In this document: positions 1-40,356 of the stretch, one piece after another
Numbering within the stretch: the first letter of the stretch is position 1
How the letters are laid out: each line of letters begins with the position of its first letter
Assembly (NCBI GenBank): GCA_017437785.1
Contig: JAFRXH010000058.1
Coordinates: 1-40,356, forward strand
DNA: 40,356 bases
Direction: 5' to 3'
Source: Lachnospiraceae bacterium
Lineage (GTDB): Bacteria; Bacillota; Clostridia; Lachnospirales; Lachnospiraceae
Program-made: the position numbers and the translations under genes
Notes under the pieces: generated by a model
The model's database searches: none
Seen by the model: only the letters and a program-made list of their open reading frames with translations
Told to the model about the DNA's origin: nothing

Positions 1-38
1 GTAACAGTCTGACAGTCTAGAACTAATCATTACCGTAT

Positions 39-66
39 CCAATAGCGATTATTGCTATTGGTTTAT
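39..66 (+). terminator. Hairpin terminator of an upstream gene
   Basis: CCAATAGC (39-46) and GCTATTGG (54-61) form a perfect 8-bp stem with a 7-nt loop, followed by TTTATT. It probably ends a plus-strand gene lying outside the window. Confidence 0.5.
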
Positions 67-301
67 TAAAGTCACCCATTTATAGGATGCTTCAGGTGTT
101 CCACTTCATTGATACCAAGAATTCTTTCGCGTTTTGCTGGCCATTGCACAGTGCACATGCAATGTGTTAGTATGCAGAAAGAATGATTTCCCTTAAGTAG
201 ACGTTATTTAGACCACAGTGGTGACAGGCACCTTTTTTAAGGGCATGGCGGTGGAGGATGTCCTAAAAATAACGGAAGAAAATACCAGAAGAGTGTTTGT
301 C

Positions 302-340
302 TTGATTGCATAGACGTATGATGATATAATATGTCTATGC
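302..340 (+). promoter_or_regulatory. Promoter and palindromic operator of the toxin-antitoxin operon
   Basis: TTGATT (302-307), a 17-nt spacer and a consensus TATAAT (325-330) make a strong sigma-A promoter. A perfect 8-bp inverted repeat, GCATAGAC (308-315) and GTCTATGC (333-340), is centred on the -10 box. An antitoxin (or antitoxin-toxin complex) bound here would block RNA polymerase. Autoregulation through such a palindrome is normal for Phd/YefM systems; its use here is inferred. Confidence 0.8.
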
Positions 341-359
341 GAAAATGGAGGTGATATTT

Positions 360-644
360 ATGTTTGCACAGCAGGAAGTGATCAGACCATCTGCAGATTT
401 ACGTAATCATTATAATGAAATATCCAGACAATGCCGTGAAAACAATGAGGCAGTTATAATTACTGTAAACGGAAGAGGGGATACGGTATCTCTTAGCTAT
501 GAAGAGTATAAGAGAATGAAAGCCAGAATCGAGCTTTTGGAAATTCTTGCAGAAGCAGATGAGGATGTTAAGTATGGAAGGGTTGCGCCTATGAAGGATA
601 CATTCGATGATTTAAGAAGTATTCTTAAGGAGGGCAAGGCTTGA
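360..644 (+). CDS. Phd/YefM-family antitoxin
   Basis: Antitoxin of a type II toxin-antitoxin pair. It should bind the operon's operator with its N-terminal half and neutralise the toxin with its C-terminal half. The 94-residue product has the Phd/YefM layout: an N-terminal segment with I-R-P-S-A-D-L-R-N-H, a V-I-I-T-V-N-G-R-G strand, and S-L-S-Y-E-E-Y before an acidic helical tail. An ATG five codons upstream (345) is open, but GGAGGTG at 347-353 sits 6 nt before the ATG at 360, so the later start is preferred. The gene overlaps the toxin gene by 3 nt (the toxin's TTG start runs through the antitoxin's TGA), which suggests translational coupling. The family assignment is firm; the exact subfamily is not. 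Confidence 0.85.
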   Translation: MFAQQEVIRPSADLRNHYNEISRQCRENNEAVIITVNGRGDTVSLSYEEYKRMKARIELLEILAEADEDVKYGRVAPMKDTFDDLRSILKEGKA

Positions 645-958
645 AGTACGAAGTTTTACGAACAGATACAGCTGATTCATTAATACGAAAGATTGTCCTA
701 TATATAGCGGATAATTTTGGGAATGATATTGCTTTGGAGAAATTGGATTATCTTGAAGAATCTATTATGAAGCTGGCGGATAATCCGCACATGGGCGTGA
801 AACCTAAATATTCTGTGCTAAGGAGACAGGGATATCTGGTACTTATTTTGGAAAAGGATCTTGTATTTTATAAAGTTGATGATGATAAGAAGCAGGTTAT
901 TGTCTATGCCGTAGTAGATCAGAGACAGGATTACTTAAGTATTATCAGAGGGTTATGA
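641..958 (+). CDS. RelE/ParE-family toxin
   Basis: Toxin partner of the preceding antitoxin; family members are ribosome-dependent mRNA endonucleases (RelE) or gyrase poisons (ParE). The 105-residue product has the RelE/ParE fold pattern: two N-terminal helices, then strands with L-R-R-Q-G-Y-L-V-L, F-Y-K-V-D-D and V-I-V-Y-A-V-V-D-Q-R-Q-D-Y at the C-terminus. Translation starts at TTG (641), 5-6 nt after AAGGAGG, overlapping the antitoxin stop codon. Which target it hits cannot be decided from sequence alone. Complete, with no sign of decay. Confidence 0.85.
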   Translation: MKYEVLRTDTADSLIRKIVLYIADNFGNDIALEKLDYLEESIMKLADNPHMGVKPKYSVLRRQGYLVLILEKDLVFYKVDDDKKQVIVYAVVDQRQDYLSIIRGL

Positions 959-977
959 TGATAGAATATAGAATGTT

Positions 978-1175
978 ATGAAAAATCAGGATTAACATTA
1001 ATTCAATCTGCATTGTGTGTGCTGTCGGCGGTCGTGTTGATCGCGGCGGCGCTTTTGATATATTTTGAAGGAAGCGCGGCAAAGGCAAGTGATCCCATGG
1101 CAGACGTATATACTAGTGGAAGCGATAGCGGCTAAAGCCGTTTTTGCAGATGCGTGGCAGAAAATGGGCATTTAA
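978..1175 (+). pseudogene. Frameshifted remnant of a small pilin-like membrane peptide
   Basis: An open frame from about 980 reads K-S-G-L-T-L-I-Q-S-A-L-C-V-L-S, then a hydrophobic stretch V-V-L-I-A-A-A-L-L-I-Y-F-E, like a short prepilin N-terminus. An ATG at 978 is out of frame by one base: it is followed by five A residues where six would restore an M-K-K-S-G-L start. Near 1119 a second frameshift separates the body from a plausible tail (E-A-I-A-A-K-A-V-F-A-D-A-W-Q-K-M-G-I, stop at 1173). Two single-base lesions in one short gene next to an intact pilin gene suggest decay; sequencing error in homopolymers is the alternative. The rest of 959-1350 shows no gene. Confidence 0.4.
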
Positions 1176-1350
1176 GGACGGAAATTCGTAAACATAAAAA
1201 TACAGGAAAGAACTTGACAGTAAATATACTATAATATGCAACTGAAATTATCGAAAACGCAACCAATTACCGCTGGTTATACAGAATAAAGCTGTTATGA
1301 TAAAGGTGTTAACCCCAAACAGTATTAATGTATGATCAAGGAGGAAGAAG

Positions 1351-1899
1351 ATGAAAGGTGTTAACTCTAACAAAGGTTTTTCGCTAGTGGAATTGATAAT
1401 CGTTATTGCCATTATGGCAATCCTGGTCGGTATTTTAGCGCCTCAGCTGCTCAAGTACATTGAAAAGTCAAAAGTTTCTGCTGACACCCAGCAATGTGAT
1501 ACTATCCGTTCTGCTATACTATATGCATTGGCTGATCCGAATGTTTTAAGCGCGGATGATAAGAGTAAGGATTGGATAAGAGAGTTTACAAATCCCGGGG
1601 AAGATATACTTCTTTATTCAGGAGCTTATGGAGGGGATTGGTTAAATTGTGAATTTGTGCGATCCGTAACAGAGACGCTGGGATATAATCCATGGGTTAC
1701 AGCGAATACTGCACAGGGTTTTAAATCCACTCCGGCAAGCGGCGGCATAGGTCTTGCTCCTTGTGCAAAGGTCAGCGATAACGGAAATAATTTTGCTGTT
1801 TATCTTGCATGGAGCGATCGCACTGGCCATAAAGACGGAGAAAACTTTAACGGAGATTATGATGAGCTGGAAGATTCAAAAGTTATTTTTGTAAAATAG
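1351..1899 (+). CDS. Type IV pilin-like protein (prepilin)
   Basis: Structural subunit of a type IV pilus-like or competence-like pseudopilus, processed by a prepilin peptidase and anchored in the membrane before assembly. The 182-residue product begins with a short basic leader and the class III signal K-G-F-S-L-V-E-L-I (cleavage after G, glutamate at mature position 5). A hydrophobic helix follows to about residue 32, then A-P-Q-L-L-K-Y-I-E-K-S-K, typical of the pilin alpha-1 continuation. The C-terminal half is an undefined globular domain with three cysteines. It starts at ATG after AAGGAGGAAGAAG. No assembly ATPase, platform protein or peptidase gene is in the window, so the machinery must lie elsewhere. 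Specific pilin class unknown. Confidence 0.8.
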   Translation: MKGVNSNKGFSLVELIIVIAIMAILVGILAPQLLKYIEKSKVSADTQQCDTIRSAILYALADPNVLSADDKSKDWIREFTNPGEDILLYSGAYGGDWLNCEFVRSVTETLGYNPWVTANTAQGFKSTPASGGIGLAPCAKVSDNGNNFAVYLAWSDRTGHKDGENFNGDYDELEDSKVIFVK

Positions 1900-1928
1900 T
1901 ATAAGCATGTGTATACAGATATTTCTCT

Positions 1929-1958
1929 CGGCGGCTTGTTAAAAGCCGCCGGTTTTGT
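1929..1958 (+). terminator. Intrinsic terminator after the pilin gene
   Basis: CGGCGGCTT (1929-1937) and AAGCCGCCG (1943-1951) form a 9-bp perfect stem with a 5-nt loop, followed by GTTTTGTT. The minus-strand side lacks a T-run, so it serves the pilin gene only. Confidence 0.85.
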
Positions 1959-1982
1959 TAGCGCAGTTGTATATGCAGCTGC

Positions 1983-3311
1983 TTACATCTGATTTACGCA
2001 GCCTAAGAATACAGGCAGACCGGTTTCGTTATCTATTATTCCGTAGATGAATGGACGGTCTAAGATAACAAATATGTATTCTATGGGCTCAGCCACTGAT
2101 GTGCAGCCGTCGGTCATTTCCAGTGCTGTGGCAGCAGCAGCTCTGGTACCTTTGCGGTCCACCTCGATATGTGTCTTATGGATCACACTGCTAATGCAGA
2201 CAGGATGGGGATCACCGTTTTGTTCGCACAGCATATTGTTGAAATCGGCAAGCTCCGGATCGAAGGCGTCGGTCATTCCCATTGACTGTAAGATAGCGCT
2301 CATTTCCATATCGTAATCAAACGTGAATTCGGGAATTTCAACCACGACGTTGCCGCCTTTTGTATTTCTTATTGCTTCGGAAATATCAGCATTACTGTCG
2401 GAAAGATCTTTTATATAGTCATCAAGATCAACACCTTCCCCGGGCAGCAGGCCCATGAAAGAGTAACGGCCGCCCTTATAATCGCGAAGGAAGCCTGTGC
2501 CCCCGTTTAGTTCAAAGTAGCGGGATTCTTCGCTGTGCAACAGGGTTACTTTACTGATGCTGCCGTCAGCATTTGTAAAATCCATATCCTCATAGATCTG
2601 TTTATCTTCATATTCATTAAGCCATTCAGCCTCAAAAGCCAGCGCATTTATGATATACATCCTCGCTTCATCGGATATATTATCGAGTATATTGGGGATC
2701 ATGCCGCGGGTCTCATGGTTGACCCAGCCGTTGATATCATTTAAGGTGGTGCCGTTAAACGGGGCTTTCCATACCTGGGCATCATACCATGAAGAGGCTT
2801 TGGAAGCGAACTCCGGAATCAGATCGTAGATACCCTCATCTTTTAACCATATGGAATTGGCTACGTTCCACTCAACATCCGGATCGTTCTTCATGCGCGT
2901 GGAAAGCTCATAGAGCAGAGGGCTCATCTCGTCTATTGAAGTTCCCCCGCCTATCACTGATTCGATCTGGGAAAGGGTATTTCCGCCGGCTCCGCTTTCT
3001 GCCATGCCGAAGGCCAGTTCGACGGATACGGGAGATATGCACACGTTTTTACCGGTGCCTTCCGCTGCAGCGGTTTCTGCTAAAAGCTTTGTCCCCGCTA
3101 TGGAGAGCGCAGAGATCTGTTCGTTATTAATCTCTGATTCAGGTGCGCTCAGAGTTGAAACATTTTTAGTGAGTTCTTGCGATGCTTCGCTGTGATTAAA
3201 GGGTATGCTGACCTCCCTTTGTGTGGGGCTCTCAAGTACCGGCCCTTTGTCTGCGCAGGCGCCGAGCATCATTGCGCTAAGCAGTGTTACAGCAATTGTT
3301 CTCTTTTTCAT
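1983..3311 (-). CDS. Serpin-family protease inhibitor, lipoprotein
   Basis: Predicted surface-anchored serpin that traps serine (or cysteine) proteases by inserting its cleaved reactive loop. From the chosen start (ATG at 3309-3311, preceded by AGGGAGG) it is 442 residues. A signal peptide ends in the lipobox L-G-A-C (Cys19), then comes a linker, then the full serpin domain from about residue 60 to the end. The hinge K-G-T-R-A-A-A-A-T-A-L matches the small-residue hinge needed for loop insertion, so the protein should be inhibitory. The C-terminal signature (D-R-P-F-I-Y-G-I-I-D, then L-P-V-F-L-G-C-V) is intact. By counting from the hinge, P1-P1' falls near D-G-C-T, but this is approximate. 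An upstream extension of the frame to 3509 lacks a ribosome binding site and would spoil the signal peptide. It lies downstream of an acyltransferase on the same strand with a 220-nt gap. Confidence 0.9.
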   Translation of the reverse strand: MKKRTIAVTLLSAMMLGACADKGPVLESPTQREVSIPFNHSEASQELTKNVSTLSAPESEINNEQISALSIAGTKLLAETAAAEGTGKNVCISPVSVELAFGMAESGAGGNTLSQIESVIGGGTSIDEMSPLLYELSTRMKNDPDVEWNVANSIWLKDEGIYDLIPEFASKASSWYDAQVWKAPFNGTTLNDINGWVNHETRGMIPNILDNISDEARMYIINALAFEAEWLNEYEDKQIYEDMDFTNADGSISKVTLLHSEESRYFELNGGTGFLRDYKGGRYSFMGLLPGEGVDLDDYIKDLSDSNADISEAIRNTKGGNVVVEIPEFTFDYDMEMSAILQSMGMTDAFDPELADFNNMLCEQNGDPHPVCISSVIHKTHIEVDRKGTRAAAATALEMTDGCTSVAEPIEYIFVILDRPFIYGIIDNETGLPVFLGCVNQM

Positions 3312-3531
3312 ATTATTTTTCCTCCCTGTCGTTTCTTTTGTTAACGATATAGTATATACGTACTGAGGCAGCGGATTTATGGCTTTATGTAAATTTTTCC
3401 CGGTATCCGCCACCCGGGAGAATGAATTAGATTTAGCGGTGAAGATGAAGACAGGGAGGAATATGAGCATTTTGTCAGACAAACACCTTTTCGGGAAATT
3501 CAGGATCAATTACGTTTTGGGAGAGGCAGAT

Positions 3532-4299
3532 TCAGAAATCCCTGAGGCTGATAGGTTTTTGATGTTTTTCGCATAAAACGGGCACTCTGGCTGCGGGATC
3601 GGAAATGCTATCACGCAGCCTGTATTCTGCCTTTAACCATGCGGCGCCGAAGTCTTCTTTATTATCACAGATTATGGGAGCGCCGAAAACTATCCTTGTC
3701 GGATATTCGGGAGAGACCTGTTCACTGTAGACAGGTATGATCGCAGCATCTGCTTTTTTGGCTATATAATGTACCCCTGACGCCACATCTTCGGGCGTGG
3801 TCATATCTATATCCGCGATGGTCTGCTGTACAAAAACGGTTACAGCGCTGTCAGCGGAAGCCTTTAAATAATCTATGCATTTGCGCAGTACGCTTATACC
3901 GCTGGCATTATCTTTCCTGATCAGGCAGACTATCGTAAACAGCCTGTTTATGAATTCGTTAAGATGCGGGTTGGAACCCCAGTCGCTTTTGGCGACAACC
4001 AGCATATTGGGGATGATGGTACCGAAGAGAAGGCCGTCAAACTCAGTGACATGATTAGGTACGAAAACATATTTTCCGTGCTCATAATCGCCCATATCGA
4101 TCAGCTGTATATTAAAGATCCGCTTTGAAGCTTCAAAGAAATCCGCACGCTTTAGGGGATCTAAGCCCATATGGGCTGCCATTTTGAATATCAGCTCCAT
4201 GATCGTGGCGGCCTGGGTTGTTGTGTAACTGTCTACGCCGCCGTATCCTCTGATCAGCGCTTTCAGCTCTGAGCGGTCTATATCGTATATTTCCTGCAT
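3532..4299 (-). CDS. PlsC-like lysophospholipid acyltransferase family protein
   Basis: Probable 1-acyl-glycerol-3-phosphate or related acyltransferase acting on membrane lipid precursors. The 255-residue product carries the catalytic H-x4-D motif in V-P-N-H-V-T-E-F-D at about residues 90-98. A later block, V-T-V-F-V-Q-Q-T, sits where the family has its F-P-E-G-T-R substrate motif; here that motif is not recognisable. A third conserved region, A-A-I-I-P-V-Y, follows. There is no obvious membrane helix. The start at 4299 is chosen because AGGAAG lies upstream in the mRNA; the frame runs open for 36 more codons upstream without such a site. It has its own promoter, divergent from the DUF4230 operon. 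The substrate is unknown and the divergent second motif lowers confidence. Confidence 0.7.
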   Translation of the reverse strand: MQEIYDIDRSELKALIRGYGGVDSYTTTQAATIMELIFKMAAHMGLDPLKRADFFEASKRIFNIQLIDMGDYEHGKYVFVPNHVTEFDGLLFGTIIPNMLVVAKSDWGSNPHLNEFINRLFTIVCLIRKDNASGISVLRKCIDYLKASADSAVTVFVQQTIADIDMTTPEDVASGVHYIAKKADAAIIPVYSEQVSPEYPTRIVFGAPIICDNKEDFGAAWLKAEYRLRDSISDPAARVPVLCEKHQKPISLRDF

Positions 4300-4333
4300 C
4301 GTTCTGTCTTCCTTTCCAAATGACGCTTTTGAG

Positions 4334-4362
4334 ATTTTACTATGTTTTCTTTTGATATGCAA
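4334..4362 (-). promoter_or_regulatory. Promoter of the PlsC-like gene
   Basis: On the minus strand TTGCAT (complement of 4357-4362) and TAAAAT (complement of 4334-4339) are separated by 17 nt. It lies 35 nt upstream of the chosen start. Confidence 0.65.
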
Positions 4363-4400
4363 TATCGGCTGCAGAGTGTGATAAGTCAGCAGATAAAAAT

Positions 4401-4420
4401 GGTACAAATTGGTACAAATT
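4401..4420. repeat. Two abutting 10-bp direct repeats between divergent promoters
   Basis: GGTACAAATT occurs twice without a gap (4401-4410 and 4411-4420), and GGT follows again at 4421. The 10-bp period equals one helical turn, so two copies of a protein could bind side by side on one face. It lies between the two divergent promoters and could control either one. Binding protein unknown. Confidence 0.6.
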
Positions 4421-4456
4421 GGTGGCTCATTTTCTGTAGCATGAGAGGCACGGATG

Positions 4457-4465
4457 TGATAAAAT
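4457..4465 (+). promoter_or_regulatory. Extended -10 promoter of the DUF4230/W-x-D operon
   Basis: TGATAAAAT matches an extended -10 element (TG-n-TAAAAT). No good -35 box is visible at 16-18 nt, which is common for extended -10 promoters. It lies 57 nt upstream of the first gene. Confidence 0.5.
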
Positions 4466-4521
4466 AGAAAGAGTTTGAGCCGGGAGTCCGGCTGTGGATT
4501 TTTATTACGGGATCAGGGCAA

Positions 4522-5256
4522 GTGAGCGAAGAAAAAGATCAGGAAAAAAAAGAAAAAGAAAAGCTTAGCGATGTTGAAAAAGCTTATATGGAGCTGACCG
4601 TACAAAAGCGTGTTAAATTCTATTTGGCAGGCATATTATTTGTATTGGCTGTAGTAACGATCCTCATAGTCAGGGGCTGTGCCAAAAAAGATGATGTGCC
4701 GCTTTCCGAACGTATAAGCGAGTCTATCGAAGATGTGGTAGTGGGACAGGAAGGGAAGGTTGAGCTGGTCACCGAAAGCACGCTTGAAAATGCGGTGAGG
4801 AGCGCTACGCTCTATACGGCGTCGTATCCTTATAACGGAGTGGCACAGGTGTACGGAACGATAGAGGAAGGGCTTAAATACTATGTGGCTTACAAGGCAG
4901 AGATCAAAGCAGGCATAGACAGCAGTAAGATAAGGGTGGAGCTTGATGAGGAAGAAAAGCTCATAATCATCCGCCTGCCGGAGATAGAGCTTACAGAGCC
5001 TTCCATAGACGGTAAATTCAAGTTCATCTTCATGGATGATAAATATAATACCGGAGATACCTATAATGAGGCCTTTACGGCTGCTACAGCGGATATGAAC
5101 CGCCGCCTAAAGCTTAATATGTTAAACGATCTGAAGAAAACAGCTACGGATTCGGCCAAGGCTGTTGAACGTGCTTTAGTCGAGCCCTGGGTTAACCAGG
5201 TGGATCCCGAAAAGCATTATACGGTAAAGGTGCTGGCCTTTGAGGAGGAGGAATGA
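4522..5256 (+). CDS. DUF4230 family membrane-anchored protein
   Basis: First gene of the operon leading to the FtsK-like ATPase; function unknown. The 244-residue product has a highly charged cytoplasmic N-terminus (E/K-rich, residues 1-30), one membrane helix at about 34-53 (A-G-I-L-F-V-L-A-V-V-T), and an extracellular domain of the DUF4230 type. That domain has a Y-x-V-x-Y-x-A-E-I-K-A-G-I-D segment, then paired strands with I-I-I-R-L-P-E-I and a helical end. The start is GTG at 4522, with only a weak AGGG upstream. The next gene overlaps it by 4 nt (ATGA) and encodes a second DUF4230 protein, so the two are likely paralogous partners on the cell surface. Confidence 0.75.
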   Translation: MSEEKDQEKKEKEKLSDVEKAYMELTVQKRVKFYLAGILFVLAVVTILIVRGCAKKDDVPLSERISESIEDVVVGQEGKVELVTESTLENAVRSATLYTASYPYNGVAQVYGTIEEGLKYYVAYKAEIKAGIDSSKIRVELDEEEKLIIIRLPEIELTEPSIDGKFKFIFMDDKYNTGDTYNEAFTAATADMNRRLKLNMLNDLKKTATDSAKAVERALVEPWVNQVDPEKHYTVKVLAFEEEE

Positions 5257-5909
5257 TGGATAAAAGATATTTTGCCATAGGTTTCCTGCTCATGATCATG
5301 ATGCTTTGCGCTTGCGGGAAAGACACTGTGGAGGAGATCGAAAGTACCGTTTCCGAAGACGAGCCGGAGGTGATAGTGCTGTCTGCGGACTATGTTCCGG
5401 ACACCCCGGATTTCGTACCGGAGCTTTCGCGTATAAAGAGCATATGTGAGCTGTCCACGCTTAAGTGCATATACCACAATGTGGCTTACGGCACACAGTA
5501 TGCGGGTACCGGACTCTCACACATGGGAGAAAAGAACCGTAATTTCATGCAGGAATATGACTGCGAAGTCGAGATCAGCTATTCCGTGGATCAGATAAAG
5601 ATGGAGCAGAACGGGACTGAGATACGCATAAGCCTGCCGGAACCCAATATCACAAGCCGTAAGCTGCCGGATTCCATCTCGCCCGATTCCTACATAGAGG
5701 AACCGGACAGCACATTTAACGATAATCCGATCAAGGCTGAGACCATCAGTAAAGCCATTTCTTTTGCCGATGTGAACATGGAGGAAGAGATAAGGGAAAA
5801 TACCAATCTGATCGCGAGCGCCGAGTATCAGGCCAAAAGCCTGATAGAGAATTATATCAAGCAGATAGGCCTGCTTACGGATGTGGAATATAAGATAATC
5901 TGGGAATAA
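5253..5909 (+). CDS. DUF4230 family lipoprotein
   Basis: Second DUF4230 protein, 218 residues. It begins with a lipoprotein signal peptide whose lipobox, M-L-C-A-C (cysteine at about residue 21), predicts anchoring to the outer face of the membrane. The body keeps the family pattern: a cysteine-containing first helix, a V-E-I-S-Y-S-V-D-Q-I-K strand, a stretch I-R-I-S-L-P-E-P-N-I matching R-L-P-E-I of its neighbour, and a long C-terminal helix. GAGGAGG sits just upstream of two adjacent ATGs (5253 and 5256). It overlaps the preceding stop codon, so the pair should be made together. No enzymatic motif is visible. Confidence 0.75.
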   Translation: MMDKRYFAIGFLLMIMMLCACGKDTVEEIESTVSEDEPEVIVLSADYVPDTPDFVPELSRIKSICELSTLKCIYHNVAYGTQYAGTGLSHMGEKNRNFMQEYDCEVEISYSVDQIKMEQNGTEIRISLPEPNITSRKLPDSISPDSYIEEPDSTFNDNPIKAETISKAISFADVNMEEEIRENTNLIASAEYQAKSLIENYIKQIGLLTDVEYKIIWE

Positions 5910-5922
5910 GAAGGATACGGAT

Positions 5923-6153
5923 ATGCATGACAGTGCTGTTTTTAACAGGGAAGCAGACTCCATAGTGGAAGTGGCCGATACGCTCATCAGAAAGACAGAG
6001 CGCTCGGGCATGCAGTGGAGGGACCGTAAATACAGGGAACTCTGCGATGCGATGAACGAGATAAAAAGCGGTGAGAGCAGCTTAAGAAGTGCGGCATCCG
6101 CCTGCGCGGCAAGCGTGGATGCATTCTGGAATATAGCTGCGGAGCAGGTATAA
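5923..6153 (+). CDS. Small W-x-D helical-hairpin protein (WXG100-like), first copy
   Basis: 76-residue, all-helical protein of unknown function. Two predicted helices are joined by a turn with S-G-M-Q-W-R-D (W32, D34), directly followed by R-K-Y-R-E-L. The geometry (helix, tryptophan turn, helix, no signal peptide, under 100 residues) matches ESX/WXG100 substrates, but glycine of W-x-G is replaced by aspartate. Two further genes in the same operon carry the same turn. Unlike those, this protein lacks the Y-x-x-x-R tail and ends F-W-N-I-A-A-E-Q-V. GAAGGA precedes the ATG. The resemblance is a pattern match by eye, not a database result. Confidence 0.6.
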   Translation: MHDSAVFNREADSIVEVADTLIRKTERSGMQWRDRKYRELCDAMNEIKSGESSLRSAASACAASVDAFWNIAAEQV

Positions 6154-6157
6154 GGCG

Positions 6158-6952
6158 ATGATGGATCTGGTTGATGTATCGGTAACGGCTCTTATGGATG
6201 TGGCCGGATCACTGAATGAGTATAAGCTGGATCTGCTGCAGGCAAGGGTCAGCACGGGATATTTTAGCGCGGTCGGTGAATGCAGTGCGGAGCTTGGCAG
6301 GACAGAGGAACAGTTAAGGGATCTAGAAAACGAGCTGGCCTATGAACAGAAGGAGCTGGACCGGCTGTATGGCGAGCTGGATTATGCAAAAAAAGATCTG
6401 GCTGATGCTGAGTTCAGGAGATCAAAACTGGAAGGTGAGATAGCACAGGCGGAGCAAAGCGCCGGTGCCTGCGAAGGGGCTGCTTATAAAGCTAAAAAGG
6501 ATATGGAGTTTCACGCTGCCGCAGCTGCAAACGCGCAGTATCAGAATGATGCGGCTGAGCATCAGGCGATGTACGAAGCGGCGGCAGCAGAATACGAAGC
6601 AGCGGTATCCGATGCGGAGAATTTCAAGGCGCAGGCGGCAGCGGCATCGGATGAGCTGGCTTATACGGAGGGAACGATATCCAAGCTTTATAAGGATATA
6701 GACTGGCTGCAGCGTGAGAGTTTTGATACACAGCAGAGAGTTGACGGGCTTACCGACAGAAAATACAGGCTGGAGAATAAGCTCTCCCGTATGAGGGATG
6801 CATTTAACAAGCTGGAATCGGATATAAGGTATTTTCAGAGTGAGATAGACCGCTATGTGTCGGCTTCGGACAACGTGGCCGACAGGCTGCTTGCGGCCAC
6901 ACAACGTTGCATCACATATATAACGGAGTATGAAGACACACGTCTGATATAA
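6158..6952 (+). CDS. Long coiled-coil protein of the W-x-D locus
   Basis: 264-residue cytosol-type protein with no signal peptide. After a short N-terminal helix, residues about 45-240 are almost continuous heptad-like helix, rich in E, K, Q and A, with an alanine-rich break near residues 105-170. It ends in Y-E-D-T-R-L-I (Y258, R262), the same Y-x-x-x-R-L ending as two of the small neighbours, which is the strongest sign it belongs to the same system. It could be a larger secreted partner (as LXG or Esp proteins are in ESX systems) or a scaffold. It starts 4 nt after the preceding stop. No known domain recognised. Confidence 0.65.
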   Translation: MMDLVDVSVTALMDVAGSLNEYKLDLLQARVSTGYFSAVGECSAELGRTEEQLRDLENELAYEQKELDRLYGELDYAKKDLADAEFRRSKLEGEIAQAEQSAGACEGAAYKAKKDMEFHAAAAANAQYQNDAAEHQAMYEAAAAEYEAAVSDAENFKAQAAAASDELAYTEGTISKLYKDIDWLQRESFDTQQRVDGLTDRKYRLENKLSRMRDAFNKLESDIRYFQSEIDRYVSASDNVADRLLAATQRCITYITEYEDTRLI

Positions 6953-6977
6953 AAATACAGTCGAAGGGAGAATCGGT

Positions 6978-7259
6978 ATGGCAGCTAATGTATCGGTAGA
7001 TGCTAAAGCCATTAAAGGCGGTATCATGATCACGCAAATGTCCATGGATAAGCTAAAGGAATCGTCGGTGCGGCTGGCACAGAATTACCAGCGTGCAGGT
7101 GCAGGAGGATGGAGAGACCAGAAGTATAATGACCTGGGCGTTCTTATAGATCAGAGTATCAATGCCCTGCGTAAGCCGCTGGCACAGCTTGAAGAATGCC
7201 AGGAGAAACTCAGGCGTCTGCTCAAAGAGGTGGAAGATTACGACGCGACCAGACTGTAG
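6978..7259 (+). CDS. Small W-x-D helical-hairpin protein (WXG100-like), second copy
   Basis: 93 residues, predicted helix-turn-helix hairpin. The turn reads A-G-G-W-R-D-Q-K-Y (W45, D47), nearly identical to W-R-D-R-K-Y in the first copy. The C-terminus is D-Y-D-A-T-R-L (Y88, R92). ESX substrates carry a C-terminal Y-x-x-x-[DE] export signal; here the same spacing ends in arginine. AAGGGAG lies 7 nt before the ATG. Length, fold and position just upstream of an FtsK-type ATPase all fit a WXG100-superfamily protein, but the family match is inferred from motif and context. Confidence 0.65.
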   Translation: MAANVSVDAKAIKGGIMITQMSMDKLKESSVRLAQNYQRAGAGGWRDQKYNDLGVLIDQSINALRKPLAQLEECQEKLRRLLKEVEDYDATRL

Positions 7260-7286
7260 CGATTGTTTGTATAAAAGGAGAATATC

Positions 7287-7556
7287 ATGGCTGTATGTGC
7301 ATCCTCGGATCTTATCCGTGAAATGGAAAATGATATAAAGAAGATGATAAACGAACTGGAGAATTTAAGTGATGGCATCGAGAAGGGGATAAAGAACCAG
7401 GCTGACTGGAACGATTCGCAGTCGGCACGCTTTCATGAGCTTATGCATCAGATAGCGGTCCTCAGTTCTGCACCGTGTTCCGAACTGATCGATGTATTGC
7501 CCAGGATGGAAAGACTGGCTTCGGCGCTTGATAATTACAACAGTGTACGTTTTTGA
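7287..7556 (+). CDS. Small W-x-D helical-hairpin protein (WXG100-like), third copy
   Basis: 89 residues, two predicted amphipathic helices joined at Q-A-D-W-N-D-S-Q-S (W41, D43). The C-terminus N-Y-N-S-V-R-F (Y84, R88) repeats the tail seen in the two preceding genes with conservative changes. AAAGGAG precedes the ATG, and the ATPase gene follows 13 nt after the stop. Together with the second copy it could form a heterodimer in the way EsxA and EsxB do. There is no signal peptide or membrane segment, as expected for a substrate recognised by an FtsK-like motor. Confidence 0.65.
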   Translation: MAVCASSDLIREMENDIKKMINELENLSDGIEKGIKNQADWNDSQSARFHELMHQIAVLSSAPCSELIDVLPRMERLASALDNYNSVRF

Positions 7557-7569
7557 CTAAAGGAGAGGG

Positions 7570-10500
7570 ATGGCTGTTATGGAAAACAAAGCAGCAGAAC
7601 TTGCACAGGAGTATGCAAGGAAGCTTCAGGAAGTACGCAAGGAGAAGGAAAACTGGGACTCAAGGTATGGCTATTTTAAGAATTGCGCTTTTTTAAGACT
7701 GCGCTCCGAGCTTAAGAGCAGGCTTAAAAACATAGAGAATAATGAGGAAAGCAGTGCAGCACTGAGGACCGGATATTCCCGCAGGAGGGCTGCCGTAACC
7801 CTTGAATTGTCACGTAACCTTGCAGCTAATCAGGAAAAATTTGCAAGGAAGACATCGGAGATCTTTAAATCCGATCGTAATAAGCTAAAGGATTACAGGG
7901 AGAATTATCTTCACGTTCTGAGCCCGGAGAAAGCTTTTAAGGCATATCCGGTATGGGCCGAGGTGGAATGCCCGGCTTTAGCTATAAAGGACGCAGATGT
8001 AAGGGAGAGTATGGCAGGATCCTTCGGGACCGGTGACGAAGCTGCTTTCCGGTTTCCGTATCTGCTGGGTACTGAGAACTGTAATTTCTGGCTTGATGGG
8101 AAAGAGCCCGAGCGTGATATAGATTTCAGCCACCATATACTGCGCAGCTTCCTTTCTTTTATTCCTGCCGGTAAACTTAAGGTATATGCTTATGATGAGC
8201 AGGAGATGGGTCAGAGGATACAGCCTTTTCTTGATTTCATGAACAGGACGGATGATGTTATAGATATAAAGTCCGGCCCTGATGAGCTTAAGACCCTGCT
8301 GGAAGCGCTTGACCGCCAGGTAAGGGAATGCATACAGCAGAAGCTGGGATCGAGCTATAAAGATATATTTGCATATAACCGTGCATCCGCGGGTAAGAGC
8401 GAGAAGATCACGCTTATGCTTTTATATGATTTTCCCGGGAACCTGGATAAGAAGAGCGTAGAGTATCTTCAGAAGATCATGTACAAGGGTAACAAGTGCG
8501 GGATCTATACGGTAATATGTCACAGGTCTGATATACGTTCCAGAAACTATGATGCTCCGGATGAGGAGATGGTAGAGCAGCTTTCGGAATACTGCAAAAA
8601 GATAGAATTTGACGGGGATGATATATTCCTGCTGCCTGAATCCTATAAGCTGAGCATACCTTCCGCTCCCGGACAGGATAAGATGAACGCCTTCATACAG
8701 GAGTATAAAGAGGAATGCGAGCAGATGAAGTACCGCGGCCTTTCCTTTGAGGAGACCTGTGCTCCTGCGGATGATGAATGGTTTACATCGTCTTCGGTGG
8801 AAGGCCTGCGCATACCTCTTGGCGTGGGAGACGGCGGAGAGACGCAGGAACTGGTGATAGGCAGACAGGGATATCACGGCCTGATCATAGGCGGTACCGG
8901 ATCCGGTAAGTCCACCCTTTTACATACGATCATATTAAGCTCCATGCTGCATTATTCACCGGATGAGCTACAGCTGTATCTGATGGACTTTAAGAGCGGA
9001 ACCGAATTTAAGCCTTATGAACGCTTCAGGCTGCCGCATATACGCCTGCTGGCGCTGGATGCGATACAGGAATTCGGTGAGAGCATCTTAGAGGAGCTTG
9101 ATAAGGAGATACGCATGCGTGCCGAGCGCTTTAAAGAGGCAGGCGTGAGCAGTCTTAAGGAATACCGCAGTAAAAGCGATGTGCCCATGCCGCGCATCCT
9201 GGTGCTCATAGATGAATTCCAGGTACTCTTTGATATGGACCAGAACCGTAAAGTGGCTGATAACTGTGCGCGCCTTACCTCAAATATAGTTAAACAGGGC
9301 CGTTCATTCGGTATACATCTTCTGATGTCGACGCAGTCCATGCGCTTTGGAAACCTGACAATAGGTAATGAGTGCTTCGGAGAGATGCGTATACGTATAG
9401 GTCTCAACTGGGCCGACCAGGATACACTTTCACTTTTCGGCAGGGATTCAGGCAGGGATGTGGAGCGCCTCCACAAACTGAAGGAAGGGCCTAAGGGTAC
9501 CGCGGTCATGACCGAGGAAATGGGCAATAAGGAAGAAGAGAGCTTCAGGGTATCGCTGTGCGAGAACAGGGACAGATACCTTAAGGAGATAGAGGACCAG
9601 CTCGGGGATTATGAAGAAGAACGCCATGTCTTTGACGGGCAGCGTGAATATCCTCTGCTGGATGCTTTAAAGAAATATGATAACGACGGCAGTGGCATCG
9701 TATCGGTGCTTCTGGGTGAGAAGATAAAGATCGCTCCGCCTCTTATGTTAAAGCTTCATGTGGGAGATAATCAGAACCTGCTTATCTGCGGACAGGACGG
9801 AAAGACGGAATGCAGGCTTTCTTCGGATTATCTGATATCACTTGTGAGAAATAAAAATGCCGATGTGGCGCTTATAGACGGAGAGATGATCTGCGGCCGT
9901 GCAAAGGATCAGACCCTTGAGTTCTATGATCTGTTAAAACAATATGATGACAGGCTCAAGACCGCACGGGATCAGGGGGATATCATCAGGTTTATAAGAC
10001 AGGCATACGAGGTATTTAAGGACAGAAAGAATTCGGCAAAAGATGAAGCATATGTGATATTTATAAGAAACCTGCATTATATCGAGCTCTTAAGAAATAT
10101 CCTTGCAGGCGAGCGTATCGATGAGGAAGCATATGCGGATGATGCAGGCAGCAGTGCCGGCTCATCACAGGTCGATCTGATCGCGGCAATGATGAACGGT
10201 GAGATCGGAGATGCCGAAACTGCAAAGGAGAAGGAAAGAGACAATACGCCGGTGGCGGATATGCTCTACCGTATGCTGCGTGACGGCAGTTCTTACGGAG
10301 TGTACTTTGTGGTAACATCCCGCGATTATTCGACGGTCAGGGAATGCGGAAGCTTTTCCGATAATCTGCTCAAGCATTTCAAAAAGCGTATACTCTTTGC
10401 TCTTTCCGATGATGAAGCCTCAAATCTGATAGAGGGAGTGAAGCTTTCAGGACTGATACCGGATACGGTATATTACACGGACGGTTATTTGGAGAAGCTT

Positions 10501-10587
10501 CAGTGCAAGCCTTATAAAGAGCCCGGGAAAGATGAATTGAAGGCCTTCCTTGACGGCGGAAAGGAGAATGATCGAGATGACTTATAA
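7570..10587 (+). CDS. FtsK/SpoIIIE-type ATPase without membrane anchor (EssC-like motor)
   Basis: 1005-residue motor protein, the likely energy source of the W-x-D system. Residues 1-120 are charged helix. Residues about 120-430 form an ATPase-like but P-loop-free domain. The first true ATPase domain has Walker A G-G-T-G-S-G-K-S-T (441-449), L-Y-L-M-D-F-K-S-G near 480, Walker B L-V-L-I-D-E-F (544-550), and M-S-T-Q-S as the sensor segment, all as in FtsK/SpoIIIE and EssC. A second domain from about 700 keeps only a shortened P-loop, G-Q-D-G-K-T (741-746), and no acidic Walker B, so it is probably inactive. Unlike EssC or EccC there is no FHA domain and no hydrophobic membrane helix. It follows the third small protein by 13 nt and overlaps the next gene. 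Confidence 0.8.
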   Translation: MAVMENKAAELAQEYARKLQEVRKEKENWDSRYGYFKNCAFLRLRSELKSRLKNIENNEESSAALRTGYSRRRAAVTLELSRNLAANQEKFARKTSEIFKSDRNKLKDYRENYLHVLSPEKAFKAYPVWAEVECPALAIKDADVRESMAGSFGTGDEAAFRFPYLLGTENCNFWLDGKEPERDIDFSHHILRSFLSFIPAGKLKVYAYDEQEMGQRIQPFLDFMNRTDDVIDIKSGPDELKTLLEALDRQVRECIQQKLGSSYKDIFAYNRASAGKSEKITLMLLYDFPGNLDKKSVEYLQKIMYKGNKCGIYTVICHRSDIRSRNYDAPDEEMVEQLSEYCKKIEFDGDDIFLLPESYKLSIPSAPGQDKMNAFIQEYKEECEQMKYRGLSFEETCAPADDEWFTSSSVEGLRIPLGVGDGGETQELVIGRQGYHGLIIGGTGSGKSTLLHTIILSSMLHYSPDELQLYLMDFKSGTEFKPYERFRLPHIRLLALDAIQEFGESILEELDKEIRMRAERFKEAGVSSLKEYRSKSDVPMPRILVLIDEFQVLFDMDQNRKVADNCARLTSNIVKQGRSFGIHLLMSTQSMRFGNLTIGNECFGEMRIRIGLNWADQDTLSLFGRDSGRDVERLHKLKEGPKGTAVMTEEMGNKEEESFRVSLCENRDRYLKEIEDQLGDYEEERHVFDGQREYPLLDALKKYDNDGSGIVSVLLGEKIKIAPPLMLKLHVGDNQNLLICGQDGKTECRLSSDYLISLVRNKNADVALIDGEMICGRAKDQTLEFYDLLKQYDDRLKTARDQGDIIRFIRQAYEVFKDRKNSAKDEAYVIFIRNLHYIELLRNILAGERIDEEAYADDAGSSAGSSQVDLIAAMMNGEIGDAETAKEKERDNTPVADMLYRMLRDGSSYGVYFVVTSRDYSTVRECGSFSDNLLKHFKKRILFALSDDEASNLIEGVKLSGLIPDTVYYTDGYLEKLQCKPYKEPGKDELKAFLDGGKENDRDDL

Positions 10588-11686
10588 GGAATTGGAAGAG
10601 CTTCTGGATGAGGCTTCACAGGCCTATATCACCTGCGATTTTTCTAAGGCACAGGCGGCTCTGAAGGAAGCGGGTAATGTGAACGTAAGCGAATGCAGTT
10701 CCGAAGCATATTTCCGCATGGGTGAGGTATGCCTGGCTGCGTCGGGAGATGAAGCATTCGAGCAGGAGGCGGCAGCACAGGAGGCGGAAAACTGGTTTAC
10801 GGAGGCTGCCAAAAAAGGCAGTGTGTATGCAGAGTTGTTCCTGGGAGAGATGGCAGAAAAACAGGATCCCGACTTTATAGAAAAGCTCCGCAGGGATGCT
10901 CAGGTTCATGAAGGAGCGGCTTTCTTGCTGGGATCTCTCTATGAGGAGGGCAGCAGTGTAAAAAAGGACGAAGCAGCTGCACTTAAGTATTACCGTCTGG
11001 GATACGAGATGGGGGACGGCGAAGCAGCATGCAGGCTGGGCGAAATATATAATGAGGGACTCTTAGGTCAGGCAAGGGATGAGAAAAAGGCTTATTCCTG
11101 CTTTAAACTGGCTGCGGAAAAGGATAATCCTACCGCGATGTTCATGATGGGCAGGTATCTGCAGAACGGAATGGGCGGGGTGACCGCATCGGATGACGAA
11201 GCGATAGAATGGTACCAAAAGGCACTGGAGGCCGGTGAGCCCCAGGCTGAGAATATCTGCCGTTTCCTTATGCAGCAGAAGCTGGCGGCCCAGGCGGCAG
11301 CGCTTGAGGCAAAGAAAAGGGAAGAGGCGCAAAGGGCAGCAGAGGAGCGGCGCAGGCTCGAAGAAGAAGCACGAAAGAAAGCTGAAGCCCAAAAGCAGGC
11401 GCAGGCAAAGGCCCTGGCAGAACAGAAAGCTAAGGAAAAGGCTCTTGCTGAACAGAAAGCCAGGGAAGCAGCTGCACAGAAGGCAGCTTCCACACCTGCA
11501 AAGGGTGGTGACGATACCAAAGAAAAAGTTCTGGGAGTGGTACTTATAGTGATCTGGATAATAGCCGGCGTGGTCATCGGCAAGATAGCTATGGCCATAA
11601 CAAAAAACGGGTTGGTTGCTGTCATCGCCGGATTTATAGGAGGTGCCATGGTTGCCGGGGCAATCTATTCCAAGGTGGACAATTAG
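10577..11686 (+). CDS. Sel1-repeat protein with coiled coil and C-terminal membrane hairpin
   Basis: 369 residues in three parts. The first half is Sel1-like repeats (units such as A-A-F-L-L-G-S-L-Y-E-E-G and A-A-C-R-L-G-E-I-Y-N-E-G), a helical scaffold for protein binding. Residues about 235-315 are an A/K/E/Q-rich helix. The end holds two hydrophobic helices (V-L-G-V-V-L-I-V-I-W-I-I-A-G and L-V-A-V-I-A-G-F-I-G-G) that should insert in the membrane. Since the ATPase of this operon lacks its own anchor, this protein could tether it; that is inference. The start at 10577 is chosen because AGGAG lies 10 nt upstream; ATG 10568 is too close and TTG 10550 has no site. It overlaps the ATPase gene by 11 nt. 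Confidence 0.8.
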   Translation: MTYKELEELLDEASQAYITCDFSKAQAALKEAGNVNVSECSSEAYFRMGEVCLAASGDEAFEQEAAAQEAENWFTEAAKKGSVYAELFLGEMAEKQDPDFIEKLRRDAQVHEGAAFLLGSLYEEGSSVKKDEAAALKYYRLGYEMGDGEAACRLGEIYNEGLLGQARDEKKAYSCFKLAAEKDNPTAMFMMGRYLQNGMGGVTASDDEAIEWYQKALEAGEPQAENICRFLMQQKLAAQAAALEAKKREEAQRAAEERRRLEEEARKKAEAQKQAQAKALAEQKAKEKALAEQKAREAAAQKAASTPAKGGDDTKEKVLGVVLIVIWIIAGVVIGKIAMAITKNGLVAVIAGFIGGAMVAGAIYSKVDN

Positions 11687-11791
11687 CGGATAATATACAG
11701 ACTATTAAAGCCGACTTTTTATAAATTCTTATGGTATTGGTGTTAATAAAGTAGTATAATCATAATTGATTTTTTATACGGAGACCGTAAT

Positions 11792-13018
11792 ATGTCTGCT
11801 CTTGATAGATTTCTTGATTATGTGAGTTTTGATACCCGATCTGACAGCGGGATAGACGCATACCCGTCTACACCCGGCCAGAGAAAACTTCTGGATCATT
11901 TGTATATACAGCTTAAGGAAATGGGGCTTACGGATGTTAGACAGGATGAGAAATACGGCTGTGTTTATGCCTGCCTTCATTCCAATGTCCTTGAAAGGAC
12001 TTTGCCGGCAATAGGTTTTCTGGCTCATGTGGATACTTCAGAAGCAATGAGCGGGAAGGATATAAAGCCGCGTATCATAGAGGATTTTGATGCACGGGAT
12101 ATAGTTCTAAATGAGGAGCTTGGTATCATAACGGCGATGGACGATTTCCCCGAGATGAAGGACCTTAAGGGGAAGACCATAGTGGTTACAGACGGCACCA
12201 CCCTTCTTGGCTCTGATGATAAATCGGGTGTTACCGAGATAATGGAGATGATCGGATATTTTACCGCGCATCCGGATGAGAAGCACGGGAATATCTGCGT
12301 GGCCTTCACTGCCGAAGAGGAAACGGGCAGGGGCGTCGATCATTTTGATATTTCCGGCTTCGGGGCACAGTTTGCGTATACCGTGGACGGTGGCAGGCTG
12401 GGTGATATATCCGGTGAGACCTTTAACGCAGCCGGTGCAAAGCTTACGGCGCACGGCCGCAGCGTCCATCCCGGAGAGGGATGCGGACGCCTGATCAATG
12501 CGCTGCAGCTTCTGATGGATCTGCATGCAAAGCTGCCTGCTGATCAGAGGCCGGAATGTACCAAAGACCGTCAGGGCTTCTTTCATATGACCGATATGAG
12601 CGGCGATGTGGAAAGCGCCGTATCCGAATATATAATCCGCGATCACGACGAGGCGGAATTTGAAAAGAAAAAAGAGCTGTTTATAAAAGCAGTTAAAGAG
12701 ATAAATGATCAGTATGGCTTTGAAGTATTGAGCCTTGATCTGAAGGACCAGTATTACAATATGAAGAGCCGTCTCGATATGCATCCGGAGGTGATGGATA
12801 AGGCGCTGGCAGCCATGAAGAAATGCGCAGTCACACCGCTCATCAGCCCTATACGCGGAGGCACGGACGGATCGAGGCTCAGCTTTATGGGGCTTCCCTG
12901 TCCCAATCTGTGTACGGGAGGCGGGAATTTCCACGGCAAACACGAGTATTTGTGCGTTGAAGAAATGATGATTACTATCGAGATACTGAAGCAGCTGGTG
13001 AGAGAGTGGGCTGTATAA
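11792..13018 (+). CDS. pepT: Peptidase T (tripeptide aminopeptidase)
   Basis: Zinc metallopeptidase of family M20B that removes the N-terminal residue from tripeptides in the cytoplasm. The 408-residue product is full length. The metal and catalytic residues are visible: H79 and D81 in F-L-A-H-V-D-T-S, D142 in L-L-G-S-D-D-K-S-G, the glutamate pair in F-T-A-E-E-E-T-G (175-176), D199 in Y-T-V-D-G-G, and a late histidine in N-F-H-G-K-H-E. The dimerisation lid contains A-H-G-R-S-V-H-P-G. A TATAAT at 11755-11760 in the 105-nt gap before it suggests its own promoter, although the -35 box is unclear. The next gene starts 10 nt after its stop. Confidence 0.93.
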   Translation: MSALDRFLDYVSFDTRSDSGIDAYPSTPGQRKLLDHLYIQLKEMGLTDVRQDEKYGCVYACLHSNVLERTLPAIGFLAHVDTSEAMSGKDIKPRIIEDFDARDIVLNEELGIITAMDDFPEMKDLKGKTIVVTDGTTLLGSDDKSGVTEIMEMIGYFTAHPDEKHGNICVAFTAEEETGRGVDHFDISGFGAQFAYTVDGGRLGDISGETFNAAGAKLTAHGRSVHPGEGCGRLINALQLLMDLHAKLPADQRPECTKDRQGFFHMTDMSGDVESAVSEYIIRDHDEAEFEKKKELFIKAVKEINDQYGFEVLSLDLKDQYYNMKSRLDMHPEVMDKALAAMKKCAVTPLISPIRGGTDGSRLSFMGLPCPNLCTGGGNFHGKHEYLCVEEMMITIEILKQLVREWAV

Positions 13019-13027
13019 GGAGGAAAG

Positions 13028-14083
13028 ATGAGCGTATTATTTGCCGATTATAAGAAGGCAGAGCAGGAAGCGGCAGCGAAACATCAGGCTGAAGAAGAGG
13101 CAAAAAAGAAGGCAAAGGAAGAGGCGCGCAGAAAGGCCGAAGAAGAAGCCAGAAAGAAAGCCGAGGCGGAAGCTAAGAAGAAAGCCGAAGAAGAGGCTAA
13201 GAGAAAGGCTGCGGAAGAGGCACGAAAGAAAGCCGAAGAGGAAGCCAGAAAGAAAGCCGAGGCAGAAGTTAAGAAGAAGGCTGAAGAAGAAGCTAAGAGG
13301 AAGGCAGAGGAAGAGGCACGAAAGAAGGCCGAAGAGGAAGCCAGAAAGAAGGCAGAGGAAGAGGCACGAAAGAAGGCCGAAGAGGAAGCCAGAAAGAAGG
13401 CGGAGGAAGAGGCACGCAGGAAAGCTGAAGAAGAAGCCAGAAAGAAGGCAGAAGAAGAGGCACGAAAGAAGGCCGAAGAAGAAGCCAGAAAGAAGGCGGA
13501 AGAAGAGGCACGAAAGAAAGCCGAAGAGGAAGCCAGAAGGAAGGCTGAGGAAGAGGCACGCAGGAAAGCTGAAGAAGAGGCCAGAAGGAAGGCTGAGGAA
13601 GAGGCTAAGAGAAAGGCCGAAGAAGAAGCCAGGAGAAAGGCAGAGGAAGAGGCACGCAAGAAGGCCGAAGAGGAAGCCAGAAAGAAGGCTGAAGAAGAGG
13701 CACGCAAGAAGGCCGAAGAAAGAGCAAAGAAGAGAGAAGAGATCGAAAGGCTCTTTATAAAAGCTGAAAAAGAAGAAGATAAGAACGAACTGGAGTCTAC
13801 GATAGAAGCTTATCTTAAGGTGCTTGAGAAGGCTGAGGCATTTGAGGATGACGAGATTCTTAAAAAGGCGTATCGCAGACTGGCCAGGGCAGGATATAAG
13901 CTTAATGTTTATTACACCGAAAGATCGGCAGGCTTTTATATAGATGCGATGCTGGCAGCCGATAACGGTGATATAAAGAATGAGGATGCGCTCCGCGAAC
14001 AGGGCGATGAATTTGCGAAGAAAGCCAAGCAGGCAATGCTTGCATCGCAAAGATATGATAAAAGATCCAGACAGGTTAAGTAG
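13028..14083 (+). CDS. Octad-repeat protein with long single-alpha-helix rod
   Basis: 351-residue protein of unknown role. Residues 21-236 are 27 uninterrupted eight-residue units of the form A-E-E-E-A-R-K-K, with R/K and occasional A/V variants. Glutamate and lysine/arginine are spaced by four, the pattern of a stable single alpha-helix rather than a heptad coiled coil; such a rod would span roughly 32 nm. The C-terminal 110 residues are a separate helical domain (E-R-L-F-I-K-A-E-K-E-E-D and following), possibly TPR-like. There is no signal peptide or membrane helix. A similar A/K/E helix occurs in the Sel1 protein two genes upstream. AAGGAGG precedes the ATG; the gene is probably cotranscribed with pepT. 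Confidence 0.75.
   Translation: MSVLFADYKKAEQEAAAKHQAEEEAKKKAKEEARRKAEEEARKKAEAEAKKKAEEEAKRKAAEEARKKAEEEARKKAEAEVKKKAEEEAKRKAEEEARKKAEEEARKKAEEEARKKAEEEARKKAEEEARRKAEEEARKKAEEEARKKAEEEARKKAEEEARKKAEEEARRKAEEEARRKAEEEARRKAEEEAKRKAEEEARRKAEEEARKKAEEEARKKAEEEARKKAEERAKKREEIERLFIKAEKEEDKNELESTIEAYLKVLEKAEAFEDDEILKKAYRRLARAGYKLNVYYTERSAGFYIDAMLAADNGDIKNEDALREQGDEFAKKAKQAMLASQRYDKRSRQVK
13088..13735 (+). repeat. 24-bp coding minisatellite, 27 units
   Basis: Twenty-seven in-frame 24-nt units encode the octads of the rod protein. Many neighbouring units alternate between GCCAGA and GCACGA/GCACGC for the Ala-Arg pair, giving a 48-nt higher-order period that suggests growth by duplication of unit pairs. 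No unit is out of phase. Confidence 0.9.
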
Positions 14084-14126
14084 GGCAGATCTGTATTGAC
14101 CGCTAAGGATCAAAGGGAGGAATACT

Positions 14127-14804
14127 ATGGATGAGAATATGGACAATAATAATGTACCCGGAGGGTATGTTCCGGGGCCGGGGACCAACCCCGATCCGCT
14201 GGGGCAGCCGCTGTCACCGGTAGTAAATCAGGATCCGCTTCAGCAGAATAATGCTCAGGGCGGAGCCGGTTTCAGCCAGAGTTCATATGTGCCGCAGGGC
14301 GGTTTCGGACAGGATCCGTATGGAAGTACAGGTAATTTTAACCAAAGCGGGATGAACACAAACTCATATCAGCAGAATAACTTCCAGCAGGGCGGATACC
14401 AGCAGGGGAATTACCAGCAGAACGGCTATCAGCAGGCGAATCAGAATTACCAGTATAATAACGGCTATGACCAGCAGTATTATCAGCCGCAGCCTTCACC
14501 GGGATTCTCCATTGCATCTATGATCGTCGGGATCATATCATTGGTGCTTTTCTGCTGCTTAAATAAATGGGACCTGATAATCGCAATACCTGCGATAATA
14601 CTGGGTATAATAGGCCTCGTTAAGGAACCGAACGGTAAGGGCTTTGCCATTGCCGGGATCATCACCGGTGCCATAGCGCTTATCATTACCGTGATATTTA
14701 TCATTGCGCTGATCGCATTTGCAAGACAGCTTGCGGCAGCAGGCGGACCGGCTATGAGTCAGTTATGGAGAGAACTGATCGAGGAGGCAATGCAGAACCA
14801 GTGA
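14127..14804 (+). CDS. Q/N/G-rich DUF4190 membrane protein
   Basis: 225 residues. The first ~125 are low complexity, rich in Q, N, G, P and Y, with short repeats such as Y-Q-Q-G-N-Y-Q-Q-N-G. The rest is a DUF4190-type domain with two or three membrane helices: F-S-I-A-S-M-I-V-G-I-I-S-L, then A-I-P-A-I-I-L-G-I-I-G-L, then a long hydrophobic run G-I-I-T-G-A-I-A-L-I-I. The loop G-K-G-F-A-I-A-G between helices is typical of the family. Function unknown. GGGAGG precedes the ATG. It has the same plan as a later gene at 29189 (disordered repeat tail plus membrane helix), although the sequences differ. Confidence 0.75.
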   Translation: MDENMDNNNVPGGYVPGPGTNPDPLGQPLSPVVNQDPLQQNNAQGGAGFSQSSYVPQGGFGQDPYGSTGNFNQSGMNTNSYQQNNFQQGGYQQGNYQQNGYQQANQNYQYNNGYDQQYYQPQPSPGFSIASMIVGIISLVLFCCLNKWDLIIAIPAIILGIIGLVKEPNGKGFAIAGIITGAIALIITVIFIIALIAFARQLAAAGGPAMSQLWRELIEEAMQNQ

Positions 14805-14833
14805 CCGATGGGCATGCGAAAGAAGATAAAAAG

Positions 14834-15277
14834 ATGACAAAAGGGCGGCTGATTTCTGCTGCCCTTTGTTTTATTACTTTTTTCATTGTTGTGAATCTTC
14901 TTGATATACGGCTTCAGGAGAATATATCGCCCAAATGTCTTTTGAGGCATTTTACGGGATGGTACTGTCCGGGCTGCGGCGGGACCAGGGCGCTGAGAAA
15001 TCTTCTTGGAGGGAATGTACTGATAAGTATCATATGGCATCCTGTGGTCATAGCGGCTTCCTGCCTTGCATGGACATATCTTCTGTCTTTTTCCTTAAGC
15101 TGTATAAGCAGGGGAAAGATCTTGCAGATAAAACCGCGCCTGTGGCATTTTTATGCCATCATCTGCATTATACTTATGAGCTTTGTGATAAAGAACCTTT
15201 TATTGCAGGGATTTGGCATCAGTACGGAAGTTCTGGTGGAAAAAATACAGTCGTTTTTATATAATGTTAAACAGTAA
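14834..15277 (+). CDS. DUF2752 family membrane protein
   Basis: 147-residue integral membrane protein. The family hallmark is present: W-Y-C-P-G-C-G-G-T-R-A-L-R, a cysteine pair after the first helix, followed by L-L-G-G-N and two more hydrophobic segments. Function unknown; some family members sit near membrane or envelope genes. The start is uncertain. ATG 14834 is preceded only by a weak AGAAG, while a GTG at 14801 overlaps the previous stop codon and lies 14 nt after GAGGAGG, so coupled translation from there is possible. Convergence with neighbours gives no further clue. Confidence 0.75.
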   Translation: MTKGRLISAALCFITFFIVVNLLDIRLQENISPKCLLRHFTGWYCPGCGGTRALRNLLGGNVLISIIWHPVVIAASCLAWTYLLSFSLSCISRGKILQIKPRLWHFYAIICIILMSFVIKNLLLQGFGISTEVLVEKIQSFLYNVKQ

Positions 15278-15300
15278 TGATAAAAGGAGGAATTTTTGAA

Positions 15301-16548
15301 ATGGCCAGTGAAATACGTGACATCAAGCTTGCTCCCTCCGGAGCGATGAAGATAGCCTGGGTAAAGGATCATTGTGATCTGCTGCGTACCCTTGAGGAAG
15401 AGTTTACAAAGACAAAGCCTTTTGAAGGAAAGAAGGTGGCATTGTCAGTTCATCTGGAAGCCAAGACCGCTTATCTCTGCAAGGTACTTAAAGCAGGCGG
15501 GGCACAGATGTATGTTACCGGATCTAATCCCTTGTCGACCCAGGATGATGTGGCAGCAGCCCTGGTGGCTGACGGACTGGAAGTGCATGCATGGCATGGC
15601 TGTACTGCAGAGGAATACGATGCCCACATAAGGGCGGTACTGAGCATAGGCCCCAATATAATCATTGATGACGGCGGGGATCTGGTGCATATGATGCATA
15701 CGGAGTTTAAGGATCTGATCGCCGGCGTGATCGGAGGGTGTGAAGAGACCACCACCGGTATCATAAGGCTGGAAGCTATGAACCGCGAGGGCAAGCTCTT
15801 ATTCCCTATGGTCAAGGTAAATAACGCACAGTGCAAGCATTTCTTTGATAACCGCTATGGTACCGGCCAGTCCGTATGGGACGGTATCAACAGGACTACC
15901 AATCTGATAGTGGCCGGAAAGACCGTGGTAGTGGCCGGATACGGATGGTGCGGCAAGGGCGTGGCAATGCGCGCCAAAGGCCTGGGAGCCAAGGTGATCG
16001 TGACCGAGATCGATCCGGTAAAGGCTATAGAGGCTGTAATGGACGGATTTGAGGTAATGCCTATGAAGCAGGCGGCTGCATACGGCGATTTCTTTGTGAC
16101 CGTTACAGGCTGTGATAAGGTAATAGACGAGGAAGACTTTAACGAGATGAAGGATGGCGCCATACTCTGCAATGCCGGACACTTCGACTGTGAGATAGAT
16201 ATGGCCGGACTTCGCAGGCTGGCTGTTTCCAGCGCAGAGCTTCGTAATAACATTATGGGTTATACACTGCCTAACGGCCGTACACTGGCTGTACTGGGCG
16301 AAGGCCGCCTGGTCAATCTGGCCTGCGGCGACGGACATCCGGCCGAGATAATGGATATGAGCTTTGCCATCCAGGCGCTGTCCGCAAAGTATCTTGTGGA
16401 GCACGCAGCGGAGCTTAAGGAAAAGCTCATCGATGTACCCGAAGTGGTCGATCGCGAAGTTGCTGTCAAGAAGCTGGCCTTCCTGGGCAAGCAGATCGAT
16501 GTATTAACACCGGAACAGGAGAGGTACTTAAACTCCTCAAGTCTGTAA
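15301..16548 (+). CDS. ahcY: Adenosylhomocysteinase or S-inosylhomocysteine hydrolase family protein
   Basis: NAD-dependent hydrolase that splits S-adenosylhomocysteine (or its deaminated form) into homocysteine and a nucleoside. At 415 residues it is of the short prokaryotic/archaeal type. Visible blocks are the NAD-binding G-Y-G-W-C-G-K-G (213-220), the catalytic region V-N-N-A-Q-C-K-H-F-F-D-N-R-Y-G-T-G-Q-S, and the C-terminal K-Q-I-D-V-L-T-P-E-Q cap ending in a Y-L-N tail. AAAGGAGG lies 10 nt before ATG 15301. The next gene, an amidohydrolase of the SAH deaminase family, starts 24 nt later. In methanogens this pairing works as SAH to S-inosylhomocysteine to homocysteine plus inosine, so the true substrate here may be S-inosylhomocysteine. 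Confidence 0.9.
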   Translation: MASEIRDIKLAPSGAMKIAWVKDHCDLLRTLEEEFTKTKPFEGKKVALSVHLEAKTAYLCKVLKAGGAQMYVTGSNPLSTQDDVAAALVADGLEVHAWHGCTAEEYDAHIRAVLSIGPNIIIDDGGDLVHMMHTEFKDLIAGVIGGCEETTTGIIRLEAMNREGKLLFPMVKVNNAQCKHFFDNRYGTGQSVWDGINRTTNLIVAGKTVVVAGYGWCGKGVAMRAKGLGAKVIVTEIDPVKAIEAVMDGFEVMPMKQAAAYGDFFVTVTGCDKVIDEEDFNEMKDGAILCNAGHFDCEIDMAGLRRLAVSSAELRNNIMGYTLPNGRTLAVLGEGRLVNLACGDGHPAEIMDMSFAIQALSAKYLVEHAAELKEKLIDVPEVVDREVAVKKLAFLGKQIDVLTPEQERYLNSSSL

Positions 16549-16572
16549 AAATACAAAAAGGAGCACCGATCA

Positions 16573-17859
16573 ATGAACATACTCATAAAAGACATCCTGG
16601 CGATCCTCCCCGGAGAGCCGCAGGCAGAGGTAAAGCGTACCAGTGTTTATATAAAAGATAAAGAGATCGCGTCAGTAGGCTCTGAGCCTGAAGGCTTCAT
16701 CGCCGATAAAGTGATCGACGGAGATAACAGGCTGCTGATGCCGGGACTTATCAATGCCCATACCCATTCGTATATGGCATTTATGCGTAATGTGGCCGAC
16801 GATCTTTCGTTCATGGACTGGCTGTTCGGACGCGTGGATCCCATAGAACAGAAAATGAGCGATGAAGACGCATACTGGGGAGCGTGCCTTGCTATAACAG
16901 AGATGATGAAGAGCGGCACTACCTGCTTTAACGATATGCAGATGAATATCATGCAGACCACACGTGCCGTAAAGGAAAGCGGTATGAGAGCTGTGATCAG
17001 CCGCGGGCTGGTAGGCAGCGGAAACGATGAGGCCGGACGCAGCCGCCTTGAGCAGGCTTATAAGGAGCGTGATGCTTTCAAGGACTGCGACAGACTGACC
17101 TTCCGCTTAGGGCCCCATGCGCCTTATACCTGCGATGAAGCGTTTCTGCGTATAGTTGCGGAAGAAGCAAAGAAAAATAATATGGGCATTCATATGCATC
17201 TGTCCGAGAGCAGGACGGAGATAGAGAACTGCCGCAAGGATTACAGCTGCAGCCCTATAGAACTGGCAGAACGCACGGGACTGTTTGATGTGCCTTTTAT
17301 CGCAGCACACTGTGTTCAGGTGGATGAAAAGGATACGGACATACTGGCGAAGCATAACGTCAGCGTAGTGACCAATCCTGCCAGCAATATGAAGCTTGGA
17401 AACGGTTTTGCACCCGTGCCCGAGATGATGGAAAAGGGCATCAATATCTGCCTGGGTACCGATGGCGCGGCCAGCAACAATTCACTTAACCTGATACATG
17501 AGATGAGCCTGCTGACCCTGATACACAAGGGAACGCATTTAAGCCCCCAGTGCGTAAGTGCACAGGAAGCGTTTAAAATGGCGACGATAAACGGCGCAAA
17601 GGCTCTTTCTCTGGATAAGGTATGCGGATCGATAGAAGCAGGCAAGAAGGCGGATCTGGTGATCATGGACCTTAAGAGACCTTCGATGTGGCCCAACAAT
17701 AATCCGATAGCTGCACTTTCCTATTCGGCAAACGGAACGGAAGTGGACAGTGTGATCATTGACGGGCAGCTGACCGTGGAAGGCGGAAGAGTGCTGACCA
17801 TGGACGAAGAGAGGATATATTACGAAACCGAAAAGATAATGGAGCGTATAGGAAAATAA
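16573..17859 (+). CDS. mtaD: 5'-methylthioadenosine/S-adenosylhomocysteine deaminase-like amidohydrolase
   Basis: Metal-dependent deaminase of the amidohydrolase superfamily, converting the adenine ring of SAH, MTA or adenosine to hypoxanthine. It is 428 residues, full length. Metal ligands are visible in order: N-A-H-T-H-S-Y (H-x-H), H-M-H-L-S-E, F-I-A-A-H-C, and the catalytic aspartate in L-G-T-D-G-A-A-S-N-N. The S-x-x-x-G-T-T block (M-M-K-S-G-T-T-C-F-N-D) is also family-typical. It forms an operon with ahcY (24-nt gap, AAAAAGGAGCACC upstream) and ends at a strong bidirectional terminator. Substrate preference within the family is not decidable from sequence. Confidence 0.88.
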   Translation: MNILIKDILAILPGEPQAEVKRTSVYIKDKEIASVGSEPEGFIADKVIDGDNRLLMPGLINAHTHSYMAFMRNVADDLSFMDWLFGRVDPIEQKMSDEDAYWGACLAITEMMKSGTTCFNDMQMNIMQTTRAVKESGMRAVISRGLVGSGNDEAGRSRLEQAYKERDAFKDCDRLTFRLGPHAPYTCDEAFLRIVAEEAKKNNMGIHMHLSESRTEIENCRKDYSCSPIELAERTGLFDVPFIAAHCVQVDEKDTDILAKHNVSVVTNPASNMKLGNGFAPVPEMMEKGINICLGTDGAASNNSLNLIHEMSLLTLIHKGTHLSPQCVSAQEAFKMATINGAKALSLDKVCGSIEAGKKADLVIMDLKRPSMWPNNNPIAALSYSANGTEVDSVIIDGQLTVEGGRVLTMDEERIYYETEKIMERIGK

Positions 17860-17862
17860 AAC

Positions 17863-17894
17863 AAAAAGAGCCCCGCCGGACGGCGGGGCTTTTA
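17863..17894. terminator. Bidirectional terminator between convergent genes
   Basis: AGCCCCGCCG (17869-17878) and CGGCGGGGCT (17881-17890) form a very stable stem, flanked by AAAAAG on the left and TTTT on the right. It therefore works for the ahcY operon on the plus strand and for the CheY-like gene on the minus strand. Confidence 0.9.
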
Positions 17895-17904
17895 AATACT
17901 CTTA

Positions 17905-18264
17905 TTATCCGACAACTTTCTTTACTGCTTCTATAACACGGTCTGCCTGGAAGGGTTTTACTATGAAGTCCTTTGCTCCTGACTGGATGGCCTCGATGAC
18001 CATCGCCTGCTGGCCCATTGCGGAACACATGATAACCTTTGCACTGCTGTCATTTGCCTTTATATCCTTAAGAGCCTGTATACCATCTTTCTCCGGCATC
18101 GTGATATCCATAAGTACAAGATCGGGTTTTAATTCTGTATATTTTGAAACTGCCACAACTCCGTTTTCAGCTTCGCCTGCAACTTCGTATCCGTTCTTTG
18201 TAAGTATATCTTTGATCATCATACGCATGAAAGCGGCATCATCAACTACAAGTATCTTGGCCAT
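17905..18264 (-). CDS. CheY-like single-domain response regulator
   Basis: 119-residue receiver domain without an output domain. The acidic pocket (D8, D9), phospho-acceptor D53 in L-V-L-M-D-I-T, the serine S81 in M-C-S-A-M-G, and K103 in I-V-K-P-F are all present, so it should be phosphorylated by a histidine kinase. CheY proteins of Firmicutes have this length and style (M-A-K-I-L-V-V-D-D-A-A-F-M-R), and its use in chemotaxis is likely, but no chemotaxis kinase or flagellar gene is nearby. AAGGAG precedes the ATG. It diverges from the kinase-like gene at 18383. Confidence 0.88.
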   Translation of the reverse strand: MAKILVVDDAAFMRMMIKDILTKNGYEVAGEAENGVVAVSKYTELKPDLVLMDITMPEKDGIQALKDIKANDSSAKVIMCSAMGQQAMVIEAIQSGAKDFIVKPFQADRVIEAVKKVVG

Positions 18265-18331
18265 GTCGAATACTCCTTAAAAATAGATTTTGCGCAAAAC
18301 ACTATTAGTATAGTACAACAAAAAAAGCTAT

Positions 18332-18359
18332 TTGGCAAGCATTTTATTTGTGGTATAAT
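18332..18359 (+). promoter_or_regulatory. Promoter of the cytidylate kinase-like gene
   Basis: TTGGCA (18332-18337), 16-nt spacer, TATAAT (18354-18359) with an extended TGG in front. It lies 23 nt upstream of the start codon. Confidence 0.8.
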
Positions 18360-18382
18360 GAGCTTACAAAGGGGGTGACGCC

Positions 18383-18985
18383 ATGAGAGAAAAGCAGATA
18401 ATAACAATAGGAAGACAGCTTGGAAGCGGCGGAAGAGAGATCGGTAAACGTCTGGCAAATGAGCTTAATCTGCCGTATTACGACAAGGAACTCCTGATCG
18501 AGGCGGCAAAAAAAAGCGGCTACAGTGAAGCCGTATTTGAGATGCACGACGAGAAACCTACCAACAGTTTTCTGTACTCACTGGCAATGGGGATGAACAG
18601 TTTCGGAACGAGCTTTCAGCGGCCTCTGGTGCTGGATCTTTATCTGGCACAGTTCGAAACTATGCGCAAGCTTGCGGATGAAGGCGGCGGAGTATTCATA
18701 GGACGCTGCGCAGACCATGTTTTCGCCGAGAGAAAGGATGCTCTCCATGTGTTCATCCACGCGGATATGGATTTCCGCGCGGGACGTGTCATGGAATGGG
18801 AGAAGATAAGCCGTGAGAAGGCAGAGAATATCTGCAAACGCGGCGATAAGGACAGGGCAGCCTATTATAATTATTATTCAGATCATGAATGGGGTGACAG
18901 CCGTTATTACGACATTACGGTCAATACCGGCAAGCTTGGTATAGACAAAGCAGTAGAGTTGATAAAATCCTGCCTCGATGTTTAA
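18383..18985 (+). CDS. Cytidylate kinase-like family protein
   Basis: 200-residue P-loop protein of the cytidylate kinase-like family; such proteins are common in Clostridia and their phosphate acceptor is not established. The N-terminus I-I-T-I-G-R-Q-L-G-S-G-G-R-E-I-G carries the P-loop in the family's G-R-x-x-G-S-G-G form, which lacks the usual lysine of G-x-x-x-x-G-K-S. Y-Y-D-K-E-L-L follows, where the strand-helix after the P-loop is expected. F-I-G-R-C-A-D and the C-terminal C-K-R-G-D-K-D-R-A-A-Y-Y-N-Y-Y are typical of the group. AAAGGGGGTG precedes the ATG. Not the housekeeping Cmk. Confidence 0.8.
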   Translation: MREKQIITIGRQLGSGGREIGKRLANELNLPYYDKELLIEAAKKSGYSEAVFEMHDEKPTNSFLYSLAMGMNSFGTSFQRPLVLDLYLAQFETMRKLADEGGGVFIGRCADHVFAERKDALHVFIHADMDFRAGRVMEWEKISREKAENICKRGDKDRAAYYNYYSDHEWGDSRYYDITVNTGKLGIDKAVELIKSCLDV

Positions 18986-19038
18986 AAAGTTTGAAATAAA
19001 ACCGTCCTGTGTTTCATTATCAGTTCGGAGGATGGAAA

Positions 19039-19554
19039 ATGATGCTGGATAAGGCGCTTGAGCGTGTGGCAAAGGGACACACCGAGTCACTTGAGACAAT
19101 ATATACGCAGACCTCATCCGCCGTATACGCATATATTCTTTCCATCGTAAAGAATGCGGATGATGCGGAGGACATACTTCAGGATACATACGTAAAGGTA
19201 TGTTTGAACGCATCACAGTATTCCAGCCAGGGTAAGCCTATGGCGTGGATACTGACTATAGCGCGTAATCTGTCGCTGATGAAGCTGCGAAGCGGCAAGC
19301 GTGTGGCGGATCTGGAAGATTATGAATGGGAAGCCATTGTAGACGAATCTGCGGATTTTAAGACCGAGGACCGTATGGTGCTCGATGCCGCACTTTCCGG
19401 AGTAAGTGACGAGGAAAGCCAGATTGTGATGCTGCATGCAGTAGCCGGACTGAAACACAGGGAAATAGCCGATATGCTGAATATGCCGCTGGCTACGGTA
19501 CTTTCAAAGTACAACAGGGCTTTGAAGAAAATGAGGCATATCATAGAAGGATGA
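19039..19554 (+). CDS. ECF-type RNA polymerase sigma factor
   Basis: 172-residue sigma-70 family factor with only regions 2 and 4. Region 2 has the core-binding and -10 recognition pattern N-A-D-D-A-E-D-I-L-Q-D-T-Y-V-K-V followed by P-M-A-W-I-L-T-I-A-R-N. Region 4 has G-L-K-H-R-E-I-A-D-M-L-N-M-P-L-A-T-V, the helix-turn-helix for -35 binding. GGAGG lies 7 nt before ATG 19039, with a second ATG next to it; a start at 19009 would lack a site. The following gene, starting 12 nt after the stop, encodes a one-helix membrane protein that should be its anti-sigma factor. Confidence 0.88.
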   Translation: MMLDKALERVAKGHTESLETIYTQTSSAVYAYILSIVKNADDAEDILQDTYVKVCLNASQYSSQGKPMAWILTIARNLSLMKLRSGKRVADLEDYEWEAIVDESADFKTEDRMVLDAALSGVSDEESQIVMLHAVAGLKHREIADMLNMPLATVLSKYNRALKKMRHIIEG

Positions 19555-19565
19555 GAGGAAAAAGG

Positions 19566-20444
19566 ATGGATAACAGACAGATCGAGGAGAAGCTGCGTAA
19601 TGCTGCAAAAAAGGTGACGCCTGATGTCATGGATGAGGTATACAGGCGTATCGAAGCCGGAAGCGATCCGATAGTGCCCATGGATCTGCGCGTCAGGAAG
19701 AACAGACGCTTCGTATGGATCCCTGTATTGGCGTCGGCCGCGGCCCTTTTGCTTGTTGCAAATGTCGGCATGTTCTGGTATTACCATTCGGACAGGAACA
19801 GAGAAGTTGTGGAGCTTAATCCCAACGTGGCTGCTTCTGCTCAGGACGGGGCTTTGCTCATAGACCGTATAGTACAGATGGATCCGGAGTTCACACCTGA
19901 AGCATTAAGCTCATACAGCGTAGAAGAGCTCGATACCATACTGCGTGCTACACAGACACGCAGGGAAGTGGTCCGGGAAGAGGTTGTGACAACAAATACA
20001 CCGCAGGAGCAGCCTGTTGAAGATACTGCTGTGACAGAGAATATCACGGACCAGCAGACGGCTGCACCGGTGATCGATGCGCGCGTATCCGAGGATGAAG
20101 ATCCCCAGGCTCAGGGTGAGGTGGCCGTATCTGCCGTATCGGAAAATACGGCAGTCACGACGGGGGTGGATGAAGATCCCCAGCCTGTCGAACGTGACCA
20201 GGAGGTGTTCGATGAAAGCCTGCTTACCGAAGATGGGGCTTTTGCGGCCGTTCTTAAAGATGCGGGCGTAGAAAAAGAAAATGTTATCCATTCGGTAATA
20301 GAGAGGACCATACATACTTCTTACGGAACACTCTATAATATTGATTTTGAGACCGAAAAGTTCACCTACCATTACAGGATAACCGAGACGGGGACTTTAC
20401 TGGCTGCAGGCAGGGAACTTAAGGAAGATAAAGAAGCTGAATGA
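19566..20444 (+). CDS. Probable membrane anti-sigma factor with PepSY-like tail
   Basis: 292 residues. The cytoplasmic N-terminus (about 1-52) is basic and helical and probably binds the sigma factor encoded just upstream. One membrane helix lies at about 53-74 (V-W-I-P-V-L-A-S-A-A-A-L-L-L-V-A). Outside, a long E/V/T-rich acidic linker leads to a C-terminal domain, A-F-A-A-V-L-K-D-A-G-V, then L-Y-N-I-D-F-E-T and Y-H-Y-R-I-T, which resembles a PepSY/YPEB fold. No conserved zinc H-x3-C-x2-C is seen. Start 19566 follows GAGGAAAAAGG. deoD begins 16 nt after its stop. The anti-sigma role rests on position and topology. Confidence 0.7.
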   Translation: MDNRQIEEKLRNAAKKVTPDVMDEVYRRIEAGSDPIVPMDLRVRKNRRFVWIPVLASAAALLLVANVGMFWYYHSDRNREVVELNPNVAASAQDGALLIDRIVQMDPEFTPEALSSYSVEELDTILRATQTRREVVREEVVTTNTPQEQPVEDTAVTENITDQQTAAPVIDARVSEDEDPQAQGEVAVSAVSENTAVTTGVDEDPQPVERDQEVFDESLLTEDGAFAAVLKDAGVEKENVIHSVIERTIHTSYGTLYNIDFETEKFTYHYRITETGTLLAAGRELKEDKEAE

Positions 20445-20460
20445 TAAAGGAGGTTACAAG

Positions 20461-21186
20461 ATGGCAGCATTTCCCACGCCACATATAGCGGCTGCACCTG
20501 AGGATTTTGCAAAAACCGTGCTGATGCCGGGAGATCCATTAAGGTCAAAATTCATAGCTGAGAATTTTCTTACGGATGCGAAGCTTATCAATAATGTCAG
20601 AGGCGTCCAGGGCTACACCGGTACTTATGACGGACACAGGGTCAGCGTTATGGCCAGCGGTATGGGTATACCGTCCATAGGCATATACAGTTATGAGTTA
20701 TACAATTTCTTCGGTGTTGAGAATATAATCCGTATCGGCTCGACCGGTTCGATCAATATGGATGTAAAGGTCCGTGACCTGGTATTTGCAATGGGAGCAT
20801 CAACCAATTCCGATTATGCCAGACAGTTCGAGCTGCCCGGTACATTTGCACCCATCGCAGACTACAGCCTGTTAAAGACTGCGATAAGCAAGGCAGAAGA
20901 GCTTAACGCGAGATATCATGTGGGCAATATCCTGTCATCGGATACGTTCTACGATGCCCAGGAAGATGCCAATGACCGCTGGATAAAGATGGGTGTTCTC
21001 TGTATCGAAATGGAGACCGCCGGGCTTTATATGAATGCCGCAAAGGCCGGGAAAAAGGCTCTGGGGATGTTTACGGTATCCGACCATATACTGACAGGCG
21101 AGGCACTCAGCGCGGAGGAACGTCAGAACAGCTTTACGCAGATGATGGAAGTTGCGCTTAAAACTGCTGCGGAACTGGATAAATAA
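20461..21186 (+). CDS. deoD: Purine-nucleoside phosphorylase, DeoD type
   Basis: Phosphorolytic cleavage of purine (deoxy)ribonucleosides to base and ribose-1-phosphate; hexameric, cytoplasmic. It is 241 residues, normal for the family. Diagnostic segments are the N-terminal T-P-H-I-A-A, V-L-M-P-G-D-P-L-R (phosphate site), A-S-G-M-G-I-P-S, R-I-G-S-T-G-S, the nucleoside-binding V-L-C-I-E-M-E-T-A-G-L-Y, and F-T-V-S-D-H-I with the catalytic aspartate. AAAGGAGG lies 8 nt before the ATG. It sits behind the sigma/anti-sigma pair. With ahcY and mtaD nearby it could complete conversion of SAH-derived nucleoside to hypoxanthine. Confidence 0.93.
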   Translation: MAAFPTPHIAAAPEDFAKTVLMPGDPLRSKFIAENFLTDAKLINNVRGVQGYTGTYDGHRVSVMASGMGIPSIGIYSYELYNFFGVENIIRIGSTGSINMDVKVRDLVFAMGASTNSDYARQFELPGTFAPIADYSLLKTAISKAEELNARYHVGNILSSDTFYDAQEDANDRWIKMGVLCIEMETAGLYMNAAKAGKKALGMFTVSDHILTGEALSAEERQNSFTQMMEVALKTAAELDK

Positions 21187-21231
21187 AGCAAGAAAATCTT
21201 ATATATTTGGTATATTTCTTAGAGGAAACCC

Positions 21232-21260
21232 TTGTATTTTGTGGCCGCTTTAGGTATAAT
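21232..21260 (+). promoter_or_regulatory. Promoter of the dynamin-like gene, overlapping a terminator hairpin
   Basis: TTGTAT (21232-21237), 17-nt spacer, perfect TATAAT (21255-21260). The -10 box lies inside the loop of the hairpin that terminates deoD. Confidence 0.65.
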
Positions 21261-21287
21261 CACTATATGTGCTAAGGCGGCCTTTTT
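21243..21287 (+). terminator. Terminator of the deoD operon
   Basis: GGCCGCTTTAG (21243-21253) pairs with CTAAGGCGGCC (21272-21282) as an 11-bp stem with one G-U, followed by TTTTT. The 18-nt loop contains the next gene's -10 box. Confidence 0.75.
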
Positions 21288-21339
21288 GTGTGCCTGAAAA
21301 ATTCCTAACAGTCATAGGAGTCGGAGGTTATATTTCTTT

Positions 21340-23844
21340 ATGAAAGAACTAATGCTGATGTACCATCCCGTGAAGAAAGAGGTGCGTTTCTGCGGCAGAT
21401 TCAAGGGTGAGTTCGTCGAGATACCTTATGATGAATGTCCGCGTCTGCAGAAATACGGCCCGGGGACTGAATTCCTGCTGCAAAACCAGGGCAGTCGTTT
21501 CTTTGACGATATCTGGGAGCAGTTCAATAAGGATAATGTCAACATTACATTTAAAGGGACTAAGATAGATTACGAAGACCTCCAGAAAAAAGTTCAGGAT
21601 TATAATGATACAAAGGGTAAGCAGATATTTAAAGTGGCTGATTATGTAGAGCTGCCCAGCGTATCGGAAATATACGATCAGATATTGGAATTCTGCGACG
21701 AAACGATCGACCGCTTCGAAAAGGAACTCAAGAGCAACGAGACCAAGCAGATGTTCCATAAGCGCCGCGTGCAGTTTGAAGAACGTAAGGAAGCACTTAA
21801 CAATAACGAGATCAATCTCTGCCTGGTGGGTACGTATTCCGCCGGCAAGTCTACTTTCATAAATGCGATAATAGGAAAGCGTATACTTCCGGAAAGCATC
21901 AATTCCGAAACAGCAAAGATGTTCAAGATCAGAAACGAGAGCCGTCCGCGTGTTTCTTTTGCGGTACATACCACAAGAGACGCCAGACCCGACTTTATAC
22001 AGGTGGCATGGAATGATGCTATAGGCCAGTTTGAAGTGCAGCGTGGCCTGGGCAATACGGAAGAGCATATCCGCAGGATGCTCGAGCTTGAATGCAGTGC
22101 GGTAGCGGAGCTGGGACTTCGCCAGCACGAGCAGCTTTGCCGTATACTGAAGAAACTTAACGATGTGCCCAATCATGAGCAGAAAGACGGATCGGGCTAT
22201 ATCGGCGGTGTTATAGAAGTAGGATTCCCTATCCCTCTTTGCAAGAACATCAACTTTACATTCTTTGATACTCCGGGTACCGATTCCAATTCCAGCGAGC
22301 ATCTTCTGATACTTAAAGAAGCGCTGCAGCATCAGACGAATTCGATACTTATAGTGATATATGAGCCTACCAAGATGGAAGGTACCGGTAACTCTGTACT
22401 TTACAAGCTTATCGGAGGCTTTAAGGACGGAAAGAAAAATGAGGCAGGGGTTTCCATCGATCTGGACCGCTCCTTCCACGTTATCAATCAGGCGGATACC
22501 AAGGGCAGCAAGGACCTTAAGCTGTTAAGAAACAAGAAGGTCCTGGTTTCCTTAAAGGAAGAGGACAAGATATATGATGAGGAAGATATGGAGATAGATC
22601 TTTCCGAAGCAAGGCTCTTCTTCGTATCTTCAAAAGCAGCATATATCAGTAAGGCCATCGAATCCAACGTTGATCTGGAAGATGAGCGTACCTGGCTGGC
22701 TAATCACAAGAGTGAGATAAATAACGAGCCCACAAGGGACCCTTTTACGGAGAAGCCTACCGACATCTCTTCCGACAGCGGTATCTTTTACAGATACGAC
22801 AAGCTTGCAGATGCCGATTTTGAGACCAAGCAGCTTCTGGCAGACTGTGAAAAAGCAGCAGATGCCTGCGATAATTCACTGGAAGGCGTTATTCACAGGA
22901 TCTATATCAACTCGGGCATGTATGCGATCGAGCAGGAGATAATCAAGTACGCCCAGAAATATGCTCTGGCTGTTAAGGCAAAGGGGCTTTATGACGGGAT
23001 AGAAGGTCTTATCGATTTCATACGTACCGACTACGAGGCTATAGAGAACCAGGCACGTCTTTCCAAGGAGCATATCGAGCGTAATATCGAGATAATGAAG
23101 ACCAGCATGGTTCAGGATATTGAGGCTGCACATGAAGAGTTCGTTGCACGTATCACCGATGATTCCCTGGAGACCCAGGTTGAGGAGATCAAGGAGCTGG
23201 TACGCCAGATAGAGCAGCGTCAGGAGCTGGCCAGCCGTCAGGCAGATAAGATGCAGTGGATCGCGCTAAAGCCCGAGATATTCGAGAAAAAGAATACCAT
23301 CATAATCAGCGAGCTCAACAGATATCTGCAGGAGATAGATGATTATTATAAAAAGATCCGTGGTGATATCCTGGCAGCCCAGGTTAATGAGCTTAAGGAG
23401 ATCATCGTCAAGAAGATAAAAGAATACAAGGGTATCGATGAGGGGCTGATCCGCAGGATTGCAAATATCTCCGATACCGAGATCCCGCCTTCAGAGATAG
23501 GCGCACTTAAGATGAATGATTACATCAACGAGCAGAAGGCTATCCTGATCTTTAATACGATGGATAAGAAGGCGTACAAGAGAGACCTTGAGCGTGCTTT
23601 CAATGCGCAGACCGTTGAACAGTTCGTGGCTTATAAGGGTGAGGTAATAAAGGTAGCCCAGCAGCGTACCGCACAGATGGTGGAAGAGTTCAGGAATAAT
23701 ATCGATACTATTTCCGGAAGTCTGGAACTGCTCATTAAGGATGAGGGCCGCGCTATCGAGGAGCAGAAGAAAGCTAAGGAAGTGCTTGATATGATCGGTG
23801 CCCAGGATGAAGCGCTTAACCGCAGGATCTGGTCGGAAGATTAA
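21340..23844 (+). CDS. Dynamin-like large GTPase
   Basis: 834-residue GTPase of the dynamin superfamily. Bacterial relatives act in membrane remodelling, fusion or stress protection. The GTPase motifs are clear: G1 G-T-Y-S-A-G-K-S-T (164-172), G3 D-T-P-G (310-313) and G4 N-Q-A-D (383-386, a variant of N-K-x-D). An unusual N-terminal region of about 160 residues precedes the G domain (M-Y-H-P-V-K-K-E-V-R-F onward). After it come long helices to the end (about 520-830), rich in E, K and Q, as in the stalk of dynamins. There is no membrane helix, so membrane contact, if any, must come from a loop or partner. A single gene rather than the tandem pair common in bacteria. GGAGG lies 12 nt before the ATG. 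Confidence 0.85.
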   Translation: MKELMLMYHPVKKEVRFCGRFKGEFVEIPYDECPRLQKYGPGTEFLLQNQGSRFFDDIWEQFNKDNVNITFKGTKIDYEDLQKKVQDYNDTKGKQIFKVADYVELPSVSEIYDQILEFCDETIDRFEKELKSNETKQMFHKRRVQFEERKEALNNNEINLCLVGTYSAGKSTFINAIIGKRILPESINSETAKMFKIRNESRPRVSFAVHTTRDARPDFIQVAWNDAIGQFEVQRGLGNTEEHIRRMLELECSAVAELGLRQHEQLCRILKKLNDVPNHEQKDGSGYIGGVIEVGFPIPLCKNINFTFFDTPGTDSNSSEHLLILKEALQHQTNSILIVIYEPTKMEGTGNSVLYKLIGGFKDGKKNEAGVSIDLDRSFHVINQADTKGSKDLKLLRNKKVLVSLKEEDKIYDEEDMEIDLSEARLFFVSSKAAYISKAIESNVDLEDERTWLANHKSEINNEPTRDPFTEKPTDISSDSGIFYRYDKLADADFETKQLLADCEKAADACDNSLEGVIHRIYINSGMYAIEQEIIKYAQKYALAVKAKGLYDGIEGLIDFIRTDYEAIENQARLSKEHIERNIEIMKTSMVQDIEAAHEEFVARITDDSLETQVEEIKELVRQIEQRQELASRQADKMQWIALKPEIFEKKNTIIISELNRYLQEIDDYYKKIRGDILAAQVNELKEIIVKKIKEYKGIDEGLIRRIANISDTEIPPSEIGALKMNDYINEQKAILIFNTMDKKAYKRDLERAFNAQTVEQFVAYKGEVIKVAQQRTAQMVEEFRNNIDTISGSLELLIKDEGRAIEEQKKAKEVLDMIGAQDEALNRRIWSED

Positions 23845-23852
23845 AGAATGAA

Positions 23853-23880
23853 GGATGGATACCGTCCCCTGTATCCATCC
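23853..23880. terminator. Hairpin between convergent genes
   Basis: GGATGGATAC (23853-23862) and GTATCCATCC (23871-23880) form a perfect 10-bp stem with an 8-nt loop. The plus-strand side is followed by a C-run, not a T-run. On the minus strand the tail is TTCATTCTTT, so it fits better as the end of the GH43 gene. Confidence 0.5.
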
Positions 23881-23895
23881 CCCCCCTCCTCACTA

Positions 23896-25329
23896 TCAAT
23901 CAAAAGTAAATCTGTCGAATTCGGCTGCAACACCGTCTTCTGATGAAATAAATTCAAAATATACAGCATGCTTACCGATCACGCCGCAGTTTAAAGCTGC
24001 GGTTATTTCATTTTCGCTGCTTTTTGCGCTGAAAGATGATATTATCCTTCCGCGGTAAGAGTCAAGGCGTACGTTGATCGTAAGATCCTTATGCTTGCCT
24101 AATACAACGCTTACCGTTTTAGGAGTATTGTTTCCGAACTGCAGGTAACGGAAGCCTACGGTGGTGCCGCTGCTCATATCCACGACAGGAGAGGATATAT
24201 CATCGCGTTCCTCATATACAGGTTTGACATAAGCACGGGTCTTGCTGCCGTATATGTGGCAGGCGTACCCGGCAGAGATCCATTTGCGGGCGTCAAGGCC
24301 GTTTATATGCGCGCCCTGTGAGGTCATCTCAACGGGCTTTGATGATACAGGCTCTCCGGCAAGGAATTTAATATCGCCTATATATAATCTGCCGTCTTTT
24401 CCAAGGGCAACGTCAATGGGCTCGAGCATAGCCTGCCTGGAGAATTCGTTCACGCCGGTCTGGCGATGATAGAATACATACCATTTGCCGTTTACTTCCA
24501 TAATGGAACCGTGATTGTTGCCCCACTGATAAGTCATGGTGCCTACGCCTTCGCTGTCGTGAAGTATCTCTCCGCCGTTAAAGGAAAAGTCTCCGCCTTC
24601 GATAAAGGGACCGAGGGGCGAATCGCTGAAACGATAGGAGAGGAAGCCATTGCAGTCGCCGTAGATGCCCAGCTCGGGGATGGGCTTTTCGTAGCGCCTG
24701 GAGAAGATATATACGTATTTACCCAGTACTTTACGGGGGCTGGAAGCCTCAAAGAAAGCGTCGATCAATGAGATATGTCCGTCATCCTTTGGATTCCAGG
24801 GACAGGTTGAGTGGCCCATGGGATTGGACACAAGTGTTTCCTCTTTGAAGGTGGCCATATCATCTTCGAGTTCGACTATATAGCAGGGAGCTGCACAGCC
24901 GCCCCAGTAAGCATATACCTTTCCGTCGTCATCTACCAGCACGCCGGGATCGAAGCCCAGCTTTGTCTCTACAGGATTTTCAAAAGGGCCCCAGGGTGTT
25001 TTGGAAGAAGCGACTACCACAAGACTGCCTTTTCTTTCGGCTGCATACATATAATAAGTATCGCCTTTCTTGACCACGTCGGGCGCATAGAGTATGGAAT
25101 CATAATGTGTTTCGTATGCTACACCGTGATATTTCCAGTTTGTCATGTCATCAACGGGAGCAGACCATACTACGTAGTTCCTGCCGCAGTACTGTTCGCG
25201 CTCTATATCGTGTGAGCCGTATACATATACACGCTTTTCGCCGTTATGTTCAAATACTCTGGGCTCTCCGTCGGGTACGTGTTCCCAGAGCGGCATGTAA
25301 GGATTTGCTCCTTTGATAAATTCTTTCAT
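23896..25329 (-). CDS. Glycoside hydrolase family 43 protein
   Basis: Intracellular glycosidase of the five-bladed propeller GH43 family, acting on arabinose- or xylose-containing oligosaccharides. It is 477 residues with no signal peptide. The propeller spans about residues 1-320. It contains the pKa-modulating aspartate in F-D-P-G-V-L-V-D-D-D-G-K-V-Y and the probable general acid glutamate in D-A-F-F-E-A-S-S-P-R-K. The C-terminal 150 residues form a beta domain resembling a CBM6-type module (V-G-F-R-Y-L-Q-F-G and F-D-R-F-T-F-D at the end). AAGGAGG precedes the ATG. It follows the VirD4-like gene on the same strand but is separated by a strong terminator. Exact activity unknown. Confidence 0.85.
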   Translation of the reverse strand: MKEFIKGANPYMPLWEHVPDGEPRVFEHNGEKRVYVYGSHDIEREQYCGRNYVVWSAPVDDMTNWKYHGVAYETHYDSILYAPDVVKKGDTYYMYAAERKGSLVVVASSKTPWGPFENPVETKLGFDPGVLVDDDGKVYAYWGGCAAPCYIVELEDDMATFKEETLVSNPMGHSTCPWNPKDDGHISLIDAFFEASSPRKVLGKYVYIFSRRYEKPIPELGIYGDCNGFLSYRFSDSPLGPFIEGGDFSFNGGEILHDSEGVGTMTYQWGNNHGSIMEVNGKWYVFYHRQTGVNEFSRQAMLEPIDVALGKDGRLYIGDIKFLAGEPVSSKPVEMTSQGAHINGLDARKWISAGYACHIYGSKTRAYVKPVYEERDDISSPVVDMSSGTTVGFRYLQFGNNTPKTVSVVLGKHKDLTINVRLDSYRGRIISSFSAKSSENEITAALNCGVIGKHAVYFEFISSEDGVAAEFDRFTFD

Positions 25330-25350
25330 GGAATACCTCCTTCATGGTAT

Positions 25351-25380
25351 TAAAAAACCCCCGGCTGTTTGCCGGGGGCT
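25351..25380 (-). terminator. Terminator of the VirD4-like operon
   Basis: On the minus strand GCCCCCGGC and GCCGGGGG enclose a 5-nt loop and are followed by a run of six T (A-run at 25352-25357). It cleanly separates the VirD4-like operon from the GH43 gene. Confidence 0.9.
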
Positions 25381-25385
25381 TATCA

Positions 25386-26882
25386 TTAATCGGGATTTGA
25401 GAAAGGCACACCGTCGGCGATAAAAGCAAACTTAGTTGTGAACTTGATTACGTCGAACGTAGGCGGATGAGGTATCTCGATGGGCGGTATGGGAACCACC
25501 TTGTAATTGGAGAATGCAGGATACTGGTCGATATCCGCCATGTATGTGATGAACGGATATTCACGGCCGTGGAGTATCAGACATTCGCCCTTTTCCTTGC
25601 TGAAACGCTGAAGCTCGGTTACAGAGATCAGACGGCGTTTTTCAGCTCCGCCGGGACCCCATGCATCGATCTCGCCGCAAAGGAAGCTCATTTCGTTGAG
25701 CAGGTCACGCTCACGTGAGGTAAGGAAGATCCAGTTATCGCAGTTACCCTTGATGGTATCTGCATCTTCACCGTAACGTCCTTTAAGCTGGTGCAGTGAC
25801 TGAACTACCAGATAGAAGCGCATGTTACGGGAACGTGCTGCAGATATCATGGAAGGCATATCAGGCACCTTGGGGATGTTACAGAACTCGTCCAGTACGA
25901 AGTTAACACGTACGGGAAGTGAGAGTGAAGCCTGGCGCTGTGCTTCACCGATCAGTATTTCGTATACCTGCTTGATGAACATGGTCACCAGGAAGTGGCA
26001 GGTGGTCTTCTCATCGGGAACGATAACGTATACAGCAGTCTTTTCATGACCGAACATACGGATATCGAAAGTATTGTGGCAGAGCATATCGGTAAGTCTC
26101 TTATTCAGGTTGAAGATGGAAACCATACCGTAGAGCACGCTCATGATGGAAGCGATGGTCTTTTCGTTCTCACCGAGCAGAGTACCCTTAAACAGCATAC
26201 CGATGGTGTTCTGTGTGCTCATCTTGCCGGCCAGAGTCTTTAAGGACTCAAGAGCTGCCTGTGAGCAGAGAGCCGTAAGGCTTCGCATGTTAACCGCATT
26301 CTCTGCAGCAGCTGCTTCAAAGAGCAGGTACATATTTGCGGTCAGCAGTGTTTCTGCCATCAGGGGGTACAGAAGGTCGGTAGTGTTTTCCTTCTGTCTT
26401 GCGGAAAGTGTAGCCGCAAGGTCGTTGACCAGGTTGTTTGCTTCATCCTTACGGCCGGTGCGGTAATACTCATAGGGCAGTGCCAGAGGATCCCACATAT
26501 CGCCGTAACCGATATCACGGAAGTTGAGCACTACGGTCTTGTAACCGTGCTCTTTTGCAAAACCGCCGGTACGGACATAAAGCTCAGCCTTAGGGTCAGT
26601 AACGACGAAAGATTCGCCTGAACGTATGAACATGTTAAGAGTGGGCATACAGAAGATACGGGTCTTCTTTGAACCGGTGGCACCGAATATAAGTGTATGG
26701 GTGTCACGACCGTCAAGGTATGCCGTATGTCCGTCGGACATGATGGGCACGCCGCCTATGGGATAAGTGGGTGCATCAATATCTACCTTAGTAGCGCTGC
26801 GCTGTATCTCCTCAACAGTAGCCCAGCGGGTAGTACCCATGTTACTTTTATATCTTGTGTTTTTTATCTGAGTGCTGCTCAT
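25386..26882 (-). CDS. VirD4/TraG-like coupling ATPase without membrane helices
   Basis: 498-residue ATPase of the type IV secretion coupling protein family. Walker A is G-A-T-G-S-K-K-T (67-74), with lysine in place of the last glycine of G-x-x-x-x-G-K-T. The strand F-V-V-T-D-P-K-A-E-L-Y (92-102) is the family's V-x-x-D-P-K-G-E-L block. Walker B is N-F-V-L-D-E-F-C-N-I (327-336), followed by M-R-F-Y-L-V-V-Q-S as sensor. The N-terminal membrane anchor of VirD4 is absent; the protein begins almost directly with the R-W-A-T segment of cytosolic VirD4 forms. No relaxase, VirB4 or other conjugation gene is in the window. It is probably cotranscribed with the gene before it (12-nt gap, AAGGAGGAGG upstream). 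Conjugation seems unlikely; the substrate is unknown. Confidence 0.8.
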   Translation of the reverse strand: MSSTQIKNTRYKSNMGTTRWATVEEIQRSATKVDIDAPTYPIGGVPIMSDGHTAYLDGRDTHTLIFGATGSKKTRIFCMPTLNMFIRSGESFVVTDPKAELYVRTGGFAKEHGYKTVVLNFRDIGYGDMWDPLALPYEYYRTGRKDEANNLVNDLAATLSARQKENTTDLLYPLMAETLLTANMYLLFEAAAAENAVNMRSLTALCSQAALESLKTLAGKMSTQNTIGMLFKGTLLGENEKTIASIMSVLYGMVSIFNLNKRLTDMLCHNTFDIRMFGHEKTAVYVIVPDEKTTCHFLVTMFIKQVYEILIGEAQRQASLSLPVRVNFVLDEFCNIPKVPDMPSMISAARSRNMRFYLVVQSLHQLKGRYGEDADTIKGNCDNWIFLTSRERDLLNEMSFLCGEIDAWGPGGAEKRRLISVTELQRFSKEKGECLILHGREYPFITYMADIDQYPAFSNYKVVPIPPIEIPHPPTFDVIKFTTKFAFIADGVPFSNPD

Positions 26883-26894
26883 CTTGCCTCCTCC

Positions 26895-27758
26895 TTAATA
26901 ATTGAACTGCGCCGTAAATACTTTGGCGTTGTTTTCGATCAGCTCGGAAACATAGATACCGTCAGGTGCAAAGGCGCTGATCATGCTCTTTGTCACGATG
27001 CCGTCATAAGGCGGAGTAGAAGTATATACCGAATATACGATATCGGATGCCAGACGGTCCAGCATATCATAACCGGCAAAGTATTTATCTTCACGCAGGC
27101 GGTTAACGGATGCGATGATCATCTCCTCTGCATCCTTAGCCAGATTCAGACCGTATTCGTTGATCTCCTTGCAGATATAATTGCAAAGTTCTGCGGAATC
27201 GGGCAGCTTCATATTGATAAGCTGGATACGGAAGAACAGTACCAGAAGCTGGGTAAGCTGCTGAACTGCCTGCTGGTTGTAATTGGGTAACTGGAAGATG
27301 TAGCAGATATCATCATCCATGGTTGCAAGATATTTCATGATATCAATGAAATGCGCGTCCTCAAAGTGTCCGGTCCATTCGCTTACATCTACGGACAGAA
27401 GGCCGTGATATTCGGAGCGGAAACCTGCAGCATCTCGGATCTTCTCACCGATCTTTTCAATCTCGTGACATTCCTTGTCTGCGGGAACATAGTCTACGAA
27501 ACATTCAAGGCAACGAACATTTCCGTAGAACTCCAGCAGATTGCCGGAGGTATACATGAAACTGGTAAGCAGCATGAGAAGGTTCTCACGGTCGATACCG
27601 TTATCTGCGGCCCATAAGAGGTTGGGAACCACCAGTCTGGGCTTAGCATGAAATTTTTCGACGTTATCGCTCAGACGCTGCCATTGATCAATGACTTCCT
27701 TGAACTCATCCAGACCGTGGAGAGCCATGATCTCTTTGTAGTACGCATTTTCTGACAT
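26895..27758 (-). CDS. Degenerate AAA+ protein, partner of the VirD4-like ATPase
   Basis: 287 residues, no membrane segment, not confidently recognised. The layout follows an AAA+ domain of CbbX/SpoVK style. A start-up helix L-H-G-L-D-E-F-K-E-V-I (13-23) resembles G-L-x-x-V-K-x-x-I. Next, L-L-W-A-A-D-N-G-I-D-R-E-N-L-L (47-61) falls where the P-loop belongs, but the G-K-T residues are gone. After a weak Walker B region, F-F-R-I-Q-L-I-N-M-K-L-P-D-S-A-E-L-C resembles the lid that normally reads F-x-x-Y-x-x-x-E-L. It should therefore not hydrolyse ATP and may be an adaptor for the VirD4-like ATPase encoded 12 nt downstream. AAGGTGG precedes the ATG. The AAA+ relationship is a judgement by eye. 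Confidence 0.5.
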   Translation of the reverse strand: MSENAYYKEIMALHGLDEFKEVIDQWQRLSDNVEKFHAKPRLVVPNLLWAADNGIDRENLLMLLTSFMYTSGNLLEFYGNVRCLECFVDYVPADKECHEIEKIGEKIRDAAGFRSEYHGLLSVDVSEWTGHFEDAHFIDIMKYLATMDDDICYIFQLPNYNQQAVQQLTQLLVLFFRIQLINMKLPDSAELCNYICKEINEYGLNLAKDAEEMIIASVNRLREDKYFAGYDMLDRLASDIVYSVYTSTPPYDGIVTKSMISAFAPDGIYVSELIENNAKVFTAQFNY

Positions 27759-27817
27759 AGAACAAATCCACCTTTCCTGTATTGTTGCCTGAATTTTTAC
27801 ACAGGCATCCGCGGTAT

Positions 27818-27826
27818 ATTATAACA
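27818..27826 (-). promoter_or_regulatory. Extended -10 promoter of the pseudo-AAA/VirD4 operon
   Basis: On the minus strand TGTTATAAT is a full extended -10 element, 59 nt upstream of the start codon. The -35 (TGGTAA at 17 nt) is weak. Confidence 0.65.
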
Positions 27827-27916
27827 GATAAAGGGATATTTTACCATAATAATGTAGACTGCAGAACGATATTTGTCAGATTTATACAAAAATGAAGCCG
27901 GTCTTTTTAAAAGGCC

Positions 27917-28816
27917 TTAAGGAACAATGGAAAAATCGGAAATAGCGGCACCTTTTTCTATCTCGTCGGCGGTATGGACGGTAGAGACGAAGGTGATACC
28001 GTTATTGATAAAGCTGCCGTTCTGGATAGCGGCATTATAAACATCATGGCCCAGGCCGTCGTAGTCGTCACTGCCGGTATAAGCCAGGATAGAGCGGATG
28101 GCGGCTTTGACATAGTCCGAAGAGGATGCGTTTTCACGCTGTTCGACGATAAGCTTATCCTTATCGGCACTGCCGGCGCTTGTCTTAAAGCGTATGTGCG
28201 TATCGTTGCCGCTGCTTAAGAGTGTATATTCGCCGGTCTTGCCGGCAACGGGACTCAAACTCATGTTATCCGCGGAGAGTTTGCTGTTTAGCGCGCTTAT
28301 CAGGGCTTCCCCGGACAGCTTGCCGGGATCGGAAGCCGTATTGGAAGAAGCCGAAGCGGCAGTGGGAGTGGGAGCAGTAACAGGAGTAGGCGTGGGACCT
28401 GCTGTACCCTGCTCGTAACGGGAAACATTTATCTCGCCGGAAGCCGGAGGCATGACCGCGGGAGTGAGCGAAGGCTCCTCCTTTGGCTTGCCGTAATCGG
28501 GATTGAGAGGTGAATCGTCGGGATATTTTAGAGAACCGTCTTCATATCTTTCCGAATATGTACGGACCATGTTCCCGGATACGGCAACGGAAGGATCGTT
28601 TAAGCATTCGTTGCAGATATGGCGTTCAACGCCTACGATATCAAAAGTCTTGCAGAATTTGGTCTTGCCGCAGAAATCACAGGCTACCGGACCGCAGCCC
28701 GTAAGAAAAAGAGCACATAAAAAGAAAACTGCCCAGAGCTTTACGACAGGGACTGCATGGTATCCGCGGGATGCGGCTTTAGCTGTGCTTTTGTTTTCTT
28801 TTGTGGTAATGAACAT
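27917..28816 (-). CDS. Lipoprotein with N-terminal cysteine cluster
   Basis: 299 residues, predicted lipoprotein: hydrophobic stretch W-A-V-F-F-L-C-A-L-F and lipobox L-T-G-C (Cys41). Directly after it, six cysteines in C-D-F-C-G-K-T-K-F-C and H-I-C-N-E-C form two C-x2-C-type knuckles that could bind zinc or an iron-sulfur site outside the cell, which is unusual. A P/T/S-rich linker (about 105-170) leads to a C-terminal domain with no recognised family. The start at 28816 follows AAAGGA. It has its own promoter. It lies upstream of the pseudo-AAA/VirD4 operon on the same strand with a 158-nt gap. Confidence 0.7.
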   Translation of the reverse strand: MFITTKENKSTAKAASRGYHAVPVVKLWAVFFLCALFLTGCGPVACDFCGKTKFCKTFDIVGVERHICNECLNDPSVAVSGNMVRTYSERYEDGSLKYPDDSPLNPDYGKPKEEPSLTPAVMPPASGEINVSRYEQGTAGPTPTPVTAPTPTAASASSNTASDPGKLSGEALISALNSKLSADNMSLSPVAGKTGEYTLLSSGNDTHIRFKTSAGSADKDKLIVEQRENASSSDYVKAAIRSILAYTGSDDYDGLGHDVYNAAIQNGSFINNGITFVSTVHTADEIEKGAAISDFSIVP

Positions 28817-28850
28817 CTTTATTCCTTTTAAACCGATATTATGTAAACGG

Positions 28851-28879
28851 ATTATAGCATACCGTTCCGATAAAGTCTA
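28851..28879 (-). promoter_or_regulatory. Promoter of the cysteine-cluster lipoprotein gene
   Basis: On the minus strand TAGACT (28874-28879), 17-nt spacer, and TATAAT (28851-28856) preceded by TGC as extended -10. Confidence 0.75.
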
Positions 28880-28902
28880 TAATCCTGTATCGACAGTAAA
28901 GG

Positions 28903-28933
28903 CAAAAAAAGAACCGCCTTAAAGGCAGTTCTT
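28903..28933 (-). terminator. Terminator of the tRNA-Arg gene
   Basis: AAGAACTGCCTT and AAGGCGGTTCTT on the minus strand form a 12-bp imperfect hairpin followed by a run of T, about 10 nt beyond the tRNA 3' end. Confidence 0.9.
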
Positions 28934-28942
28934 AATGTTTCG

Positions 28943-29016
28943 CGTGCGCGACAGGATTCGAACCCACGACCTTCTGGTCCGTAGCCAGACGCTCTATCCA
29001 GCTGAGCTACGCGCAC
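28943..29016 (-). tRNA. tRNA-Arg (anticodon ACG)
   Basis: 74-nt cloverleaf on the minus strand. The acceptor stem GTGCGCG pairs with CGCGCAC, the D-arm is GCTC/GAGC, and the anticodon arm TCTGG-CTACGGA-CCAGA shows anticodon ACG, read as ICG for CGN codons. The T-arm is GTGGG-TTCGAAT-CCTGT with one mismatch position. CCA is not encoded and must be added after transcription. A strong terminator follows. Confidence 0.95.
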
Positions 29017-29188
29017 CCAGGATTGAAAGTTTTTAAAGCGCTCTTTCAACGTCCACGGGATACAATACCACATGCGTGATAAAAAGTCAAATGCTTTTTT
29101 TATAGACTTATGAAAAAAAATGTTGTAGAATAATTTTGACTGTGTTCTTAGAGTCATTGAAGACTATTTAATGAGGAGGGACAGCACA

Positions 29189-30049
29189 ATGGATGCAGAA
29201 AACAAGAATGATCAGGCAACGGATAACCGTGTATTTGTGGATGCACTGAGCGATGGTGATGCTGCCGGTAAGCAGCAGGATAATGCCATGCCGCCGGTAA
29301 ACGAGCAGAAGCCGGATCCCATGCCGCCGGTAAACGAGCAGAAGCCGGATCCTATGCCGCCGGTCAATACGCAGCAGGGCAGTCCTATGCCGCCCATTAA
29401 TACGCAGCAGAGCAGCCCGATGCCGCCCATTAATACGCAGCAGAGCAATCCGATGCCGCCTGTTAATACTCAGCAGAATAATGCCATGCCGCCTGTAAAC
29501 AATCAGAGCCCTATGGGACAGCCCGTAAATCAGGGACCTTTTAATAATCAGGCTCCGGTAAACCAGGGACCTTTTAATAATCAGGCTCCGGTAAACCAGG
29601 GACCTTTTAGCCAGGCACCGGTTAACCAGGCTCCCGTCCAGCAGCAGAATTCACTCTTCAGCGGTCCTCCCCAGCAGGAGCCCAAAAAGAAAAAGAAGGG
29701 CGGCAAGATCATTATTGCCCTCATCATTGTGCTTTTGGTTCTTGCAGGTTTGGCTGTGGGTATACTATTCGGCTTTGGCATCATAGGACCCAAGAAAGAG
29801 ATACAGCTTTCCAAGACCAGCGTTAAACTGGATAAGGGTGATGAGATCGTTATCAAAGTAGAGAACTATGAGGATGAGCTTGAGGGCATCTACCTTAACT
29901 ATGAAAGCGAAGATCCCAAGATCGCGAAGATAAAGGATGAATATGATGATGCTTTCATCATCCAGGGAAAGAAGAAAGGCAAGACTACGGTCACAGTCAG
30001 CGGAAAGGGCTGCGAGACCATCACAATAAGTGTTACGGTTAAGGATTGA
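29189..30049 (+). CDS. Proline/glutamine repeat membrane protein with Ig-like extracellular domain
   Basis: 286 residues. The cytoplasmic part is disordered and contains seven 11-residue repeats beginning M-P-P-[VI]-N (at residues 34, 45, 56, 67, 78, 89, 100), then N-Q-A-P-V-N-Q-G-P-F repeats to about 150. A K5 stop-transfer stretch and a single membrane helix (173-199) follow. The last 85 residues read like a bacterial Ig-like (BIG2) domain: L-S-K-T-S-V-K-L-D-K-G-D, then V-T-V-S-G-K-G-C and I-T-I-S-V-T-V. Start ATG 29189 is chosen because AGGAGGG lies 8 nt upstream; an in-frame ATG at 29171 lacks one. Function unknown; the repeat tail could bind a partner multivalently. Confidence 0.75.
   Translation: MDAENKNDQATDNRVFVDALSDGDAAGKQQDNAMPPVNEQKPDPMPPVNEQKPDPMPPVNTQQGSPMPPINTQQSSPMPPINTQQSNPMPPVNTQQNNAMPPVNNQSPMGQPVNQGPFNNQAPVNQGPFNNQAPVNQGPFSQAPVNQAPVQQQNSLFSGPPQQEPKKKKKGGKIIIALIIVLLVLAGLAVGILFGFGIIGPKKEIQLSKTSVKLDKGDEIVIKVENYEDELEGIYLNYESEDPKIAKIKDEYDDAFIIQGKKKGKTTVTVSGKGCETITISVTVKD
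29288..29518 (+). repeat. 33-bp coding repeat, seven units
   Basis: Seven tandem 33-nt units encode the M-P-P-V-N repeats. Units 1-2 share a G-A-G-C-A-G-A-A-G core and units 3-6 share A-C-G-C-A-G-C-A-G, suggesting two rounds of local duplication. Confidence 0.85.
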
Positions 30050-30057
30050 TAAAAAAG

Positions 30058-31047
30058 ATGAATAAGTCCGCAATAGAGATAGATCGTGTTTTTTTAAGTA
30101 CAATAGATGCGTCAAAGGCTTTTGTTGAATATAATGAATGGACCATTGACCCCGACGGTGAGATATACCAGTATATACTCCAGCTGTTCTCACATAATTT
30201 TTCACAGGCAGCTGCGAAAAAAGCGCGATATGCGGAAGATTCGTTCTTAGCGCAGATCACACCCACAGAGGCAGAGGGATTTGATGCCTTTGTGGATGTG
30301 ATAGGCGATGAAATGCATGAACTCTTAAAGGATGCTTACGGGATGCAGCCCGGCAGCGGACTCTTTATCTTCGCCACGGCGGATGAGCAGCCCGTTATTG
30401 CATTCTTTAAACTTAATTATCAGAGCCGCTTTGCCTGCGAAAAGCGCGACGGCAAGGTGGTATGGCAGAAAGATGCCAGGCTGCTCCCGGCCCACACACA
30501 GAAGGAATATGATTATTTCTATATCAATGTTTTCGAGCACAGGGTATGGATGTCGGATATGCGCTGTGTGATCGACGGTGAGAGTATCAACTATATGGAA
30601 GAGCGCATCCTGAAAGTTAATCTCGACAAGTCGGAGAAGGAGACGGTACAGGTATTCCAGGATGCGGTGATGGATACGATCAGGGAGTGCTATGAAGATG
30701 AGGCTCCCAAAAAGCTTTTTGAGTACCGTAAGGAAGTGGCAGAGGATGCGAAAGAGAAGGGCGAGATAAATCTCGTACGCATACCGCAGAGGATATTTGC
30801 GGATAACGAAAAAGCCGCAAAGCGTTATGAAGAAAAAACACAGGATCTTGAGATAAAGGATACGCCTGTGTTTGTCAGTCCCCAGACCAGAAGGAGCCTG
30901 ACAAAGAAACAGAAGATAGTTACGGAAAACGGCATCGAGATACTTGTTCCGATCGAGTTCCTCGATGATAAGAATGTATTTGAATATAAGCAGGAAAACG
31001 GCATGGTAAACATTTATATCCATGACGTGAACGGAACTCTTAAATGA
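30058..31047 (+). CDS. Nucleoid-associated protein, NdpA/YejK-like (37-kDa family)
   Basis: 329 residues resembling the 37-kDa nucleoid-associated protein family. These proteins bind DNA in bacteria, but their role is poorly defined. Recognisable family features are the N-terminal helix pair ending in E-I-Y-Q-Y-I, a central strand block L-F-I-F-A-T-A followed by V-I-A-F-F-K-L-N-Y, and a C-terminal half with Y-x-Y-F-Y-I-N-V-F and I-N-Y-M-E-E-R-I-L. There are no membrane helices. The start is uncertain: ATG 30058 is 14 nt after AAGGA, while TTG 30046 is too close to it. It begins 8 nt after the preceding stop and may be cotranscribed with it. Confidence 0.7.
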   Translation: MNKSAIEIDRVFLSTIDASKAFVEYNEWTIDPDGEIYQYILQLFSHNFSQAAAKKARYAEDSFLAQITPTEAEGFDAFVDVIGDEMHELLKDAYGMQPGSGLFIFATADEQPVIAFFKLNYQSRFACEKRDGKVVWQKDARLLPAHTQKEYDYFYINVFEHRVWMSDMRCVIDGESINYMEERILKVNLDKSEKETVQVFQDAVMDTIRECYEDEAPKKLFEYRKEVAEDAKEKGEINLVRIPQRIFADNEKAAKRYEEKTQDLEIKDTPVFVSPQTRRSLTKKQKIVTENGIEILVPIEFLDDKNVFEYKQENGMVNIYIHDVNGTLK

Positions 31048-31111
31048 TCTGAAAGGTCTAAGGCAGATATTTCATATATATGTGTGGCGGTAATACGCAA
31101 AGGGGGAGCGT

Positions 31112-32215
31112 ATGAAGGTGACCAAAAATATCCGGCGTTACATAGACGATCAGAAGAGCCTGGAGGACAGACTCTTTGGCGTAGTGCTGATCGTGGGAGT
31201 GGCTATAGTCTGGGTATCCATGGTCGTTACCTTTATAGAGAGGCTGGGGCCGACAGCCAATATAGGCTCGGTCGCTTCGGCCATAATGCTCCTTGCCGTT
31301 ATCTATGTCGCATACGGGCGCAAAAAGATGGATCTGGCCCGCCTTATGCTCTGTTATGTACTGAACTGTTTTGTTATTCCAATCTCGTTTTTTTCGTGCG
31401 GAGCCATCGACTCCGGTATGCCGCTTTATATGGTGGCAGGTCTTTTCCTGGTAGTACCTGTATTAAAAGGGGCCAAAAGGTGGGTATGTCTTCTGGTATC
31501 TTTTATCGTGGACGTAGCCTGTGTCATAGTTTCATATTATTTTATGCCGCAGGGCGTTGTGGAAGAGGAAGCATCAGGCTTTGTGGCACATCTTACGCTG
31601 CAGGCCAGGATCTTTGATATGGTCTGCTCGCTCATACTTATAGGGCTTTATCTTATCATCACCACTACGCTTATCATGGATGCTTACCAGAAAGAAAGAG
31701 AGACCGCAGAGGAACTGCTGATCAAATTAGACGAGCTCTCCAGTAAGGATGAACTTACAGGGCTTTATAACAGACGCGGTATGTTCAGCTTCCTTGAGGA
31801 TGTATCCGTAAGGAATGATGAGAGATATTATTTCTGTATGATAGATATAGATCACTTCAAGAATATAAATGATACTTACGGGCATTTCTTCGGAAATGTG
31901 GTCTTAAGACAGCTGGCCGATATAATGATGGCAGGAGTGGATGAGGATAATAATGAGATAGTGGCCAGGTATGGCGGAGAAGAATTTCTTATCATCTTCA
32001 GGGCAGACCGCCAGGAAGAAGCATTCCGCAGGATAGACAGGATCCGGGAGAAATTTACGGATGTTAAGTGGGATAAGGACCCTGATCTGATCACATCATT
32101 CAGTGCAGGACTGGTGCGCTGTTCAAGATTCGGCTCAACGGCCGAGACCATAGACTTTGTCGATAAGCTCTTATACGCCGCCAAGGAAAGCGGCCGCAAC
32201 CGTGTGAGTATGTGA
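31112..32215 (+). CDS. Membrane diguanylate cyclase (GGDEF domain)
   Basis: 367 residues. The first ~190 contain about five or six hydrophobic helices, forming a membrane sensor of no named family. The catalytic GGDEF domain follows a short linker. It has D-E-L-T-G-L-Y-N-R-R-G, the metal-binding I-D-I-D-H-F-K-N-I-N-D, and the signature R-Y-G-G-E-E-F, so it should make cyclic di-GMP from GTP. The inhibitory I-site R-x-x-D expected five residues before the signature is absent, so no product feedback through that site is predicted. GGGGGAG precedes the ATG. Confidence 0.9.
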   Translation: MKVTKNIRRYIDDQKSLEDRLFGVVLIVGVAIVWVSMVVTFIERLGPTANIGSVASAIMLLAVIYVAYGRKKMDLARLMLCYVLNCFVIPISFFSCGAIDSGMPLYMVAGLFLVVPVLKGAKRWVCLLVSFIVDVACVIVSYYFMPQGVVEEEASGFVAHLTLQARIFDMVCSLILIGLYLIITTTLIMDAYQKERETAEELLIKLDELSSKDELTGLYNRRGMFSFLEDVSVRNDERYYFCMIDIDHFKNINDTYGHFFGNVVLRQLADIMMAGVDEDNNEIVARYGGEEFLIIFRADRQEEAFRRIDRIREKFTDVKWDKDPDLITSFSAGLVRCSRFGSTAETIDFVDKLLYAAKESGRNRVSM

Positions 32216-32258
32216 TCCGGTCCGGCAAGCATCGATACCGTGGATCATATCATCCCAA

Positions 32259-32300
32259 GTGTAATCCCTGTCATCCTGAGTGCGATCCCTGTCATCCTGA
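32259..32300 (+). repeat. Tandem 21-bp repeat leading into a dispersed repeat
   Basis: Two 21-nt units (32259-32279 and 32280-32300) differ at two positions. Both contain ATCCCTGTCATCCTGA, and the second runs directly into the 27-nt dispersed element. Confidence 0.8.
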
Positions 32301-32316
32301 GCGAAGCGAAGGATCT
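32290..32316 (+). repeat. 27-bp dispersed repeat, copy 1
   Basis: TGTCATCCTGAGCG..., a 27-nt element with imperfect dyad symmetry (ATCCT ... AGGAT around a GCG core). A second copy, with two differences, is at 34352-34378. Copy 1 ends exactly where the minus-strand gene at 32317 has its stop codon. Very similar motifs are scattered in many unrelated bacterial genomes. Confidence 0.85.
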
Positions 32317-33090
32317 TTAATCAAGTATATCCCTTGGATTATCACCGCTGTTTTGAAATTCTGCCCTGGGCATCTCGTCCTTCATGGGCAGTCTTTTTCT
32401 GTTATTTAAGCCCAGAATGGTCATTCCGTCATGAATATCTGTGGCTTTCTGCGCACAGCCGTACAGATTACCGTCCAACCATGAAAAGTCGATAACGCCG
32501 CGGGAGAATATCTTATCCATGGCAGTGCGGCTGATCTTAAATGATCTGTTTATTCCGGGGATCCGGATGCTGCCGCTTTTTCCAAGGTCATCGGAGTAAC
32601 CCTGCGTAACTATATTCATTTCAAAATAAGTCGATCCGTCAGAGTTGTGTTTTTCATCAACCTTGATATCAAGGGATCCGTTATAGCGGGCATAAGTTTC
32701 CTGGAGTATGTTGGATATCTCAACGTAATTCTTTATTTCTTTAAGCTCTTCAAGCAGCGCATTAAGCTCATCATCTTTGGAGATCAGCATGGCGTTTTCA
32801 TGCTTCATCATACGTTCACGCATTGGACCGATTATCCCGCGTGATGAAAAGAAACTGTAGAGCAGTGATATTATACCTGCTGGCAAAAAGATATATATAA
32901 GAGGCAGGATATGTAATCTTAAGAATAAAAAGCCGGCGCACGTTAAAAGGCCGCTGAGCATGTAATCCCAGAAGCGGCTGTCGCTGATCTCAAGTAAAGA
33001 GCTGTATTGTGAACGGAAATGCTCTATCTCGGTGATGGCGTTTTCTATATTTTCACTTTTGTTTTTGCTGTAGATCAGTTCGGTTTTCAT
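32317..33090 (-). CDS. Unknown membrane protein with two helices
   Basis: 257 residues, not recognised. It has a short charged N-terminal helix, then two adjacent membrane helices at about residues 44-83 (M-L-S-G-L-L-T-C-A-G-F-L-F-L and I-Y-I-F-L-P-A-G-I-I-S-L-L). A coiled-coil stretch rich in E and L (about 90-130) precedes a C-terminal cytosolic domain with S-G-S-I-R-I-P-G and V-I-D-F-S-W-L-D-G. Its stop codon abuts a dispersed repeat, so the last residues may have been altered by that insertion. No operon partner is obvious; the next minus-strand gene upstream is 56 nt away. Confidence 0.6.
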   Translation of the reverse strand: MKTELIYSKNKSENIENAITEIEHFRSQYSSLLEISDSRFWDYMLSGLLTCAGFLFLRLHILPLIYIFLPAGIISLLYSFFSSRGIIGPMRERMMKHENAMLISKDDELNALLEELKEIKNYVEISNILQETYARYNGSLDIKVDEKHNSDGSTYFEMNIVTQGYSDDLGKSGSIRIPGINRSFKISRTAMDKIFSRGVIDFSWLDGNLYGCAQKATDIHDGMTILGLNNRKRLPMKDEMPRAEFQNSGDNPRDILD

Positions 33091-33146
33091 AATAGCGGTA
33101 TTGTATTATCCTTTCACGGAAATGCATGGGTTGGCGGGCACGGGTC

Positions 33147-33416
33147 TCAGTTTTCCTGGCTTGATTCGAGGCGGCGCAGCAGTACCACCGCATCAAAGAG
33201 AGGCTGCTTCATCATGTGTTCGGCGCCTACGCGCTGTACCATCTCATTCACCATCTCTTCAATGTATTCGTCGGTATATTTCCCGTCAGGACGTATATAA
33301 TCAATGCTGGGTATGCTGGATACCAGACCGCTGTCGGAAAGACAACGTTTAAGTTTTATCACGATATCGTCATATTCCTTGGGAGTTTCGTTTTCTCTGA
33401 TCATCAATAGTTTCAT
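33147..33416 (-). CDS. Small unknown acidic protein
   Basis: 89 residues, unknown. It starts at ATG 33416, 8 nt after AAGGAGGG; the longer frame to 33614 has no ribosome binding site and reads through a GC-rich palindrome. The sequence K-E-Y-D-D-I-V-I-K-L-K-R-C-L, then Y-I-R-P-D-G-K-Y-T-D-E-Y-I-E-E-M-V, is helical and soluble. Its promoter diverges from that of the two-component system, so it may be a local regulator or target, but nothing in the sequence shows this. Confidence 0.6.
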   Translation of the reverse strand: MKLLMIRENETPKEYDDIVIKLKRCLSDSGLVSSIPSIDYIRPDGKYTDEYIEEMVNEMVQRVGAEHMMKQPLFDAVVLLRRLESSQEN

Positions 33417-33443
33417 AAGTGTAACCCTCCTTATCTTTCGATA

Positions 33444-33472
33444 ATTATATAATATTCGCGCATATCCCGCAA
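33444..33472 (-). promoter_or_regulatory. Promoter of the small acidic protein gene
   Basis: On the minus strand TTGCGG (33467-33472), 17-nt spacer, TATAAT (33444-33449). Confidence 0.6.
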
Positions 33473-33544
33473 GACAGACCACGGTGCCGTACCACGTGGT
33501 TTTTTTGCCCGAGCAGGTGAAACAGGCGGGGGGGCCGCCGGGGC

Positions 33545-33572
33545 TTGACACACTTGTCTGCGCAGATATACT
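33545..33572 (+). promoter_or_regulatory. Promoter of the two-component system
   Basis: TTGACA (33545-33550), 16-nt spacer, TATACT (33567-33572), 32 nt before the start codon. Just upstream, 33478-33544 is unusually rich in GC palindromes (ACGGTGCCGT, ACCACGTGGT with a following T-run), possibly operator or attenuator sequence. Confidence 0.7.
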
Positions 33573-33604
33573 TATGTTATATAATAGCTGGGACGGAGGA
33601 CATA

Positions 33605-34306
33605 ATGGCAACACGGATACTGATAGTAGAAGACGACAGGGAGATCAGAAAGCTTTTAGCGGATTTCCTTAAAGCACATGGATCTGAAGTTACACAAGCA
33701 GAAGATGGCCGCGAGGCATCCGCGGTTATGATGGCGGAGAAGTTTGATGTTATCCTGATGGATATGATGCTGCCATATAAATCCGGTGAGGAACTGATCG
33801 CGGAGCTTAAGTCCGATACTTCGACAGAACGCAGTAAGACGCCTGTGATAGTTATATCCGCCAGATCAAAATTAGATACGCGTCTGGAAGTGCTGCGTAT
33901 GGGCGCAGATGATTATATCATCAAGCCTTTTGATCTGGAAGAGGTTCTGGTGCGTATAGAAGTGGTGCTGCGAAGGATCAAAGAACAGGAAAACAGCACG
34001 GAGGTCTTAAGCTTCGGATCGCTGGTACTCGATGTAGGCAATAATTCCTTAAGCTATGACGGGCGCAAGATAAAGCTTACATCCAAAGAGCTTCAGCTTT
34101 TGCAGCTTTTTCTTAAGAATCCGAAGAAGACATTTACCAAGGCCAATCTGTATGAATCTGTCTGGGATGATGTCTATTATTATGAGGATAATACCATCAA
34201 TGTCCATATAAGTAATCTGAGGAATAAACTGAAGAAGGCGGCAGGAGAGGATATTATAGAGACCGTTTGGGGCATAGGCTACCGCCTGAAGGCGGAGCCT
34301 ACGTAG
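33605..34306 (+). CDS. OmpR/PhoB-family response regulator
   Basis: 233 residues. The receiver domain has the acidic pair D10/D11, phospho-acceptor D53 in V-I-L-M-D-M-M-L-P, and the lysine in Y-I-I-K-P-F. A winged-helix DNA-binding domain follows (K-L-T-S-K-E-L-Q-L-L-Q-L-F, then N-T-I-N-V-H-I-S-N-L-R-N-K-L and V-W-G-I-G-Y-R-L), typical of OmpR/PhoB. GGAGG lies 6-7 nt before ATG 33605. It is the partner of the histidine kinase that follows after an 88-nt gap. Target genes unknown. Confidence 0.92.
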   Translation: MATRILIVEDDREIRKLLADFLKAHGSEVTQAEDGREASAVMMAEKFDVILMDMMLPYKSGEELIAELKSDTSTERSKTPVIVISARSKLDTRLEVLRMGADDYIIKPFDLEEVLVRIEVVLRRIKEQENSTEVLSFGSLVLDVGNNSLSYDGRKIKLTSKELQLLQLFLKNPKKTFTKANLYESVWDDVYYYEDNTINVHISNLRNKLKKAAGEDIIETVWGIGYRLKAEPT

Positions 34307-34351
34307 ACCCATGCCCACCAGAAAAAGGTATGTCCACCTGAGCAAAGATTT

Positions 34352-34378
34352 TGTCATCCTGAGCGGAGCGAAGGATCC
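34352..34378 (+). repeat. 27-bp dispersed repeat, copy 2
   Basis: TGTCATCCTGAGCGGAGCGA..., differing from copy 1 (32290-32316) at two positions. It sits inside the two-component operon, between the regulator stop and the kinase start. Confidence 0.85.
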
Positions 34379-34394
34379 TGACTGACTGAATACT

Positions 34395-35297
34395 ATGAAT
34401 ACACTATCGCTTATAATAATAATTACAATCCCGGTCATACTCTGCATCGTTCTCCTTATAATGCTTTTTATGATCAAAGCAAACATAAAAGAGATCACAA
34501 GAGAGCTTAAGAAAACGCGCGATACGGATTACGACCGGCAGTTACGCGTTACCTTAAATGACAGGGATATAGAAGAGTTGGCAAAGGAGCTTAATCTTAA
34601 TCTGGATCACCAGAAAGAGCTTAAGCTTAAGGAAGAATCTGCAAAAAAGCAGCTGGAGCAGTCTGTAGCCGATATAGCGCATGATCTGCGCACACCGCTT
34701 ACTGTGATAAAGGGAAATCTCCAGATGCTGGCGTCAGAAAAGCTGAGTGAAGAAGGCAGGCAGTATCTGGATGTCAGCAGCAGGAAAGCAGAAACTCTAA
34801 AGAACATGGTTGACGAATTCTTTGAACTGTCGGTGCTTGAGAGCGACACGCAGCCTGTAGGATTAAAACAGACAGACATAGTGGCGTTTATGGCGCAGTT
34901 CATTATCGATCATGAAACGCTGATCAGGGATAAAGGACTCACGCCGGATATTGATCTTCCGGAAAAGTCGGTCTTTGTTGAAGCGAATGAAGAGCTTCTG
35001 GGCCGTGTATTTTCAAATCTGCTGGCCAATATATGTAAATATGCAAAAGAGAGTTTTAAGATCTCCGTCTCTGCAAAAGATGGGAGAGTGGTAATTTCAA
35101 ATAAGATCGCATCATCGGAGGATATTGATGTTGCGCACATATTTGATCGTACCTACCGCGCTGATAAAGCGCGCCGTGAAGGCGGCGCGGGCCTGGGCCT
35201 GTATATTGCAAAACTCCTTATGGAGAAACAGCGCGGCAGCATAAGCGCCAAGATCGCTGAAGGCAGGATCATATTTGAACTTGCCTGGCATCAGTAA
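34395..35297 (+). CDS. Sensor histidine kinase with minimal sensor
   Basis: 300 residues. One N-terminal membrane helix (about 5-28) is followed directly by a helical linker, leaving essentially no extracellular domain. The phosphorylation box D-I-A-H-D-L-R-T-P-L-T gives H96. The N-box is N-L-L-A-N-I-C-K-Y-A, with lysine where most kinases have N-x-x-x-[HK]-[FY]-[ST]. The ATP lid has G-G-A-G-L-G-L-Y-I-A-K. Such kinases usually sense the membrane or a partner protein. No ribosome binding site is visible before ATG 34395, and the preceding gap holds a dispersed repeat, so translation may be weak or coupled. Confidence 0.88.
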   Translation: MNTLSLIIIITIPVILCIVLLIMLFMIKANIKEITRELKKTRDTDYDRQLRVTLNDRDIEELAKELNLNLDHQKELKLKEESAKKQLEQSVADIAHDLRTPLTVIKGNLQMLASEKLSEEGRQYLDVSSRKAETLKNMVDEFFELSVLESDTQPVGLKQTDIVAFMAQFIIDHETLIRDKGLTPDIDLPEKSVFVEANEELLGRVFSNLLANICKYAKESFKISVSAKDGRVVISNKIASSEDIDVAHIFDRTYRADKARREGGAGLGLYIAKLLMEKQRGSISAKIAEGRIIFELAWHQ

Positions 35298-35384
35298 GCT
35301 TTACCTTTATTCAGTTTTCACGGTTTTCGTTTTTTCTTATGGCTGTCTTCCCCAACCGCAAGTTTGTAAAGAGCCAAAAAGATG

Positions 35385-35413
35385 TTGACAGTCAGGATAC
35401 TCTTTGTTATGAT
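35385..35413 (+). promoter_or_regulatory. Strong promoter of the leader-peptide attenuator
   Basis: TTGACA (35385-35390), 17-nt spacer, TATGAT (35408-35413) with an extended TGT before it. The transcript would start near 35420, about 33 nt before the leader peptide. Confidence 0.85.
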
Positions 35414-35452
35414 GTGCTGGAAGTAAAAAATCTTAAAGAAAGCGAGGTAATC

Positions 35453-35521
35453 ATGATGTTGACAATGAAGTTTGAGATTGCAATTGAATACAGTATGAAG
35501 ACCTCGGTTTGTGCATATTGA
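35453..35521 (+). CDS. 22-codon regulatory leader peptide
   Basis: Short ORF M-M-L-T-M-K-F-E-I-A-I-E-Y-S-M-K-T-S-V-C-A-Y, with GAGG 5 nt before the first ATG and a second ATG next to it. A longer in-frame reading from 35339 is excluded because the promoter lies inside it. Codons 17-20 (35502-35511) can pair with the 5' arm of the downstream terminator, so ribosome position on this ORF could decide read-through. There is no known arrest motif. Confidence 0.65.
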   Translation: MMLTMKFEIAIEYSMKTSVCAY

Positions 35522-35581
35522 TCCGATAAGGACAATTCTTTTGAAATGATCAGACCGTGGCATTCCCGTCACGGTATTTTT
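35502..35581 (+). terminator. Attenuator: intrinsic terminator with competing anti-terminator
   Basis: Terminator: ACCGTG (35554-35559) pairs with CACGGT (35570-35575), then ATTTTT. Anti-terminator: CCTCGGTTTG (35502-35511, in the leader peptide) pairs with CAGACCGTGG (35551-35560) at 9 of 10 positions (one G-U, one T-T mismatch), destroying the terminator stem. A ribosome finishing the leader would cover 35502-35511 and favour termination. A ribosome stalled early would leave it free and allow read-through into the GNAT-RsgA gene. Confidence 0.65.
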
Positions 35582-35781
35582 ATGTCCATTTTCAATCCAG
35601 AGGTTTTCAGACAATCAGGGGCAATCAGGGGGACGCTTCTCTGATTGGCCCGGAAGTAAGAATCGTTTTATAGTTTTATCCCTTTTTATGTCCGTGTGCT
35701 TGAAAAGGGAAGCAGGTATTACCATTCACAGCCCGGGAGCTGTGAATAGTAACAAGTATGTATCAACGATCGGAGGAAAAA

Positions 35782-37224
35782 ATGATCACGATTAAAGAAT
35801 CAACATATGATGATATCAGGAATATCCAGAGTCTTTGGGCGGATGAAGATGTTATGAAGTATATCTGGCCGGGAGGATTACATGAAACAGAGGACGCCGT
35901 ACGCGAATGGCTGGACAGGTTTATCAATGCCGGACCGATGCAAAAACATTATTCGATCTTTGAAGATGGAGAATATTGCGGAGAGACACAATATGGGATA
36001 GATGAAGCTACACATAGCGCAGCTTTGGATATCAAATTGTTTAAGTCTGTATGGGGACGGGGTATCGCAAGCCGGGCGCTGGAACACTCTATAGAGGAAG
36101 CCTTTAAAAACGGAGCAGAAACAGTGTGGGTAGATCCGCACCCGGCTAATACCAGGGCGATCGCTTTATACCGCAGACTGGGTTTTGTCCGGAAAAAAAT
36201 GCCGGAGCATGTGATCGCACTGGGAGAGGATCCGGAAATATTTACCTATATGGAACTGGGTAAAGAAAAAACCGGTAGGATCTGCGAGGCCCAGAAGAAC
36301 AGCTATACCATAAAGTTTATGGGCCGGGAGCTGCCTGCAGTACTGATCAGAGATTTTTATGATAAAGAGGCTGATAAACTTCCGGTAGTCGGTGACTATG
36401 TGACATTCCGGTATAACCCGGACGGTGACAGCAGGATACTTTCCGTCTGTGAAAGAAAGAGCTTTTTGCAGAGACCGGATCAGTCCAAGACAGGCGTGAT
36501 GCAGTATATGGTAGCAAACGTGGACTATTGTTTCATCGTCACTTCACTGAATGACGACTACAGTTATAATCGCATAGCGAGGTATGCCGGTGTGGCGCTG
36601 CAGGGAGGCGCGATACCGGTAGCCATACTTACGAAAGCGGATCTGTGCAATAATGTCGGCCGTTATGTGAGTGAGGTGGAGACCATATCGGATAAGATCA
36701 GGGTACATGCCATATCGGCTTTGTATGATATCGGCATGGATGAACTGAAAGAGTACCTTACACCCGGTACGACCATTTGTCTGATGGGATCATCAGGTGC
36801 GGGCAAATCGACACTGCTTAATTCGCTTACGGGTGAAGAGACCATGAAAACATCGGCGATCAGGGAAAGCGATTCCAAGGGACGTCATACCACTACCTAC
36901 AGACAGCTGATAGAGCTTGAAAACGGAGTGTCGATCATTGATACTCCGGGAATGAGGGAGATCGGAATGGCCCTGACAGAAGAAAGCTTAGACAACATTT
37001 TTTCGGATATCCTTGAACTGGAGAGCCACTGTAAATTCAGCGACTGCAGACATGATACCGAACCGGGCTGCGCTATAAAGAAAGCATTGGAAGACGGCAG
37101 CTTGTCAAGGGATCGTTTCATGCTGTATAAAAATCTCGGTTCGGAAAACCACAGGAACTACGCCATGAAAAAGCGGATATCCATTTTGGTAAAGCAGCGG
37201 AAGAAATACGGACTGGATGTTTAG
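35782..37224 (+). CDS. GNAT acetyltransferase fused to RsgA-type ribosomal GTPase
   Basis: 480 residues in two parts. Residues 1-160 are a GNAT N-acetyltransferase: acetyl-CoA loop V-W-G-R-G-I-A-S-R-A (90-99) and N-T-R-A-I-A-L-Y-R-R-L-G-F (123-135). Residues about 170-480 are a complete RsgA: an OB-type start, then circularly permuted GTPase motifs G4 T-K-A-D (284-287), G1 G-S-S-G-A-G-K-S-T (336-344), G2 R-H-T-T-T (368-372), G3 D-T-P-G (387-390), and a zinc knuckle C417, C422, H424, C430 with the same spacing as E. coli RsgA. RsgA acts on the 30S subunit; the GNAT half could modify a drug, ribosomal protein or factor. CGGAGG lies before ATG 35782. The frame is continuous, with no sign of a sequencing join. 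Confidence 0.88.
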   Translation: MITIKESTYDDIRNIQSLWADEDVMKYIWPGGLHETEDAVREWLDRFINAGPMQKHYSIFEDGEYCGETQYGIDEATHSAALDIKLFKSVWGRGIASRALEHSIEEAFKNGAETVWVDPHPANTRAIALYRRLGFVRKKMPEHVIALGEDPEIFTYMELGKEKTGRICEAQKNSYTIKFMGRELPAVLIRDFYDKEADKLPVVGDYVTFRYNPDGDSRILSVCERKSFLQRPDQSKTGVMQYMVANVDYCFIVTSLNDDYSYNRIARYAGVALQGGAIPVAILTKADLCNNVGRYVSEVETISDKIRVHAISALYDIGMDELKEYLTPGTTICLMGSSGAGKSTLLNSLTGEETMKTSAIRESDSKGRHTTTYRQLIELENGVSIIDTPGMREIGMALTEESLDNIFSDILELESHCKFSDCRHDTEPGCAIKKALEDGSLSRDRFMLYKNLGSENHRNYAMKKRISILVKQRKKYGLDV

Positions 37225-37256
37225 ACCGGCGCAAGTTTATTTGGAATCAATGAGGA

Positions 37257-37285
37257 TTGACATATCATCATTGAGTCTGTATATA
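37257..37285 (+). promoter_or_regulatory. Promoter of the hflX leader
   Basis: TTGACA (37257-37262), 17-nt spacer, TATATA (37280-37285), 40 nt before the leader peptide start. Confidence 0.7.
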
Positions 37286-37324
37286 CATACACAGGACATG
37301 ATCGTTGAGAGGAGGAATGTAAAA

Positions 37325-37357
37325 ATGATCAATTTTATCAGACTGAGGAACATTTGA
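37325..37357 (+). CDS. Leader peptide MINFIRLRNI with R-L-R arrest motif
   Basis: Ten codons, preceded by AGGAGG at an ideal 8-nt distance. R-L-R at codons 6-8 is the +x+ motif at which macrolide-bound ribosomes stall, and in the ErmD leader it occupies the same codons. It lies between a good promoter and hflX, whose product rescues stalled or antibiotic-bound ribosomes. Expression induced by macrolide stalling is therefore a specific prediction. Confidence 0.7.
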   Translation: MINFIRLRNI

Positions 37358-37460
37358 TCGTGTGAGACTAAAGCCTTTGATCTATGGTTTCACACATAAG
37401 AGGGAAAGTGTAACTATTCAGAGAAGTTATCGAAACACAGATCAAACGGAGGAAATATAT

Positions 37461-38687
37461 ATGTACGAAAATGAGATAAGAAAAGAAAAATATGTATTAT
37501 TGATCGCTTATACCGGTGACGAGGAAGAGGCGGATGCTTCGCTGGATGAACTGGAGGAGCTGCTGGATACCGCGGACGGGATCACAGCCGGTCGGGTGAA
37601 GCAGAAACTGCAGAAGCAGGATCCGGTAAGCTATATCGGAAGCGGAAAGGCTGCGGAGCTTAAGCTTGCTATAGGACTTTGGGAGGCAGACGGAGTGATC
37701 TGCGACGACGAGCTTACACCGGCACAGATGAAAAACCTGTCAGACCTGCTGGACACTAAGGTGATCGACAGGACCATGCTGATCCTGGATATCTTTGCGG
37801 CACACGCGCATACCAGTGAAGGAAAGCTTCAAGTGGAGATGGCTCAGCTGAAATACCGGGCGAGTCACCTGGTGGGAGCCGGGAAAGCGATGTCACGTCT
37901 GGGAGGCGGTATCGGAACAAGAGGCCCTGGTGAGAGTAAGCTGGAGACAGACCGGAGAGTGATAGGAAAGCGGATCGCAAGACTGTCAGGTGAGATAAAG
38001 GATATGCAGCGTGTCCGTATGACCACAAGAAAAAAACGGATGGGTAATATGACCCCGGTAGTGGCCATCGTCGGTTATACAAATGCGGGGAAATCAACAT
38101 TGTTAAACCGGCTGACGGATGCAAGCGTGCTTTCGGAGGATAAGCTTTTTGCTACACTGGATCCGACCACCCGTACCTGTGTGCTGAAGGGCGGTCAGGA
38201 AGTGCTGTTTACGGATACCGTAGGTTTTATCAATAAGCTGCCTCATCAGCTGATCGATGCATTCCGCAGTACGCTGGAAGAGGCAAAGTATGCGGATATC
38301 ATCCTGCATGTAGCCGATGCTTCCGACCCTGCGCTGGATATGCATATGCAGGTCGTATATGAAACCCTGCAGGATCTGGAGATAAAGGGTAAGCCGGTGA
38401 TCACCGCGTTTAATAAGACGGATCTGCTGGAGGGATCGGAGCGGCTTTATGATGGGCGCGCAGAGCAAAGTATAAGGATATCCGCCCAAAACGGTGAAAA
38501 CACGGAGCAGCTGCTTGATATCATCGAGGATATACTTCAGAAAAACAGAAAATATGTTGAATACCTTATTCCCTATGCTGACGGGAAAATGCTGGATAAG
38601 CTCCACAGATACGGCAGGGTATTGGAAGAAGAATATCTTGAAGATGGGATCAGCGTTAAGGCATATGTACCGGTTTCGGTGCTTTGA
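37461..38687 (+). CDS. hflX: Ribosome-associated GTPase HflX
   Basis: 408-residue GTPase that splits stalled 70S ribosomes; in some Firmicutes it gives resistance to macrolides and lincosamides. The N-terminal HflX domain contains Y-I-G-S-G-K and the conserved G-G-I-G-T-R-G-P-G-E-S-K-L-E (about 149-162). The GTPase motifs are G1 G-Y-T-N-A-G-K-S (205-212), G3 D-T-V-G (252-255) and G4 N-K-T-D (318-321). ATG 37461 lies 8 nt after CGGAGG; the frame upstream to 37362 runs through the leader hairpin and lacks a site. It has its own promoter and leader peptide. Housekeeping HflX is usual in Clostridia; this leader-controlled copy may be a dedicated resistance paralogue. Confidence 0.93.
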   Translation: MYENEIRKEKYVLLIAYTGDEEEADASLDELEELLDTADGITAGRVKQKLQKQDPVSYIGSGKAAELKLAIGLWEADGVICDDELTPAQMKNLSDLLDTKVIDRTMLILDIFAAHAHTSEGKLQVEMAQLKYRASHLVGAGKAMSRLGGGIGTRGPGESKLETDRRVIGKRIARLSGEIKDMQRVRMTTRKKRMGNMTPVVAIVGYTNAGKSTLLNRLTDASVLSEDKLFATLDPTTRTCVLKGGQEVLFTDTVGFINKLPHQLIDAFRSTLEEAKYADIILHVADASDPALDMHMQVVYETLQDLEIKGKPVITAFNKTDLLEGSERLYDGRAEQSIRISAQNGENTEQLLDIIEDILQKNRKYVEYLIPYADGKMLDKLHRYGRVLEEEYLEDGISVKAYVPVSVL

Positions 38688-38719
38688 TATACCGGTAACT
38701 GTGATCGTTGGAGGAAACT

Positions 38720-39217
38720 ATGCTTGAAAGAACGATGATATTGTTGAACGGACCGTCTTCGGCGGGAAAGTCAACAATTTCGCGCGAAATACAAAAGAGA
38801 TTAAGAGAAATGAATGCGGATCCGCTTATCATATCCATAGATGATTATATGAGAACGGATCCTAAAGAGACGATCTATGAGGATGATATATATGAGATCA
38901 TGCCGGATATGTGCCGTGACACTAAAAATGCGATAGAGCAGGGAAAGACCGTCATTGTTGATCATGCTATCACAAGCGAAAGGATCTATGATGCGATGAT
39001 GGATGCGGCAAAGGGCGGAAAAGCCTATATGGTCAAGGTGAGCTGTGATATAGAGATACTGCGTAAGAGGGAGACTGAACGCGGCGACAGATGCCCCGGT
39101 TCGGCAGAGGCTTCTCTTGAGTACCTGTGGCCTAAAGACGGATATGATATCTGTATAGACAACGGAAAAAGATCTGCCGGAGAAAATGCTGAGATCATAT
39201 TGGAGGCGTTATCATGA
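38720..39217 (+). CDS. Chloramphenicol phosphotransferase-like P-loop kinase, first copy
   Basis: 165-residue P-loop kinase resembling chloramphenicol 3-O-phosphotransferase. It begins I-L-L-N-G-P-S-S-A-G-K-S-T-I (P-loop in the family's L-N-G-x-S-S-x-G-K-S style). S-I-D-D-Y-M has the aspartate in the position of the catalytic base. The lid R-K-R-E-T-E-R-G-D-R-C-P-G-S-A and the end Y-D-I-C-I-D-N match the C-terminal block R-E-x-x-R-G-D-R-x-x-G-x-A ... Y-D-x-x-V-D-T. TGGAGG precedes ATG 38720, 32 nt after hflX, so it is probably cotranscribed. Its substrate could be a drug or a cell metabolite. Confidence 0.7.
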   Translation: MLERTMILLNGPSSAGKSTISREIQKRLREMNADPLIISIDDYMRTDPKETIYEDDIYEIMPDMCRDTKNAIEQGKTVIVDHAITSERIYDAMMDAAKGGKAYMVKVSCDIEILRKRETERGDRCPGSAEASLEYLWPKDGYDICIDNGKRSAGENAEIILEALS

Positions 39218-39273
39218 CCAGACCTGATTTTGATGATATCAGAATTCCGGGAGCTATAAGGAGAGTTAAGTAA

Positions 39274-39816
39274 ATGGAAAAAGGTAAGATCATATTTTTA
39301 AACGGAGTGACCAGCTCCGGGAAGACATCGATCGTTGATGCGTTACAGTCCCGCAGGGATGTATTCTTTTATGTGGTAGCAAATGACCTGTTTCAGGAAA
39401 TGGTAGGCGAACAGTATCTGCAGGAGGATTACTGGAAGTATCTTTCGGAAGTGATCATCATGATGTATCACACTGCAAAGCTGTATTCTGATCTGGGCAA
39501 GAATGTTCTGATCGACGGGATACTGGTAGAGCGTGAGGAGATCAAACCGCATTATCAGAAGTTAATGGAGATCTTAAAAGACAGCCCGCTTGATATTGTG
39601 GAAGTGTATTGCCCGTTGGATATATGCAGGCAGAGGAATATCGAGCGCGGGGACCGCTATGAAAGCCAGTCTGATGAACAGGCAGAGCTTATGAGTAAGG
39701 ATATTGATTATAGTATGCGCGTGGATACGAGTAAGTTGACAGCGGAAGAATGCGCGGAAGAGATCATACGGACGCTGTTTGCTGGGAGTGATGATACGGC
39801 TTCGGGAAAAGTATGA
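39274..39816 (+). CDS. Chloramphenicol phosphotransferase-like P-loop kinase, second copy
   Basis: 180 residues, a diverged relative of the preceding gene. The P-loop is F-L-N-G-V-T-S-S-G-K-T-S-I. A-N-D-L-F lies where the acceptor-activating acidic residue is expected, and C-R-Q-R-N-I-E-R-G-D-R-Y-E-S-Q-S and Y-S-M-R-V-D-T-S match the family's lid and C-terminal motif. The two copies differ enough to suggest different substrates. AGGAGAG precedes the ATG, 56 nt after the first copy's stop. Chloramphenicol itself is only one possibility. Confidence 0.7.
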   Translation: MEKGKIIFLNGVTSSGKTSIVDALQSRRDVFFYVVANDLFQEMVGEQYLQEDYWKYLSEVIIMMYHTAKLYSDLGKNVLIDGILVEREEIKPHYQKLMEILKDSPLDIVEVYCPLDICRQRNIERGDRYESQSDEQAELMSKDIDYSMRVDTSKLTAEECAEEIIRTLFAGSDDTASGKV

Positions 39817-39849
39817 AAAGTGCTCTGCTCCCAATGGAGGAAAGGAAAA

Positions 39850-39936
39850 ATGGTTTATTATCAAGATGATGAACTGGTAATACGTACTATGAAAGAGACA
39901 GGAAAGGCCGGACGATCATGCAAAATATTATGTTAA
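39850..39936 (+). pseudogene. Truncated N-terminus of a GNAT acetyltransferase
   Basis: 28 codons with a strong ribosome binding site (GGAGGAAAGG). The peptide M-V-Y-Y-Q-D-D-E-L-V-I-R-T-M-K-E-T has the usual opening of a small GNAT protein, then ends after K-A-G-R-S-C-K-I-L-C. It overlaps the start of the next GNAT gene in another frame. Either a decayed gene start or a short upstream ORF affecting the next gene. Confidence 0.4.
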
Positions 39937-40356
39937 AACAATTATCGTTGGATATGGGTAAACAGGAATATGATATGCTACAGAACATTCCAGCCGTGGA
40001 AAACGGTTTTACGAATCCGGCATATAACCTGTCTTATGACGAGTATAAAGAGTGGCTGCAGATAACGGATAATAATTCAAGAGGCATCGATCTGCCGGAA
40101 GATTGGATCCCGTATACCACATATGTTTTATATATCGACAACGTTCCGGTCGGTTACGGCAGGGTCAGACATTCGTCGTCCGAGTATCTGGAAACGGTCG
40201 TCGGTGCAGGAAATTTGGGGTACGGTATCGCAAAGGGATACAGAGGAAAAGGATACGGCAGTATTTTATTCAAAGAATTATTGAAAAAATGCAAAGAGAT
40301 CGGATATAAAGAAATAAAGCTGTTTCCGATGAAAAGTAATGAGCCAACCGTAAAAA
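39918..40356 (+). CDS. GNAT-family acetyltransferase (partial, runs off the window)
   Basis: At least 146 codons, without a stop before the window ends. After an N-terminal half with Y-D-E-Y-K-E-W-L and L-P-E-D-W-I-P-Y-T-T-Y, the acetyl-CoA-binding core is clear: L-G-Y-G-I-A-K-G-Y-R-G-K-G-Y-G-S-I-L-F (motif A, R/Q-x-x-G-x-G/A) followed by I-K-L-F-P-M-K-S-N-E-P. A start at 39918 or 39930 is possible. It closes the presumed resistance island; aminoglycoside or other small-molecule acetylation cannot be told from sequence. Confidence 0.8.
   Translation, partial: MQNIMLKQLSLDMGKQEYDMLQNIPAVENGFTNPAYNLSYDEYKEWLQITDNNSRGIDLPEDWIPYTTYVLYIDNVPVGYGRVRHSSSEYLETVVGAGNLGYGIAKGYRGKGYGSILFKELLKKCKEIGYKEIKLFPMKSNEPTVK

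Follow-up and report, generated by a model that had tools for sequence, protein, structure and literature searches.

A six-gene module in a Lachnospiraceae genome is probably a small, horizontally acquired relative of the type VII secretion system

Results

The window analyzed here, a whole stretch of 40,356 nucleotides from a Lachnospiraceae bacterium, carries a six-gene operon for three W-x-D proteins (WRD, WRD and WND), a coiled-coil protein, an ATPase and a Sel1 protein. This small module is probably related to the type VII secretion systems of bacteria and probably arrived by horizontal transfer. We are fairly confident that the locus is a reduced, acquired module for type VII-like protein export, a reading supported by the WXG100 relation of the small proteins, the EccC-like ATPase, the recurring gene order, the toxin fusions of relatives, the fusion of a Sel1 protein to the ATPase in one relative, the ATPase tree and the insertion itself. 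Weighing against it are the lack of a fused toxin or further clear W-x-D protein elsewhere in the genome, the long ATPase branch with a placing support of only 90, the missing YxxxD/E tail, the junctions free of mobile-element genes and repeats, the empty site in a single sister genome, and Sel1 proteins of other relatives that have no two-segment tail. With four helical proteins, one ATPase and one membrane partner, it is a very small candidate exporter set, so that the minimum needed for WXG-type export becomes a testable question. The first-pass annotation had given this gene set, and each member was located where it had been placed:

5910..11745, forward strand: inserted six-gene module (blastn/tblastn and pairwise alignment, both junctions against contig C37 of the sister genome G226)
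5923..6153, forward strand: 76-aa W-x-D protein, WRD at residues 32-34 (W and D invariant in 15/15 sequences of the A4 alignment; hhalign to the 93-aa family, probability 97.1)
6158..6952, forward strand: 264-aa coiled-coil protein (homologues hold the same gene position in relatives; tail counts)
6978..7259, forward strand: 93-aa W-x-D protein, WRD at residues 45-47, WXG100 relative (A2 profile against the PDB)
7287..7556, forward strand: 89-aa W-x-D protein, WND at residues 41-43 (A3 profile against PDB SaEsxA, 2.8e-4; hhalign to the 93-aa family, E 6.4e-20)
7570..10587, forward strand: 1005-aa ATPase with three FtsK-like domains (PF01580, E 4.2e-24; EccCa, 3.9e-36; domain comparisons)
8890..8913, forward strand: sole Walker A motif of the ATPase, GGTGSGKS, residues 441-448, middle domain (pattern search)
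10577..11686, forward strand: Sel1-repeat protein with two C-terminal hydrophobic segments (PF08238, 8.8e-23; hydropathy; overlap sequence)

The module and its insertion site

The six module frames are intact and overlap or lie close together. Two DUF4230 genes, at 4522-5256 and 5253-5909, precede them, and from 4522 onward the eight genes are spaced by -4, 13, 4, 25, 27, 13 and -11 bp (Sel1 start at 10577); a further 105 bp separate the Sel1 gene from pepT. In one sister species (G226) the site is empty, with DUF4230 genes directly 5' of pepT (77% and 83% identity to those of the window) and all six module genes missing. This ATPase family is also missing from 34/34 congeners, some of whose genomes are incomplete. 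We infer that the insertion represents a gain by the species of the window and not a loss in the sister; the comparison, made with one sister genome and one empty site, is compatible with loss in the sister as well. The module junctions showed neither a repeat nor a gene of a mobile element, and no mobile gene was seen within the module. Plasmid-borne relatives are present in Helicobacter and Caballeronia. Two further records are of viral label: a near relative comes from an unverified 10.4-kb record labelled as a gut 'phage' and is almost identical to the Faecalibacterium locus L058 of the tree, and one distant relative lies on an IMG/VR viral contig.

It had been proposed that the DUF4230 proteins are membrane parts of the system, in which case all eight genes from 4522 would form one system with the DUF4230 proteins in the envelope. 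The operon-like spacing of the eight genes fits this proposal, as does the fact that the genome holds only these two DUF4230 genes, both of which score above the Pfam cut-off. We regard it as highly improbable, because the sister species has both genes by pepT without the other six and because the loci of 63 relatives contain none. The latter search used a profile built from six DUF4230 proteins; it repeated single-protein searches with the two proteins of the window, which were weak because they retrieved only their own queries. DUF4230 was missing from 23 of 26 relatives' genomes and lay outside the loci in the other three. No match was obtained between DUF4230 and solved structures (best E 0.11), and a search of the paper library used here found none on DUF4230 together with FtsK, against two on DUF4230 by itself. 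The DUF4230 genes (4522-5909) are the resident flank of the insertion and not parts of the system.

W-x-D proteins and coiled-coil protein

The W-x-D proteins are distant relatives of WXG100 proteins, judged by profile comparison. When the A2 profile of the 93-aa protein was searched against the PDB, the top 12 sequences were EsxB, EsxA, HP0062 and their kin at 2.9e-7 to 1.8e-5 (EsxB 2.9e-7, HP0062 1.5e-6, SaEsxA 1.6e-5), in line with the relation that the first reading had suspected. Against Pfam WXG100 (cut-off 27.3 bits), the 93-aa and 89-aa proteins scored 13.7 bits (E 0.076) and 13.6 bits, and no match was listed for the 76-aa protein. The proteins are therefore placed in a related branch and not among Pfam-grade WXG100 proteins, since they have no literal W-x-G and score under the cut-off. 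W-x-D is found in 126 of the 131 collected members (the three of the window included), and W-x-G in none.

The tryptophan and the aspartate are invariant across the aligned homologues of each small protein (24, 18 and 15 sequences), and the gene order of one W-x-D protein, the coiled-coil protein and two further W-x-D proteins is repeated in 22/35 near loci; the small-protein set is thus more than a chance assemblage. It is this quartet, together with the related ATPase, that the window shares with the near-relative systems. The expected co-occurrence of the neighbors held for the quartet and the ATPase, extended to the Sel1 protein in a minority of relatives, and failed for DUF4230. By inspection, none of the four window proteins has a YxxxD/E export motif at its end, and the motif occurs within the last 25 residues in 4/109 small W-x-D proteins and 2/30 proteins labelled coiled-coil. 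The end of the coiled-coil protein (YEDTRLI) is similar to the tails of the two larger W-x-D proteins. A genome search for W-x-D proteins gave three clear matches, all within the window, and no fused toxin elsewhere.

ATPase

Among solved chains the ATPase is closest to EccC/YukB, and among NCBIfam models to EccC/EssC. Its scores were 125 bits (3.9e-36) against the EccCa model and 117 bits (4.6e-34) against the EssC model, compared to whole-protein equivalog cut-offs of 509 and 778. Alignment of its domains by hhalign gave probabilities of 86.6 for middle and C-terminal and 92.0 for N-terminal and C-terminal, but only 7.5 for N-terminal and middle in local mode. The Walker A pattern search returned one match apiece in 61 ATPases. 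In the ATPase tree the window falls in a 34-row clade (SH-aLRT 99), on a long branch (1.41) whose placing fork has a support of only 90. The N-terminal domain is internally repeated in 23/23 long-form ATPases (1426-1542 aa). The ATPases of the window and of locus L056 have a single copy and branch before the long forms (the L056 fork being drawn open), and the window protein is not favored as a truncated long form.

An alternative is that the ATPase acts inside the cell as a DNA pump or as an anti-phage or signalling NTPase, with the W-x-D proteins as adaptors and not cargo. In keeping with this, hydropathy detected no membrane segment in the window ATPase, the protein matches FtsK/HerA parts of defence systems in PADLOC (mad8 3e-23, SspH 1.2e-21), and the conjugation enzymes of one relative (L040) match the PADLOC E1, E2 and JAB models. 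However, the ATPase matches to PADLOC span the general P-loop region, so that an anti-phage reading drawn from them was rejected as general similarity, and EccC/EssC matches better. The WXG100 relation of the W-x-D proteins and the joining of relatives' W-x-D domains to toxin domains also speak against an intracellular role, which we consider unlikely.

Sel1 protein

The Sel1 start is likely at 10577, giving an 11-bp overlap with the ATPase stop; position 10550 is the upstream TTG of the frame. In L056 the Sel1 protein and the ATPase are fused in one frame (Sel1 3.8e-66, FtsK 4.8e-29), and on account of this fusion the Sel1 protein likely belongs to the system, as had been suggested. The two-segment hydrophobic tail is missing from the Sel1 proteins of other relatives. 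A sub-threshold match to the EssA model (13.7 bits, cut-off 32.45, E 0.042) is taken as a similarity of the hydrophobic tail.

Conjugation enzymes and toxins in the relatives

The near relatives join this machine both to toxins and to enzymes of ubiquitin-like conjugation. E1, E2 and JAB genes are present in 31/35 near relatives. Within the 34-row clade, 30 rows have all three, and a 31st, whose record starts inside JAB, has JAB and E1. W-x-D fusions occur in about half of the near relatives, and toxin domains are part of some; those beside the ATPase include an ADP-ribosyltransferase and a colicin-type DNase (L051), a papain-fold toxin (L057, L087) and a C39-like peptidase (L061), and the W-x-D fusion of L040 passes the Pfam WXG100 cut-off (27.6 vs 27.3). 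These fusions, together with the profile relations of the small proteins and the ATPase, bear out the earlier idea of a minimal or separate WXG100-type system.

No E1, E2 or JAB gene lies on the contig of the window, and a genome-wide search with an E1 of the relatives' type gave no more than a 31% partial match, in a frame of 260 aa. The W-x-D fusions and the zinc-ribbon membrane protein of relatives are missing as well. The window copy is read as a reduced, acquired form, from which the enzymes would have been lost rather than never present. Loci L055 and L056 are likewise enzyme-free and keep the core, and all three serve as natural enzyme-free comparisons; a single origin of this state was considered, and the tree requires three changes for three rows, which says little.

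These absences, and the long ATPase branch, would also be expected of a decaying remnant, that is, an old toxin-export island that has shed its enzymes, its toxins and the zinc-ribbon membrane protein and has ceased to work. Decay is nevertheless quite improbable in our judgment, given the six intact and tightly arranged frames, the retained Walker A motif, the tryptophan and aspartate kept in all three putative hairpins, and the core present in L055 and L056.

Beside E2 in the relatives lies a gene for a 54-137-aa peptide with the motif [VA]P-x-G-K-L-A in 31/31 cases, at or near the end in 30 and mid-protein in one longer protein. Tentatively, the window may be a natural conjugation-free toxin-export machine; in relatives, a dedicated ubiquitin-like cascade would run or guard that machine. 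The E2-adjacent peptide would be the modifier of the cascade: JAB would cleave it behind its glycine, and it would then be joined to W-x-D proteins or toxins that are exported. If so, comparing the enzyme-bearing and enzyme-free forms would show the role of conjugation in type VII-like export.

Proposed mechanism

In the export module that we favor, the putative hairpins of the W-x-D proteins would pair via their helices, as would the coiled-coil protein. EccC and EsxB are the model for the presentation of a tail to a C-terminal ATPase domain, and by analogy the tyrosine tails may be presented to the inactive C-terminal domain of this ATPase. The single active middle domain would then pump the W-x-D and coiled-coil proteins across the membrane, with the Sel1 protein tethering the ATPase through its two C-terminal hydrophobic segments. 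This copy would have lost the E1, E2 and JAB enzymes of near relatives and their W-x-D-fused, in several cases toxin-like, proteins.

Comparison with known systems

The module resembles the type VIIb system (EssC/YukB, WXG100 proteins, LXG toxins) in its FtsK/EccC-type ATPase and WXG100-related proteins, and in that the toxins of relatives are fused to the hairpin domain. It differs in having no EsaA, EssA, EssB, EsaB, FHA or YxxxD/E, and in that W-x-D replaces W-x-G. None of the five components gave a passing match for the eight products (for the coiled-coil protein, among the 25 families listed), as the first-pass annotation had stated, and EssA appeared only as the sub-threshold match above. 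Identity with a canonical T7SSb was rejected because of the missing parts. A canonical-type locus, encoding WNG, WRG and WQG proteins, is present separately in the same genome.

Footnote 6 to a table of Zhang et al. 2012 (PMC3482391) mentions 'mobile versions of T7SS' with solo WXG domains and a YueA-like ATPase that has three HerA/FtsK domains, the middle one alone being active. The three FtsK-like domains, the one Walker A motif in the middle domain, the small WXG-related proteins and the sporadic distribution are shared with our module. In contrast, the footnote itself makes no mention of W-x-D, Sel1, a coiled coil or E1/E2/JAB, and it places them in proteobacterial, planctomycete, verrucomicrobial, cyanobacterial and bacteroidete lineages, with Firmicutes not among them. 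The structure of Helicobacter pylori HP0062 (PDB 2GTS, 3FX7; PMC3397514) has been solved as a helical hairpin whose bend contains WRD. HP0062 is homologous to the W-x-D proteins by profile, which supports a hairpin fold for them, and its gene cluster includes an FtsK/SpoIIIE protein. That account describes one W-x-D protein with no function assigned, and the comparison made here is of the protein. Bacterial E1/E2/JAB gene neighborhoods were described by Iyer et al. 2006 (PMC1779556), where, in the part consulted, the link to T7SS is YukD only; the relatives of the module have such E1 (ThiF), E2-like and JAB genes, while the contig of the window has none of the three.

The literature search found no experiment on any near-group member. 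This ATPase type (the 2012 footnote) and the WRD of HP0062 are already known. What is new is the link to conjugation enzymes and toxins, which the search did not find described in print, the insertion, and the reduced form of the system.

Gene content of the locus

The first-pass annotation had listed eight genes for this locus, and gene calls and domain scans recovered all of them at the reported places on the + strand:

4522-5256, +, DUF4230 protein (domain match)
5253-5909, +, second DUF4230 protein (domain match), with a lipoprotein-like start (by inspection)
5923-6153, +, 76-aa WRD protein
6158-6952, +, 264-aa coiled-coil protein
6978-7259, +, 93-aa WRD protein
7287-7556, +, 89-aa WND protein
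7570-10587, +, 1005-aa ATPase
10550-11686 (ORF; likely start 10577), +, Sel1 protein with two C-terminal hydrophobic segments (by hydropathy)

The gene spacing is operon-like as far as the Sel1 gene, with 13 bp between the 89-aa W-x-D gene and the ATPase gene, and pepT lies 105 bp further on. Elsewhere the window encodes a serpin-like protein in a bacterium (1983-3509), a 351-aa protein consisting mostly of EEARKKA-like repeats (13028-14083), an 834-aa dynamin-like GTPase (21340-23844), and a VirD4/TraG-like coupling ATPase with a neighbour of 287 aa (25386-27758, minus strand); the serpin, dynamin and coupling ATPase were named by inspection.

The W-x-D proteins and the ATPase

W and D were invariant in the family alignments of all three small proteins (24, 18 and 15 sequences, selected by us from the search matches), and hhalign linked both other families to that of the 93-aa protein, the 89-aa family with a probability of 99.2 and the 76-aa family with 97.1. 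When compared with solved structures, the best twelve sequences for the 93-aa profile were EsxB, HP0062 and EsxA-type chains (2.9e-7 to 1.8e-5), and EsxA was the top match of the 89-aa profile (2.8e-4). The Pfam WXG100 model matched 16 of the 24 members of the 93-aa family alignment at E <=1 (best 3.9e-5); neither the 93-aa nor the 89-aa protein of the window reached its cut-off. A census of 131 family rows from 63 loci and the window, gathered with profiles that started from the proteins of the window and thus biased towards W-x-D, contained D in 131/131, W in 126/131 and W-x-G in none. Of three canonical-type WXG proteins in the window's genome, the same profile also matched two (2e-6 and 1.4e-5) and missed one, so the search could recover W-x-G proteins as well.

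A C-terminal pattern, scored as a tyrosine 3 to 8 residues from the C-terminus and, after it, a hydrophobic residue close to the end, was found in 47 of 109 small W-x-D proteins and in 20 of 30 proteins labelled as coiled coils, versus 251 of 3233 other ORFs. Some of the 30 belong to far loci and are possibly not orthologous, and the control set includes spurious ORFs. The tails in the window are YDATRL, YNSVRF and YEDTRLI, and the 76-aa family does not show the pattern. The canonical YxxxD/E was present in only 4/109 and 2/30 of the same two groups.

The closest solved chains to the window's ATPase were EccC and YukB. A single Walker A is present, in the middle domain. In local-mode hhalign the C-terminal domain matched the middle domain (probability 86.6) and the N-terminal domain (92.0), and the match between N-terminal and middle domains was weak (7.5). 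A simple hydropathy scan found no membrane segment in the window's ATPase. Of 61 ATPases scanned, 40 had none, and the remaining ones include borderline matches within domains; clear segments, one or two per protein, occur in several planctomycete, chloroflexal and acidobacterial relatives.

Most near relatives carry conjugation enzymes

A scan of genome contigs yielded 63 loci with a related ATPase, of which 35 (L040-L072, L087 and L101) were taken as the near set. Their usual gene order is W-x-D, coiled coil, W-x-D, W-x-D (the quartet), zinc-ribbon membrane protein, short peptide, E2, JAB, E1, ATPase, W-x-D fusion and M48 peptidase. The conserved set of E1/E2-like/JAB, zinc-ribbon, W-x-D, long FtsK ATPase, fusion and M48 genes was seen in L034, L040, L042, L057 and other near loci. 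The complete quartet is present in 22/35, and several others are interrupted by contig ends. E1 is encoded in 32/35 and all three enzymes in 31/35; the rest are L055 and L056, with none, L060, a 4-kb contig, and L069, with E1 only, at a contig end. Among the 28 farther loci, E1 of this type occurs in one (L098). In the one enzyme set scanned (L040), ThiF (8.2e-30, for E1) and Prok-JAB (4.5e-7, for JAB) exceeded the Pfam cut-offs; the E2 assignment rests on PADLOC models (1.7e-8), as neither this E2 nor that of L057 had a Pfam match.

The short peptide gene beside the E2-like gene (54-137 aa; L040:6178-6381 and 30 other loci) carries [VA]P-x-G-K-L-A in 31/31, at or near the end except in L071, and could encode the precursor of a modifier used by the E1/E2/JAB set. 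In L070, L071 and L087, genes that look by inspection like tyrosine recombinases are found upstream of the enzyme and ATPase genes, which suggests integrative elements.

W-x-D fusions of at least 135 aa occur in 16 of the 35 near loci (18 if overlapping frames are retained). Above-cut-off C-terminal domains were found in five of the 15 scanned: an ADP-ribosyltransferase in one L051 fusion and a colicin-type DNase in the other, a papain-fold toxin domain in L057 and L087, and a C39-like peptidase in L061. Matches to C39-like domains fell below cut-off in L034 and L065, that to a metallopeptidase in L040 was weak, and seven fusions (L041, L042, L050, L058, L059 and two of L062) had none. The two L051 fusions stand consecutively (L051:13990-16124). 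On a Helicobacter sp. plasmid (L134:3761-8163), a W-G-D protein and a related ATPase accompany an annotated HNH endonuclease gene beside an SMI1/KNR4 gene, which looks like a toxin-immunity pair with this type of exporter. A Caballeronia plasmid (L135:3555-15677) has VWA, CARF, PP2C and kinase genes together with the ATPase and, near it, a W-Q-D protein that carries a WXG100 annotation.

A probable reduced form with a Sel1 protein

None of the E1, E2, JAB or zinc-ribbon membrane protein families of the near relatives was found in the window's contig, and the sole match when its genome was searched with the near-type E1 was a partial one, in a frame of 260 aa. The genome's clear W-x-D matches were the window's three proteins (E 1.8e-28, 4.8e-7 and 0.008), all others being at 0.12 or worse. 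In the ATPase tree (quick method, midpoint root), the window fell within a 34-row clade (SH-aLRT 99). All three enzymes are encoded in 30 of its rows and JAB and E1 in one further row, a cut record, whereas the window, L055 and L056 are enzyme-free; the window's exact place is unsure, given its long branch (1.41) and a fork support of 90. Because the earliest branches (L064, L068, L070-L072, L087 and L101) possess all three enzymes, loss is the simpler reading, and the window would be a reduced form. In L055 the genes for the quartet, a B-box zinc-finger membrane protein and the ATPase are all retained, and no enzyme gene intervenes.

In L056 the quartet is followed after 21 bp by an ATPase that continues in frame into Sel1 repeats until the contig end, this single frame matching Sel1 (3.8e-66) and FtsK (4.8e-29). 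The strongest argument for counting Sel1 as a module member is this fusion. Sel1 genes also lie near the module in L048, L065 and L070-L072 and, among farther loci, in L074, L080 and L093. Their proteins lack the two-segment tail, so we infer a membrane-anchor role for the window's Sel1 protein only. One other Sel1 frame was found in the window's genome at E 1e-5.

Probable gain of the module and its rarity

In a sister species of the same genus (G226; pepT 96% identical), both DUF4230 genes are present, at identities of 77% and 83%, and pepT follows after 108 bp; window positions 5910-11745 are missing from this interval. The module is bounded on the left by the stop codon of the second DUF4230 gene, and its right edge lies 46 bp before pepT. 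No direct repeat (8-14 bases) or inverted repeat (9-14 bases) linked the edges when 80 and 130 bases were compared, and the G+C content is 0.49 inside versus 0.44 and 0.47 outside. An ATPase of this family was found neither in the sister species (best match 5.3e-5) nor in 33 other congeners searched, some of them incomplete; five other congeners showed no DUF4230 match next to pepT within the stretch taken. The simpler reading is that the window's lineage gained the module, and loss from the sister species is the less simple one. The module family is rare in wider genome draws: besides the window, 390 genomes of the class gave one near and two far relatives at E 1e-25, three of 396 genomes of the taxonomic family matched the 89-aa profile, and 397 genomes of the phylum gave none at E 1e-80.

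Comparison with known systems

Another contig of the same genome (L037 on C35) carries a canonical-type T7SS locus with an EssC-like ATPase of 1534 aa and WNG, WRG and WQG proteins, names that come from inspection and from similarity to the window's ATPase. The genome's T7SS-like systems are therefore not limited to the W-x-D module. Three-domain 'mobile T7SS' ATPases have already been described in a 2012 table footnote (PMC3482391), and the WRD of HP0062, which adjoins an FtsK protein, is known from another paper (PMC3397514). No published account of the E1/E2/JAB link, of W-x-D as a family mark or of the reduced form was found among open-licence papers and, as far as those papers show, these are the new elements of the system.
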